Source: a virus. From it: a stretch of DNA of 42,855 nt. The notes beneath the pieces were generated by a model, which made no database searches, had not been told where the DNA came from, and was given only the letters and a program-made list of their open reading frames with translations. The translations under genes were made by a program, and so were the position numbers. This document shows positions 1-42,855 of this stretch, in pieces (position 1 is the stretch's first letter; each line of letters starts with the position of its first letter). The stretch is from IMG/VR virus record IMGVR_UViG_3300049811_000069, positions 1-42,855 of that record, one strand, 5' to 3'.

Positions 1-127
1 GAAACTATCACCTTGGGCGTCCTAAGCGTAAACAATCCATCAAGCGTAACAACTCAAGGCGTGGATGAAGAAACAGACACTCAAGTAAAAGTGCGAAGGC
101 GTCAGTCTGTTTCGTTGCCTGCAATCG
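1..127. repeat. Left copy of 127-bp terminal direct repeat (circular overlap)
   Basis: Positions 1-127 are identical to 42729-42855. The copy lies inside the baseplate J-like coding sequence and keeps its reading frame, so joining the ends restores one uninterrupted gene. An exact 127-base overlap is what a k=127 de Bruijn assembler leaves on a circular contig. It therefore reads as an assembly overlap of a circular or circularly permuted genome, not as a biological terminal repeat. Confidence 0.95.
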
Positions 128-681
128 GCGCTCTCGCTGCAACTCAGGCTGCAATATTTGCCGTTGACGATGTTCTCGATGCCATAGTGTATGAGAACGT
201 AAGCAACACAACAGACTCTAACGGAGTTCCTGCTCATTCCATTTGGGCCATTGTTGACGGCGGCGCTGACGCAGATATTGGTGAAGCAATCTATTCCAAA
301 CGGAACGCAGGCTGTGGGATGAGAGGCACTGAAGAGGTGTCTATCGACCAAGTGAACGGTGTGCCTTTCATAGTGAAGTTTGATAGGCCAGTGTACGAAA
401 ACTTGTATGTGTCTCTCTCCATCACGTCAATCAACCCTCTTCATGCGATTGATGCTGATTGGCTCAAGCAACAGATTTTTGATTCAATCATGTACAAGAT
501 TTACGAGCCTGCTGATTACACTGCAATCACAACTTTGGTCAAAACTCTTGACCCTCTTGCCGTGGTAATCTCAGGCGGGGTGTCAAAAACTGCAGGAAGT
601 TACACGGGATTCGTTTACCCGACCACTATTCAAAATCGGTTTATAATGAGCACAACTCGCATAGCAATCTCGGTGATATAA
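1..681 (+). CDS. Baseplate J/gp47-like protein, C-terminal part (gene crosses the circle junction)
   Basis: This is the 3' part of the gene that starts at 42240; joined through the 127-bp overlap it encodes 389 residues. The part seen here holds the charged VRRRQSVSLPAIGAL stretch, which follows a repeated-threonine beta domain, and ends in a beta-rich tail. Baseplate J proteins (P2 gpJ, Mu gp47, T4 gp6 C-terminal fold) form the wedge that links the central hub to the fibre-bearing periphery. The next gene, a DUF2612-like partner, begins on the last base of this stop codon. Family membership is recognised from the order gp25-like, J-like, DUF2612-like and from the J-type core. Confidence 0.88.
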   Translation, partial: ETITLGVLSVNNPSSVTTQGVDEETDTQVKVRRRQSVSLPAIGALAATQAAIFAVDDVLDAIVYENVSNTTDSNGVPAHSIWAIVDGGADADIGEAIYSKRNAGCGMRGTEEVSIDQVNGVPFIVKFDRPVYENLYVSLSITSINPLHAIDADWLKQQIFDSIMYKIYEPADYTAITTLVKTLDPLAVVISGGVSKTAGSYTGFVYPTTIQNRFIMSTTRIAISVI

Positions 682-1433
682 TGGTGAAACAAGAGACGAT
701 TGACGGAGCAATTAAATACTACCAAGACTTGATGTTGTATCAATATCAGAATCAACAAAAAGCGACTGACACAATCAAAACTCTTGTGGACTCTGCACTC
801 GTTGACCTTGTTCCTTTGGACGTTCAGAATGCTTTCGACATCGAGACCGCAGAAGGCGTGCAGCTTGATATTCTCGGTAAGTACATTGGTCTGGCTAGAC
901 AAGTTGCCGTGGAATTGGACAGACCATATTGGCGCTTGGCAGATTATGAAACGTACACTCCAAGTTCTCCGCTTGTCGGAATGACCGACTACGAAGACCG
1001 AGCGATCAACAACGACTCAGTTTGGTATCAGTATCAGTTTGCAGGTGAGTCTTTCTATACGCTCACGGACGGGCAATACAGAACCATGCTCAAGCTGAAA
1101 ATTGTGCTGAACAGCTCAGACAACACACTGAAAAGTATTGCACAAACAATGTTCGACTTCTTTGGCTTGGGTGTTCGGGTTTACGATGCAAAAGACATGA
1201 CCCTTTCTTATGCCATCGACGCAGAGGTGGCCCCAACCGTTGTACTAGCTTCTGACCTCGGACTTTTGCCACACCCACAGGGAGTAGGCATTTCTGGAAT
1301 ATTCCAATTCTCTGGTCAGCTATTTGCATTTGCAGACTACGCAGAAGACAATGGGAACACTACAGGGTTCTCCGATTACGAAACTGGATTTAATGGCTAT
1401 CACTGGTTACAATACGAAGACAAAATTGCATGA
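681..1433 (+). CDS. DUF2612-like baseplate protein (functional analogue of P2 gpI)
   Basis: The protein has 250 residues. After a helical start, residues 50-75 carry AEGVQLDILGKYIGLAR, the hallmark segment of DUF2612 and related tail protein I families (L-D-x-L-G-x-x-x-G-x-x-R). It follows the J-like gene directly (TAATG, one-base overlap) and precedes the tail fibre, which is the place gpI holds in P2- and Mu-like baseplates. By analogy it sits at the baseplate rim and anchors the fibre. The C-terminal 100 residues are rich in aromatic residues and contain repeated DYE/DYA motifs. The family is recognised by motif and position; the exact contact partner is inferred. Confidence 0.85.
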   Translation: MVKQETIDGAIKYYQDLMLYQYQNQQKATDTIKTLVDSALVDLVPLDVQNAFDIETAEGVQLDILGKYIGLARQVAVELDRPYWRLADYETYTPSSPLVGMTDYEDRAINNDSVWYQYQFAGESFYTLTDGQYRTMLKLKIVLNSSDNTLKSIAQTMFDFFGLGVRVYDAKDMTLSYAIDAEVAPTVVLASDLGLLPHPQGVGISGIFQFSGQLFAFADYAEDNGNTTGFSDYETGFNGYHWLQYEDKIA

Positions 1434-1441
1434 GGTGAACT

Positions 1442-2407
1442 ATGGCTAAGATTATTAGGGCGAAGCAAAGGATTTTCGGTGACAGCGTTGTGGCAAACTA
1501 CAATCACGCTGTTTTTGGCTCATTGAAAGCTGCTGCTCCCGCATATTCCAAAGACCCAGATACAATTCAATCGACGGCATGGGACGAGGGATGGAAAGCT
1601 GCAACGGTTAATAACCAAGCCCCCGCGCTTCAGGATTTGAACGCATTGGATTATTTGTTATCAAGACAAATCGCCTACATTTTGCAAGCCGGTGTGCCCG
1701 AATATGATGCGACTACAACGCACTACATCGATGATATTTGCCGCTCCGGTGGCTCATTACATCGAAGCCTTGTAGACGACAACACCGGCAATGCAGTCAC
1801 CGATACCTCTAAATGGGGTGGCGTTTTTGGGATCAACCCGCTTGGTTCAATCATCGCGATGGGCAATGTTGCAGCTTGGGCACTCCCTACTGCAGACGAA
1901 GTTAAGGACGGCTATGCACTTTGTAATGGCAACACGTTTGCGGCTCTCGGTGCGGGTAATTTCAATTCAGCTTTCATAGGTTCAAGGCCAACGTTGAACG
2001 ACTCCAGATTTTTGATGGGTTCAACTGCAGTAGGCTCAACGGGCGGTGCTAACTCGCAAGCAAGTAATGTGACAATCGCCGACCATACGGCTCTATCTCT
2101 GAACGCAGAAGCGGGTCATACACATGAAGCTGGAACATTAAATACCTTGCTTTATTTTACGGGAACAACGTTCTACGCATCGCAAAAGGCTGTTACTTCA
2201 TGGACTTCTACTGTCGGCGGTAACATTGGGGTCAGCTCGCTTGCTGTTGGACAGTTTAATGGTGTTGACGTTGAAGGGACTACAGCGGCAGGTTCCTCTC
2301 ATAACCACACTTTCGCACAAAACATCACCGCTCATAGCGTTACAAATAACGCAGTCGAAAATCGTCCCTTGTACTTCTCTGTAGTGTATTTGATGAGGGT
2401 AAAATGA
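1442..2407 (+). CDS. Tail fibre with collar-type C-terminal domain
   Basis: The protein has 321 residues. The N-terminal 130 residues (AWDEGWKAATVNNQAPALQD, then a helix and a beta segment) match the baseplate-attachment region of many myovirus fibres. Residues 140-320 resemble a phage tail-collar domain, with WALPTADEVKDGYALCNG and a final ENRPLYFSVVYLMRVK. Between these lie two His-x-His motifs (HTHEAG and HNHTF), the spacing used for iron binding in trimeric fibre needles such as T4 gp37. The protein probably forms a trimer that contacts the host surface. It follows a GAGGTG ribosome site and overlaps the next gene by ATGA. Receptor specificity cannot be read from sequence. Confidence 0.82.
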   Translation: MAKIIRAKQRIFGDSVVANYNHAVFGSLKAAAPAYSKDPDTIQSTAWDEGWKAATVNNQAPALQDLNALDYLLSRQIAYILQAGVPEYDATTTHYIDDICRSGGSLHRSLVDDNTGNAVTDTSKWGGVFGINPLGSIIAMGNVAAWALPTADEVKDGYALCNGNTFAALGAGNFNSAFIGSRPTLNDSRFLMGSTAVGSTGGANSQASNVTIADHTALSLNAEAGHTHEAGTLNTLLYFTGTTFYASQKAVTSWTSTVGGNIGVSSLAVGQFNGVDVEGTTAAGSSHNHTFAQNITAHSVTNNAVENRPLYFSVVYLMRVK

Positions 2408-2643
2408 TATATACTGTAAAGTATCGCAAGTGTGGAAAGTTCTTTTGGAACAAAATCAAAGTTAAGGGCGACCTAACTATGGTTGCTGATGGATTGCAAG
2501 TGCGAGTATTCATACTTGAGAATGACGAGCGGTTAGAAATTCCCGCTTTGTCGTATGAGTTTTGGTACTCAAAAGACCGTCACATGTCGATTCTGAAGAA
2601 CATGGAAAAAGAATCAGGTCAGAAAATTCCAGTTGGGAGCTAA
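2404..2643 (+). CDS. Small protein downstream of the tail fibre
   Basis: This 79-residue basic protein has no family I recognise. Its start overlaps the fibre stop codon (ATGA), so it is translationally coupled to the fibre. It is mostly beta-forming, with a central LEIPALSYEFWYSKDRH stretch and a charged end. The position suggests a fibre-associated or fibre-assembly factor, but nothing in the sequence proves that. Coupling, a clear ribosome site and an uninterrupted operon make it a real gene. Confidence 0.7.
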   Translation: MIYTVKYRKCGKFFWNKIKVKGDLTMVADGLQVRVFILENDERLEIPALSYEFWYSKDRHMSILKNMEKESGQKIPVGS

Positions 2644-2646
2644 ACC

Positions 2647-3027
2647 ATGACAGCCGGAAAAGTTGACTTTGTATCAATTTGCGGAGCAGAAAACAGCGCT
2701 GGGGCTTGCGAGCAAGGCTCGACTTTTCAGCGTGTTTTGTTTCACAAGAATGCAGACGGCACAGCGATTAACCTCACAGGCTACACAGCTCGAATGCAAG
2801 TTCGAAAGTTTGTGAACTCAGCAGACGTTACTCTCTCACTGACGACAGAGAACGGACGACTTGTAATTGACCCATTGCTTGGAAAAATCACGATGACAAT
2901 CTCAGCAGCAGATACCACAACACTGCCTGTTGGCTGTTATGTTTACGACCTTGAACTTGTCTCCGGCTCGTTCGTTAAGAAGCTTATCTATGGCGGGCTG
3001 CATGTTGTTGGCGAGGTGACACGATGA
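2647..3027 (+). CDS. Putative virion protein, BppU-N-like beta domain
   Basis: The protein has 126 residues. The segment TAINLTGYTARMQVRKF (about residues 38-55), then LTTENGRLVIDPLLGKITMTIS and a final beta hairpin, follow the pattern of the small immunoglobulin-like domain seen at the N-terminus of BppU-type baseplate and fibre proteins. Such domains attach appendages to the baseplate in Gram-positive and Gram-negative phages. It lies three bases after the preceding stop and overlaps the next start by four bases (ATGA). The fold is inferred from the motif, so this is a medium-confidence call. Confidence 0.6.
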   Translation: MTAGKVDFVSICGAENSAGACEQGSTFQRVLFHKNADGTAINLTGYTARMQVRKFVNSADVTLSLTTENGRLVIDPLLGKITMTISAADTTTLPVGCYVYDLELVSGSFVKKLIYGGLHVVGEVTR

Positions 3028-3461
3028 GCGAAGTAACTGTAGTTGTCACTGAGGAAGTGGTTGAGATTTACGACGTGGGGATGCAAGGGCCAAAGGGCGA
3101 TTCTGTGGCCGCTTCTACAGTTGAGTCAGATTGCATTGCAGGCGAGAACTTGAGCGCTCTACGAGCTGTCAGAATCGTTTCTGAGCAGGCTTTCTACTCA
3201 TCTGCTGCAAACCTCGCTCACAAAAACATGGCTGTGGGAATCACCAAGACTTCCGCAGACGCATTAGAGTCTGTTACAATCGTCACAAGCGGAGTTATAA
3301 CGGATGATAGTTGGAATTGGGACACATCAAAACAGATATATTTAGGCGTTGATGGTGCTCTTACGCAAGCGAATGTTGGTCTATTTAGTCAAGTGGTAGG
3401 CGTTCCTTATGGAACCAAAGGAATTAAACTGAACATCTGTTCATCGATTGAAAGGATTTAA
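3024..3461 (+). CDS. Putative tail/appendage protein with a short collagen-like motif
   Basis: The protein has 145 residues. After a valine-rich beta start, residues 20-26 read MQGPKGDS, a single collagen-type G-x-y step often placed between an attachment strand and a fibre shaft. The remainder alternates beta strands and turns with an alanine-rich core (ENLSALRAVRIV), as in capsid-decorating or fibre domains. It overlaps the gene before by ATGA and the next gene starts three bases after its stop. No catalytic motif is visible. A structural role is inferred from composition and position. Confidence 0.62.
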   Translation: MSEVTVVVTEEVVEIYDVGMQGPKGDSVAASTVESDCIAGENLSALRAVRIVSEQAFYSSAANLAHKNMAVGITKTSADALESVTIVTSGVITDDSWNWDTSKQIYLGVDGALTQANVGLFSQVVGVPYGTKGIKLNICSSIERI

Positions 3462-3463
3462 TC

Positions 3464-3961
3464 ATGGCTGAGAAATTTATTGAGTTAGTTAACGGCGAGT
3501 TTGTTGAAAACGAAGGCTTGGTTTCAAGCGCAGGGGCAGCCGACGCAGGAAAGATTCCCGCTTTGGACTCTGCAGGTAAGCTTGACTCTACGTTGATGCC
3601 TTCCGGAATTGGCGCTGACACTAAGTCCATCGTTGCGAGCGAAAACCTTGCTGCCGGAAACTTTGTGAATATTTATAACGACGCAGGCACTCCCAAGGTT
3701 CGTAAAGCCGACAACTCGAACGGACGCAGAGCGCATGGCTTTGTTCTTTCTGCATTCAGCTCGGCTGCAACAGCTACCGTGTACCTTGACGGCTCGAACA
3801 CTGCTGTCACTGGAAAAACTCCAGGTGCTGTGCAATTCCTTGGCACTGGTGGAGCTTCTGTTGAGACTGCACCGACAAGCGGATTGTCTCAGCAGGTTGG
3901 CTTTGCGGTAACCGCAACTGACGTTAAATTCGACAACAGGATGCCCGTTACCCTTGCTTAA
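3464..3961 (+). CDS. Putative virion surface protein; N-terminus related to the next gene
   Basis: The protein has 165 residues. It begins with an IELVNGEFVENEG hairpin, then a GKIPALDSAGKLDSTLMPSG segment, which is a frequent linker in phage fibre proteins ('...GKLDxSLLP.G.'). The rest is a glycine-, alanine- and threonine-rich beta domain (residues 55-165). The N-terminal NGEFVE motif recurs in the gene at 3974, suggesting that both dock on the same partner. The role as fibre or decoration protein is inferred. Confidence 0.66.
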   Translation: MAEKFIELVNGEFVENEGLVSSAGAADAGKIPALDSAGKLDSTLMPSGIGADTKSIVASENLAAGNFVNIYNDAGTPKVRKADNSNGRRAHGFVLSAFSSAATATVYLDGSNTAVTGKTPGAVQFLGTGGASVETAPTSGLSQQVGFAVTATDVKFDNRMPVTLA

Positions 3962-3973
3962 TTGAGGTGAAAA

Positions 3974-4381
3974 ATGGCGAAGGTTGTAACCATCTCTAAC
4001 GGTGAATTCGTCGAGGTAGAACAAATTGAAGTTCTTGAGCGCGCAGTGTCCGACGAAACAGCGAACTTGACTATTGGGACGGCAAAGCTCACATTTAGAA
4101 TGCCCTTCGCAATGACACTTTCACAAGTTCGACTTAATGTGAACACTGCGCCTACTGGGAGCGCACTACAGGTTAATGTTAAAGAGAATGGCACAACAAT
4201 TTTCTCCACCAAGCCGCAGATTGACGCCTCTTCAAAAACAAGCGTTGGCAGCGGAACCCCTGCTGTGATAAGTGACCCAGCACTCGCAGACGATGCCGAA
4301 ATTACGGTAGATATTGACCAAGTTGGCAGCACTGTTGCTGGAAAAGGTCTTAAGATTTGTCTTATCGGAGTTAAGGCATGA
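3974..4381 (+). CDS. Putative virion protein, carbohydrate-binding-like beta domain
   Basis: The protein has 135 residues. It shares the NGEFVE docking hairpin of the gene at 3464 near its start. Residues 45-135 (FAMTLSQVRLNVNTAPTGSALQVNVKENGTTIF, abbreviated here to its strands) form a pattern of alternating strands ending in DAEITVDIDQVG, typical of a jelly-roll found beside phage fibre genes. Proteins of this pattern are widespread in tailed phages near tail fibres, but their ligands are mostly unknown. A GAGGTG ribosome site lies 6-7 bases upstream, and the stop overlaps the next start (ATGA). Confidence 0.62.
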   Translation: MAKVVTISNGEFVEVEQIEVLERAVSDETANLTIGTAKLTFRMPFAMTLSQVRLNVNTAPTGSALQVNVKENGTTIFSTKPQIDASSKTSVGSGTPAVISDPALADDAEITVDIDQVGSTVAGKGLKICLIGVKA

Positions 4382-5202
4382 GTTACTTAGTTAACCCATT
4401 CCGCTTCGTAACAGGAGGCGGCCCGACTTACGATCCAGACGCTCAGGATTATTTTGATCGTGTGGCGACGGCTGGTTGTGTTATCGCAGACGACGCTAAA
4501 ACCGTCGTAAATAACTTTGTTCTCGCTCTAAAGGCGGGTGACAATTACTGGTCGATTATAGACCATCTGAACATTTTTGGGGCTTGCGGTTCTCTTGTTG
4601 GCGCGGCAGTGCCATTAAAAGGCTCTGTTAACGCACAGTTTTTTAACATCGTTGCTGGTGATTATAACAGAAAAACCGGAATCAAGGGAAACGCTTCAAA
4701 TAAGTATATCAACACAGGAAGGCTTATAACCCAGCAAGCGCAAAATGATGCACATTACGCCTGCCATTTAACAGAAGCACCAACAGGAAACACTTCTTAT
4801 TTTGGTGCAGGCGGCACAACGGGTGGCGCTGTAAGCTACTCGGGTGGTGGAACCTCACAGCATTCTGTTCGACTTCACTACGGAAACACGGCAGCAATCG
4901 GCCCGACCGGCAACTTCACAGGCTCTTTTATTATCTCTCGTGCAACAACTCCAGCTTATGTCGTGCGTGCGAACAGTACAAACTACAGCGGTTCAAGTGG
5001 AACAGTGACACAAAACCCTCGACAGATATTCTGTTTGGCCCGTGGAAACTCCACGAGTAATGACACAACGCCGACCGCGTATACAAATGCTAGAATCCTT
5101 GTGTTTTGTTGCGGTGTGAACTGTCACACAGGAGTTTATACACGAGAAGGACTAGATACACTTTTGACTGACTTTAAAAACGCAATGGCGGCTTTAGCTT
5201 GA
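4378..5202 (+). CDS. Putative tail-tip/appendage protein (LamG-like pattern)
   Basis: The protein has 274 residues. The first 20 residues (NPFRFVTGGGPTYDPDAQ) and the helical segment DYFDRVATAGCVIADDAK with FVLALKAGDNYWSIID match a recurrent module of phage appendage proteins. Residues 75-240 are glycine-, asparagine-, serine- and threonine-rich beta sequence such as concanavalin/LamG-type folds show, and a short C-terminal helix follows. It probably binds a surface glycan or decorates the tail. Several cysteines are present (CCGVNC near residue 245), which is unusual for an exposed virion protein. The fold call is by pattern only. Confidence 0.6.
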   Translation: MSYLVNPFRFVTGGGPTYDPDAQDYFDRVATAGCVIADDAKTVVNNFVLALKAGDNYWSIIDHLNIFGACGSLVGAAVPLKGSVNAQFFNIVAGDYNRKTGIKGNASNKYINTGRLITQQAQNDAHYACHLTEAPTGNTSYFGAGGTTGGAVSYSGGGTSQHSVRLHYGNTAAIGPTGNFTGSFIISRATTPAYVVRANSTNYSGSSGTVTQNPRQIFCLARGNSTSNDTTPTAYTNARILVFCCGVNCHTGVYTREGLDTLLTDFKNAMAALA

Positions 5203-5209
5203 GGTGAAT

Positions 5210-5716
5210 ATGAAAGTTTTACTTGAGACAGCTACAAATAAAATACTCAAATACCCTAGAATTGACTACGCTCCGATTGTTGGATTAGCCGACGGCTTTG
5301 TAGTTTTGGACGTTGTGCAGCAAGAAATGCCAAACTTCGACGGCGATACCCAATACCTAGTCGAAACAGAAACAATTGACTTAATTAACAAACAACTAAT
5401 AAAAGGCTATAGAGTTGAGCAATCAGAGCCGATTGACCCAATGATTGCGGCGAAAGAGAGAAGCAAGAAACGCCTCGACTTTTACTACGAGATGTTAGCG
5501 ACAATCAACGCAGAGAACGACTTAGCGAATTTCGACGGTGCTCAGATTCAAGCTTGCATGACCCTCCTAATGCCAATCAAACAAGCTCTAGAAGTCGGCG
5601 TAGTTGAAGGGTCGATGTACATGCTATCGCAGATAACCCCAACACCGGAATATACGGCAGAGCGCAAAGAGAAGCACCTACAAATGTTCCAAAACTTTTT
5701 GGCAGAGTTAGGCTAA
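5210..5716 (+). CDS. Hypothetical protein at the end of the tail-fibre cluster
   Basis: The protein has 168 residues counted from the ATG at 5210, which has a GAGGTG ribosome site immediately upstream; a GTG at 5204 is in frame but overlaps that site. The N-terminal half is beta-rich, and the C-terminal half is strongly helical and charged (MIAAKERSKKRLDFYYEMLA onward). This beta-plus-helix build resembles tail-fibre assembly chaperones and small fibre caps, but I recognise no family. The stop codon overlaps the next start by one base (TAATG). Confidence 0.62.
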   Translation: MKVLLETATNKILKYPRIDYAPIVGLADGFVVLDVVQQEMPNFDGDTQYLVETETIDLINKQLIKGYRVEQSEPIDPMIAAKERSKKRLDFYYEMLATINAENDLANFDGAQIQACMTLLMPIKQALEVGVVEGSMYMLSQITPTPEYTAERKEKHLQMFQNFLAELG

Positions 5717-6123
5717 TGGCAAGCGTGCTTTTCCTTTCTGGCAAGGGCTTCTACGCCAAGCTGATTCGCTTTTTCACAGGGAGCGACATCACGCACGTTG
5801 CCATTCGAGTTGATGATATTTGCATCCACTCATCCATGCCTGAGGGTGTCCAACTAATTAGGACGGTCGAACTAATGCAATCTCACGAGTTGAAATATGA
5901 ACACGACATTGGCGAAGTAGACCTAACAAAATTTCGTGAACACCTCGGAAAGCCCTACGACTTTTTGTCACTGCCTCTTGCAATCATCGGACAGCTATTT
6001 GGTAAGAAGCTGTACAGCGGAGACAAAGCTTTTATTTGCACAGAGTTTGTAACTGAGATTGTCTTAGGGAAACCTTACGCTCTCTCTCCGATAGACCTTT
6101 TCAAGATTCTTGTTACAAAATAG
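5716..6123 (+). CDS. Permuted papain-fold (NlpC/P60, YiiX-like) hydrolase
   Basis: The protein has 135 residues. The catalytic order is permuted relative to classical NlpC/P60: a histidine comes first in SDITHVAI (H27), followed by a KPYDF segment (residues 79-83) and then the cysteine in FICTEFV (C108). This is the arrangement of YiiX/YebB-like enzymes, which cleave amide or thioester bonds in cell-wall or lipid substrates. There is no signal peptide. Its place between tail and lysis genes suggests peptidoglycan or envelope cleavage, either from the virion or at lysis. Catalytic motifs are seen; the substrate is inferred. Confidence 0.72.
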   Translation: MASVLFLSGKGFYAKLIRFFTGSDITHVAIRVDDICIHSSMPEGVQLIRTVELMQSHELKYEHDIGEVDLTKFREHLGKPYDFLSLPLAIIGQLFGKKLYSGDKAFICTEFVTEIVLGKPYALSPIDLFKILVTK

Positions 6124-6133
6124 GGGTTGTGCC

Positions 6134-6418
6134 ATGAGCCAAGAAATAATCGAGCTCCTAAAAGAAATGCGTTCCGAGATTGTTGATAACCGCATACTTC
6201 TAGAGCGAAATACGGTTACACTTGAGGAGCTTACCAAACGTCATGCCGACTCAGAATCTCGAATCAAGGTGATGGAAGGGCACATCACAACCTGCCCAGC
6301 GAGAGCCGAACATCAAGCGAGCGAGAACCTTTGGAAGAGAGTCAAAAACTACGCCGTTGTCGTGACGGTCGTAGCCACAATTTTGGCGCAGCTCATCCCT
6401 TGGTGGAAGTCGAGATAG
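6134..6418 (+). CDS. Coiled-coil protein with one C-terminal membrane segment (holin/XhlA-like)
   Basis: The protein has 94 residues from the ATG at 6134 (AGGGG ribosome site just upstream; a TTG at 6110 would overlap the preceding gene more). Residues 1-65 are charged and predicted helical (LLKEMRSEIVDNRILLERN), and residues 75-92 form a hydrophobic segment (YAVVVTVVATILAQLIPW) followed by basic residues. This topology matches XhlA-like and other single-span holin-associated proteins, and the endolysin lies 1 kb downstream. A lysis role is inferred from topology and position. Confidence 0.68.
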   Translation: MSQEIIELLKEMRSEIVDNRILLERNTVTLEELTKRHADSESRIKVMEGHITTCPARAEHQASENLWKRVKNYAVVVTVVATILAQLIPWWKSR

Positions 6419-6451
6419 GCTGTACACTGAAAACAAAACAGTGAGGTCTAA

Positions 6452-6643
6452 GTGGAATTTGAGCAGTGCCCTAACATGTGCATCAACGGGGTGTTGCTAG
6501 TTGACCCTTTACATCCTAGAATCTGGGTAGTTTGTCCACACTGTGAAGAGGGTATCGCATTCTGTGAGAGGCATACTAAAAAGAAAATTAAGAAGCGTAA
6601 ACAGAAGGGAAAAGACGAGCCTCGGCATCCTTCCGAACCTTAA
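6452..6643 (+). CDS. Small Cys-rich protein, putative zinc ribbon
   Basis: The protein has 63 residues from a GTG start at 6452, with GAGGT upstream at a reasonable distance. CPNMC and CPHC pairs, separated by about 22 residues, and a further cysteine could form a zinc ribbon; the tail is very basic (KKKIKKRKQKGK). Its last 56 bases overlap the 3' end of the HNH gene on the other strand. The end of this gene may therefore have been reshaped when the endonuclease gene arrived. Function is unknown. Confidence 0.55.
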   Translation: MEFEQCPNMCINGVLLVDPLHPRIWVVCPHCEEGIAFCERHTKKKIKKRKQKGKDEPRHPSEP

Positions 6644-7271
6644 TAGCTTCCTCTAGTGTCTTAAATTTTCCAAGGCGAACTATTTTCCCAAAAGTTCTGA
6701 TACTGGCGTCCCATTTATTATATGTTCGGTCAAAGCTTACTCCAACAGTACCAGATGTGTTTCGTGAGGTTTTTCTTCTATTTATTGCTTGAATATTCCA
6801 ATTAGCCCATCTGCAGTTTGATGGCTCATAATTACCGTTAACATCTATACGGTCAATGCTGTGCTTTGGGCTGGGCCGTGCTCCCATGTCGGTGATAAAG
6901 TTCTCAAAAGATTCTTTCCATCTATCACAGACCGTTATTCCTCGTTCTCCGTAGTGTTTGTAGTATTTTGTCCCTTTTAAATAACAACGGTCTTTCATTG
7001 CTCGCCAAGATCTATATTCTGGAGAATACGCACCACCATGACTGGTAATCCTTTCAATATGTATACATCCACATGATTTAACAGCCCCTCGTACTACCAT
7101 GGATTTTCCGATAACCTTGCGATTACCGCAATCACACAGGAACCACCAATATTGTGCGTATATATGTTTTTTATGCGAGAGACATTCTGCAGTGAGTCTG
7201 CCGAATCTTTGCCCTGTGATATCGATTGATTTTGTCAAGATTACCGTCTCCTCTTCTGATGGTTGTGCCAT
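6588..7271 (-). CDS. Free-standing HNH homing endonuclease with AP2-like DNA-binding domain
   Basis: The protein has 227 residues from the ATG at 7271. A TTG at 7238 with a better ribosome site (GAGGAG) is an alternative and would begin close to DITGQRFGRL, the usual N-terminus of this family. A cysteine pair (CDCG, then SCGC) lies in the N-terminal third. The HNH core is HSIDRIDVNGNYEPSNCRW, and the C-terminal 50 residues (GTVGVSFDRTYNKWDA...) look like an AP2 domain. It is encoded against the surrounding late genes and has its own predicted promoter (7303-7331). It is most likely a mobile endonuclease gene that sits between two lysis-region genes. Confidence 0.88.
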   Translation of the reverse strand: MAQPSEEETVILTKSIDITGQRFGRLTAECLSHKKHIYAQYWWFLCDCGNRKVIGKSMVVRGAVKSCGCIHIERITSHGGAYSPEYRSWRAMKDRCYLKGTKYYKHYGERGITVCDRWKESFENFITDMGARPSPKHSIDRIDVNGNYEPSNCRWANWNIQAINRRKTSRNTSGTVGVSFDRTYNKWDASIRTFGKIVRLGKFKTLEEAIKVRKDAEARLFPSVYAS

Positions 7272-7302
7272 CAGTCTTGATCAAGAGATAGACGGCTTTG
7301 GC

Positions 7303-7331
7303 TTTATACATTTGACGTGATATGCTGTCAA
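7303..7331 (-). promoter_or_regulatory. Predicted sigma70 promoter for the antisense HNH gene
   Basis: On the minus strand TTGACA (7326-7331) is followed after exactly 17 bases by TATAAA (7303-7308). Both boxes are at or near consensus. Transcription would start near 7296, about 25 bases before the HNH ATG. The -35 lies just upstream of the endolysin ribosome site, so the promoter fires away from the lysis gene into the endonuclease gene. Confidence 0.65.
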
Positions 7332-7351
7332 CAAACCAAAGGAGAGTCCAA

Positions 7352-8416
7352 ATGCTTATTGATTGTAGCGACCCAATAGCTAATTTTCTGTTGAAGTTTA
7401 ACTTAGCAAGTTTGCCAAAGGTCGAAGACCCAAAGCCCGTGCCAAGTAATCTAACCGCATGGCAGAAGCTCATCGCAAGCGTAAAAGCAAGCGACATGAG
7501 CGAGGCTATGAAAGTGGCTTGCATTGCCCAAGCCATAATCGAGTCAGGTCGTGGAACAAGTCGAGTCACTGCTGATTGCTGCAACTTTTGGGGCATCAAG
7601 ATGCGACCCGAACTAGAAGGCATGGCGGTTGGTAGGATTGTGAAAGTCACGTCAGAAGTCGAAGGCATGGCAGTATTCGCTGCATTTGAGTCCACAGATA
7701 TTGCCGTAAAAGGTTGGCTGAAATTCTTGTCGAGAAGCTACTACAAAGGCTGGGAAGAGCACAAAAACGACTCTGAAGCGTTCCTTAAACACATTGGAGA
7801 ATCATGGTGCCCTGTCGATGGTTACGCAGAAAAGGTAATCAAGTGCATACCAGAGGCCAAGAATTTGTTGGGAGTAACTGTTGCAACTAAAGGTAAACTC
7901 ATTGCTGTAGACTCTGGTCATTCTCTCAGCGAAGCCGGAGCACATAGCAAACTTGGCGCAAAAGAAGAGGTGTTGAACATTCAACAGGCGAATATCATCA
8001 AGGCACAGCTTGAAAAGTATGAGCACACTGTAAAGCTTGTTGCAGGCAAAACAAACGACTTAGATGGTCGTGGCGCTCAAGCAAAAGGTTGTGATGCTTT
8101 TATTTCTTTGCATCACAACAGCTATGATGGAGACAAAGACCCAGGCACCGAAGTATTCTGTACGACGCAATCAAGCGGAGTTTGCCGAGATATTGCTAGG
8201 AAAGTATGTGATAATATTTGTAAGGCGCTTGGCACCACAAATAGAGGCGTTAAGATTAACAACTGGAGTGTGATTAACGCTGCACAAAAGACAGGCTGCC
8301 CTATCGTTATGCTAGTTGAGAGTTACTTCGTAAACCCTTACACTCAAGAACAGGCAGAGAAGCGTAGTGCTATTGCAGCGATTGCGATAGCCGAAGTTTT
8401 AAAGGAGTCCCTATGA
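7352..8416 (+). CDS. Bifunctional endolysin: glucosaminidase plus N-acetylmuramoyl-L-alanine amidase
   Basis: The protein has 354 residues from the ATG at 7352, chosen for the AAAGGAG ribosome site; an ATG at 7322 is less likely. Residues 25-170 form a FlgJ/LytG-type glucosaminidase, with catalytic glutamate E64 in AQAIIESGRG and the CNFWGIK motif. Residues 183-352 form an Amidase_3 domain: VDSGHS (zinc ligand H190), KEEVLN (glutamate near 204), SLHHNSYDG (H254) and MLVESYFV (catalytic E323). The enzyme would cut both the glycan chain and the stem peptide bond. No signal peptide is visible, so release should depend on a holin. The two-hydrolase build is uncommon in phages of this size. Confidence 0.93.
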   Translation: MLIDCSDPIANFLLKFNLASLPKVEDPKPVPSNLTAWQKLIASVKASDMSEAMKVACIAQAIIESGRGTSRVTADCCNFWGIKMRPELEGMAVGRIVKVTSEVEGMAVFAAFESTDIAVKGWLKFLSRSYYKGWEEHKNDSEAFLKHIGESWCPVDGYAEKVIKCIPEAKNLLGVTVATKGKLIAVDSGHSLSEAGAHSKLGAKEEVLNIQQANIIKAQLEKYEHTVKLVAGKTNDLDGRGAQAKGCDAFISLHHNSYDGDKDPGTEVFCTTQSSGVCRDIARKVCDNICKALGTTNRGVKINNWSVINAAQKTGCPIVMLVESYFVNPYTQEQAEKRSAIAAIAIAEVLKESL

Positions 8417-8607
8417 TTAAGAACATGAGCGAATTATGTAGAGAAATTGCCTTACGAGAAGGGCTTTCTTCTGAGGTTTCAATCGGAAACATTCGTGAGA
8501 TTATGCGGGTGTTTTCTGATATTATCATTGAGAATGATAAAGAAGTTTTGGATATTTTTGTTCGATATTCTACTAACAGAGCGAATAGAAAAAGGAGAAC
8601 GAAATGA
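8413..8607 (+). CDS. Small hypothetical protein in the lysis region
   Basis: The protein has 64 residues. Its start overlaps the endolysin stop (ATGA) and its own stop overlaps the next start the same way, so it is coupled on both sides. It is helical and charged, with a basic end (NRANRKRRTK). I recognise no family and see no membrane segment. Coupling supports it as a real gene. Confidence 0.62.
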   Translation: MIKNMSELCREIALREGLSSEVSIGNIREIMRVFSDIIIENDKEVLDIFVRYSTNRANRKRRTK

Positions 8608-8828
8608 AATTGACAGAGTTAATAAAAGAAGCACAAGAGGCGCTGGAAGAGTTCGGTGATATTAACGTGTGTGTTTTTGATGTCGACGTGAAAACCACAA
8701 GTCCAGTATTTCAAACCGCCGGAATCATGCTGGCAAAAGAAAAAGAAGACGACAAAGAGTTTGTTTTTTGCATAGCTGACGAGGATTTGGTTGGTTCGGT
8801 TGATGATGCGGGTTTAGATGAATGCTAA
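8604..8828 (+). CDS. Small acidic hypothetical protein
   Basis: The protein has 74 residues and is acidic, with a KEKEDDKEFVFCIADEDL segment and a DVDVKTTSP hairpin. It is coupled to the gene before (ATGA overlap). The build (one helix, then beta strands ending in an acidic tail) is common among small phage regulators, but no family is recognised. Confidence 0.6.
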   Translation: MKLTELIKEAQEALEEFGDINVCVFDVDVKTTSPVFQTAGIMLAKEKEDDKEFVFCIADEDLVGSVDDAGLDEC

Positions 8829-8878
8829 TTTGGATGATTATATTCATAATTATCTCGGTTATTATTAGCTCATTTTGA
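8822..8878 (+). CDS. 18-residue hydrophobic micropeptide
   Basis: An ATG at 8822 opens an 18-codon frame, MLIWMIIFIIISVIISSF, that is one continuous membrane-spanning stretch. It overlaps the gene before by seven bases, and its TGA is followed within 12 bases by the next start. Nothing charged remains at either end. A lysis-related micropeptide is conceivable, since several phages use tiny membrane proteins in lysis, but the frame is short enough to be chance. There is no strong ribosome site. Confidence 0.3.
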   Translation: MLIWMIIFIIISVIISSF

Positions 8879-8889
8879 TGAGGTGTAGC

Positions 8890-9486
8890 ATGGCAAAGCC
8901 AGATTTTAAAAACGAGCCGTGGCGGTGGAATAGATGGTACGCTTCTGAATATGACTCTGAGGCTGTTAACATTGCCGACGACTTCTACACTTTGGATAAG
9001 ACTTGTGACTATGCTTTGCTGTCTGCGCAGTACATGGTTAAGAACAAGAACGGGAAAAGTCCTGACCCTTGTTTTACACCCACAGAAATTCTTGCAGCAA
9101 GTAAAAAGCCTGACTTTCAGGTGGACCCTTGCGCTCGGGTAATTGACGCTTGCTGGCAATCTTACAAACGATGGAAAATGAATGATTCGGTTATCGTTGT
9201 GATGCCTCCACCCGCAGAGCCGCCTAAGACGCTTCCAAAGCCTGACCCTTGGGCGGCACATCCCAATTCGCCTAGCAAGCCTGTGCCAACGCCTAAGACA
9301 GATAAGCTTCCAGAAATCCACTTGCCACAAGAAAAGAAACCAAGACCGGAGTGGGTCGTCAAGGCTTCGGTATGGCTAACCGTTTTGACTCCAGTGAGTC
9401 TCGTGATACTATACTTTGTTCCACCCCCGTTTAACATGATTGCCAAAGCTGTTTTTGAAGCAATCAAACTTTTAATAGGAGGCTAA
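8890..9486 (+). CDS. Proline-rich protein with C-terminal membrane segment
   Basis: The protein has 198 residues from the ATG at 8890 (GAGGTG upstream; ATG 8878 and TTG 8875 are also in frame). Residues 1-105 are soluble and rich in tryptophan, tyrosine and aspartate. Residues 108-155 form a proline-rich linker (PPPAEPPKTLPKPDP), and residues 160-182 are hydrophobic (VWLTVLTPVSLVILYFVPPP) before an amphipathic end. A membrane anchor after an extended linker would suit a spanin-like or envelope role, but the orientation is opposite to an inner-membrane spanin. The family is unknown. Confidence 0.65.
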   Translation: MAKPDFKNEPWRWNRWYASEYDSEAVNIADDFYTLDKTCDYALLSAQYMVKNKNGKSPDPCFTPTEILAASKKPDFQVDPCARVIDACWQSYKRWKMNDSVIVVMPPPAEPPKTLPKPDPWAAHPNSPSKPVPTPKTDKLPEIHLPQEKKPRPEWVVKASVWLTVLTPVSLVILYFVPPPFNMIAKAVFEAIKLLIGG

Positions 9487-9487
9487 C

Positions 9488-9691
9488 ATGGCCGGAATTG
9501 AACACTTGCAGAAATTGTTATCAGACGTTGTGGGCGTAGCGATTATTGCTATTAAACAGTCAAAAGAAGCTAAAGACTTCATCGCCGAAGCCAAAGAACT
9601 CGACACAATGGAGATCGTATCGCTTATCACCCAAGCGGTGATGACTGAAGTGCCAAAGATTGTCGAAGCTGTAAAAGCCGACGCCAAATAG
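9488..9691 (+). CDS. Small helical hypothetical protein
   Basis: The protein has 67 residues, with one weakly hydrophobic helix near the start (LLSDVVGVAIIAIKQ) and a second amphipathic helix. It starts one base after the previous stop and has an AGGAGG ribosome site. It is the last gene before the hairpin terminator at 9761. The function is unknown; it may be peripheral to the membrane and work with the gene before it. Confidence 0.6.
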   Translation: MAGIEHLQKLLSDVVGVAIIAIKQSKEAKDFIAEAKELDTMEIVSLITQAVMTEVPKIVEAVKADAK

Positions 9692-9712
9692 TTGACGTTT
9701 CCAAAATATATC

Positions 9713-9752
9713 GAGTCGGGATATACTGGAGATATAAATCTCCTCACGACTC
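9713..9752. repeat. Nested inverted repeats ahead of the terminator
   Basis: GAGTCG at 9713-9718 pairs with CGACTC at 9747-9752. Inside it GGAGAT (9728-9733) pairs with ATCTCC (9738-9743) around a four-base ATAA loop. The double hairpin lies just before the terminator in the 122-base gap between two genes. It may stabilise the upstream mRNA or bind a regulator. Confidence 0.5.
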
Positions 9753-9760
9753 ACATTTGC

Positions 9761-9790
9761 GGGGGCTCTAGTAGCCCTCGTTCTTTTTGG
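9761..9790 (+). terminator. Rho-independent terminator after the lysis genes
   Basis: GGGGGCT (9761-9767) pairs with AGCCCTC (9773-9779) in a seven-pair stem with one G.U and a five-base loop. A T-rich tail (GTTCTTTTT) follows. It lies between the small gene ending at 9691 and the metalloprotease. Expression of the protease must therefore rely on read-through, antitermination or a promoter I cannot see. Confidence 0.75.
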
Positions 9791-9813
9791 CCCACACATA
9801 AAGGAATCACCAC

Positions 9814-11409
9814 ATGTCAAAGATGAACATTCTACCGGAAGACTTGTGCGAAGGCTTAGTTGCAGAAGAAGCTAACTTGATTCCCGACGCCGTTGGGATG
9901 CCGCCAACAATCAGCGCTCCTATTACTCTGCTCGCAGAAGTTTCAGACGCAGATGTGTTTAAGCTTCACAGTAATCCAACGGCAACAAAGACAATCTTTC
10001 TAGATTTTAATGGTCACAGCGTTGCAAACTCTCCTTGGGAGAACGGTGGGGCTTTGAAACTAGCGCCTTACTATAGCAAAACGGACGCTACAACTCGCCA
10101 AGAGGTACAGAGGATTTGGCGCAGAGTGGCCGAAGATTTTGCCCCTTTTAACGTGGATGTAACCACAGAAGATCCCGGAGCGGAGAACCTCCGCAAGTTT
10201 GGCGCTGGCGATGAGCGTTGGGGTATTCGTTGTTGCTTTACAAGTAACCTCAATGTGCTTACTGGTAAGCCGATTATGAACGCCGGAGGCGGCGGCACTG
10301 CCTACTATAACAGCTTCAATTGGAGCACGGATGACGTGTGCCTTGTGTTTAATCGGGGTGAATATACTGGCTCAAACACTGCTTCTCATGAAGTAGGTCA
10401 CACCCTTGGACTTACGCATGATGGCACGCCTACAGGCGGCGAATACTATGCAGGCCACGGAACAGGCTCAACAAGTTGGGGAACCATTATGGGCGCTCCG
10501 TGGCTTGGCAACGACGAGCTTTTGACTCAATGGAGTAAAGGAGAATACTTCGCCGCTAACTGCCAGCAGGACGACCTTGCAACAATTACGGGCTATAATG
10601 GCTTCGGATTCATCGCAGATGACCACGGGAATAGCTTTGAAACTGCTACCCCACTATTGGGCACTTCGTTTAGCTGTACGGGGCTAATAGGTGCCAGCCT
10701 CGATGTGGACTTCTTTAAATTCGTGACCGAAGTAGAAGGTGTGTCAACGTTTAAGTTCGAGAATATCGTTAGGGGATATATTAATAACGGCGGAGTATAC
10801 ACGCCTAAATACTTCACTTCACGGGGGCCAAATCTCGATATCTCTGTAACACTCTATCGAGAAGATAAAACCGTTATTCAGACCTTCAATCCTGCTGATA
10901 AGATTACTGCAGACTTTTCTATCAGTTTACCCGCTGGCACATATTATTTAAGCGTTGATGGTGTTGGCTTTGGCAATCCTCTCGCAAGTCCTCCAGTCGG
11001 ATATACCGACTATGGAAGCCTTGGGCAGTATATGCTAACAGGGAATCTGCAAGCCGCTCCACTGCCTCCAGTTGAGCCACCGCCTAGCACCATTCAGGTT
11101 ATTGACCCTAATGGCGCTGTTCAGCTTCTCCGTGATATCAAAACCGATTTGGTATCGGTGCGTGTGAATGGCTCAACTCTACCTGTTCGGTTGAACAAAG
11201 TGCAGATTAAATCTAACCAATTCCCTGATAAGCAAATTCTAGCTGCAGAAGTCACTGCAGGCAAAAACGAGATTCTCTGGAAAGAAATCTCAACAGGAAA
11301 GATTCGCACATGGTCGCTTGATAGCGGGTGGAATTACATCACAAACACACCACTGGTTGAGCCTACGAGTGCGGAAGGGCTTGCGTTAAAGAGTCGATTC
11401 CAAGTATAA
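9814..11409 (+). CDS. Metzincin-type zinc metalloprotease with PPC and W_rich_C-like domains
   Basis: The protein has 531 residues. The active site HEVGHTLGLTHD (H192, E193, H196, H202) is the extended HExxHxxGxxHD zinc motif of metzincins, and the methionine of SWGTIMG (M226) fits the Met-turn. The segment IFLDFNGH at about residues 60-67, with IWRRVAEDFAPFNVDV, matches a bacterial reprolysin-like family. Residues 270-410 look like a pre-peptidase C-terminal (PPC) beta domain, followed by a PPVEPPPS linker. The final 95 residues (EILWKEISTGKIRTWSLDSGWN as strands) resemble the W_rich_C domain found in cyanobacterial surface proteins. There is no signal peptide. A metzincin in a phage is rare; it may be virion-borne or act at lysis. 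Confidence 0.88.
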   Translation: MSKMNILPEDLCEGLVAEEANLIPDAVGMPPTISAPITLLAEVSDADVFKLHSNPTATKTIFLDFNGHSVANSPWENGGALKLAPYYSKTDATTRQEVQRIWRRVAEDFAPFNVDVTTEDPGAENLRKFGAGDERWGIRCCFTSNLNVLTGKPIMNAGGGGTAYYNSFNWSTDDVCLVFNRGEYTGSNTASHEVGHTLGLTHDGTPTGGEYYAGHGTGSTSWGTIMGAPWLGNDELLTQWSKGEYFAANCQQDDLATITGYNGFGFIADDHGNSFETATPLLGTSFSCTGLIGASLDVDFFKFVTEVEGVSTFKFENIVRGYINNGGVYTPKYFTSRGPNLDISVTLYREDKTVIQTFNPADKITADFSISLPAGTYYLSVDGVGFGNPLASPPVGYTDYGSLGQYMLTGNLQAAPLPPVEPPPSTIQVIDPNGAVQLLRDIKTDLVSVRVNGSTLPVRLNKVQIKSNQFPDKQILAAEVTAGKNEILWKEISTGKIRTWSLDSGWNYITNTPLVEPTSAEGLALKSRFQV

Positions 11410-11420
11410 GCGGAGGCGGT

Positions 11421-11624
11421 ATGTTGAAGGAAGAAAAACAGCAACGCATTGCCACACTTTTAGCAGACCTGCAAGATAAGCTGTTAGACCTTGCTTTCCT
11501 AAAAGAGAGGGTGGAACATACCACCAATGCTGCGAAGGTTTATTATCAGAATGAGCTTAGAAAAGAGCAAGGCAAGCTCGACAAGATTAGAGAAGAGTTA
11601 ACTAGGCTGGGGGCGAAGAATTGA
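11421..11624 (+). CDS. Small coiled-coil protein
   Basis: The protein has 67 residues, almost wholly helical and charged (KEEKQQRIATLLADLQDKLLDL onward), and is predicted to form a coiled coil. A GGAGGCGGT ribosome site precedes the ATG. Its stop overlaps a TTG start of the next gene (TTGA). Role unknown; it might be a small antirepressor or a partner of the Fis-like protein it is coupled to. Confidence 0.6.
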   Translation: MLKEEKQQRIATLLADLQDKLLDLAFLKERVEHTTNAAKVYYQNELRKEQGKLDKIREELTRLGAKN

Positions 11625-11977
11625 ACACAGGCCAGGCATTACATGACGCAGTTATGAACGGCGAAATTGGGCTGTTTGAAGCAAAAAAATTGTTTGCACT
11701 TGCGGTTATCGGTACAAGTTTAAAACATTTTGACGGTAACATCGCTGCAACTGCTAGGGCTTTAGGAGTTGAAAGAACGAGTCTTAGCGAGATGATTAGA
11801 ACTCGCATGAACTTACACAAGCTAATAGCTAAGACAAAGCGCAAGGTACGAGTAGAAAAGAAGAGAGAATATTGCCCAGAATGTAGAAGCGTTCTAACGC
11901 CTAGCGGGTGTTTTGGTTGCGTCATCATCGCAGAGTGTCTTGATAGTGTCGGCTCTGTGTCGCCATTGAATAGGTAA
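11621..11977 (+). CDS. Fis-type HTH protein with Cys-rich tail
   Basis: The protein has 118 residues from a TTG start at 11621 whose TTGA overlap with the previous stop argues for this start. Residues 33-62 (HFDGNIAATARALGVERTSL) form a Fis/NtrC-type helix-turn-helix. The C-terminal part has a CPEC...SGCFGC cluster that could bind zinc. The last 84 bases overlap the 3' end of another Fis-like gene on the opposite strand. It is likely a DNA-binding regulator of late or lysis genes; the target is unknown. Confidence 0.7.
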   Translation: MNTGQALHDAVMNGEIGLFEAKKLFALAVIGTSLKHFDGNIAATARALGVERTSLSEMIRTRMNLHKLIAKTKRKVRVEKKREYCPECRSVLTPSGCFGCVIIAECLDSVGSVSPLNR

Positions 11978-12142
11978 GCCGAGCTTAGCATAGCGTCGGA
12001 CTTTGTATTGAATACACCGAAAACTAAGCCTCAGGGCGTCGGCTGTGTTTGTGAGATTACCGTCGAACAAATCAAGGTGGGCCTTGATTATTTTGTATTC
12101 ACAAATTTCAAGCGGGCCAAACTCTGGAGGCCAGTCGGTCAT
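11894..12142 (-). CDS. Second Fis-type HTH protein, convergent with the first
   Basis: The protein has 82 residues from the ATG at 12142, which overlaps the methylase stop (ATGA); a GTG at 12157 is also in frame. The motif AHLDLFDGNLTNTADALRL is the same Fis-type HTH pattern as in the gene at 11621 (both have FDGN-x3-TA-x-AL). It is the last gene of the leftward operon, and its end overlaps the convergent gene by 84 bases. The two look like paralogues that serve the two opposing transcription units. Confidence 0.7.
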   Translation of the reverse strand: MTDWPPEFGPLEICEYKIIKAHLDLFDGNLTNTADALRLSFRCIQYKVRRYAKLGLPIQWRHRADTIKTLCDDDATKTPARR

Positions 12143-13074
12143 TTTTTCATCTCCCACTTCTCAATTCGGTATGGCGGCCATGAGATGAAGGGGTCTTTCG
12201 CCTTCGCAAAACAATCGAACGCGCCACTATCGTAGAGCTTCTGTATCTCTTCTCGCACTGGCACACGGTTGAAACGTCTCCAGACTACCTCGGTGCGCTT
12301 GCGGTTCTGGTCGCTTTCGTCCTGCTTCTTTGAGCGGTCATAGCCTACGCGCCCACTGCTTGATGCGTTCGCCTCAAACTCGAAGCGCTCCCAATCGCTT
12401 GGAATCTTCACATCCGGCTGGTCGTAATTGGATAGCAGAAAGCTGCCATGACAAGCGTGTAATGTGCCCACCAGTTCACGGAAATGGTCGAGAGTGTAGC
12501 CGTCATAGTGCCCTTGGTCTGCGTCGGGATACGGCGGGTCGCAGTAGAAAAACGTTTGTGGGCTATCAAATTGCTTGATCACTTTCAAAGCGTCATCACA
12601 AGAAACTTGCACACTTGCCATGCGATCAAGATATTGCGGAAGTTCTGCTATTTTGTTCGCCCACGCTGCGGATAGATTGCAGCTAAAAACGGCGCGACGC
12701 CATCCGCCGCCTATCATGTGTGAAAAACTTTGCTGCACGTTCACATAATACCGGCGGGCTAGCTCAAGAGGCGTGCCGTTTTCTAAGTCTTTTGCGGTTT
12801 GGTGCTCCGCTTCTGAGTTCAATGTTAGCTGTATTTGCCTAACAAGTTCCTCGCCGTTCTCGCGCATTTGCTGATAGAAATTTATCAGACGCTTGTCGTG
12901 GTCGTTTATCACTTCGCGGTAGTTGTTGTTGCTCACGTTGGGCCGCGGCTTTGCAAAGAGCACCGTAGCACCGCCACAGAACGGCTCAACATAAACCGTG
13001 TGCCTTGGAATTAGTGGGATGATGTGATGTGCCATGCGTTGCTTTCCGCCGTAATATGAGATTATGGGTTTCAT
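12139..13074 (-). CDS. D12-class DNA adenine methyltransferase (Dam-like)
   Basis: The protein has 311 residues from the ATG at 13074, which overlaps the stop of the gene before (ATGA); an upstream start at 13113 is less likely. Motifs of the D12 family are complete: ISYYGGK (residues 5-11), VEPFCGGATVLF (29-40, the AdoMet-binding loop) and CDPPY (D179-Y182, the catalytic motif of N6-adenine methylases). It would methylate adenine in phage DNA, probably to escape host restriction or mark phage DNA. The start and end of the gene are coupled to its neighbours. Confidence 0.92.
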   Translation of the reverse strand: MKPIISYYGGKQRMAHHIIPLIPRHTVYVEPFCGGATVLFAKPRPNVSNNNYREVINDHDKRLINFYQQMRENGEELVRQIQLTLNSEAEHQTAKDLENGTPLELARRYYVNVQQSFSHMIGGGWRRAVFSCNLSAAWANKIAELPQYLDRMASVQVSCDDALKVIKQFDSPQTFFYCDPPYPDADQGHYDGYTLDHFRELVGTLHACHGSFLLSNYDQPDVKIPSDWERFEFEANASSSGRVGYDRSKKQDESDQNRKRTEVVWRRFNRVPVREEIQKLYDSGAFDCFAKAKDPFISWPPYRIEKWEMKK

Positions 13075-13268
13075 TCCCCACCCCCTTCGAGTGCTTTCTC
13101 GGCTTCTAGCCAAACATGTATCTCCATGTATGGGAGCTTCAGAATGGATACCACTTTTTTAATGTTTGTTTTAAGGTCATTGGCTTCTAGCATGTCCATT
13201 GCGTCAATCGTGTTGCCTTTGAACGTAAATGCTAATAGTTGACCAACCCAATAAACTTGGTACTTCAT
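13071..13268 (-). CDS. Small hypothetical protein upstream of the methylase
   Basis: The protein has 65 residues with an AAGGAG ribosome site five bases before the ATG. It has a beta start (YQVYWVGQLLAFTFKGN) and a helical end. Its stop overlaps the methylase start (ATGA). I recognise no family. Coupling to the methylase suggests co-expression only. Confidence 0.6.
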   Translation of the reverse strand: MKYQVYWVGQLLAFTFKGNTIDAMDMLEANDLKTNIKKVVSILKLPYMEIHVWLEAEKALEGGGE

Positions 13269-13330
13269 GTTGTCTCCTTTAGTGATTTCTTGGCAATGAC
13301 TGCGACATTAGAAAATGGGTAGTAGCACAT
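13265..13330 (-). CDS. Possible 21-residue peptide
   Basis: An ATG at 13330 preceded by GGAGG (nine-base spacing) opens 21 codons (MCYYPFSNVAVIAKKSL...) ending in a TGA that overlaps the next ATG (ATGA). A longer form could begin at 13360. The ATGA coupling and ribosome site are the only support. It may be a leader peptide for the gene at 13268. Confidence 0.28.
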   Translation of the reverse strand: MCYYPFSNVAVIAKKSLKETT

Positions 13331-13442
13331 GTTCCCTAACCTCCGCCAACCTTTTGTCATAAGCTTTCTTTGCTACCTCATCGAATACAGTGTCTTTTAC
13401 TTTATCAATCAAGAACTCTCTTTCAGAATTTATTAGTTTCAG
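13308..13442 (-). CDS. Possible small helical protein with non-AUG start
   Basis: This minus-strand frame has strong protein-like character (NSEREFLIDKVKDTVFDEV, then KKAYDKRLAEV) but no ATG. Candidate starts are CTG at 13442, where AGGAG lies seven bases upstream and CTGA overlaps the previous stop, or TTG at 13469. The product would be 44 or 53 residues, helical and charged. The coding look is good; the start is uncertain. Confidence 0.4.
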   Translation of the reverse strand: MKLINSEREFLIDKVKDTVFDEVAKKAYDKRLAEVREHVLLPIF

Positions 13443-13540
13443 TCCTCGTCTCCTATCCGTTTCGCCCAAGCCCAGAATAATGCCCAAAATAAAAAGAATA
13501 TCGTGAGCATAATTCCGGCGATGATGAATTTTATAATCAT
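13439..13540 (-). CDS. 33-residue single-span membrane peptide
   Basis: The ATG at 13540 follows a GAGGTG ribosome site that overlaps the stop region of the gene before. The 33 residues have a positively charged start, one hydrophobic span (GIMLTIFFLFWALFWAWA) and a charged end (KRIGDED). This is the topology of a small membrane protein and is unlikely to arise by chance with so good a ribosome site. It sits in the leftward early operon, so it may act on the host membrane or as an early inhibitor. No family recognised. Confidence 0.55.
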   Translation of the reverse strand: MIIKFIIAGIMLTIFFLFWALFWAWAKRIGDED

Positions 13541-13547
13541 AAACACC

Positions 13548-13760
13548 TCAGTAGTTACTCCGGCGTTCGCCTTTAGCGATTCTTACCTGATTTTCGACAG
13601 TCTGTGCAAAGAAATAATCTTTTTTTACACAGCGTATGAGCCAATCCTCGCACAGTAAATGCTTTTTAACTCCGAGCACTTGATAGCCACTTTCTTTGAT
13701 GTGGTTGTACAAGCGTCGATATTCGTTGCGCCCAATAGGGCAGCGGAATACTTTAATCAT
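13548..13760 (-). CDS. Small basic hypothetical protein
   Basis: The protein has 70 residues from the ATG at 13760, chosen because AAAGGAG lies five bases upstream and because ATGA overlaps the stop of the HNH gene. It is basic (NEYRRLYNHIKESGYQVLG, then VRIAKGERRSNY). The helix-beta pattern recalls small nucleic-acid-binding proteins, but no family is recognised. Confidence 0.6.
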   Translation of the reverse strand: MIKVFRCPIGRNEYRRLYNHIKESGYQVLGVKKHLLCEDWLIRCVKKDYFFAQTVENQVRIAKGERRSNY

Positions 13761-14254
13761 TTTGACTCCTTTCGGCATTCTTGTTCCACCTTTTCTCGCT
13801 CTATTAAGTATCTGGCATGGGCCTCTTGTTCGGTTTTGTAGCGACCAATATATCGTTGTCTACCATTTTCGTTTATTCCTACTTGCCACCCGTTCTTATG
13901 GAATGTACAACCTTGAAGTTTACCTTCTCGATGAATTTTTTTGTTTAAGCTGTTGTCCCTTTGGGAAACATCACGCAAATTACATATGCGGTTATCGTCC
14001 TTAATCCCATTTATATGGTCAATGTGCTTTGTAGGCCACTCACCGTAAACGTAGAGCCATGCTAACCGATGTGCTTTACATTCTGTTTTGTTTACGCTTA
14101 TCCTTCTATATCCGAATCGGTGTATATTTCCTGCTATGACGCCGCTTTTGTGAGCCCTGTTTTTGAGTTTCCAAACAAAAATACCAGTATCAGGATTGTA
14201 ATCTAAAACCCTTTTTAGTTCTTCTTGTGTTGCTGGTGTTATGGTTTTGCGCAT
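13757..14254 (-). CDS. HNH endonuclease with AP2-like tail
   Basis: The protein has 165 residues. The start recalls a 'TPEELKRVLDYNPDTGIFVWK' N-terminal module (here ATQEELKRVLDYNPDTG), typical of HNH_3-type homing endonucleases. The core is HIDHINGIKDDNRICNLR (catalytic His pair and Asn), and the C-terminal 45 residues (GCTFHKNGWQVGINENG) resemble an AP2 DNA-binding domain. It overlaps the glycosyltransferase by 16 bases and the next gene by ATGA, so it has been fitted neatly into the operon and lies in the same orientation as its neighbours. Confidence 0.88.
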   Translation of the reverse strand: MRKTITPATQEELKRVLDYNPDTGIFVWKLKNRAHKSGVIAGNIHRFGYRRISVNKTECKAHRLAWLYVYGEWPTKHIDHINGIKDDNRICNLRDVSQRDNSLNKKIHREGKLQGCTFHKNGWQVGINENGRQRYIGRYKTEQEAHARYLIEREKVEQECRKESK

Positions 14255-14997
14255 GATTGTTCTCGATCTACCATAAATTGGATATCATTAAATTCGCGCC
14301 TAAAGTCATCTATATGCCGCTTATCGTTATGGTGGGCATGTCGAATTTTGAACTGTCTGAACCATTCATCTTCATAGCTTTCATAAAGGTCCTTCCAACC
14401 TTCGAGACTATTTAATGCGAAAACCCAACGCTTATCAACCTGATTGAGATATTTCCACATTGTAGCTTCTAAGTGCCCATAGTATTCTGTCGGTTCCTGA
14501 AGCCCGCCTACTTGTCGCAACCATTCTGTTTGCCACAAAATAAGGCCCATAATTACAGGATGGTCGGGAATTATGAGCCAACCCGCTGGGCCTTTCTCGA
14601 ATGTTGGGTTTCTCATTTCTGTTAGGGAATATGTGTTGAATGCCTGCACAACTACATTCCGCACATCTTTAGCGTGAGCAAGTAATGCTTCATCAAAATG
14701 ACGACTGCAGATAAACATATCGGGATCAACACCCAAAATATGGCTCGTTTCCACATATGACATACATAAGTTGAAGCCATTATGAAGCCCAATGTTTTTC
14801 CCGTGCGGGGTGTGAAGTAGTGTATATCCATAAGTCCTTTCATTTGCCGCAAGCCATGCAGAGGCTTTTGGGGAATAATTGTTATCGAGAACGAGCCATT
14901 TGTCGGTTTTCTTAAGCTCTTTGACCATTTTGAATGTTCTTTCGATCGTCGGAACATTCGCACAACACACAGTTACCACGGTGCAATCAATTGTCAC
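14239..14997 (-). CDS. GT-A-like glycosyltransferase
   Basis: The protein has 252 residues from a GTG start at 14997, where GGAGG lies seven bases upstream and GTGA overlaps the previous stop; a TTG at 15003 is also in frame. The first 20 residues form a Rossmann-like strand (CTVVTVCCANVPTIERT), LVLDNNYS follows, and ILGVDPDMFIC carries the DxD-type metal and nucleotide-sugar motif. The C-terminal half has an acceptor-like region (WQTEWLRQVGG). It may glycosylate phage DNA, a virion protein or a host surface molecule; the sequence does not say which. It sits among recombination and methylation genes, which mildly favours DNA. Confidence 0.72.
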   Translation of the reverse strand: MTIDCTVVTVCCANVPTIERTFKMVKELKKTDKWLVLDNNYSPKASAWLAANERTYGYTLLHTPHGKNIGLHNGFNLCMSYVETSHILGVDPDMFICSRHFDEALLAHAKDVRNVVVQAFNTYSLTEMRNPTFEKGPAGWLIIPDHPVIMGLILWQTEWLRQVGGLQEPTEYYGHLEATMWKYLNQVDKRWVFALNSLEGWKDLYESYEDEWFRQFKIRHAHHNDKRHIDDFRREFNDIQFMVDREQSCAKP

Positions 14998-15218
14998 GTC
15001 CAATCCTCCGAAATGTAGTTTTCAACCCAAGAATCATGCTCAGAATAAGACATTGCAAACCAGCTTTTCGATTTCTCATCAAAATAGCTTTTAGCAAAAA
15101 TATGAGAACAAGTTCCATCTTCGTGTGAAATATCTCCCATGTATTTAACAATACCTGCATACTTATGTTTGTAAGTAAAGCCTATTGCATAGTGCTGATT
15201 TTGAATCGGTCTGCTCAT
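14994..15218 (-). CDS. Small hypothetical protein
   Basis: The protein has 74 residues from the ATG at 15218, which overlaps the helicase stop (ATGA); an upstream ATG at 15242 is less likely. It is beta-rich and aromatic (HYAIGFTYKHKYAGIVKYMGD). The compact, single-domain look suggests a small enzyme-associated or nucleic-acid-binding protein, but no family is recognised. It is coupled to the helicase and the glycosyltransferase. Confidence 0.58.
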   Translation of the reverse strand: MSRPIQNQHYAIGFTYKHKYAGIVKYMGDISHEDGTCSHIFAKSYFDEKSKSWFAMSYSEHDSWVENYISEDWT

Positions 15219-16825
15219 TGTTCTTCCTCCACAATCTCCCAAGGCTGGGAATAGTTAAATGTGTATTTGATTGCAATCTTTTTTTCGCCGTCACTGATTA
15301 AAAATTCAGATATGTTTATTATTTTGCCGCTCGTTTCTCCCTTGATACATAGAACGTTTTCTTCGCTCAGGAGCTTGCAAATTTGATTGTATTCAAAAGC
15401 TTGAGCCTTGCTTCCAATAAAATACCAAGAATAAATCATACCTTCGAGCGTTGACCATTGAATGACTTGCGCTGTTTTTCCTGTTTTAGTTATTCTTGGG
15501 GAAGGCTCTATGGTCACGCCATAAATGGAATACCATTGTGCCTCCTTTCGTTCATATACTTTCGCAGTATGGCTTATGAACATATACCCACAAAAGCTAC
15601 AAACTTTTGTCGAAGGGAAGTTTTGTGATTTGCAGCTTGGGCATATCTTCATCAACTCAGGCGGGGTGTCTCCACTGGATTCTGAGCCTTCTTTTTTCGG
15701 CTCTTTTTGCAGGCCAGAGGATGTTGCTACAAACGGCTTATCGAGTGACCTGAATCGTGAAGAGTTGTCTGTGAAATCTAGCATCAAACAATCTTTTTTG
15801 CCTGGATGCAGACGCAAGCCCCTCCCTACACACTGAATAAAAAGAGTGACACTTTGAGTTGCACGGAGCATACATATGCAATCGATTCTCGGAATGTCAG
15901 TGCCAGTCGTCAAAACGGCTATGGAGACAATTGCCTTGATTTTTTTATTATTGGACAAGCTAGAAATCAACTCTGTTTTTTCTTCAGTCTCTCCGTCGAT
16001 GTATTGAATCGCTGAAGCTGGCAGGTATTTTTCTAGCTTCTCGGCAACAAGCTTCGCATGAGCCTTACCAACACAAAAAAACAAGGTCAGGTCACGACCC
16101 TCAGCTTTTGAACGCCATTCTGCAAGACTCTGCTCCACCACTCTGATCGAGCATGATTCAAGCTCCCCTAAGTTAAAATCTCCGGCAGTCTTCTTAATAG
16201 AGCCAGGGTCAATGATTTTTTTACTCTCGGGGTAAACATACGGGGAGAGAAAACCCTTCGAGATAAGAAAGTCTGTACCGATATTATAGACACACTTTTT
16301 GAAAAACTTATTGTCTCCCCAGATGTTTCCACTCTTTAGTCTCCAAGGGGTCGCAGTAAACCCGATCACAAAGAGCGTCTCTAGATTTTGAGCACAGAAG
16401 ATTTTTCCATATTGACTTTTGGGAGCTTCCAGCTCTTCGCTTGCAAGGTGTGCTTCGTCTAAAAGCACCATTCCGAATTTTCCGCAAGCTTCAGGCTTTC
16501 GTGCAAGGGAGTCTCGACTTGCAAGAATAATTTGTGCGCTAGTGTTTTTTTCGTCTAGTTCTGCACAATAGATTCCCACTGTTCTGTCAGGACAAAACGA
16601 GCGAATTTTTTCAGCGTTTTGTTTAATCAAGGTACTTTGATGTGCTAACACAAGAACTCTTTGGTCTTGATATCGAGTGAGAAAACGATGAATCAAAGAG
16701 GCTATCATCAGGCTTTTTCCTGCCCCCGTTGCGGCAATCACCAACATTCTTTTGTTGCCTGCTCCAATTGCTTTGGCAACGGAATCTACAGCCTCCTGTT
16801 GGTAATTGCGTAGCGTATAGCTCAA
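15215..16825 (-). CDS. Superfamily 2 DNA helicase with zinc ribbon
   Basis: The protein has 536 residues. SF2 motifs are complete: RNYQQEA (6-12), ATGAGKS (Walker A, 32-38), LLDEAH (121-126), GFTATPW (about 152) and QCVGRGLR (motif VI, near 330). They match the RecG/UvsW/Type III Res family that remodels forks and recombination intermediates. A C-terminal CPSC...CSFC zinc ribbon follows near residue 400, then a beta-rich OB-like region. The gene overlaps the nuclease gene before it and the small gene after it by ATGA. It belongs to the recombination module (Sak4, DUF669, PD-(D/E)xK nuclease). Confidence 0.92.
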   Translation of the reverse strand: MSYTLRNYQQEAVDSVAKAIGAGNKRMLVIAATGAGKSLMIASLIHRFLTRYQDQRVLVLAHQSTLIKQNAEKIRSFCPDRTVGIYCAELDEKNTSAQIILASRDSLARKPEACGKFGMVLLDEAHLASEELEAPKSQYGKIFCAQNLETLFVIGFTATPWRLKSGNIWGDNKFFKKCVYNIGTDFLISKGFLSPYVYPESKKIIDPGSIKKTAGDFNLGELESCSIRVVEQSLAEWRSKAEGRDLTLFFCVGKAHAKLVAEKLEKYLPASAIQYIDGETEEKTELISSLSNNKKIKAIVSIAVLTTGTDIPRIDCICMLRATQSVTLFIQCVGRGLRLHPGKKDCLMLDFTDNSSRFRSLDKPFVATSSGLQKEPKKEGSESSGDTPPELMKICPSCKSQNFPSTKVCSFCGYMFISHTAKVYERKEAQWYSIYGVTIEPSPRITKTGKTAQVIQWSTLEGMIYSWYFIGSKAQAFEYNQICKLLSEENVLCIKGETSGKIINISEFLISDGEKKIAIKYTFNYSQPWEIVEEEQ

Positions 16826-17643
16826 AACAAAAGCTCCTCACTTGTTGCATCTCCCAAAGACGAATAAAGGTCGCCATGGCATTTTGACCAATATTCGCAG
16901 GGAGAGCCGTACATCATGCAAGAGCCGAAGTTCATGGTTGCTGTATCAGGACTAATCGTATCAAGCTTAGTCACAATCCTTTTGACGTTCTCCATAATTA
17001 AATCAAGCTTAATATCAGAGGGGGCCAAGGTTGTGCTTCGATAGTCGCTCACACATCGTTGAGTGAACTGCTCAAAGGTTTCGTCTTTTTTCAGCTTGTA
17101 CATTGGCTTCTTAACTTCGATATATTTGAAGCCTCCGAAGTCTTCCATCTTTAAGCTGAGCCTTTCAGCAACGAGGTGAGCATGGGTAACATAGATGACA
17201 ATTTGCTGATTAGTGGCAAGCTTTTTATGAATGTTTTTGTCAAAAGAGCTTGCTGTTTTTCTGTCAACCAAAAACCATTTCTCTCCACACTTGTACACGG
17301 CATCAATGTACATTTGCAGCTCTTCAGTTTCGATGTGAACCTCACAAGCCAAACACTCATAATCAAGAGCATTCGCAAACCAAGCTCGAATCATGCAGGC
17401 TATTTTTGCCCCATGGTCTATATAATTCAGGTCATATTCTTCACAAGCTTTTGTTAGCATTTCTTGCTTATAGAGCATCGGAGAATCTTTGCACTGTTCC
17501 ATTATTTTATGAAAAGCATTCCCAAACCGTGTAGCCAGTGAAGGCGACCAGTCGATGTCAACAGGCTCCTTCTCAACATATTTTTTTATGAATTTTGCCT
17601 CACATGCCAAAGCGCAGTTGAGACGTGAGTTACTGTATATCAA
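16822..17643 (-). CDS. PD-(D/E)xK exonuclease of RecB/Cas4 type with probable Fe-S cluster
   Basis: The protein has 273 residues. The nuclease core shows GNAFH (G41-H45), MYIDAVY (D114), LVDRKT (D127, K129) and a QxxxY motif (Q147-Y151), the same order as RecB/AddB/Cas4 nucleases. Cysteines at the start (C10, C14) and a C-terminal SCMMYGSPCEYWSKC cluster fit the 4Fe-4S arrangement of these enzymes. It probably resects DNA ends to make single strands for the Sak4-like recombinase. It overlaps both neighbours by ATGA, so it is made with the helicase and DUF669 protein. Confidence 0.9.
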   Translation of the reverse strand: MIYSNSRLNCALACEAKFIKKYVEKEPVDIDWSPSLATRFGNAFHKIMEQCKDSPMLYKQEMLTKACEEYDLNYIDHGAKIACMIRAWFANALDYECLACEVHIETEELQMYIDAVYKCGEKWFLVDRKTASSFDKNIHKKLATNQQIVIYVTHAHLVAERLSLKMEDFGGFKYIEVKKPMYKLKKDETFEQFTQRCVSDYRSTTLAPSDIKLDLIMENVKRIVTKLDTISPDTATMNFGSCMMYGSPCEYWSKCHGDLYSSLGDATSEELLF

Positions 17644-18152
17644 AACGGGGTATCCTCGCTTGCAATAGTGGCACTAACCTTTTTAGCTTCTTTTGCTTTT
17701 GGTGTGTATTCTTTTTCTCCAAAAGTCAAAATATGATCAGTTGGGGTGAGATACATTTTTCCGTTGTTTCCAGCTTGCTGCTCACACCAAACCTTGAAAG
17801 AGAGATTGACAAGCAGAGGCTCTAGCATCTGCATTGTAAGTTCTTTGCTCTTAAAAAGGGCTTCGACCTCTTTCTTTGTCTTTTTGAAATGGTTGCTCAA
17901 GATTGCACTAAACTTAGCAACTGCCATGTGCTTAAATTCGTTTGATATCCAAACGCAAATTTTCTTTTCTGCCCAAATCTCATTGGAACAAATCAAAAAA
18001 TAGTTGATTGCTCCTGGGTATTTTGGGTTTTTTGTTTTCTCGATTGAGATGGAATTGATTGTCAAAGTCTTCCATCCGTCATCATACTTATTAACTAGCT
18101 TGCTAGAGTCATAGTCACTCAAATCCATATCGTTCCAACTAAAATCACTCAT
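17640..18152 (-). CDS. DUF669 protein, probable single-stranded DNA-binding partner
   Basis: The protein has 170 residues. The N-terminus (FSWNDMDLSDYDSS) and a beta-rich middle (WKTLTINSISIEKTKNPKYPG) are typical of DUF669. Such genes usually lie next to a Sak4-like ATPase in phages and are thought to act as single-strand binding partners. Here the start overlaps the Sak4-like stop and the end overlaps the nuclease gene. A FKSKELTMQMLEPLL helical segment is present. Family by N-terminal motif and context; biochemical role inferred. Confidence 0.8.
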   Translation of the reverse strand: MSDFSWNDMDLSDYDSSKLVNKYDDGWKTLTINSISIEKTKNPKYPGAINYFLICSNEIWAEKKICVWISNEFKHMAVAKFSAILSNHFKKTKKEVEALFKSKELTMQMLEPLLVNLSFKVWCEQQAGNNGKMYLTPTDHILTFGEKEYTPKAKEAKKVSATIASEDTPF

Positions 18153-18871
18153 ACTTTACCACCTTTCTTGTGTCCAAAAGTAACGATTTTTTCAATTAAG
18201 TTTTTGTTCATTTCTTCGACTGTATCCAAACCAAAGCGGTTTTTTGTTACGCAAGAGGCACTCTCTTGTGTGACGCAAATGCGTCTGCCAGTCGTGCTAG
18301 CCTTCTCCTGTTGAGCATTGACTCTTATCTCCCAATTACAGAAGAGGACAGCGTCAACCCGAGCCGTAATCAGAGAAGCGCTCTTTTGATGCATCTTGAT
18401 TACATACTTATCAAAAGCAGGCTTATCGGGCTCATTGATTGTTTTTTGCTGCTCGTGAGCTATAAAAACATAATTCTTCCCAAGGTCATCCAAGCTGTTC
18501 AAGAGCTGTAAAAACATGCCTTGTGCTAACGTATATCCTTTGCCATAGCCACCCCCCACATCTTCAATGTTTTTGACGTTATTCTCTGCACAAATCTTTT
18601 TCCAGATGAGCTGCTCAAGAATATCAATGGTGTCAATCACCAATGTTTGATATTCTTTTTGAGCCTTAAAATAAGTACAAGCTTCGATGAACTCTTCATA
18701 AGTCTTGACACGAGGTGTTCGGGCACAATCGATCTGCTCAAGTCCTCCCTCTAGGTCAACGAACAAGGTATCTGGCAGTTGATTAGCAAACGAGCTTTTC
18801 CCAACTCCAGGTGGGCCATAAATGAATAATCGGAAACGAGAGTTAGGCTTAATTCCCTTAATAATATCCAT
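18149..18871 (-). CDS. Sak4-like RecA-fold single-strand annealing recombinase
   Basis: The protein has 240 residues from the ATG at 18871, preceded by TAGGAG; an upstream start at 18898 has no such site. The P-loop is GPPGVGKS (19-26) and the Walker B strand is QTLVIDTID (D80); a GKNYVFIAHEQQK sensor-like strand lies near residue 128. This is the compact RecA-like core of phage Sak4 proteins, which promote homologous annealing. It is the first gene of the leftward operon and is followed by DUF669, nuclease and helicase genes. Transcription should come from the divergent promoter at 18936-18964. Confidence 0.87.
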   Translation of the reverse strand: MDIIKGIKPNSRFRLFIYGPPGVGKSSFANQLPDTLFVDLEGGLEQIDCARTPRVKTYEEFIEACTYFKAQKEYQTLVIDTIDILEQLIWKKICAENNVKNIEDVGGGYGKGYTLAQGMFLQLLNSLDDLGKNYVFIAHEQQKTINEPDKPAFDKYVIKMHQKSASLITARVDAVLFCNWEIRVNAQQEKASTTGRRICVTQESASCVTKNRFGLDTVEEMNKNLIEKIVTFGHKKGGKV

Positions 18872-18916
18872 AAAAACTCCTATCAAAATAGCCTTCAAAA
18901 TTACTTTGGGGCTGTG

Positions 18917-18945
18917 TTTACTGACTCTGCTTTTTTGTATATACA
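18917..18945 (+). promoter_or_regulatory. Predicted rightward early promoter sharing its -10 with the leftward one
   Basis: TTTACT (18917-18922), a 17-base spacer and TATACA (18940-18945) form a sigma70-type promoter; transcription would start near 18952, ahead of the HTH gene at 18989. The -10 lies in the palindrome TGTATATACA (18936-18945), which is also the -10 of the opposite promoter. Confidence 0.6.
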
Positions 18946-18964
18946 GTTTTTAGAACTTTGTAAA
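18936..18964 (-). promoter_or_regulatory. Predicted leftward early promoter sharing the palindromic -10
   Basis: On the minus strand TTTACA (18959-18964), a 17-base spacer and TATACA (18936-18941) mirror the rightward promoter. Transcription would start near 18929 and run into the Sak4-like gene. Because both -10 boxes fall in one ten-base palindrome, RNA polymerase cannot occupy both promoters at once. Confidence 0.6.
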
Positions 18965-18988
18965 GCTTTTTACCAAATAGGAGAACTT

Positions 18989-19174
18989 ATGGGCACTTTT
19001 GACAAGTTAGTCACAACTTCCGAACTAGCAGAGGTATTGAACGTCCACATTGCAACAATCGAAAAATACGTCCGAGAGGGTAGGATCCCACATTACAAGC
19101 TTGACCGTGGCAATAGATTTAATGTTGCAGAAGTTCTTGAAGCTCTTAAGTACAAAGGCAACAATGATGAATAA
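18989..19174 (+). CDS. Small HTH (excisionase/MerR-type) DNA-binding protein
   Basis: The protein has 61 residues from the ATG at 18989, preceded by TAGGAG at a good distance. Residues 8-55 are a winged-helix HTH_17 domain: VTTSELAEVLNVHIATIEKYVREG, then IPHYKLDRGNRFNVAEVLEAL (seen as two motifs). Such proteins act as excisionases or small regulators; with no integrase in the genome, regulation of the divergent promoters just upstream is the better guess. Its 3' end overlaps the primase start. Confidence 0.8.
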   Translation: MGTFDKLVTTSELAEVLNVHIATIEKYVREGRIPHYKLDRGNRFNVAEVLEALKYKGNNDE

Positions 19175-21323
19175 ATATGATGTTCTTTTTAGGCATAAAT
19201 TACCAATATTAAAGTTGCATGGCAAGCGATGCCTTGAGACTGGATGGCCTAAATTTACATTCAGAGATGGCCTAATCCCAGAGGACTTTGTCAATCTAAA
19301 TGTTGGCATCAACTGTTCCCATGGTCTTATTGTGATTGACGTAGACCCTCGAAATGGTGGAGATATTACGCTCGATAATATTCAAAAAGGCTATGGAAAA
19401 TTACCAGAAACTTGGACTGTAAAGACAGGGGGAGGGGGATTCCATTATTATTTCAAGGGCACTTGTAAAAAGTTCAGCTATGGCGGCCTTGACTTTCAGA
19501 GCGAGGGGTCTTTGGTTGTGTGCCCACCGAGCGTTCATCCCGACACCAAGTTGCCTTATGAGTGGATTTTGTCACCGGATGATTGCGAATTGGCTGAGTG
19601 CCCCGATTGGGTTTTTGAGCTTGCCCCAATTGCGAAAGGGATTGAACTAGAAAACAATGCACCCAAGGATGTTACCACTCCACAAGAATTTTTAGAGATT
19701 TATACCGATGAGGACTTGAAAGACGCCTTGACTTATATTCCTGCGAATGATCGAGACCTTTGGTTGATGGTTGCCATGGGTCTAAAGTGGAGCGGAATGA
19801 GGAACGCTTTTGAATTATTTCACGAATGGTCAAAGCTCGGCGGAGAAAAATACAAGGGCGAAAATGATTGCATGGAAACGTGGAACACCATTAAACAGTT
19901 TGGTGACAATAGCACTGTGACCCTTCGCAGTGTCATCTATGCAGCAACACAGAGGGGCTGGATTTATAAGAGCCCTTATGAAGAGGTTGTTAGCGATTTT
20001 ATTCAAAGCTTCGAGATAAAACAAAAATCAAATCTAGATTTACCTGATAACAATTTCGGAAGACTTGTTCGTTGGTTTTTGAACACAGCCCCATACCCCT
20101 ATCCGAACTTTGCTATTGCTGCAGCTTTTGCGTGTTATTCTGCTTGTGCTCAGGGAACATATCGAACTCCAACCAATCGGAATCTGAATCTCTACCAGCT
20201 TTTAATCAATGCAGCTTCGAGCGGTAAAGAGCATTACATAGTCAACACCAAGCGCATTCTTAACGCTATTAAATGCCCAAGCTTAGGCGATGAGCCTCAA
20301 TCCAGTCAGGGGCTAAGAAGAGAGCTGTTCGAATATAGCTCAAGAATTTCTATCGTTGATGAAGCTTTGATTCCATTGAATGGGTGGGCTAAAAGCCCCA
20401 ATATTGGACAGGCTATATTGCGTGATATTCTTCAGCTATGGAGTGCAGATTGTCTGAACGGCATGAGAACCAAAGACACCTTGATGCCTCAAGTTCAAAA
20501 TATAAGTTATTCATTGTTCGGAACTGGCACCACTACGCACCTTCGGAACTTGTTAAACTCTCCCATGTTTGTGGAGCTTGGCTTACTTTCGAGGTTGATG
20601 ATATTCAGAGGAGATATTCCAGAAAAACTAACTCATAACTTCAGCAAGAAAACTGAACTACCGGATCAAACCCTACTGAATGAGCTGACAGAGATTTGCA
20701 AGAAAACCTGCACGGAACTGATTGAGGCTCCAGCTTCAGGAAAGAAATTCAAAAACAAGGGCGGTGAGGAGTTCGAGGAGAAGGCTCTAATGGGCATAAG
20801 CGTCAAGCCTTCCATCTCTGTGGCGTTCAGTAAGGAGGCTGAGGCAAGGTGGTATTCGTATCGTGAGAAGATGCACGAGTTGAATTTGAAAGAGCCGCGA
20901 GATGTTCAGGAGAGCGGCGCTGGGGTAGTTTCAGTTCGCAACCGTAGTGCTGAATATGTTCTACGATATGCCAGCCTCCTAGCCATTAGTAATGACATTC
21001 ACAATCCTATCATTACCATTAACGAGTTAAACTTTGCTGAGAACCTGCTAGAGCCAATGATAAGCAGTGTCAAGACTGAGGTTGAGGAGCACATTTTTGC
21101 AAATAACACTGATAAAATCCGTAAGAAAATAATATCTTATATGAATAAATGTTCACAAAAGGGGAAGACAGCAGTCTCCAGGCGAGAATTACTACAAAAT
21201 TGTCATCTGAATAGGCAAGAGGTTGATTCAGCCCTCGACGATTGGAACGGTGTGAGTATCCTTCCTGCTACAAAAAATGGCAATAGAATTATTTATCAAT
21301 TAAATCAACCTGTAGCAGTGTAG
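19164..21323 (+). CDS. Primase-polymerase (PrimPol) fused to a DUF3987-like helicase domain
   Basis: The protein has 719 residues from the ATG pair at 19164/19167. The archaeo-eukaryotic primase core is VIDVDPRNGG (metal ligands D59, D61), a glycine-rich TGGGGFHYYF segment and CPPSVHP (S123-V-H125). Residues 185-270 form a PriCT-like linker (YIPANDRDLWLMVAMGLKWS). The C-terminal half matches DUF3987 (LNLYQLLINAASSGKE; SRISIVDEAL). Its P-loop is degenerate: Asn replaces the first Gly and Glu replaces Ser/Thr after K355. It would prime and perhaps start replication at the adjacent iteron region. The stop codon lies in the first iterons. Confidence 0.88.
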   Translation: MMNKYDVLFRHKLPILKLHGKRCLETGWPKFTFRDGLIPEDFVNLNVGINCSHGLIVIDVDPRNGGDITLDNIQKGYGKLPETWTVKTGGGGFHYYFKGTCKKFSYGGLDFQSEGSLVVCPPSVHPDTKLPYEWILSPDDCELAECPDWVFELAPIAKGIELENNAPKDVTTPQEFLEIYTDEDLKDALTYIPANDRDLWLMVAMGLKWSGMRNAFELFHEWSKLGGEKYKGENDCMETWNTIKQFGDNSTVTLRSVIYAATQRGWIYKSPYEEVVSDFIQSFEIKQKSNLDLPDNNFGRLVRWFLNTAPYPYPNFAIAAAFACYSACAQGTYRTPTNRNLNLYQLLINAASSGKEHYIVNTKRILNAIKCPSLGDEPQSSQGLRRELFEYSSRISIVDEALIPLNGWAKSPNIGQAILRDILQLWSADCLNGMRTKDTLMPQVQNISYSLFGTGTTTHLRNLLNSPMFVELGLLSRLMIFRGDIPEKLTHNFSKKTELPDQTLLNELTEICKKTCTELIEAPASGKKFKNKGGEEFEEKALMGISVKPSISVAFSKEAEARWYSYREKMHELNLKEPRDVQESGAGVVSVRNRSAEYVLRYASLLAISNDIHNPIITINELNFAENLLEPMISSVKTEVEEHIFANNTDKIRKKIISYMNKCSQKGKTAVSRRELLQNCHLNRQEVDSALDDWNGVSILPATKNGNRIIYQLNQPVAV

Positions 21324-21555
21324 CATTTTGAAAAATCAGTGTAGCAGATTGATAATATTAAAGATTAGCACTGTAGCAGGTGTAGCACCCCCCACCACTC
21401 TCAACCCCCCCGTCCCTCCGTAGGATTAAAATATATATATATATATAATTATTTATTATATAGTGGGTGCTACACTGTTACAGACTGAAATAATTGAGGA
21501 AAACACTGCTACACCACTTGCTACACTTGTGCTACACTGCTACACTTGTGCTACA
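21311..21555. other. Probable replication origin: opposed iterons around an AT-rich tract
   Basis: Five copies of TGTAGCA lie on the left (21311, 21319, 21340, 21372, 21381) and six copies of the reverse complement TGCTACA on the right (21468, 21507, 21519, 21530, 21538, 21549). Most extend to GTGTAGCA or TGCTACAC. They point inward at an AT-only stretch (about 21425-21463, including a run of AT dinucleotides). The right-hand copies are spaced 8-12 bases apart, near one helical turn. The array follows the PrimPol gene, and its first copies are the gene's last codons. This is the typical design of an iteron origin with a DNA-unwinding element; the binding protein is unknown. The region 21324-21698 has no convincing gene. 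Confidence 0.72.
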
Positions 21556-21593
21556 TGCTCAAATCATTGGATATTTTTTTTGACCCCCAAAAC

Positions 21594-21622
21594 TTTACAC
21601 TTTGACCAATTCGAACTATAAA
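21594..21622 (+). promoter_or_regulatory. Predicted promoter for the second early rightward operon
   Basis: TTTACA (21594-21599), a 17-base spacer and TATAAA (21617-21622) form a good sigma70 promoter just right of the iterons. The start point near 21629 coincides with the first base of a large hairpin. It should drive the genes from 21699 to 24739. Confidence 0.65.
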
Positions 21623-21628
21623 AATCGA

Positions 21629-21689
21629 GTCATCCTTTCTTGGCCAAGGTTGGGGTGACTGAACCTCACCCCTAACGAGAAAGGATGAT
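21629..21689 (+). promoter_or_regulatory. 5'-leader stem-loop covering the ribosome-site region
   Basis: TCATCCTTTCT (21630-21640) pairs fully with AGAAAGGATGA (21678-21688), and inside it GGGGTGA (21652-21658) pairs with TCACCCC (21666-21672). The 3' arm contains AAAGGA, the best ribosome-site candidate for the ATG at 21699. The predicted transcript starts at the foot of the stem. It could protect the 5' end of the mRNA or close the first gene to ribosomes. Confidence 0.6.
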
Positions 21690-21698
21690 ACTTCTCTC

Positions 21699-22016
21699 AT
21701 GCGTAATCTAGCCAATGACTTCATCAAAGCCCCAGGCTGCACCATTCGAGTTTCTGAACTCGCCGACTACGCCCGCTTCTGCAAGCTCGAACAGTCGGAC
21801 AAGAAAGCCCTTCATGAGGCTCTCGTCACGCATCTCGGTGCCACTGTCGAGACTCGCCGCTATTGGAGAGCTGGCGTTCAGTTCTCCGAAAATGCCTATT
21901 GCGACATCTATTGGAATCTCGACCACGGATTCCCTGATTTTTTAGAGTTCTTTCAATTTTCGTCAGTCGCTCGTGAGTATACACCCCCTATTCTTCAACA
22001 GGAGCCCCGCCAATGA
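21699..22016 (+). CDS. Small early protein of unknown function
   Basis: The protein has 105 residues. Residues 1-60 look like a small helical DNA-binding-type domain (IRVSELADYARFCKLEQSDKK), and the second half is aromatic (WRAGVQFSENAYCDIYWNLD). It is the first gene after the promoter and leader hairpin, so it should be made early. The end overlaps the next start (ATGA). I recognise no family; a host-takeover or regulatory role is a guess from position. Confidence 0.62.
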   Translation: MRNLANDFIKAPGCTIRVSELADYARFCKLEQSDKKALHEALVTHLGATVETRRYWRAGVQFSENAYCDIYWNLDHGFPDFLEFFQFSSVAREYTPPILQQEPRQ

Positions 22017-22399
22017 ACGATTCTAACATTGTACACATCAACACCCATGACTCCATCAACGTGCGCCTTACAGCCGACGAGGTGAACGAACGTGCAGTGC
22101 AGTCCGTTCGTACCTACGGAGAGCTTGAGCAAGCCGAGCAAGAGTTCAAGGAAGTGCAGAAGGACTGGAAGAAACGCATAAGCGCAATCGAAGCTCGACA
22201 CACCAACCTCCGTCGCATCGTCGAGAGCGGAGAAGAATATCGAGAAGTCGATTGTCAGCGTGCCTACGACCTCAGCCGTGGCACAACATGGCTCGTGTTC
22301 GAGGGTCGCAAGTATCTTGAGCGCCCGTGCTCTGCCGAAGAGCTTGAGCTTGCTCGCACTGGTAATCTGTTCGAGGGGGTGGAGAATGGCGAAGGCTAA
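22013..22399 (+). CDS. Coiled-coil early protein of unknown function
   Basis: The protein has 128 residues. A charged coiled coil spans about residues 20-75 (VNERAVQSVRTYGELEQAEQ onward) followed by a small beta domain (TTWLVFEGRKYLERPC). It is coupled to the gene before (ATGA) and overlaps the HNH-like gene after it by 14 bases. No known family; the build recalls small phage proteins that bind a host enzyme, which cannot be tested here. Confidence 0.6.
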   Translation: MNDSNIVHINTHDSINVRLTADEVNERAVQSVRTYGELEQAEQEFKEVQKDWKKRISAIEARHTNLRRIVESGEEYREVDCQRAYDLSRGTTWLVFEGRKYLERPCSAEELELARTGNLFEGVENGEG

Positions 22400-22775
22400 G
22401 AAACCTCCCAAGCCCTACAACTGGCACACAAAACTTGTGTCTGCTATACGAAAAATTTGGAGAAATTCTCCCACTCGTACGTTCGCTCTGCACGAGGCTG
22501 CAGACCCAAAAAACCCCAAACACGTCATTTGTGCCAACTGCAACACAAGCGTTCACTACAAGCTCTCGACGGTGGAACATTTGCAGCCCGTTGTATTAGT
22601 GACCGGCTTTGACTCTTGGGACGCCTACATCGAACGTATGCAATCTGCTAATCTCGCCGTCTACTGTGAAGCTTGTGCGAAGGAAAAAACCAAAGCAGAG
22701 AACGCACAACGCAAACTGCTCAGACCAAAAAAGGAAAAGAAATGCAACGCAAAGAAGTCGAAGTCTCTAAAATAA
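22386..22775 (+). CDS. HNH-like zinc-finger protein (phage core family)
   Basis: The protein has 129 residues from the ATG at 22386. Two zinc-binding pairs (C49-x2-C52 and C94-x2-C97) frame TVEHLQPVVLVTGFDSWDAYIERM, which matches a widespread phage HNH family written VDHIEPV...GFTSWDxYIER. The usual aspartate before the catalytic histidine is a glutamate here (E64-H65). A lysine-rich tail follows. Related proteins often lie near terminase genes and help in DNA maturation; here terminase is 2.2 kb downstream. Confidence 0.8.
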   Translation: MAKAKKPPKPYNWHTKLVSAIRKIWRNSPTRTFALHEAADPKNPKHVICANCNTSVHYKLSTVEHLQPVVLVTGFDSWDAYIERMQSANLAVYCEACAKEKTKAENAQRKLLRPKKEKKCNAKKSKSLK

Positions 22776-23278
22776 AGCCATATGAGCGCAACAATAAAAA
22801 GCACTCTCAAGCTCAAATCGATCTGCTAGCAAAGCAAATTCAAGAGCACAAATACGATCAACCTATTGTCGTTGACAAAGATTTGGTCATCATTAAGGGC
22901 CATGCAAGACACCTCGCACTTCAACAACTCGGCTACAAATCCATTGAGGTTGTGGTGCGCGATGACCTCACCCCTGAGCAATGTGCAGCAGCTCGACTTG
23001 CTGACAACAGAATATCTGCTCTTGGTGAAGACGACATGGAGATGATTAAACTCGAACTCTCAGAACTCAAGCTCGAAGGCTTCGACTTGGAGCTGACGGG
23101 ATTTGATGCCGAGTTTTTGGAGAAGCTGAGTCCTGAATTTGAGCCAGACTTGCCAGATGATGAAGACAAAGAAAAGGAACATGGCAAGCTAGTGTTGCGT
23201 GTGGAATTTGAGAACGAGGAAGAAATGCAACAGCTATTCTTCGAGCTTCGTGATCGTGGCTTGGCGGTGAAAATATGA
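22742..23278 (+). CDS. ParB/Srx-fold protein
   Basis: The protein has 178 residues from the ATG at 22742 (AAGGAAAAG upstream). The N-terminal 110 residues form a ParB-like nuclease/CTPase fold: EVEVSKIKPYERNN, QPIVVDKDLVIIKGHARHLAL (GHAR at 53-56) and VRDDLTPEQCAAARLADNR. In phages this fold usually sits next to DNA methylases or terminase genes, as here. The C-terminal 60 residues are acidic (DLPDDEDKEKEHGK). It may recognise DNA for methylation or replication, or act as a nuclease; the domain call is firm, the role is not. Confidence 0.86.
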   Translation: MQRKEVEVSKIKPYERNNKKHSQAQIDLLAKQIQEHKYDQPIVVDKDLVIIKGHARHLALQQLGYKSIEVVVRDDLTPEQCAAARLADNRISALGEDDMEMIKLELSELKLEGFDLELTGFDAEFLEKLSPEFEPDLPDDEDKEKEHGKLVLRVEFENEEEMQQLFFELRDRGLAVKI

Positions 23279-23787
23279 GCGAGAAGAAAAAGCCAAGACA
23301 TCTATTTTGCCGGTGCGGCTGTGGAACAGAACTTCCAAGAGATGGCGAATGGCGCAAGTATTCGAGAGCGGTTTATGTAACGGGTCACAATGTTCCAATA
23401 AGAAATAAGGTTTCATTGATTGATAAGACAAAAGACAATAGGAAAAATCAGACAGGATTTTTGGCCGCAAAAAGAATATCAAATATAAGAAAAGATGCAA
23501 TAAAAGCTGGATACAAATGGGAACTAGATGATCTTTTTGTTTACGAAAAGATGACAGGAGATTGCGTATATTGCGGAAAGCCTTCTGGTTGGCCTAATAG
23601 TAGAAATGGAATAGATAGAATTGATTCGTCAGTTGGTTATGTTGTTGAAAATTGCGTGTCTTGTTGCCGCGCATGTAATGGCGCTAAGTCCAATCAAACG
23701 ACAGATGATTTTTATTTGTGGGTAAAGCGAATATACATAAACCTATTAAAAAATGGATTCATCGAAAAAGAGGTGAGCCATGGCTGA
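23275..23787 (+). CDS. HNH homing endonuclease between ParB-like and methylase genes
   Basis: The protein has 170 residues. It starts with a small CRCGCGTEL zinc motif. The catalytic part is CVYCGKPS (C97, C100), GIDRIDSSVGYVVENC and CCRACNGAKS, the arrangement of HNH_5-like enzymes. Base composition is more AT-rich than in the flanking genes, which suggests recent arrival. It overlaps the gene before by ATGA and the methylase start by eight bases. Confidence 0.87.
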   Translation: MSEKKKPRHLFCRCGCGTELPRDGEWRKYSRAVYVTGHNVPIRNKVSLIDKTKDNRKNQTGFLAAKRISNIRKDAIKAGYKWELDDLFVYEKMTGDCVYCGKPSGWPNSRNGIDRIDSSVGYVVENCVSCCRACNGAKSNQTTDDFYLWVKRIYINLLKNGFIEKEVSHG

Positions 23788-24739
23788 ATTCGGTGTTCCG
23801 TACATGGGAAGTAAGAGCGAAATTGCTGAAAGTATCGCTATCAACTTCCCAAAAGCTGATCACTTCTACGATCTGTTTGGCGGCGGATTCAGCATGACGC
23901 ATTGCATACTCACAACGAAGGCGAAAAACTATAAGCACTTCCACTACAACGAAATCAAACCTCACATTGTTGATGTTGTGCGACGTGCTATCGCTGGAGA
24001 GTTCAACTATGCCACGTTCAAGCCTCCGTGGGTATCGCGTGCAGAGTTTCATGAGAAGAAATACACCGATGGTTATGTGGCAACATGCTGGAGCTTTGGT
24101 AACAACGGAGAGGGCTATTTATTTTCTGAAGACATCGAAGAATACAAGCGAACAATGCACATGGCCGTTGTGTTTGATGAGTTTAATTCTCTCGCAAAAG
24201 CCGTGCTGAAGTTTGACAAGTGGCCCGCAATCGCCAAGACAATTAAGCAACGCCGTTTTTATTTACGACAACTACTTGAGCACTACCGGAAAACAAAACT
24301 GCCAAGCGTGCTCATTCCGTTTTTGAGCGAGAAACAGAAAGCAAGTCTAGCGGCACATCGACCTTTTCAAGAGTTGCAGCAGTTGCAGCAGTTGCAGCAG
24401 TTGCAGCAGTTGGAGCGGTTGCAGCAGTTGGAGCGGTTGCAGCAGTTGGAGCGGTTAACTCTAACTAGTCTCGACTATCGCGATGTTGAGATACTGCCTA
24501 ACAGCGTTGTTTATTGCGATATTCCTTATCAAGGCACCGCTGAATACGGAAACAGTTTCAACCATAAAGAGTTCTTTGATTGGGCCGCATCTCGCACGTT
24601 CCCTGTATTCATATCAGAGTATGATGTGCCAGATAAGCGTTTCAAGTTAGTTTATGAAGTAAAGAAGCGGTGCATATTAACGCAATCCGGTGAGTCAAAC
24701 AAAATTAAAAAAGAACGGCTTTATTGGAATGGGGTTTGA
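23780..24739 (+). CDS. D12-class adenine methylase with variant DIPY motif and LQQ/LER repeat
   Basis: The protein has 319 residues. D12 features are VPYMGSKSEIA (6-16), FYDLFGGGFSM (29-39) and VYCDIPYQGTAEYG, in which DIPY (247-250) stands for the usual DPPY. Residues 199-225, just before the catalytic motif, are nine tandem tripeptides of LQQ and LER type encoded by 9-base repeats. It probably methylates adenine in a sequence chosen partly by this loop region. The proline-to-isoleucine change occurs in some phage D12 enzymes, so it may still be active. It works beside the ParB-like gene. Confidence 0.87.
   Translation: MAEFGVPYMGSKSEIAESIAINFPKADHFYDLFGGGFSMTHCILTTKAKNYKHFHYNEIKPHIVDVVRRAIAGEFNYATFKPPWVSRAEFHEKKYTDGYVATCWSFGNNGEGYLFSEDIEEYKRTMHMAVVFDEFNSLAKAVLKFDKWPAIAKTIKQRRFYLRQLLEHYRKTKLPSVLIPFLSEKQKASLAAHRPFQELQQLQQLQQLQQLERLQQLERLQQLERLTLTSLDYRDVEILPNSVVYCDIPYQGTAEYGNSFNHKEFFDWAASRTFPVFISEYDVPDKRFKLVYEVKKRCILTQSGESNKIKKERLYWNGV
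24374..24454 (+). repeat. Nine tandem 9-base repeats inside the methylase gene
   Basis: Four copies of TTGCAGCAG are followed by TTGGAGCGG, TTGCAGCAG, TTGGAGCGG, TTGCAGCAG, TTGGAGCGG (81 bases in all). Each unit encodes LQQ or LER, so gain or loss of units changes the protein's length by three residues without shifting the frame. Confidence 0.95.
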
Positions 24740-24746
24740 CCCCTCC

Positions 24747-24775
24747 TTGACAGAATCGTCTTACGTTTGTAATAC
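24747..24775 (+). promoter_or_regulatory. Near-consensus promoter of the packaging and structural operon
   Basis: TTGACA (24747-24752), a 17-base spacer and TAATAC (24770-24775). Transcription should start about seven bases after the -10, at or next to the A of the ATG at 24783. The first gene would then be read from a leaderless or nearly leaderless mRNA. Confidence 0.7.
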
Positions 24776-24782
24776 TGGAGGT

Positions 24783-24947
24783 ATGAAAAAAACCGCTAGT
24801 ATCACATTCAAGTGCGACGTGGAAACGCATCGACTTTTAATCGAGAAGGTAAAAGCCGAGGGCAAAACTGTCTCCGGTTGGCTTCGCACAGTCGTCGCTC
24901 GTTACGTTCGCAAAACTCCAAAGGGGCATCCACATGGCAATGCCTAA
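24783..24947 (+). CDS. Small ribbon-helix-helix-like protein ahead of terminase
   Basis: The protein has 54 residues from the ATG at 24783. One beta strand (TASITFKCDVETHR) and two helices (LLIEKVKAEGK and VSGWLRTVVARYV) match the ribbon-helix-helix DNA-binding fold. A GGAGG motif ends only one base before the ATG, too near to act as a normal ribosome site, which fits leaderless translation. It might regulate its own promoter or assist the small terminase whose start it overlaps by 14 bases. Confidence 0.6.
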   Translation: MKKTASITFKCDVETHRLLIEKVKAEGKTVSGWLRTVVARYVRKTPKGHPHGNA

Positions 24948-25383
24948 ACGCTATGACTTCAAGAACAATCCCAAAGACCGACAGCTTGGAATCTCCATGT
25001 ACATCGTTGCAGGGGGTCGCTATTCCGATGACCCGAAAAATCCGCACCATCGAGGAATGGCGTGGCGTTTAGGGCTAAGTATTGACCAGTTAGCAAGATA
25101 TAGAGAAGAGGATGAGACATTTGATGCGGAGTGTGAAGCCGCACTAGCCGCTGAAGACTTCAATTTAAGACAGCGCGCAATCAAGGGCTGCTTCAATAAA
25201 GACGGTGAGGTTATTGCTGAGAAGCTCCTAGCACGCTTCTTAGAATCTCGTGGCGTCATCGAAAAAGAATCGAAAGGCCCTACAACAGCGCTGCAACTCA
25301 ATGCAGGAAGTGGCGGCATACAAGTGGCCTTCGTAGAGCCTAACGCTCAGCTTGTCGAGGCAATTGATGGCCAAGCGGATTGA
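24934..25383 (+). CDS. terS: Terminase small subunit
   Basis: The protein has 149 residues. Helices in the N-terminal half (NPHHRGMAWRLGLSIDQLARYRE) form an HTH-like DNA-binding region. The middle (EDFNLRQRAIKGCFNKDGEVIAEKLLARFLES) is the oligomerisation helix pair typical of small terminases, and the last 30 residues form the beta tail that contacts the large subunit. It lies immediately before the large terminase and overlaps it by 17 bases. It should choose the packaging start on phage DNA. Confidence 0.82.
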   Translation: MAMPKRYDFKNNPKDRQLGISMYIVAGGRYSDDPKNPHHRGMAWRLGLSIDQLARYREEDETFDAECEAALAAEDFNLRQRAIKGCFNKDGEVIAEKLLARFLESRGVIEKESKGPTTALQLNAGSGGIQVAFVEPNAQLVEAIDGQAD

Positions 25384-26587
25384 GCTTCCTGCAAAACTAC
25401 AGAGTTTAATCCACACCACAGCACGCTACAACGTGATTCATGGAGGACGTGGAAGCGCCAAGTCTGAGAGTGTCGCCCGTGCTTTAATCATTGCATCAAT
25501 GCAGGGCTACCAACGCATTCTCTGTTGTCGTGAGTTTCAAAGCTCCATACGAGAGTCAGTGCATGCGCTCCTTAAAAGCGTTATCGTTGAGCATGAGCTG
25601 CAAGCTTATTTTGAAGTGACCTATGTTAGCATCAAGTGTGTTGTGAATGGCTCAGAGTTTGTCTTCGCTGGCCTCGCAGAACATTCTGTCGACTCTATTA
25701 AAAGTCTATTTGGCTTTACCATCGTATGGATTGAAGAGGCCCAACGCCTTTCCCGTCGCTCGATGGATTTGCTCCTGCCAACCATTCGTGCAAAAGACTC
25801 AAAGTTTTATTTCACCTTCAACCCCGAGCTTGAAACCGACCCCGTGTACAAGCGATTCGTAGGCTCACCGGACCCGCAGGATGACGCCCTTGTTATCGAG
25901 ATGAATTACTATGACAACCCGTGGTTTCCCGACGTTCTCCGCACTGAAATGGAAGCCTGCAAACGTCGATCGCTCGAAGACTATCTGCACATTTGGGCAG
26001 GCAAGACTCGAACATTCACCAAAGCAAGCATCTTGGGACACCTAGTCAAAGAGCAAGCTTTTGAGCCTGAGTCTTCATGGACTCCTTACTACGGCATCGA
26101 CTGGGGCTTTGCAGCAGACCCCACAGCCTGTGGCCGATTGTTCTATCACGACCGTAAGCTCTACATGCGAAATGAGTTCTATGCTCATGGAATAGAAATC
26201 AACGAATATGCTACTGCGTTTCGCTCTGTGCCTGGTGCAGACAAGCATGAGCTGTGGGCTGACAACTCTCGACCAGAATGCATCAGCTATCTGAACAACC
26301 CCGTCAACTATCCAGACCGCAAGCCGCTCAACGTCAAAGCCGCACCAAAATGGTCGGGCTCTGTTGAAGACGGCATTGCATGGCTTCGCACTCTCGATGC
26401 TATAATCATCCACCCAGAATGTAAGAACGCTCTCTATGAAGTGCCCCGATGGTCGTGGAAAGTGGACAAAGTGACCGGAGATATTCTCCCTGTGCCTGCT
26501 GACGGAAACGACCATATTCCAGACTTAATCAGGTATAGCATGAATAAGTTTATCAAAAAGAAATTCACCTCGTTCGATATTCTTTGA
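25367..26587 (+). CDS. terL: Terminase large subunit (PBSX/XtmB type)
   Basis: The protein has 406 residues from the ATG at 25367; a TTG at 25352 is also in frame. The ATPase motor shows HGGRGSAKS (Walker A, 26-33) and IVWIEEA (Walker B with catalytic Glu, 119-125). The RNase H-like nuclease begins with YYGIDWGFAADPTAC (first metal Asp near 245) and continues with LWADNSRPECI. The enzyme cuts concatemeric DNA and pumps it into the prohead. Circular permutation of the assembly would agree with headful packaging, but that is an inference. Confidence 0.95.
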   Translation: MAKRIELPAKLQSLIHTTARYNVIHGGRGSAKSESVARALIIASMQGYQRILCCREFQSSIRESVHALLKSVIVEHELQAYFEVTYVSIKCVVNGSEFVFAGLAEHSVDSIKSLFGFTIVWIEEAQRLSRRSMDLLLPTIRAKDSKFYFTFNPELETDPVYKRFVGSPDPQDDALVIEMNYYDNPWFPDVLRTEMEACKRRSLEDYLHIWAGKTRTFTKASILGHLVKEQAFEPESSWTPYYGIDWGFAADPTACGRLFYHDRKLYMRNEFYAHGIEINEYATAFRSVPGADKHELWADNSRPECISYLNNPVNYPDRKPLNVKAAPKWSGSVEDGIAWLRTLDAIIIHPECKNALYEVPRWSWKVDKVTGDILPVPADGNDHIPDLIRYSMNKFIKKKFTSFDIL

Positions 26588-26597
26588 GGAGAGAAAT

Positions 26598-27452
26598 ATG
26601 AAAATTGCGCTCGTCTCTGATTCCCTTCGTTCCGGCTGTCACATCTATCGAGGCCTGCCTTACAAAAAGCTCGTAGGTGCCACAATCACAGAATATGACT
26701 TGTCCAATTTTCTGTTCTCAAACTGCCTGCTAGACAACGACCTTTTCGTTGTGTTTCGTCCCCACCTGCCTGCTCATCTCGCTGTCATCCAGATGGCTCA
26801 CGCAATGGGAAAAAGAATCATCATCGATTGGGATGACGACTTTACACAAGTACCGGACTGGAACCCGAACTACAAAGTGTTCAAAAAAAGCGCTGAGAAC
26901 GTCAAGGCGTGTTCAAGAGAGGCCAACCTTGTCACTGTATCAACTGAAGCTTTAGCTGAGCGCGCGCTTGCTTGGGGGGCTAAAAAGGTTGCAGTTATTA
27001 AGAACGCCGTTGATGACTGTTACAAGGCTTTCCCAAAGCTAGAACGTCAGCCCATTGTCGTGTGGCGAGGGTCGAAAACTCACGCCGGAGACGTCGAAGT
27101 GGGCAAAGCAAAATTCTTCGAACTCGCTCAGACCCACAAGTTTGTTTTCTTCGGGCGACCTCCAGCTTGGGCTCGCAACATGAATCACGAGCATGTGCCT
27201 GAGACGCATTACGTCACCTACATGGCTCTCTTGCATCGTTGTGCCCCTGAGTTCATGTTCGTGCCACTCGCTGACGTTCCTTTCAATCATGCGAAGAGCG
27301 ACATCGCCGCGCAAGAGTGTTACGCTGTAGGAGCAAAGCTCATTCACAACGGCGTCGGCGAATATTCTGGACTGCCAGATTGGCAAGAGCCTCGGTGGTT
27401 GAGTACAGTTAACGAGCAACGTGTTTTAGCAATTCAGGAGGCTATGAAATGA
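26598..27452 (+). CDS. GT-B-type glycosyltransferase inserted between terminase and portal
   Basis: The protein has 284 residues. It starts with KIALVSDSLRSGCHIYRG, a Rossmann start of GT1/GT4 families, then RIIIDWDDDFTQVPDWNP and a second domain with VWRGSKTHAGD, FGRPP and SDIAAQECYAVGAKLIHN, which holds the nucleotide-sugar site. The gene sits between the terminase and portal genes, with ATGA overlap to the portal, so it is made with structural proteins. It may glycosylate a virion protein such as the capsid. That placement is unusual and differs from the GT-A enzyme at 14239. Confidence 0.78.
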   Translation: MKIALVSDSLRSGCHIYRGLPYKKLVGATITEYDLSNFLFSNCLLDNDLFVVFRPHLPAHLAVIQMAHAMGKRIIIDWDDDFTQVPDWNPNYKVFKKSAENVKACSREANLVTVSTEALAERALAWGAKKVAVIKNAVDDCYKAFPKLERQPIVVWRGSKTHAGDVEVGKAKFFELAQTHKFVFFGRPPAWARNMNHEHVPETHYVTYMALLHRCAPEFMFVPLADVPFNHAKSDIAAQECYAVGAKLIHNGVGEYSGLPDWQEPRWLSTVNEQRVLAIQEAMK

Positions 27453-28822
27453 AAAAGAAAGTTGCACCAATCAAAAAGAAGGTGCTCAAAAACTCCCAAG
27501 TGAAAAACAACGGAGCGCTCCAACAGTTCACTCAGCAGGCGTGCAGACCTTCTGAAGTCTCACAGCTTGACCTCATCCAAAACAATCTGCGTTATGGTGC
27601 GCTCACCTTAAACCCCATGCTCATCACAGAAATGCTGCAAGAGCACGCGCTAGTACGTCGGTTCATTCGCCAGCCGATTGAGGACGCATACAGAGGTGGA
27701 GTGCAAATAAAATGTGACGAGTTCTCCGCCGATGATATACACAAACTTCAGCAAAAGATGGAAGAGTGTAACGACATTCAACTTCTCATCGAAGCTCGTG
27801 AATGGGCTGAAGCTTTCGGTGGAGCGGGCATCATCGTCAACGCTGGGCAGGAGTTTGACAAAGAATTTTCGCTTGAACAAATCAAGCAAGATTCCAAATT
27901 GGAATTTTACGCTGCAGACCGCTGGGAGTTGAATCAAACAACCACAGGCAATGCGCTTGACCAGACCGTAGACCCGCTCTCAGACGTGCCGTACCTTTAT
28001 TACTCGCACAAGCTGCACCGCTCTTGTGTTTTGCGACTAGAAGGTCAACGTGCCCCCTCTCGTATTAGAGGCCAATTCTCAGGCTGGGGTGTCTCTCGTT
28101 TAGAGGGCATCGTGCGTTCATGGAATCAGTACCTAAAGCACCAAGAGATAGCCTACGAACTTGCTGACGAGTGCAAGCTAGATGTTTTCCGCATGGACGG
28201 CTTCAACGAAGCGCTTGCAAGTGCTGACGGTGTCGCTCAAGTCACCGCTCGTGTGCAGCTCTCTGCAGAATTAAAGAACTACAAAAACGCTCTGGTCATG
28301 GACAAAGACGATGAATTCGAGCAGAAGAGCATATCATTCTCAGGCATTCCTGAGATGATGAACGAGAACCGCAAGGGCATCTGTGCAGACCTCGGAACAC
28401 CGATGACCAAGCTCTTTGGCCTTTCCGCTTCTGGCTTCAACAGCGGAGAAGACGACATCGAGACTTGGAACGCCAAGATTGAAAGCGAAGTGCGCTCGAA
28501 AGACCGCAACGCTTTATTGTTCATGATTCAAGCTCGCTGTAAGCAACTCTTCGGCTATGTGCCTGACTCCATCTCGTTCGAGTTCAAGTCCCTTCGTGTT
28601 CTCTCAGAAGAGCAAGAGCAGACGATCAAAGATAAGAAGCTCGACAGGATTTTACGTCTCAAGCAAGAGGGATTGATACCTGCCCAAACCGCTATCGGAC
28701 TTATCAACGCTGAAAAGATTTTCGCACTAGACTTAGAAGAAAACGAGGTTGAGGATGTTCAACAAGAAACTGAGCAAGCCGAAGGAACTGGAACCCGTAG
28801 CGACGCCGGAAAGCCACTCTGA
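27449..28822 (+). CDS. Portal protein (DUF1073-type)
   Basis: The protein has 457 residues. A DLIQNNLRYGALTLNP start, FIRQPIEDAYRGG, AREWAEAFGGAGIIVNAG and the stretch MMNENRKGICADLGTPMTKLFG are typical of DUF1073 portals. The C-terminal 60 residues are acidic and helical. Twelve copies would form the ring through which DNA passes. The next gene starts 68 bases before this stop, in another frame, as is common for portal and MuF genes. Confidence 0.9.
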   Translation: MKKKVAPIKKKVLKNSQVKNNGALQQFTQQACRPSEVSQLDLIQNNLRYGALTLNPMLITEMLQEHALVRRFIRQPIEDAYRGGVQIKCDEFSADDIHKLQQKMEECNDIQLLIEAREWAEAFGGAGIIVNAGQEFDKEFSLEQIKQDSKLEFYAADRWELNQTTTGNALDQTVDPLSDVPYLYYSHKLHRSCVLRLEGQRAPSRIRGQFSGWGVSRLEGIVRSWNQYLKHQEIAYELADECKLDVFRMDGFNEALASADGVAQVTARVQLSAELKNYKNALVMDKDDEFEQKSISFSGIPEMMNENRKGICADLGTPMTKLFGLSASGFNSGEDDIETWNAKIESEVRSKDRNALLFMIQARCKQLFGYVPDSISFEFKSLRVLSEEQEQTIKDKKLDRILRLKQEGLIPAQTAIGLINAEKIFALDLEENEVEDVQQETEQAEGTGTRSDAGKPL

Positions 28823-30629
28823 AGACCTACGGCTTGAAGTAAAACGGTTGCTCAAAATTCTGTTTTTTGACCCCATGCTCACCGAGCTTGAGGCAACGAA
28901 GAACAATTCAAAATCAAAGAACAAGCTCATCAAAAAGATTGAAGACGGTGATGTGACCTATCAGGGCGACACGTTCATTGGCGACCTTGATGCGATGGTT
29001 GGACAGATTCTAAAAGGGGCTGGAGCAAAGTTCTCACGACCGAACAAAGGCTGGAAAATTCCCCTAGCTCGTATGCCGCTTGAGATTCAGGCTGCTGTTG
29101 ATAAGCAACGGGCTAGTCAAGACAGACTCGAAAAGCACGCAAGAGAAATGATTGCTAGAGTTGAACAAACAGCGCTAAATATCATGCCCAAGGTTTCGCT
29201 TGACATGCTCGCAGAGGCCGAAGCCCGCAAGATGCTCTACATGGTTGACAACACCATTCCTAATGCTCTCTCTGTGCAACCGAAGCTCGACAAAGACCAA
29301 GCTGCAGCGCTTGCCAAGAGCTACACAGACAACGTCAAGCTATCGATTGTTGGCTTCATCCAAGACGAGACGGCGCGCTTTCGCAAAAACATCCTGCCAG
29401 AAATTCGTAAGGGCATGGGACGCAAAGATTTGCAGGAGTACGTTAAGCAACGGCTCAAGGTCGGAAACACCCGCGCCAAGTTCATTGCACGTCAAGAGAC
29501 GAGCCTCTTCACTTCTAAAATAAAAGAAGTACAATACAGGCAGGCAAACATTCGGAAGTATCGGTGGAAGGCCATCGGCGGCAAACGTGGTGACGGGCGA
29601 ACTCGTGATGCCCACATGGAGGCTCACGGGAAAGAGTTTTTCTGGGACCATTCCAAAAATAAGAACCCTGTGCGAAACTCAGAGGGACAGCCGGTGCATC
29701 CAGGCCAAGATTTCAACTGCTTTATTGGTGATACATCAATCGAACTCATCGGTGATATTGTCAGAGCCTACAAACGCAGATATGAAGGCACTATCATAAG
29801 ATTCAAGAGCAACGCAGGGAGATGGACTTCTGTAACCCCGAATCATCCAATACTGACCACTCGTGGGTGGGTTGCTGCGAAGCATCTGAATGAGGGCGAC
29901 GAGTTGGTTCAACGCTTCAATTCCGATGTCATTAACGTTTTTCACAGTAAGATAAATTACAGACATCCCACGGCTAGTGAGATCTATGATTTTTTTGCGG
30001 TCTCTAATTCTTTTGAGAGGTCGTGTGGAAGCTATCAACAATTCCACGGCGATGGAATCGAACACCAAGAAGTCAATATTATAACAGTCAAGAGCGAATT
30101 GAGGAGTGAAAGAGATACCGTTGGCAACAAAAAAGTTGGCGATTATGTCTTCGCCAGCCCCAACGTGACACATGCTTTTTTGGCATCCTTGGGCGACTCT
30201 TCTTCGCTCTTCAATAGAACACTTACGACCTTTAGTAGCGAGGTGTGCGGCCTTGACCTGATTGCCTCGCATCTCGGGACTCATGCTCGCCCACTTAGTT
30301 TTCTCAGACTCACTTTGCGTTCTGAGGGTGATGCCACGCTCTTTCAGTCTAATATAAATACTTCCTCGTGCGATTCCATAGCGTTTAGAAAGTTCATTGA
30401 CACTTATTCCTTGCCTATAGAGAGAACAGATCTCCTCAGAAGGAACATCTTTGCGGTTGTGGGCTACCAGTCCTTTTTTGAATCTGTTATGATTTCTGAG
30501 ATCAAGCATGAAACATTCTCCGGTGATGTGTTTAATTTTGAAACGACGGAGAACGTATACATTGCGAATCAGGTAATTGCAAGTAATTGCCGTTGTATCG
30601 CCGTCCCAATAGTTGAGGAAATAATATAA
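28755..30629 (+). CDS. MuF/SPP1 gp7-like minor head protein interrupted by an intein
   Basis: The precursor has 624 residues from the ATG at 28755; a TTG at 28749 is possible. Residues 1-321 are a helical head-morphogenesis domain (GMGRKDLQEYVKQRLKVGNTRAKFIARQE as segments) that reaches the family motif HPGQDFN. The sequence then enters an intein (322-611) and returns as CRCIAVPIVEE. Joining the flanks gives HPGQDFN-CRC, the normal end of this family, and a mature protein of 334 residues. Such proteins sit inside the prohead next to the portal. The intein uses Cys at position 1 and Asn at its end, with Cys as the next extein residue. Confidence 0.92.
   Translation: MFNKKLSKPKELEPVATPESHSEDLRLEVKRLLKILFFDPMLTELEATKNNSKSKNKLIKKIEDGDVTYQGDTFIGDLDAMVGQILKGAGAKFSRPNKGWKIPLARMPLEIQAAVDKQRASQDRLEKHAREMIARVEQTALNIMPKVSLDMLAEAEARKMLYMVDNTIPNALSVQPKLDKDQAAALAKSYTDNVKLSIVGFIQDETARFRKNILPEIRKGMGRKDLQEYVKQRLKVGNTRAKFIARQETSLFTSKIKEVQYRQANIRKYRWKAIGGKRGDGRTRDAHMEAHGKEFFWDHSKNKNPVRNSEGQPVHPGQDFNCFIGDTSIELIGDIVRAYKRRYEGTIIRFKSNAGRWTSVTPNHPILTTRGWVAAKHLNEGDELVQRFNSDVINVFHSKINYRHPTASEIYDFFAVSNSFERSCGSYQQFHGDGIEHQEVNIITVKSELRSERDTVGNKKVGDYVFASPNVTHAFLASLGDSSSLFNRTLTTFSSEVCGLDLIASHLGTHARPLSFLRLTLRSEGDATLFQSNINTSSCDSIAFRKFIDTYSLPIERTDLLRRNIFAVVGYQSFFESVMISEIKHETFSGDVFNFETTENVYIANQVIASNCRCIAVPIVEEII
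29718..30587 (+). mobile_element. Intein of 290 residues in the minor head gene
   Basis: The intein runs from the Cys codon at 29718 to the Asn codon at 30585-30587. Splicing block A is CFIGDTSIELIGD, block B has SVTPNHPILTTRGWV (TxxH motif), block F is FSGDVFNFETTENVYIANQ and block G ends IASN before extein Cys. The residue before the terminal Asn is Ser rather than the usual His. No LAGLIDADG or HNH motif is seen in the sense frame, yet about 140 residues separate the splicing blocks beyond mini-intein length. That extra stretch is the complement of the antisense endonuclease gene. Splice borders are firm because the flanks reconstitute a conserved family motif. Confidence 0.9.
29736..30509 (-). 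CDS. Homing endonuclease (HTH plus Vsr/EDxHD-like nuclease) encoded antisense inside the intein
   Basis: The protein has 257 residues from the ATG at 30509, which has GGAGA eight bases upstream; the frame stays open to 30668. Residues 35-60 are an HTH (SVNELSKRYGIARGSIYIRL). Residues 119-195 look like a PD-(D/E)xK-type nuclease of the Vsr-like homing family: GEDIIANFFVANGIS, SFTPQFALDCYNIDF (D146), IAVELL (E156), then RKKIIDLTSRGMSVIYL. A PPTSGQYWMIRG end follows near residue 220. The codons are exact complements of the sense intein codons, so the DNA is read on both strands. I recognise the family from memory of similar phage proteins; catalytic residues need an alignment. Confidence 0.75.
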   Translation of the reverse strand: MLDLRNHNRFKKGLVAHNRKDVPSEEICSLYRQGISVNELSKRYGIARGSIYIRLKERGITLRTQSESEKTKWASMSPEMRGNQVKAAHLATKGRKCSIEERRRVAQGCQKSMCHVGAGEDIIANFFVANGISFTPQFALDCYNIDFLVFDSIAVELLIASTRPLKRIRDRKKIIDLTSRGMSVIYLTVKNVNDIGIEALNQLVALIQMLRSNPPTSGQYWMIRGYRSPSPCVALESYDSAFISAFVGSDNITDEFD

Positions 30630-31276
30630 TGGATTTAACTCAAGTGCCAGATAGAAAACTAGCAGCAATTAAAGCAAGCCTAGAGCTTCGTGCAGGCTCA
30701 GACCCTCGTGCAAAAACTCTTATGCAAAAGATAGCAGAAGAGGCAAAGCGTAGAGGGCTGAAGAATGCTGCCCCCAAAGATGAATTAAACAAACGAATAG
30801 AGGAAAAGAAAATGAGCAACAAAGAGACAATTCAGAAAGCGTTAGAGAGAGCCATTGAGCTGAAGGCAGACCCAAGAGTGATTGAGTTGCTAAAGGCTCA
30901 GTTGAATAATGACATGAACAATTCAAAAACATTCATGGAAAAATTCTCCTACAAAGGAGTCGATTGCGTTCTCAAAAGCGTTAGAATGGAACCAACAAAA
31001 GTTCGTCCAGAAGGTTACACCACATACGAGGCAATCTGTGAAGACCTAGGCTTACGCTCAAAGGTTGCTGATAGGGTTGGAGATGCAAAGGCACAGCTCG
31101 CAAAGCAAATCGACGAAAGCATCAAGGATAGAGACAACTCAAAGGAGAACGAGATGAACAAATGCAACGCAATGAAGCGCAAAATTCTCGACAGCACATA
31201 CAGCAACAGCGTCAAGGCAAAGGCGTTGAAGAAGGTGATGGAGCAAGAAAGGAAAGAGAATGAAAAAACTCGTTAA
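30629..31276 (+). CDS. Hypothetical head-region protein
   Basis: The protein has 215 residues, charged and mostly helical (LTQVPDRKLAAIKASLELRAG; KALERAIELKADPRVIELL). An internal in-frame ATG at 30812 could give a shorter form. The C-terminal half has a small beta region (SYKGVDCVLKSVRMEPTK) and a basic tail. It starts on the last base of the minor head stop and overlaps the next gene by 17 bases. Its place between the MuF and protease genes suggests an internal head or assembly protein; I recognise no family. Confidence 0.62.
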   Translation: MDLTQVPDRKLAAIKASLELRAGSDPRAKTLMQKIAEEAKRRGLKNAAPKDELNKRIEEKKMSNKETIQKALERAIELKADPRVIELLKAQLNNDMNNSKTFMEKFSYKGVDCVLKSVRMEPTKVRPEGYTTYEAICEDLGLRSKVADRVGDAKAQLAKQIDESIKDRDNSKENEMNKCNAMKRKILDSTYSNSVKAKALKKVMEQERKENEKTR

Positions 31277-32258
31277 CGCTCGCACATTCATAATTCCGTG
31301 CATGCGTCAGGGACTCTGCCAATACGAGAATGAGCGTGTGCTTGTCTCACAAGCAACTCTTGAACAAATGGCGCAGACTGCTTACGGCATTCCGCTCATC
31401 CTTCCCGACCATGTAGAGCAGGCTGAGCTTGAAGCCAATCTTGAGCAATATCTTTGTGGCCGTGTTGCTGACATGCACTATGACGCTGAGACAGACCTGT
31501 GGATGGCTCACTGTGTTGTCGAGACCGAGGAGGGAGTTGACCTGTTCAACAAACGCTGGGGTGTGTCCACCTCTTATAGTGTTGAGAAAAAGGGGCCAGC
31601 AGGTACACTAAACGCCGTCACTTATGACGCAGAAATAACTGAGGGCAAATATCTCCACCTAGCCATTGTAGAGCATCCTAGATATGAGATGGCTGTCAAT
31701 CCCGTTTTCTACAATTCGGCTGACTTGCAAATTGAGAACAAAAACCTTACGATTGAACAAACTGCAAAAGAAGGAGTTCCTATGTTGAAGTTTTGGCGCG
31801 TCAAGCGTGAAGAGGTAAAAGAGAACGCCTCCGACATGATGATTGATGTCGACGGCAAAGAAGTGTCGATGAATGAGCTTGTAGAGGCTTACAAGTCGAG
31901 CAAAAAGAACGCAGAAGTCGAGCCTAAGAAGGAAGACGAGCCTGCTGTGAATGCCGAAGTTGAAATCGAAGTTGAGGACGAAGACGAGAAGCTGAACGCT
32001 GAAGTCGAAGCCCTGCTTTCTTCTGTCGAGGCTGAAGAGAAAAAGCCCGAAGACGAAGAAAAGAAAAACGAAGAACCAAAAGAAGAAGACGAAGAGAAAA
32101 AGAACGAAGAAGACCCCGAAGAAGCAAAAAAGACCGAAGAGCGTTTCAACGCTATGCGCCTTGCTTCTTTCCAGTCTTATGACAACGCCGCTGTTGGCGA
32201 TTTCAAAACCATCCAAGAACGTGCAGCAATTGGCCGCGCTAAATACGGCAACAAATAA
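31260..32258 (+). CDS. Prohead protease/scaffold fusion (DUF2213-like)
   Basis: The protein has 332 residues. The N-terminal 150 residues match DUF2213: ARTFIIPCMRQGLCQYENERV, LILPDHVEQ (candidate catalytic His), RWGVSTSYSVE (candidate Ser) and EHPRYEMAVNPV. This is the pattern of herpesvirus-fold prohead proteases. Residues 185-315 are an acidic, lysine/glutamate-rich helical tract typical of scaffold. A second ribosome site and ATG lie inside the gene (see 31782). The protein would build the prohead interior and then cleave it. It precedes the decoration and capsid genes, as expected. Confidence 0.82.
   Translation: MKKLVNARTFIIPCMRQGLCQYENERVLVSQATLEQMAQTAYGIPLILPDHVEQAELEANLEQYLCGRVADMHYDAETDLWMAHCVVETEEGVDLFNKRWGVSTSYSVEKKGPAGTLNAVTYDAEITEGKYLHLAIVEHPRYEMAVNPVFYNSADLQIENKNLTIEQTAKEGVPMLKFWRVKREEVKENASDMMIDVDGKEVSMNELVEAYKSSKKNAEVEPKKEDEPAVNAEVEIEVEDEDEKLNAEVEALLSSVEAEEKKPEDEEKKNEEPKEEDEEKKNEEDPEEAKKTEERFNAMRLASFQSYDNAAVGDFKTIQERAAIGRAKYGNK
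31782..32258 (+). CDS. Nested in-frame scaffold from an internal start (lambda Nu3-like)
   Basis: Inside the protease gene an AAGGAG (31771-31776) lies five bases before an ATG in the same frame. It would yield the last 158 residues, starting MLKFWRVKREEVKENAS and consisting almost wholly of the acidic scaffold part. Phage lambda makes its Nu3 scaffold from gene C in the same way. The ribosome site is the strongest in this stretch, and its position exactly at the protease-scaffold boundary supports it. Confidence 0.62.
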   Translation: MLKFWRVKREEVKENASDMMIDVDGKEVSMNELVEAYKSSKKNAEVEPKKEDEPAVNAEVEIEVEDEDEKLNAEVEALLSSVEAEEKKPEDEEKKNEEPKEEDEEKKNEEDPEEAKKTEERFNAMRLASFQSYDNAAVGDFKTIQERAAIGRAKYGNK

Positions 32259-32273
32259 TTAAGGAGGAATCTC

Positions 32274-32726
32274 ATGGCTCTGCTACAGAATCAATTCAAG
32301 CTTTCGACCCTCAAGGGCACCAAGGTTTTCGGTCACGAAGACAACGTGATGAGCGTTCAATTCTACAGTGCAACAAACACTGACACCCTAGCTCCAGGCG
32401 AATTTGTTTTGCTTGACAGCTCAACCCCTGCAGGCTCTGTGCCTCGTGTTGTGAAGGGCTCTGCCCTTACTGATGCCTACTTTGGCGTTGTGCTCACAAA
32501 CCCAATTCAAGAAACGTTCGCTGTTGGCGACTATCTCGAAATTGGCGTGCTCTCTTCCGTTGTAGTTCTTGAAGCTTCTGCCGCTATTAACGTTGGCGCT
32601 TCGCTTCAATACGCACCTACCACAGGCAAGGTGGCTACTAAGACCGCGTCGAATACTGTTGTTGCAACTGCGCTCGAAAAAGCCGCTGCTGATGGCGACT
32701 TGATTCGTGCCTTCATCCGTAGCTAA
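32274..32726 (+). CDS. Head decoration protein
   Basis: The protein has 150 residues, is rich in beta strands and small residues, and has the pattern GEFVLLDSSTPAGSVPRVVKGS, followed by YFGVVLTNPIQETFAVGDYLEIG, of DUF2190-like capsid decoration proteins. An AGGAGG ribosome site precedes it and the major capsid gene follows 15 bases later. It would bind the outer capsid as trimers and stabilise it after expansion. Confidence 0.8.
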   Translation: MALLQNQFKLSTLKGTKVFGHEDNVMSVQFYSATNTDTLAPGEFVLLDSSTPAGSVPRVVKGSALTDAYFGVVLTNPIQETFAVGDYLEIGVLSSVVVLEASAAINVGASLQYAPTTGKVATKTASNTVVATALEKAAADGDLIRAFIRS

Positions 32727-32741
32727 AAAGGAGCAAACAAA

Positions 32742-33710
32742 ATGTCATACAAGCCTCTAATTATGAATAATGCACAAGGTGCAAAGCAGATTATCACCAC
32801 GCTCACCGCTGTGGCTCAAAAGGTTTCTGAGCAGAAATTCTACGAAATTCCGTTCGCAGAATTTGTTCCAGTTATCCCTGGTGTTGGTGCGTTCGATGTG
32901 AACATCCTTAACTGGCGTTCGTTCTCCAAAGACGGTGGATTCGAGAAGGGTCTCGTCGGCTCGAACTCTAACCGTGCTCAACGCTCGCAGTCCGACGCTG
33001 TGTTTGATGCAGTGCTGCAAAAAACTCAGTTCTGGGCAAAAAACATAGAATGGTCTGCAATCGAACTTGAGCAAGCTGCAAAAGCAAACAATCTTTTCTC
33101 GCTTGTTGAAGCTCGCGAAATGGCTCGTAAGAAGTCTTGGGACTTGGGCATCCAGCGCGTTGCGTTCCTTGGCCTCGACAACGACGCCGGAATCAAGGGC
33201 TTGCTCAACAACGCTTCTGTCTACAACGACACTGCAACAATCACTGTAGCTCTTAAGAACATGACCACATCTCAATTGCAGACTTTCATCTCTGCTGTCT
33301 ATGAGAAATATCGTGCGAATTGTAACCGCACCGCTAAGCCTTCTAAGTTCATTATTCCAGAAGCCGAGTTCAATGGCCTCCATAGCTTTCCAGACCTGCA
33401 GTTTCCCTTTAAGACTCGCTTCGACATCATCGAAGAGATGTTCAAAAAGCTCACAGGCAATCAAGGCTTCAAAATCATGGCTTGTGCGTACTGCGACAAG
33501 GCAAACTTCGACGGAACTAACAACCGTTATGTGTTGACTGTTGACGATCCGACCTCGTTGGCTCTTAACTTGCCTATCGACTACACGACCACTCAAGCAG
33601 GAACTGAAGACGGATTCAGCTGGGTTAACACCGCTTACGGCCAGTTCTCTGGTGTTGTTATGCTTCGTGACCTTGAGACTTATTACTTCTCGAACACCTT
33701 GTCCCTCTAA
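32742..33710 (+). CDS. Major capsid protein (DUF2184-like, HK97 fold)
   Basis: The protein has 322 residues. The sequence VAQKVSEQKFYEIPFAEFVPV, then TQFWAKNIEWSAIELEQA, RKKSWDLGIQRVAFLG and KFIIPEAEFNGLHSF, follows the DUF2184 capsid family. The end, AYGQFSGVVMLRDLETYYF, is the strand-rich P-domain close. It has no visible pro-region, in line with a separate scaffold. An AGGAG site lies upstream; as the most abundant virion protein it should be the most strongly translated gene of the operon. Confidence 0.88.
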   Translation: MSYKPLIMNNAQGAKQIITTLTAVAQKVSEQKFYEIPFAEFVPVIPGVGAFDVNILNWRSFSKDGGFEKGLVGSNSNRAQRSQSDAVFDAVLQKTQFWAKNIEWSAIELEQAAKANNLFSLVEAREMARKKSWDLGIQRVAFLGLDNDAGIKGLLNNASVYNDTATITVALKNMTTSQLQTFISAVYEKYRANCNRTAKPSKFIIPEAEFNGLHSFPDLQFPFKTRFDIIEEMFKKLTGNQGFKIMACAYCDKANFDGTNNRYVLTVDDPTSLALNLPIDYTTTQAGTEDGFSWVNTAYGQFSGVVMLRDLETYYFSNTLSL

Positions 33711-33730
33711 GATAAGTAAGAAGGTGAGCT

Positions 33731-34168
33731 ATGACTGTTGAGGATGTAACAATCGCAGACTTCAAAGCTCACTTTTTTCGAGACTTCACTTATGGTGAAG
33801 ACCAATGCGGTGATAACGTTCTAGATGCCGACATTACAAAAGCGTTCAATCAAGCAAAAGTTAACTTCAACTCGGCACTGTGGAGTGACCAGAACGAGTT
33901 GTCCATAGCGTTCCTTTACATGTCAGCGCATTATTTAGTGAGCGACTTGCAGATGGCAAAAGAGGGACTCGACAGCTCTTCTACATTCCCTGTGAACTCA
34001 CGTTCAGTCGGAAGTGTTTCAGAAAGCTACACTGTGCCTGATTGGGTGTCGAGGTCTGCTTTTCTCTCTCAGTTCGCTGGCACTCGTTACGGACTCAAGT
34101 TTTGCTCGCTCATTCGTCCTCGCCTCTTTGGTGCAATCGCAGTCTACAAAGGCGCAACCACCTACTAA
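33731..34168 (+). CDS. Head-tail connector, DUF4054-like
   Basis: The protein has 145 residues. The motif IADFKAHFFRDFTYGED, a helical middle with AFNQAKVNFNSALW, and AFLYMSAHYLVSDLQMA match the DUF4054 family. These are gp6/gp15-like adaptors that dock on the portal ring after packaging. It is placed right after the capsid gene, as in related myoviruses. The C-terminal part has GSVSESYTVPDWVSRSAF, also a family feature. Confidence 0.8.
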   Translation: MTVEDVTIADFKAHFFRDFTYGEDQCGDNVLDADITKAFNQAKVNFNSALWSDQNELSIAFLYMSAHYLVSDLQMAKEGLDSSSTFPVNSRSVGSVSESYTVPDWVSRSAFLSQFAGTRYGLKFCSLIRPRLFGAIAVYKGATTY

Positions 34169-34178
34169 AGGGAGTGCC

Positions 34179-34682
34179 ATGGAAGACGTGAGGCTGAACA
34201 TCAAATCGCTTGAAAAGTTCACAGCTCAGATGAGAAAAGACGCTGCAAAGCATGAAGCTCATATCGGCATCTTGGCTGCAGAGCAACATGAGGATGACGA
34301 CTTTACAACGGCCTCCCTTGGCGCTGTGCATGAGTTTGGCTCAATCTCCCAGAACATTCCGCAACGCTCTTTCTTCGCTCTCACCGAAACAATGAAGGGC
34401 AAAGAGATGCAAGCGTTCATGGAAGAGCAGGACGAGAACATTTTTCGCAAAGTAATGGCTGGCAAATCTAAAGAAGTGCTTTCTAAACTTGCTGCAAAGT
34501 GGAACGCTTTCATTCACGAGTGCTTCGAGACTGAAGGCTTTGGCACATGGCTCCCGATGAGCGAAGCAACTCGTGCAGCCCGTATTCGTAAGACTCCAAA
34601 AAAGAAAAAGACTTCAGCAAGCCCACAACTGCTACAAGACACTGGCGCTCTCGAACGCTCAATCACATTCGAGGTGAAATAA
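34179..34682 (+). CDS. Neck/tail completion protein (HK97 gp10-like)
   Basis: The protein has 167 residues from the ATG at 34179 (AAGGGAG upstream). A helical start (LNIKSLEKFTAQMRKDAAK) is followed by AHIGILAAEQ, AVHEFGSISQNIPQRSFF, which is the conserved 'HEFG...IPxRxFl' motif of the neck family. The C-terminus has QLLQDTGALERSITFEV, also conserved. It should form the ring joining head completion proteins and tail. Its stop overlaps the next start by one base. Confidence 0.84.
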   Translation: MEDVRLNIKSLEKFTAQMRKDAAKHEAHIGILAAEQHEDDDFTTASLGAVHEFGSISQNIPQRSFFALTETMKGKEMQAFMEEQDENIFRKVMAGKSKEVLSKLAAKWNAFIHECFETEGFGTWLPMSEATRAARIRKTPKKKKTSASPQLLQDTGALERSITFEVK

Positions 34683-35017
34683 TGCTACCAAAACTCTCCA
34701 CAGCAATCGGCCCTTGGGCTCAGACTTTTAATTTCGACGTCATCACAAAGCGCCAAGAGAACTACCAAACAGTTGAGCGTAAAAGCACTCGCACGTTCAA
34801 GGGTGTAGTCGCTCCGCTCTCAGCTCGTCAGCTAGAACTCAAACCAGAAGGTCAGCGTGCATGGCGTTGGCAAGAGGTTCACTGCAAGACAGACCTTGAG
34901 CTTCGTATTGACGATGAAGTTATTTTTAAGTGTGTGCGCTATCGAGTGATGGCTGTGCATGACTTCGCAGACTATGGCTTTCGACGTTACGAATTAGCGG
35001 AGGCATTCACATCATGA
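34682..35017 (+). CDS. Head-tail joining protein
   Basis: The protein has 111 residues, beta-rich, with basic patches (KRQENYQTVERKSTRTFKG; ELKPEGQRAWRW). Small beta-barrel proteins at this place (between the gp10-like neck gene and the tail terminator) act as head-tail stoppers in SPP1- and HK97-like phages. Sequence alone does not give a family, so the role is inferred from position. It is coupled to both neighbours by one- and four-base overlaps. Confidence 0.65.
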   Translation: MLPKLSTAIGPWAQTFNFDVITKRQENYQTVERKSTRTFKGVVAPLSARQLELKPEGQRAWRWQEVHCKTDLELRIDDEVIFKCVRYRVMAVHDFADYGFRRYELAEAFTS

Positions 35018-35523
35018 GCGTTGGAACTCTCACCATAATTTGTGACCTCGTAAAAAACTATTTGTCCCTGTCTGCTGATCAAGTTTGGATCTACAACCAG
35101 AAGCGCAATATTCCAAACGACTCTCGTTTGTACATTGTAGCCTCACTTGTTGATTCTCCTGCTTACGCTGTTGGGAAGTCTTATGCCTCAACGCTCGCAG
35201 GCCTTGAATCCACGACGCACCAACACACTCAAGAAACAATTCGACTTGACCTACTCTCCGTAGGAACAGATGCAATAGATAGAGTGAACGAAGTAATCGG
35301 TGCGCTCTCGTCTGACGACGCAGACCGAGCCTGTCAGATTAACGGAATGCAGATCGCTCCCAAGCCTCTCTCGGTTCGTGACACGAGTGCGGCAGAGGTG
35401 ACAAGAAATCTGTTTCGCATGACAATTGAATTTAGAGTGCTAAGGGCTTACACTCAAACAAAGCCCACAAGCTACTACGATAGTTTTGAACATGAAATTG
35501 AAACCGAAAGGGGAACCGTATGA
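35014..35523 (+). CDS. Tail terminator/neck protein (DUF-type, gp12/LIC12-like)
   Basis: The protein has 169 residues. The segments VWIYNQKRNIPNDSRLYIVASLV and QHTQETIRLDLLSVGTDAIDR match a neck or terminator family ('xQN.P.P..PY..v') that precedes the sheath gene. It probably caps the tail tube at the head-proximal end. Its start and stop overlap both neighbours (ATGA). The call is by position and the IPNDSRLY and LDLLS motifs. Confidence 0.74.
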   Translation: MSVGTLTIICDLVKNYLSLSADQVWIYNQKRNIPNDSRLYIVASLVDSPAYAVGKSYASTLAGLESTTHQHTQETIRLDLLSVGTDAIDRVNEVIGALSSDDADRACQINGMQIAPKPLSVRDTSAAEVTRNLFRMTIEFRVLRAYTQTKPTSYYDSFEHEIETERGTV

Positions 35524-36635
35524 TTAATATTTCTGAAGTAATCAATGTTAGCGTTTCAACGCCTCCTGCTGGCCTTGCTTTGCAGAACGTCTGCAACCTA
35601 TTATGCCTCACGAAAGACACACCTGTGGTGCCTTCCAGTGACGCATTCAGGGTGTACACGAGTGCAACCGATGTGACCACAGATTGGGGCTCAAACTCTG
35701 CTGTAGCCAAAGCCGCTAACGCAGTTTTCGCTCAGTCTCCGAACATCATCTCAGGCGGTGGAAAGTTCATTGTTGCAGAAGCTCTTGCAAGCTCGGACGC
35801 TGAAGAGGCGTTCTCCACAATCCTCCCACAAGTTTTCTTTGGTGGGTTTGGCATTACTTGGACAGAAACGAGCGGCAATATACAGGCCGCCGCTGTAGCT
35901 GCAAAGGCCGCAGGCAAGCTGTACGGTGTTGGTAGTTCTGATTCTGCTGTTCTGGAAACTGGCGGCCTTTTCGGTTTAATCCAAAGTGCAACTCTTACAA
36001 ATACTCGTTGCCTATTCCACAGCGACGCCGCACAGGTTGAAGCATTCAAGTGGGGATACCTATCTCGTGCGATGAGCGTGAACTTCTCAGGCAACAACAC
36101 CACAAACACGATGCATCTTAAGCAAATCGCAGGCGTGACCGCTGACGAAGGCTTAAGCTCCACCCTTCTCGCAAAAGCGAAAATTGTTGGCGCTGACTGC
36201 TACGCTAACATCGCTGGAAGAGCTTCTGTGCTCTCCTACGGTGCGAACATTTTCTTCGATGAAGTGTTCAACGTTGCTTGGCTAAAAATGGCGATGGAAG
36301 TTGCAGGATTCAATGTTCTAGCAGGAACTCAGACAAAATTGCCACAGACCGAAGCTGGCATGGATGTGTTGAAGGGCGGTTACAGGGAAGTGTGCAAGCA
36401 GGCCATCTCGAATGCGATGGCTGCACCTGGCTCATGGACGAGCCCCGACACTTTCGGCAATCCCGAAGACTTCCACAGAAACATCGTTGAGCAAGGTTAC
36501 TACATCTATTCTCAGCCTATCACTCAACAGTCTTCTGTTGACCGTGCGGCTCGCAAGGCTCCGCTGGTACAAATCGCGCTTAAGCTTGCTGGGGCTGTGC
36601 ATTCTTCTGACTTAATTGTAAACATTAACCGATAA
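35520..36635 (+). CDS. Tail sheath protein (DUF3383-like)
   Basis: The protein has 371 residues. VINVSVSTPPAGLALQNVCN at the start, AFRVYTSATDVTTDWGSNS, NIISGGGKFIVAEAL and the end SSVDRAARKAPLVQIALKLAGA follow the DUF3383 sheath family. The C-terminal APLVQIALKLAGAVHSSDLI strand is the inter-subunit handshake. A sheath shows that the tail is contractile. It is shorter than T4 gp18 and comparable to small myovirus sheaths. The tail-tube gene follows 11 bases later. Confidence 0.9.
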   Translation: MINISEVINVSVSTPPAGLALQNVCNLLCLTKDTPVVPSSDAFRVYTSATDVTTDWGSNSAVAKAANAVFAQSPNIISGGGKFIVAEALASSDAEEAFSTILPQVFFGGFGITWTETSGNIQAAAVAAKAAGKLYGVGSSDSAVLETGGLFGLIQSATLTNTRCLFHSDAAQVEAFKWGYLSRAMSVNFSGNNTTNTMHLKQIAGVTADEGLSSTLLAKAKIVGADCYANIAGRASVLSYGANIFFDEVFNVAWLKMAMEVAGFNVLAGTQTKLPQTEAGMDVLKGGYREVCKQAISNAMAAPGSWTSPDTFGNPEDFHRNIVEQGYYIYSQPITQQSSVDRAARKAPLVQIALKLAGAVHSSDLIVNINR

Positions 36636-36646
36636 GAGGTGACACT

Positions 36647-37099
36647 ATGATTACGAGACTTACAGGCAACGACACGATCAAGATTAACTCTCGCCTCATC
36701 ACTGATATCGGTGCAGGCGAAGTTGCAAAAATTACCTACGAGTCTGAAATCGTGACTCTGAAAACAGGTAAGAACGGCAACACCATTTACGCGAAGAACG
36801 AAGCCGGAAACCAAGCCACGATGGAACTTCACGTCATTCGTGGAAGCGGAGACGACAAGTTTTTGAACGGTCAACTGCAAGCGTACCAAGCAGACCCAGC
36901 AGGCTACATTTTGATGAACGCTGAGCTTATCAAAGTTCTCGGTGACGGTGCAGGTCAAATCACTCGTGACATCTATGTGCTGACTGGCGGCGTTATCTCT
37001 AAGCCCGTCGAAGCCGTGGTGAACGTTGAAGGCGACACTGAGCAGGCAATGAGCCTCTACACGATGAAGTTCGCAATTGCCCCTCGCGCTATTGCTTAA
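36647..37099 (+). CDS. Tail tube protein (DUF3277-like)
   Basis: The protein has 150 residues and the beta-sandwich pattern of tube proteins: RLTGNDTIKINSRLITDIGAGEVAK, ETVTL-type strands, GNTIYAKNEAGNQA and LELHVIRGSGDD. The segment VYVLTGGVISKPVEAV closes the hexamer interface. The DUF3277/DUF3383 pair is standard in this myovirus group. A terminator-like hairpin follows, so this and the genes before it may be made in larger amounts than those after it. Confidence 0.86.
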   Translation: MITRLTGNDTIKINSRLITDIGAGEVAKITYESEIVTLKTGKNGNTIYAKNEAGNQATMELHVIRGSGDDKFLNGQLQAYQADPAGYILMNAELIKVLGDGAGQITRDIYVLTGGVISKPVEAVVNVEGDTEQAMSLYTMKFAIAPRAIA

Positions 37100-37124
37100 T
37101 CGAAGCGTGACGCTACAATAAACG

Positions 37125-37153
37125 GCATGGGCGAATTGCTCATGCTTTTTTTT
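37125..37153 (+). terminator. Internal terminator/attenuator after the tube gene
   Basis: GCATGGGC (37125-37132) pairs with GCTCATGC (37138-37145) in an eight-pair stem with one G.U around GAATT, followed by eight T residues. It stands between the tube and the tail-assembly chaperone genes. It should lower expression of tape measure and baseplate relative to capsid, sheath and tube, matching their copy numbers in the virion. Confidence 0.8.
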
Positions 37154-37169
37154 ATTTGGAGGGAATAAA

Positions 37170-37550
37170 ATGGAAAACAAGCTACCAAGTGGCGCTGTGC
37201 TTGAAGTTACTCCACTAGATTGCGGTGACGCTTACGCCATTTTTCAGCAGGTGATGAAGGTTATCGGGCTTCTCGACATCGACCTTTCAAAGCTCGACAT
37301 GACAAAAGACTTCAAGGCTCAAGACATCATCGAGTTCAAGCGACCGCTTGCACAGCTCTTGAGTAACAGTGAGCTTGAGAAGGCCGCTAAGAAGTGTCTC
37401 ACTAAATGCACATATGACGGCATGAAAGTCACCGAGGCAACTTGGAATCCTCTCAACGCTCGTCAGGATTATTTGTTTGCAATGTTCTTTGCTCTTAAGG
37501 AAAACTGCTCGCCTTTTCTCGACGGAGTCTTTTCAGATTCGAAGGCGTAA
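37170..37550 (+). CDS. Tail assembly chaperone (gpG-like)
   Basis: The protein has 126 residues, helical, with SGAVLEVTPLDCGDAYAIFQQ and KAAKKCLTKCTYDGMKV. It sits just before the tape measure gene, the place of lambda G and Mu gp41-type chaperones. These bind the tape measure and are not in the virion. The following small frame is in the -1 phase and has no ribosome site of its own, so a frameshift fusion is likely (see 37499). Confidence 0.8.
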   Translation: MENKLPSGAVLEVTPLDCGDAYAIFQQVMKVIGLLDIDLSKLDMTKDFKAQDIIEFKRPLAQLLSNSELEKAAKKCLTKCTYDGMKVTEATWNPLNARQDYLFAMFFALKENCSPFLDGVFSDSKA

Positions 37551-37762
37551 AGAAGACTCCTAAGCACGAACTGCCAACAATGCACATCGACATGTCCTAT
37601 GACCGATTCATGGTCATGGAATTAGCGAAAGCGGGCTACGGTTCAGTTAACGAACTGTGGTACACTAGGGCAGACCTCGTGTGCGAAGCTTTCGACCATC
37701 TTAATTCTATGCGAGAATACGAAGAGCGATTCCATCAATTGAACGAGCCGAAGGAGAAGTGA
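37499..37762 (+). CDS. -1 frameshift extension of the tail chaperone (gpGT-like)
   Basis: The -1 frame is open from 37499 to 37762. Its first ATG (37580, MHIDMSYDRFMVMELAK, 60 residues) lacks a ribosome site. Translation reaching it by a -1 shift between 37499 and 37550 would fuse it to the chaperone. At 37500-37505, GAA AAC (within GGAAAAC) could slip, though the P-site pairing is not ideal; another possible slip is at TTT TC near 37530. Lambda-type phages make their GT fusion this way. The exact slip point is uncertain; the coding nature of the extension is good. Confidence 0.6.
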   Translation, partial: GKLLAFSRRSLFRFEGVKKTPKHELPTMHIDMSYDRFMVMELAKAGYGSVNELWYTRADLVCEAFDHLNSMREYEERFHQLNEPKEK

Positions 37763-37765
37763 GCC

Positions 37766-39226
37766 ATGGAAATCGGTCAACTATTCGTAAAGCTAAAGCT
37801 TGTCTCTGACAAGGTTAACGAAAATACAACTAAGAAGTTTGTAGGCAATCTAAAGGGAATGAAAGAAAAAGCAATGGACTTAGCTAAACAGGCTAAGGTT
37901 TTGTTGCAATCAAAGTTCTCTCATTTCTTCAAAGAATCAGAGTTTGCAAGCGTTGGCTTGCTTGGAAAAATGGCAGACATAATTGGCAAAGCAAACATGA
38001 TGAGACTTGCAATCATGGGTGCCGTTGCGGGAATGATTAAACTGACGTCTAGTGCTGCAGAAGCTAGTGAACACCTGTTCAAATTCTCAATCAACACAGG
38101 GATGGACACTCAAGCACTGCAGCGCTGGCAAGCTCAAGCCGGACAAGCTGGAGTACAAGCAGAAGAGGTTGCGGACTCATTCAAGAATCTGCAGCGTAAA
38201 TCGATGGAAGTTCAAATGGGGCAAGGTGACGCTGGAGCTTTTCAGATGTCAGGCGTGAACTGGTTTGCAGACGCTCAAACCCAGATGAAACAAATACAGG
38301 CAATGCTCAAGAATCGTCCTGCTGCAATGGGAACGAAACTCGCAAGCGACATGGGATTGTCTGAAGAAATGATCTCATTCCTTCGCATGAAGGATTCACT
38401 TGAAAGCGCTGACGAGAATTTGATATTAAGCGAAAAAGAAATCGCAGAGCTAAAAGACTTCTCACTAAAATTCAAAGGCACTTGGTACTCGTTCCAACAG
38501 ACGCTTGTCAAGATTGGTGCGATGATTCTACCGATAACCAAGCCCTTCATCGCTTTTGCTATGCGACTCATGAAAATGACAACGCAGTTCACAGCGTGGA
38601 TGAATGAAATACCCGCAAGAAAGAATGGAATTATCACAGCAGTTGCCGCAATCGGAACAGCTCTCGCAGTTGCCTTTTTTCCTGCAACAGCAACAGTGCT
38701 AGGAATCGGTGCAGTGATTGCCGGAATACTTCTCATCATGGAAGACATTGCAACGTTCCTTCGTGGCGGTGACTCACTCACTGGCGACCTAATTAACGGT
38801 GCAGGCGGTGCAGTCAAAAGCGCATTCGGTGGAGTAATTGATTGGGTGCGTGAGAACTGGAAAATGCTGCTTGATTGGATGTGGACTGAAGTCAAAAACT
38901 TCGGTGAGCTTATCTGGTCGCTCATTAAGGGCATTGCAGGCTTAGGATTCAAAATTGGAGAATTGGCTAGCGACGGCATCAAAGGTGTTGCTGCAAGTGC
39001 ATGGGAAGGCTTAAAAGGCTTGGCTTCTGACGCTTGGAAAGGATTAAGCGGGCCAATGCCCTCTGCTCCCTCAATGGCTCTCGGAGCTAGTGGCGGCATG
39101 GTTCAGAACGTACAAATTCAAGTTGACGGCTCGAAAGACCCGAAGGCTGTGGGCGAAGAGGTTTCCCGAAGATTGCGACAAGAAACTTCACAAGCGGTGT
39201 ATCAAATGCCGAGACAGGAGCACTAA
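37766..39226 (+). CDS. Tail tape measure protein
   Basis: The protein has 486 residues, long and helical, with a conserved hydrophobic stretch in the middle (about residues 287-330: AVAAIGTALAVAFFPATAT, then IGAVIAGILLIMEDIA). A tryptophan-rich amphipathic part follows (FGELIWSLIKGIAGLGFK), then a glycine/alanine-rich end. Size suggests a short tail, about 70 nm by the usual 1.5 angstrom per residue rule. An AAGGAG site precedes the ATG. Tape measures cross the host membrane at infection; the hydrophobic part may do so. Confidence 0.86.
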   Translation: MEIGQLFVKLKLVSDKVNENTTKKFVGNLKGMKEKAMDLAKQAKVLLQSKFSHFFKESEFASVGLLGKMADIIGKANMMRLAIMGAVAGMIKLTSSAAEASEHLFKFSINTGMDTQALQRWQAQAGQAGVQAEEVADSFKNLQRKSMEVQMGQGDAGAFQMSGVNWFADAQTQMKQIQAMLKNRPAAMGTKLASDMGLSEEMISFLRMKDSLESADENLILSEKEIAELKDFSLKFKGTWYSFQQTLVKIGAMILPITKPFIAFAMRLMKMTTQFTAWMNEIPARKNGIITAVAAIGTALAVAFFPATATVLGIGAVIAGILLIMEDIATFLRGGDSLTGDLINGAGGAVKSAFGGVIDWVRENWKMLLDWMWTEVKNFGELIWSLIKGIAGLGFKIGELASDGIKGVAASAWEGLKGLASDAWKGLSGPMPSAPSMALGASGGMVQNVQIQVDGSKDPKAVGEEVSRRLRQETSQAVYQMPRQEH

Positions 39227-39228
39227 CC

Positions 39229-40029
39229 ATGGGTGCAGTATCGACCATATTAAACTCAGGCGGTGGAGCCATTAACCTCGTGCAAAAGGGAGGCTCTGTA
39301 GCATCTCTCGCACTTGCAACTAAGGCTCTTGTCCGGCCACAGAATCAGGTTGAGGGAATCAACGGGCTTGTGTTTGACATTCCCGAGAGTGAAGAGCTGA
39401 ATCTCTCTGCCTCTATTACAGACCACGTTGTTGAAGACAACACTACACTAAACGACCACATTGCCATTGCTCCGGTGAAAATAAACCTCACCGGAAAGGT
39501 GTCTGAGCTTGTGCTCAAAAAAAGCACATTGCAAAAATACGCTGAGACAGTTCTAAACGTATTGGGAAGCGTTGGTGCTCTCTCTCCAGCGATGAGCCAA
39601 AGCGCAATGGAAGCTCTTAGCCTTGCGATTCGAGCGCAACAGGCTGTTGAGCAGAGCCTTAAAAAGCTTGCGAGCTTTGCTGAGTTGTTCGGTGGAGACG
39701 CTGCAAAAACTGCTCAGCAGAGGTACTACGAAACAATTTCTCAATACCTTTACTCAAAGGGATTGTTCACAGTTCAAACGCCCTGGAAGACTTTCGAGAA
39801 CATGGCAATTGAATCCGTGTCTTTTTCTCAAGATGAATCGACAACGCAATGGTCAACCATCAACGTTTCTCTGAAGCAAATTACGCTTGCAAAGACTAAA
39901 CAGCTCGACACAGAAATAAAGGGTCGGGTTAAGCTTCAGAAGGCTCCGGTTGAGAACAAAGGGACGGCGAAGGGCAAAGACACATCAATGCTCAAGCAGG
40001 GCTTAAATTGGGCGACAGGGAAGGGATAG
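39229..40029 (+). CDS. Dit-like baseplate protein
   Basis: The protein has 266 residues. The N-terminal GLVFDIPESEELNLSASITDH, then VVEDNTTLNDHIAIAPVKINLTG, matches the Dit-like N-terminal domain, where ITDHPVE is the family signature. A helical insert follows (residues 105-175, alanine- and glutamine-rich), then a beta C-terminus and a basic tail. It lies between the tape measure and hub genes, where it would join tube and baseplate. Confidence 0.82.
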   Translation: MGAVSTILNSGGGAINLVQKGGSVASLALATKALVRPQNQVEGINGLVFDIPESEELNLSASITDHVVEDNTTLNDHIAIAPVKINLTGKVSELVLKKSTLQKYAETVLNVLGSVGALSPAMSQSAMEALSLAIRAQQAVEQSLKKLASFAELFGGDAAKTAQQRYYETISQYLYSKGLFTVQTPWKTFENMAIESVSFSQDESTTQWSTINVSLKQITLAKTKQLDTEIKGRVKLQKAPVENKGTAKGKDTSMLKQGLNWATGKG

Positions 40030-40032
40030 CAC

Positions 40033-40371
40033 ATGCAACAAATCGACGGAATATCAGACGAGCCTTCTCAACTTCATAAGCTTGCAATCGAGGGAAGTGG
40101 AACGCTGGCAGAGATGACTTTGATTTGGCGTGATACTCAAAACTCATGGTTCATGAACTTGACATGGGGCTCATTCTCTGTTCAATGCGTTCGAGTCTGC
40201 CATCTCCCAAACATCTTAACTCAGTTTGCGAACATTCTTCCGTTCGGCATTTCAATCTATAGCACGAACGGACAAGACCCGTTTTTGCTGCAAAGTTTCT
40301 CTAACGGCACAACGTCTTTGTTTGTGCTTAATTCGGCAGAGGTTGCAGAACTAGAGGCGACCTATGGCTAG
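40033..40371 (+). CDS. Baseplate plug protein (Pam3 gp18-like)
   Basis: The protein has 112 residues, beta-rich with an SWFMNLTWGSFSVQCVRVC core and IYSTNGQDPFLLQSF near the end. This size, pattern and place (Dit-like, plug, hub) follow the baseplate of Mu-like and Pam3-like contractile phages. It would close the central channel of the baseplate. The stop codon overlaps the hub start by eight bases. Confidence 0.72.
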   Translation: MQQIDGISDEPSQLHKLAIEGSGTLAEMTLIWRDTQNSWFMNLTWGSFSVQCVRVCHLPNILTQFANILPFGISIYSTNGQDPFLLQSFSNGTTSLFVLNSAEVAELEATYG

Positions 40372-41242
40372 AAAATTTGGCTACACCTATCTTCTGAAGT
40401 GTGCCACAAAAAGCGAAAGTGACGAGCATGTAGAAATTGAGCCCCCGTTCACGCTTGAGTTCAATATCATGCGTTCGATTAACGGGTCTGCCAACACAGG
40501 CTCATTCACGATCTACAACTTGAATCCGACAACTCGAAAGCAGCTCTACAAAGACCCATTCTTTCTTGAATATCGAGCTGTACAACTTTACGCAGGCTAT
40601 GACGACGGTGAGCAGAAAATGTTGCCGCTCCTGTTTAATGGCTTCATGAACACAGGTTCATCCGTTCGTCAAGGAGTTGACTTTCACACCGCAATCGAGG
40701 CTTACGACGGTGCTCTTGCTATGACTGAAGGCATGAACAATCAGACGCTAGCTGCAGGGCAGACGTTAGGAGACAACCTTCTGGGCATGATGAAAAAGCT
40801 ACCAGGCATCGTTGGCGCTACAATCGGAGCAGGCTTTGACCAGAAGACTCAACGGGGCGAAACAGTGTTCGGCAACCCTGTCGAGTATCTGAAAACTGTT
40901 TCACGAAATCGGTTTTTCATCGACAACAATCATGCATACATTCTAAAAGATGACGAGATTCTACCAGGCGACATTGGAGCGATTGACGCAAGCACAGGAC
41001 TCATTGGCACACCAAAGAAGAACTCCAAGATTCTCGAAGTGGAGCTGATATTCGAGCCTCGCGTCACAATCTGCCAAGCTCTTGAACTCACGAGCACGAC
41101 CTTCCCAGAAGCAAACGGCACCTATCGAGTGATTGAAATAAACCACAGCGGCATGATATCACCACAGGTTGCCAGTCGTGTGACAACAAAACTGAAGCTA
41201 CAAATTCCCGAAGAATCAAAACTGTTGAGGTTGGTAAAATGA
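40364..41242 (+). CDS. Baseplate hub protein (gp44-like)
   Basis: The protein has 292 residues. The start FGYTYLLKCATKSESDEHVEIEPP, then LEFNIMRSINGSANTGSFTIYNL, and AVQLYAGYDDGEQKMLPLLFNG give the tandem beta-barrel look of the hub (Mu gp44, P2 gpD fold). NPVEYLKTVSRNRFFIDNNHAYIL is the conserved second-domain strand. It would form the trimeric hub that holds the spike. Coupled to the spike gene by ATGA. Confidence 0.82.
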   Translation: MARKFGYTYLLKCATKSESDEHVEIEPPFTLEFNIMRSINGSANTGSFTIYNLNPTTRKQLYKDPFFLEYRAVQLYAGYDDGEQKMLPLLFNGFMNTGSSVRQGVDFHTAIEAYDGALAMTEGMNNQTLAAGQTLGDNLLGMMKKLPGIVGATIGAGFDQKTQRGETVFGNPVEYLKTVSRNRFFIDNNHAYILKDDEILPGDIGAIDASTGLIGTPKKNSKILEVELIFEPRVTICQALELTSTTFPEANGTYRVIEINHSGMISPQVASRVTTKLKLQIPEESKLLRLVK

Positions 41243-41886
41243 GCGAAGACTTACAATTCCCAAGAGCCACACCATCAACTCGTGACATGCTCGACAGAGT
41301 GAAGTGGGATGTTACCAGAGAAATCAATTGTCACCTCATAGGCAAGATTGAGTCCGTTGACCTTGCAAAGAACACTGTTAGCGTCTCAAGTGCATTCAAA
41401 AAACGCATGAGCAACGGAGAAGAGCTTGACTATCCTTTGTTTGTTGACGTGCCTTTGTTTGTTCCTTCTGGAGGCGGTGCGTTCTTTTTCATTCCTCCGA
41501 AAAAGGGTGATTGGTGTCTGCTCATGTTCTGCGACCGAAACATCGACACGTGGTGGTACTCAGGAGAAGTGCGAGCGCCAAACACACCTCGTGCTCATTC
41601 ACTTAGTGATGGCCTTGCGATTGTTGGCTTCAGACCACAGAGTGACCCTCTCACGCTCACAGACGATGCAGTGACGCTTCATGCTGAATCTGAACTCATT
41701 CGTATTAAGAACGACCAAAAGAATTTGAAGGTGCTAGTTGACAAGTTGTTTGATTTGATTGCTGCAATCAAGCCGCTCACGACCATTGCAACGCTTGGCA
41801 CTCCTACGCTTGGCACTCTCGACCCTGCAACCGTTGCAGCTATTCCCTTGCTCAAGGCAGAGTTCGCTTTGCTACTAAAGGAGTAA
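41239..41886 (+). CDS. Baseplate spike with Gp138-like OB domain
   Basis: The protein has 215 residues. Residues 30-150 form an OB fold of Gp138_N type: HLIGKIESVDLAKNTVSV, LDYPLFVDVPLFVPSGGGAFFFIP and KGDWCLLMFCDRN. A short helix-breaker repeat (TLGTPTLGTLDP) follows. The spike pierces the outer membrane during contraction. The name rests on the OB motif and order of genes (hub, spike, gp25-like wedge). Confidence 0.84.
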   Translation: MSEDLQFPRATPSTRDMLDRVKWDVTREINCHLIGKIESVDLAKNTVSVSSAFKKRMSNGEELDYPLFVDVPLFVPSGGGAFFFIPPKKGDWCLLMFCDRNIDTWWYSGEVRAPNTPRAHSLSDGLAIVGFRPQSDPLTLTDDAVTLHAESELIRIKNDQKNLKVLVDKLFDLIAAIKPLTTIATLGTPTLGTLDPATVAAIPLLKAEFALLLKE

Positions 41887-41889
41887 ATC

Positions 41890-42243
41890 ATGACAAAAAT
41901 ATTCAGAGGCTCTACCATTACAGATGATTGGGTGTTTGGAAAAGGCAAGAGTGACTACATGCGAGATGACCTTGCGATTGCCCAAGACATCAAAACTAAG
42001 CTCCGAACATTTCGAGGCGAATGCTTTTTTGACGGTTCAGTAGGCGTTCGTTGGTTCGAGGTGCTTGGACAAAAGGACGTGGCAAACATCGTTGCAGAAG
42101 TGCGAAGCGTCATCCTAGAAGTCGATGGAGTAATCAAAGTTACAAACGTTGAGTTCCAATTGAGCGAATCTCGCAACCTTGTGGTACGCTACTGGTTAGA
42201 CACCGTTAACTCAACTGGAACATCTGGGAGCGTAGAGCTATGA
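41890..42243 (+). CDS. Baseplate wedge protein, gp25/gpW-like
   Basis: The protein has 117 residues. IAQDIKTKLRTFRGECFFD, then GVRWFEVLGQ and EVDGVIKVTNVEFQL, match the gp25-like family of sheath-initiating wedge proteins. The lysozyme-like fold starts sheath polymerisation at the baseplate. Its stop overlaps the start of the J-like gene (ATGA), the usual neighbour. Confidence 0.86.
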   Translation: MTKIFRGSTITDDWVFGKGKSDYMRDDLAIAQDIKTKLRTFRGECFFDGSVGVRWFEVLGQKDVANIVAEVRSVILEVDGVIKVTNVEFQLSESRNLVVRYWLDTVNSTGTSGSVEL

Positions 42244-42855
42244 CAAATTACGTTGACCTAACAGGCTTAAACCTAGAAACGCTCACGCAAATAATCACTG
42301 ACTTAGAGAACGGATTCAAGGGAATCTATGGGACAAATATTAACATTGATGCCAACAGCCCCGACGGGCAAATGATTAACCTGTTTGCTCAAGCCAAGGC
42401 TGATTTATTAGAATGTGTTGCTCAAGTCTACGCCTCATTCGACCCTGACCAAGCTTCTGGCTCTGTGCTTGACCAAAGAATATCAATCAACGGAATCAAA
42501 CGACGTGGCGCAACTTTCACTCGCACGAGCGTGACAGTAACCACAGATCGCATTCTTGACCTTCAAGGCAAAGACACAAGTACAACTCCTTTCACAATCT
42601 CAGACGGAGCAGGAACGAAGTTTGTACTCGAAGAGAGTGCAACGCTTGCGAGCGGCTCAAATTCTCTTACATTCGTCGCCCAGACAGCAGGAGCCGTGCA
42701 GACACTAGCGAACACCTTAACAGTGATTGAAACTATCACCTTGGGCGTCCTAAGCGTAAACAATCCATCAAGCGTAACAACTCAAGGCGTGGATGAAGAA
42801 ACAGACACTCAAGTAAAAGTGCGAAGGCGTCAGTCTGTTTCGTTGCCTGCAATCG
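42240..42855 (+). CDS. Baseplate J/gp47-like protein, N-terminal part (continues at 128-681)
   Basis: The ATG at 42240 overlaps the gp25-like stop. The N-terminal part reads LETLTQIITDLENGFKGIYG, NSPDGQMINLFAQAKADLLEC and DQASGSVLDQRISINGI, which is the canonical start of the baseplate J family (SPxGQLi...A...AxGxxLDxxaxxxGi.R). After the junction the gene runs on to 681, giving 389 residues. Only the circle restores the whole gene, which is independent proof of closure. Confidence 0.92.
   Translation, partial: MTNYVDLTGLNLETLTQIITDLENGFKGIYGTNINIDANSPDGQMINLFAQAKADLLECVAQVYASFDPDQASGSVLDQRISINGIKRRGATFTRTSVTVTTDRILDLQGKDTSTTPFTISDGAGTKFVLEESATLASGSNSLTFVAQTAGAVQTLANTLTVIETITLGVLSVNNPSSVTTQGVDEETDTQVKVRRRQSVSLPAI
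42729..42855. repeat. Right copy of 127-bp terminal direct repeat
   Basis: Identical to positions 1-127. See the left copy. The unique genome is 42,728 bp. Confidence 0.95.

Follow-up and report, generated by a model that had tools for sequence, protein, structure and literature searches.

The window analysed here is a whole viral contig of 42,855 bp (IMG/VR record IMGVR_UViG_3300049811_000069), and because a perfect 127-bp direct repeat stands at its ends it closes into a circle of about 42.7 kb. The gene set is that of a myovirus (terminase, portal, Mu F-like head protein, capsid, tail sheath, tape measure, hub and baseplate); the ORFs that were scanned included no integrase, RNA elements and tRNAs were searched for and none found, and megablast of the 25000-42855 part returned no phage relatives. 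The Mu F-like head protein (28749-30629, plus strand) is split at about residues 325-620 by an intein-like segment (CFIGDTSIEL...VIASNC), which scores below the cut-off with the Pfam Intein_splicing model (E 8e-6), and the relatives of this head protein are about 320 residues long and uninterrupted. Within the gene of a D12-class adenine methyltransferase (23780-24739, plus strand) lies a 9-bp tandem repeat (24372-24456, LQQ/LER). Likely homing-type endonucleases are encoded at 6588-7271 (minus strand, AP2-like, absent from the sister phage described below), 13757-14254 (minus strand, HNH_3) and 23275-23787 (plus strand, HNH-like as judged by eye), and glycosyltransferase-like genes at 26598-27452 (plus strand) and 14239-15003 (minus strand), one of them between terminase and portal.

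The gene under study encodes a metzincin of 531 residues, exactly at the coordinates and of the length that the preliminary description had given. Its locus, together with a tail-region gene that serves as a host marker, comprises the following features.

4378 to 5202, plus strand: tail-region protein with phage relatives only in cyanophages
7322 to 8416, plus strand: endolysin, glucosaminidase plus N-acetylmuramoyl-L-alanine amidase, 89% identical to the sister phage
8875 to 9486, plus strand: 203-residue protein with a C-terminal transmembrane segment, possibly holin- or spanin-like; left flank, partly conserved in the sister
9685 to 9754, plus strand: conserved intergenic element closing the preceding gene block, 77% to the sister (L042:10130-10210)
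9759 to 9781, plus strand: terminator-like hairpin of 9 pairs, then TCTTTTT; a different hairpin occupies the equivalent place in the sister
9800 to 9805, plus strand: ribosome-binding site AAAGGA ahead of the ATG, from the sequence
9814 to 11409, plus strand: metzincin gene, with short pro-segment, catalytic domain, PPC and W_rich_C
9814 to 9978, plus strand: N-terminal segment, residues 1-55, predicted to be disordered to about residue 32 (alignment and model)
9979 to 10602, plus strand: reprolysin-like catalytic domain, residues 56-263 (Pfam and predicted structure)
10387 to 10422, plus strand: zinc motif HEVGHTLGLTHD, residues 192-203, unchanged in 31 homologues
10489 to 10491, plus strand: Met-turn methionine, M226 (alignment)
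10621 to 11055, plus strand: PPC domain, residues about 270-414 (fold match of the predicted structure)
11125 to 11406, plus strand: W_rich_C domain, residues 438-531 (PF07483, E 2.9e-15)
11421 to 11624, plus strand: 67-residue ORF starting 12 nt past the metzincin stop; sister orthologue beyond the variable site, 62%
11621 to 11977, plus strand: Fis-type HTH protein, right-hand conserved flank, 83% to the sister

The protein belongs to metzincin clan MA(M), as it has the HExxHxxGxxH/D zinc motif, the Met-turn after the third ligand and the fold. Residues H192, E193, H196, H202, D203 and M226 are invariant among the 31 aligned homologues, so that by its residues the active site appears intact and protease activity is predicted. 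An AlphaFold model built from 31 sequences (mean pLDDT 78) has three domains. In this model, residues 56-263 resemble the snake venom metalloproteinases BaP1, atrolysin C and BmooMP-I, with Z scores of 8.7-9.2 over about 150 residues. The motif, the Met-turn and the catalytic fold are thus held in common with the reprolysins (MEROPS M12B; snake venom P-I enzymes and ADAMs), from which the phage protein differs by having neither disintegrin nor Cys-rich domains and by scoring just below the Pfam cut-offs (PF13582, 22.2 bits against 22.4; PF13688, 21.9 against 27), both of which are exceeded by a host homologue (25.1 and 27.5 bits for L004). The second domain is assigned to PPC by its predicted fold, which matches the collagen-binding domain of ColG (Z 15.3) and the PPC of a Bacillus anthracis collagenase (Z 12.3), with a sequence score under the Pfam threshold (PF04151, E 0.083). 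For the third domain, modelled mostly at pLDDT above 80, the PF07483 score of 56.6 bits is well over the curated cut-off of 26.2, and the protein terminates at the boundary of this domain; residues 1-32 and the loop 205-222 of the model are unreliable. The zinc motif, Met-turn, PPC-like domain and W_rich_C-like end first read from the letters are in this way all borne out, as is the lack of a signal peptide, since hydropathy reveals neither a signal peptide nor a transmembrane segment. There was no match to PHROG families. A role as a defence gene was considered and rejected because PADLOC returned no match for the metzincin.

A syntenic sister phage, IMGVR_UViG_3300035670_000480 (L040/L042), informs us about the status of the gene. 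The two phages share 84% identity in the terminase, 89% in the endolysin, 91-94% in the baseplate and 68-97% in genes of the tail-fibre region. In both, the conserved intergenic element is followed by a terminator-like hairpin, and the 67-residue ORF and the Fis-type HTH gene lie on the far side; this HTH gene and a second one on the opposite strand (11894-12157, minus strand) overlap at their 3' ends, a pair also found in the sister. The sister has no metzincin, and the same flanks enclose a Rha-type regulator on the minus strand (PF09669, E 1.1e-21) and a 97-residue ORF. Since another cassette thus sits between shared flanks, the metzincin is an exchangeable insert ending the late block and not a core gene; by this comparison of genomes it is an accessory, moron-like gene. 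The ATG, behind its ribosome-binding site, stands 25 nt past the T run of the hairpin. The terminator reported ahead of the gene is borne out by this terminator-like hairpin, and transcription beyond it may depend on read-through or on a promoter not recognised here. The preliminary description had offered the protein as a virion or lysis enzyme; the protease itself has held, whereas a part in the core virion or lysis machinery has lost ground, because the gene occupies a conserved site past the terminator and a close sister, which keeps its endolysin, does without it. The orthologous flanks of the sister, the 127-bp closure of the contig and a phage-like third-position GC content (GC3 of 0.452 for the metzincin, phage mean 0.473, sd 0.061, cyanobacterial homologues 0.84-0.91) rule out for practical purposes a misassembled host fragment, the objection raised at the outset.

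Metzincins of this kind are as rare in tailed phages as had been supposed. Of 50,697 phage records searched, a relative was found in a single other phage, S-CRM01, present as two duplicate records. Among viral contigs, L146 (IMGVR_UViG_3300032294_002612, 166 kb) carries three clustered HExxHxxGxxH metzincin genes and L147 (IMGVR_UViG_3300035670_000030, 144 kb) two neighbouring ones, in each case alternating with long proteins that mostly have no PHROG match, and a 12-kb contig (L144:4879-6519) encodes a metzincin with a signal-peptide-like N-terminus near a protein with a weak tail or baseplate match. The S-CRM01 protein, SCRM01_042 (AEC52989.1, 'pre-peptidase C-terminal domain-containing protein'), is alike in its catalytic and PPC domains (54% over residues 1-423), has no signal peptide, and bears a pro-segment cysteine that is likewise 52 residues from the core; its phage also has a freshwater Synechococcus host. 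S-CRM01 differs in being a 178-kb T4-like phage, in which the gene is flanked by those for the prohead protease (gp21) and the scaffold (gp22) within a run of structural genes, and its protein ends in an F5/8-type domain in place of W_rich_C. The sole match to that domain among the loci compared was a Synechococcus paralogue (L014, 35%, E 2e-26).

The homologues in freshwater Cyanobium and Synechococcus genomes (e.g., NZ_JAGQCY010000005.1, L004) match over the full length at 65% with the same domain order, and differ by a longer N-terminus, usually a second W_rich_C and a tail. The complete ones are ORFs of 823-1015 codons that begin about 150-200 residues earlier, with no Sec signal recognisable by eye, and mostly have two W_rich_C copies followed by a conserved C-terminal tail (..WLVATQPLL). 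The phage copy is shorter by about 150 N-terminal residues, by one W_rich_C copy and by the tail. The idea that the host tail holds a signal for type I secretion was considered and rejected: convincing E-values were obtained only for members of the same family, in four genomes, with no shared signal. In the phylogenetic tree both phage proteins branch among the cyanobacterial ones, basally in the picocyanobacterial group (support 98/96), and the two genes may stem from one capture or from separate ones (support 65/6). As judged from sequence, the phage metzincin is derived from the hosts' extracellular reprolysin-type metzincin family. That family was known and the S-CRM01 relative was already deposited under a generic name; new are the finding of a second, unrelated phage that carries the gene, its placement there as an accessory, the loss of sequence at both ends and the conservation of a cysteine in the pro-segment.

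The host itself is most likely, we infer, a freshwater picocyanobacterium of the Synechococcus/Cyanobium type. This assignment draws on the tail-region gene, on the relatives of the metzincin in host genomes and on S-CRM01. All ten of the phage records that match the tail-region gene, again among 50,697, are cyanophages (seven of Synechococcus, two named 'Cyanophage' and one of Microcystis). Relatives of the metzincin, at 57-65%, come from freshwater Cyanobium, Synechococcus and Aphanothece genomes, in line with the cyanobacterial link at which the C-terminal domain had first hinted. Within a sample of 300 genomes of the family, a match of any strength occurs in 27, and a relative with at least 54% identity across the catalytic domain in 11, all of these genomes being of at least 2.7 Mb. 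The window's other core genes diverge too far from named phages to help with a host call. Prophage relatives were not found in cyanobacteria by tail sheath (300 genomes of the family) or major capsid (388 genomes of the class), a result that shows little.

The N-terminal segment provides a hint of how the enzyme could be restrained. The phage protein starts just ahead of the final cysteine of a CxCRxC motif in the pro-segment of the cyanobacterial homologues, and its C12 (9847-9849) aligns with that last cysteine. Of 31 proteins, 29 (verrucomicrobial ones among them) have a cysteine 20-85 residues ahead of the catalytic core, where 7.7 would be expected from their cysteine content. One of the three motif cysteines is kept here, together with five other cysteines that are mostly absent from relatives; the S-CRM01 protein retains all three and has no others. 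A pro-segment acting as a cysteine switch would be expected to leave such a pattern, which hints at latency of this type, in which C12 would bind the zinc; the AlphaFold model gives residues 1-32 a pLDDT of about 28 and does not place C12 relative to the metal. The conserved cysteine offers a testable prediction on how a phage could prevent a protease of secreted type from doing harm in the cytoplasm.

We tentatively favour, at somewhat less than an even chance, the idea that the gene encodes a moron-like latent protease that is freed at lysis and then attacks proteins of the cell surface. Release at lysis is preferred on account of the missing export signal, the site downstream of the lysis genes and the loss of both terminal extensions, and a phage-derived Listeria metzincin that boosts phage-mediated lysis (PMC8235301) also speaks for it. 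The metzincin would build up in the cytoplasm, kept latent by a cysteine switch in which C12 sits on the zinc, and this latency would spare phage and host proteins. It would escape upon lysis by the neighbouring endolysin and putative holin genes and become active outside, where PPC and W_rich_C would anchor it to polymers on the surface of cells or debris. In Cyanobiaceae, W_rich_C also belongs to giant ORFs of 10,000-15,000 aa and to extracellular proteins of RTX/Calx-beta type, with RTX and Calx-beta-like repeats as its neighbours; from this company we take it to be a building block of proteins that are extracellular or sit on the surface, and its combination with PPC suggests tethering to a surface polymer. 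There the enzyme could cut proteinaceous envelope or matrix proteins, and cleavage would free virions from debris or matrix, or expose neighbouring cells. Three findings count against this reading: the position beyond the terminator, which makes late co-expression with the lysis genes an assumption; the retention of a single motif cysteine beside five others uncommon in relatives; and the S-CRM01 copy in the block of head genes, which would suit a role in the virion just as well.

The latter role, in which the protease would be packaged on tail or head and digest host surface proteins at adsorption, was the leading idea of the preliminary description and seems to us somewhat unlikely. The missing signal peptide, the extracellular-type binding domains, the place of the S-CRM01 homologue between gp21 and gp22 and the existence of other large viral contigs in which long uncharacterised proteins neighbour the two or three metzincin genes would all suit it. 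However, the sister does without a metzincin even though its tail-fibre-region genes are 68-97% identical, the gene lies away from the tail genes and past the terminator, and no trimerisation, baseplate or tail-attachment module is seen in the protein. Quite improbable, in our judgement, is a helper of the lysis module that would reach the periplasm through the holin lesion and cut envelope proteins. The gene indeed follows the endolysin at a distance of 1.4 kb, with a possible holin encoded in the interval, and a phage-derived metzincin of Listeria, the one case that a literature search on phage-borne metzincins turned up, raises sensitivity to phage-mediated lysis (PMC8235301). The Listeria Mtz/Tim pair, a metzincin with a TIMP-like partner of phage origin, differs in that the protease carries a Sec signal peptide and is paired with the gene of an inhibitor, features not seen here, and a lysis role is further opposed by the terminator dividing the gene from the lysis genes, by the sister with the same lysis genes and no metzincin, and by the S-CRM01 copy, which is not next to lysis genes. 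That the gene is transient cargo, captured from a host and either functionless for the phage or serving host ecology, is very improbable: its patchy occurrence (here and in one unrelated phage, with another cassette in the sister) would agree, but the retention of every invariant active-site residue at about 60% identity to relatives, a fully phage-like codon composition and the carriage by two unrelated myoviruses argue for long residence under selection.

Beyond the latent protease freed at lysis that we prefer for this phage, a broader proposition, which we regard as improbable, is that freshwater picocyanobacterial myophages have repeatedly domesticated an extracellular host metzincin, trimming the parts for export and keeping the cysteine latency, so that the enzyme, silent when made in the cytoplasm, gains activity only outside, either upon lysis or as part of the virion, where it opens a protein barrier of the next host, with the C-terminal domains tuning the surface. 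If true, the differing C-terminal binding domains of the phage proteins would set which surface is cut. Phage enzymes that breach surfaces mostly degrade glycans, and proteases are rare among them; the presence of a host-derived metzincin in two unrelated phages of freshwater Synechococcus type suggests that picocyanobacteria have, in proteinaceous surface layers, a barrier that it pays a phage to attack.

Follow-up and report, generated by a model that had tools for sequence, protein, structure and literature searches.

Can one stretch of phage DNA encode a protein-splicing element on one strand and, on the other, the homing endonuclease that mobilizes it? This question is raised by a minor head gene in a 42,855-nucleotide stretch of tailed-phage DNA (IMG/VR virus record IMGVR_UViG_3300049811_000069), which was analyzed at its full length and is called the window here. 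An initial annotation, made from the sequence alone, had proposed that the gene contains an intein and that a homing endonuclease gene lies wholly within this intein on the complementary strand. Our analysis indicates that the interpretation was largely right. We put at about 0.9 the probability that the element is a mobile intein that divides splicing and homing between two DNA strands; its expression, splicing, cleavage activity and target site are what we infer from the sequence features described below.

An intein in a MuF-like minor head gene

The sense-strand features and the neighboring phage genes are as follows (coordinates are those of the window).

25352-26587: terminase
27449-28822: portal
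28749-30629, plus strand: MuF-like minor head gene including the intein, a single continuous ORF (PF04233, TIGR01641)
28749-29717, plus strand: N-extein, MuF-like (SPP1 gp7-type) minor head protein (PF04233, 2.8e-10; TIGR01641, 2.5e-12)
29718-30587, plus strand: predicted intein of 290 codons, from C1 to SN/C+1 (open frame, profile matches, fold matches to solved inteins)
29835-29858, plus strand: block B, TPNHPILT
30042-30053, plus strand: FHGD motif, residues 109-112 (conservation of at least 90% among the aligned sense proteins; complementary to IAVE, residues 153-156 of the nuclease)
30099-30470, plus strand: sense stretch without predicted fold, residues about 128-251 (pLDDT 30-45; opposite the N-terminal half of the nuclease)
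30471-30587, plus strand: predicted C-terminal splicing segment, blocks F and G (pLDDT 86-97)
30588-30629, plus strand: C-extein CRCIAVPIVEEII and stop codon, within the continuous ORF
32742-33710: major head protein

The window also encodes a phage DNA methyltransferase (12139-13113, minus strand; PHROG_56, 2.5e-63). MuF host proteins with added domains were seen at related loci, namely an ADP-ribosyltransferase (PF03496) at L097, a NUDIX domain at L142 and a fused portal at L136.

The insert is open over all 290 codons and has intein-type ends, as initially annotated, and it joins the host residues at ...GQDFN/C and ...IASN/CRCIAVPI (the slash marks the junction). The ends match the intein profiles TIGR01445 (4e-5) and PF14890 (2e-6), in both cases under the curated cut-offs of NCBIfam and Pfam. 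The residues of a class 1 intein, namely C1, T40 and H43 (in the TPNH of block B), N290 and C+1, are all present in the window copy; C1, T40, H43 and N290 are invariant or at least 90% conserved in a sense alignment of 65 related inteins, and Cys occupies position +1 in nearly all loci of the family. The penultimate residue is Ser, not His. In the AlphaFold model of the intein, the ends (residues 1-70 and about 252-290) are confident, with pLDDT above 90, and the top PDB matches of this model are solved inteins, TliVMA being the best.

Sense-frame domain searches between blocks B and F detected no LAGLIDADG, HNH or other nuclease match, that is, no in-frame endonuclease. The window has no Rfam match, which argues against a group I or group II intron, and the host ORF is unbroken from 28749 to 30629, which argues against a fractured gene with a split intein. 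On the basis of its sequence and predicted structure, the sense insert is a class-1-type intein, and it is predicted to splice.

An antisense gene related to homing endonucleases

The features on the complementary strand are given below.

29736-30509, minus strand: putative antisense homing endonuclease gene, 257 amino acids and stop (ORF, profile and fold match, selection)
30339-30440, minus strand: helix-turn-helix (HTH), residues 24-57 (PHROG_1303, 4.5e-6; HTH_7, 7e-4; helices in the model)
29838-30158, minus strand: Vsr-like nuclease domain, residues 118-224 (3r3p by profile and by fold)
30042-30083, minus strand: predicted catalytic core, Y143-N-I-D146 ... A154-V-E156 (Y143, D146 and E156 invariant in 87 members)
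30518-30521, minus strand: Shine-Dalgarno (SD)-like GGAG inside block F codons (FSG), 8 nt upstream of the nuclease ATG (30509)
30621-30650, minus strand: possible promoter-like site, weak (9/12, consensus scan only)

The minus-strand frame had been correctly placed in the initial annotation: it runs from 30509 to 29736 in exact codon register with the intein, its start adjoins block F, its stop lies 18 nt inside the intein, and 774 of the 870 intein bases (about 89%) are common to both frames. The length of the ORF was set aside as evidence, because domain-less antisense ORFs of similar length occur in the same window. Useful controls are an ORF of 279 amino acids opposite the major head protein (32757-33596, minus strand) and one of 274 amino acids opposite the tape measure gene (38275-39099, minus strand); neither had any domain match, and both are probably mechanical. 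The characteristic GQYWMIRG end (29858-29835) is present and forms a modelled beta-strand (nuclease residues 219-224), but its codons are exactly complementary to those of block B, and it was therefore not counted as independent evidence for a nuclease.

The predicted HTH was borne out by the profile matches and model helices listed above. A profile of 87 members of the antisense family matches the catalytic domain of I-Bth0305I (3r3p, 2.9e-6) as well as 3hrl (6.6e-7), and domain matches among the members include MTES_1575 (40/87), Vsr (2/87) and NUMOD1 (2/87). Apart from the invariant residues, E120, N144 and A154 are at least 90% conserved in the family, and all of these are kept in the window copy. 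The 17 divergent minus proteins were too diverse for pattern searches, so that subsets were used instead. The AlphaFold model of the window nuclease has a pLDDT of 87, and its best PDB match by Foldseek is again 3r3p, with a probability of 1.00 and a TMt of 0.62, the E-value being only 6e-3. The evidence supports the view that the antisense frame encodes a genuine, conserved protein that is related, by profile and predicted fold, to the homing endonuclease I-Bth0305I. The case in which the minus product resembles no nuclease, which would have told against the initial annotation, is excluded by these matches.

With regard to the nuclease family, the Vsr-like part of the initial proposal held, whereas a strict EDxHD label is not justified for the window copy, because the histidine of GGxWH is absent. 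The family consensus VAVEVxGGxWH contains this His, whereas the window copy reads ELLIASTRP, without WH after the catalytic Glu. In addition, the window copy has Lys at position 173, where most members have Arg. Judging from these residues, we call the window nuclease I-Bth0305I-like rather than a strict EDxHD enzyme, and the activity of the window's own copy is uncertain given Lys173 and the absent WH.

In none of the records examined is the antisense gene annotated as a nuclease. The record of Snoke has an annotated intein of the same family and no annotated antisense gene. An annotated 'hypothetical protein' that overlaps the nuclease in vB_StyS-sam lies in a different frame and was rejected as another gene.

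At 121 of 128 non-redundant loci, the nuclease start codon is complementary to the codon for His in the sense motif HVYNLE. The codon for this His is CAT in 109 loci and CAC in 12, against an extein background of 49/51%. An SD-like sequence was found in 97 of the 128 loci, and the Leu of HVYNLE is CTC in 85 (background 19%). In the window, the ATG sits slightly further toward the nuclease-coding side than this typical start. From these codon counts, both the start codon and the SD-like sequence of the nuclease appear to be favored by selection. A promoter scan of the minus strand gave weak promoter-like sites only.

Selection on the two strands

Between the window and its nearest relative, IMGVR_UViG_3300032289_001975, the differences in the intein fall at sense codon positions 1/2/3 in numbers of 39/9/30, and the minus protein is 91% identical, compared with 84% for the sense protein. 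Over 14 independent pairs, the changes at sense positions 1/2/3 amounted to 920/239/561 in the overlap, as against 61/33/187 in the intein tail that the nuclease does not overlap, 672/468/1614 in the N-extein and 368/309/599 in the C-extein. Given that the overlap varies mostly at the antisense third position and the flanks at the sense third position, a shadow ORF is rejected.

The initial annotation had suggested a dual-frame comparison with homologues, and its outcome agrees with the proposal. Calculated from single-change codons of the 14 pairs, omega was 0.52 for the sense frame and 0.18 for the antisense frame in the overlap, whereas the corresponding values were 0.07 and 1.37 in the intein tail and 0.07 and 0.95 in the N-extein (overall ranges outside the overlap, 0.07-0.21 and 0.95-1.37). 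Judged by these substitution patterns, the antisense frame is under purifying selection. The N-terminal fifth of the intein (blocks A and B) is constrained in both frames, and the sense omega comes close to 1 across much of the region facing the N-terminal half of the nuclease in the same pairs; these per-bin values are rough, because the class of changes that is synonymous in both frames is small in each bin.

Codon usage was also examined. The codons TTA, CTA and TCA, which create stops in the antisense frame, are absent from the 1883 Leu and 2155 Ser codons of the sense frame at 89 non-redundant loci, but make up 20% and 15.5% of these codons in the exteins of the same loci; this set was ascertained via the antisense protein, and a sense-first search gives the same picture. 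In the window intein, these codons are used for none of 20 Leu and none of 29 Ser. At the catalytic site, the (V/I)AVE of the nuclease is the complement of the sense FHGD, and the antisense codons are GCC for A154 in 70 of 74 cases and GTG for V155 in 67 of 68 (background 39% and 15%). The sense residues of FHGD thus appear, from conservation and codon choice, to be selected as well as the nuclease AVE, with constraint at the nucleotide level as a possible alternative.

Distribution and probable mobility

Searches with the minus protein identified related elements in phages or prophages of Salmonella, Escherichia, Vibrio, Klebsiella, Pseudomonas, Gordonia, Rhodococcus, Helicobacter and Aggregatibacter, in a Streptomyces plasmid and in many IMG/VR contigs. 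The nuclease lies inside an intein at about 200 loci in all, and the host frame is kept open in all nested relatives. The sense frame, together with the antisense frame, was open through the whole match at 136 of the 139 loci found via the antisense protein (duplicates included; L070 was left out for a frame-shifted match). When the sense C-terminus only was used as the query, all 80 of the 80 loci found carried the antisense nuclease, a figure in which some enrichment is possible since HVYN, which is complementary to the nuclease start codon, forms part of the query.

Several variants were observed among these loci. The same intein and antisense nuclease family occurs in BEU35 (L015), as compared with Snoke (L003), at a second, upstream MuF site (TSTT/C...N/CRARDG). 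In REQ3 (L017), L053, L054 and L059, the intein seems to begin with Ala or Gly instead of Cys (HPN/A, HPN/G, HPR/G). One gene in each of L214 and L225 apparently contains two inteins, each with an antisense nuclease of a different subtype. At L219, a divergent intein that seemingly starts with Ala (HHN/ALATGTQVLTG) is accompanied by an antisense nuclease type ending in VALELDGRGHA; this sequence suggests that the opposite-strand layout may extend beyond one intein lineage.

A broken minus frame inside an intact intein was the arrangement that the initial annotation had named as contrary to its proposal. It was found in two related contigs only (L056 and L057), where a stop lies inside the nuclease; such cases are as expected from occasional decay. 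Apparent minus-strand stops in L129, L131 and L143 were rejected as breaks because they lie at the C-terminal end, as was that in L219, which precedes the start codon.

In Acinetobacter phage IME285 (L010, 455-1348) and its IMG/VR relative (L046, 2884-3891), the nuclease is intact and free-standing, and the sense frame contains 10 and 13 stops, respectively. The two copies are near-identical and are counted as one case. The IME285 protein, annotated merely as a hypothetical protein, is similar to the antisense-frame translation from a Vibrio phage intein (E-value of 9e-34 over 286 residues), and each copy is arranged tail-to-tail with a MuF gene that has no intein and ends in ...PMCKCRAKLIIEIPDNLINQ. 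They fall within a group of nested copies in an unrooted tree, with a support of only 90/90. They may represent either an escaped or an ancestral form.

We also searched for empty sites. When the two flanks of the STM-ZS intein were joined and used as a query, 22 other phage records (including some GenBank/RefSeq duplicates) matched at one place, over at least 80% of the query. The site is cleanly empty in 20 of the 22, in which the match crosses the junction with unchanged length (597-600 nt). Between the window and its nearest relative, the intein is 84-95% identical per 87-nt bin, and the host gene is 80-87% identical beside the junction and 40-65% beyond 240 nt. This identity profile is as expected if the intein was transferred together with some flank; conservation of the MuF domain would also contribute.

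Proposed mechanism and alternative explanations

As initially proposed, the best reading of the sequence assigns splicing to one strand and homing to the other. Translation of the sense strand would give a MuF head protein precursor, in which intein residues about 1-70 and about 252-290 would form the splicing domain, excise the insert and restore the head protein. The complementary strand would act as a gene in its own right, with a separate start codon and ribosome-binding site. Its product, an HTH joined to a Vsr-fold nuclease, would cut an intein-less MuF allele near the intein site, and repair of the cut allele would copy the whole element in. Plausibly, a nuclease encoded on the opposite strand need not follow the head protein in amount or timing, and the splicing fold may also be spared an inserted folded domain.

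The view that the minus ORF is a product-less shadow, cast by codon bias and a conserved sense intein, draws on the domain-less ORFs of 279 and 274 amino acids that arise in exact register elsewhere in the window, on GQYWMIRG as the complement of block B, and on the ability of conserved sense motifs to mimic antisense similarity. It is nevertheless extremely improbable, since the overlap is most variable at antisense third positions and the flanking DNA at sense third positions, and since free-standing homologues exist in which the sense frame is broken. Moreover, the sense middle has no predicted fold, whereas the antisense model reaches a pLDDT of 87, and this protein has a nuclease profile and fold match and a start codon and SD-like sequence that appear favored. 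We consider it very unlikely that the sense insert is a tolerated in-frame insertion in MuF, as proposed for the ShiLan insertion (see below), and not a functional intein: the penultimate Ser in place of His and the intein matches under the Pfam and NCBIfam cut-offs would fit such an insertion, but C1, T40, H43 and N290 are conserved family-wide, Cys is found at +1 in nearly all loci, the sense omega is 0.07 in the C-terminal blocks, and the top fold matches are inteins.

It may also be asked whether the nuclease is real and yet not the homing enzyme of this intein, being instead a free gene acting elsewhere or one domesticated for regulation or defence, so that the intein would be immobile. 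The target site and cleavage are predicted from sequence, free-standing copies lie beside intein-less MuF genes, and the window copy is without the majority-consensus WH, all of which would be compatible with such a role. However, the nuclease lies inside the intein at about 200 loci, including the second MuF site, and matches the fold of a homing endonuclease; related phages have exact empty sites, intein similarity exceeds host-gene similarity, and even the free-standing copies adjoin the same target gene. This explanation is therefore very unlikely, and we favor a mobile intein with its homing enzyme on the opposite strand.

Relation to known systems

The element has in common with conventional inteins, such as PI-SceI and TliVMA, splicing ends of the type of blocks A, B, F and G and, as proposed here, mobility by homing. 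Those inteins encode the endonuclease in frame, as one domain of a single polypeptide, whereas in the window the sense middle has no predicted fold and the nuclease is on the opposite strand. Dassa et al. in 2009 reportedly described fractured genes with split inteins and an intein-associated family of Vsr-like homing endonucleases. In that system, the endonuclease gene splits the host gene and the intein, whereas the window intein ORF is continuous.

The likeness to I-Bth0305I and the EDxHD or Vsr-like enzymes lies in the catalytic domain (by profile and fold), in the modular HTH and in the NUMOD1 domain of 2 of the 87 members. I-Bth0305I was deposited as a mobile-intron protein and is listed among group I intron enzymes (PMC3943268); in contrast to this intron enzyme, the window nuclease is nested in an intein and is without the WH of its family consensus. 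Antisense homing endonuclease genes occur in nuclear group I introns, as in Didymium I-DsqI (PMC9548176). There too, a homing gene lies inside a splicing element, opposite to the strand of the host gene, but that splicing element is a ribozyme and only one protein is encoded, whereas the window element would encode two proteins on the same DNA. In the ShiLan insertion of phage DNA methylases, an HNH endonuclease is hidden out of frame (PMC11855218). The insertion is likewise a phage homing insert that leaves the host frame open and encodes its nuclease in a different one; unlike the window element, it has the nuclease frame on the same strand, encodes an HNH enzyme, and has no splicing domain and no detectable ribosome-binding site.

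For overlapping frames in actinobacteriophages, the ShiLan paper cites a preprint by Gosselin et al. 2025 (bioRxiv 10.1101/2025.01.02.630785) and Gorbalenya 1998 (Non-canonical inteins). As far as the preprint can be judged from its subject, which is non-canonical phage inteins, it may include an arrangement of the window type, and Gordonia phages carry such elements. No intein with an antisense homing endonuclease is described in the literature searched, the scope of which did not extend to these two works, and priority for the opposite-strand arrangement is uncertain.

We lean, with some reservation, towards the broader reading that these elements constitute a widespread and previously undescribed class of inteins. 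In such a class, splicing and homing would be encoded on opposite strands in exact register, selection would act on both of the complementary motifs AVE and FHGD, block F would contain the start codon and ribosome-binding site of the nuclease, and the free-standing copies would represent the nuclease leaving or preceding the intein.

Long protein-coding antisense overlaps have rarely been demonstrated, and functional evidence for them tends to be thin. In the present case, the overlap is between a known enzyme fold and a splicing domain and recurs in many phages, with internal non-overlapped controls and free-standing homologues. Some inteins that look empty, because they have no in-frame endonuclease, may therefore carry a nuclease in antisense. 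In addition, the element offers a natural system for studying the selection of two proteins, including one active site, on complementary strands, and it would also allow splicing to be separated genetically from homing.
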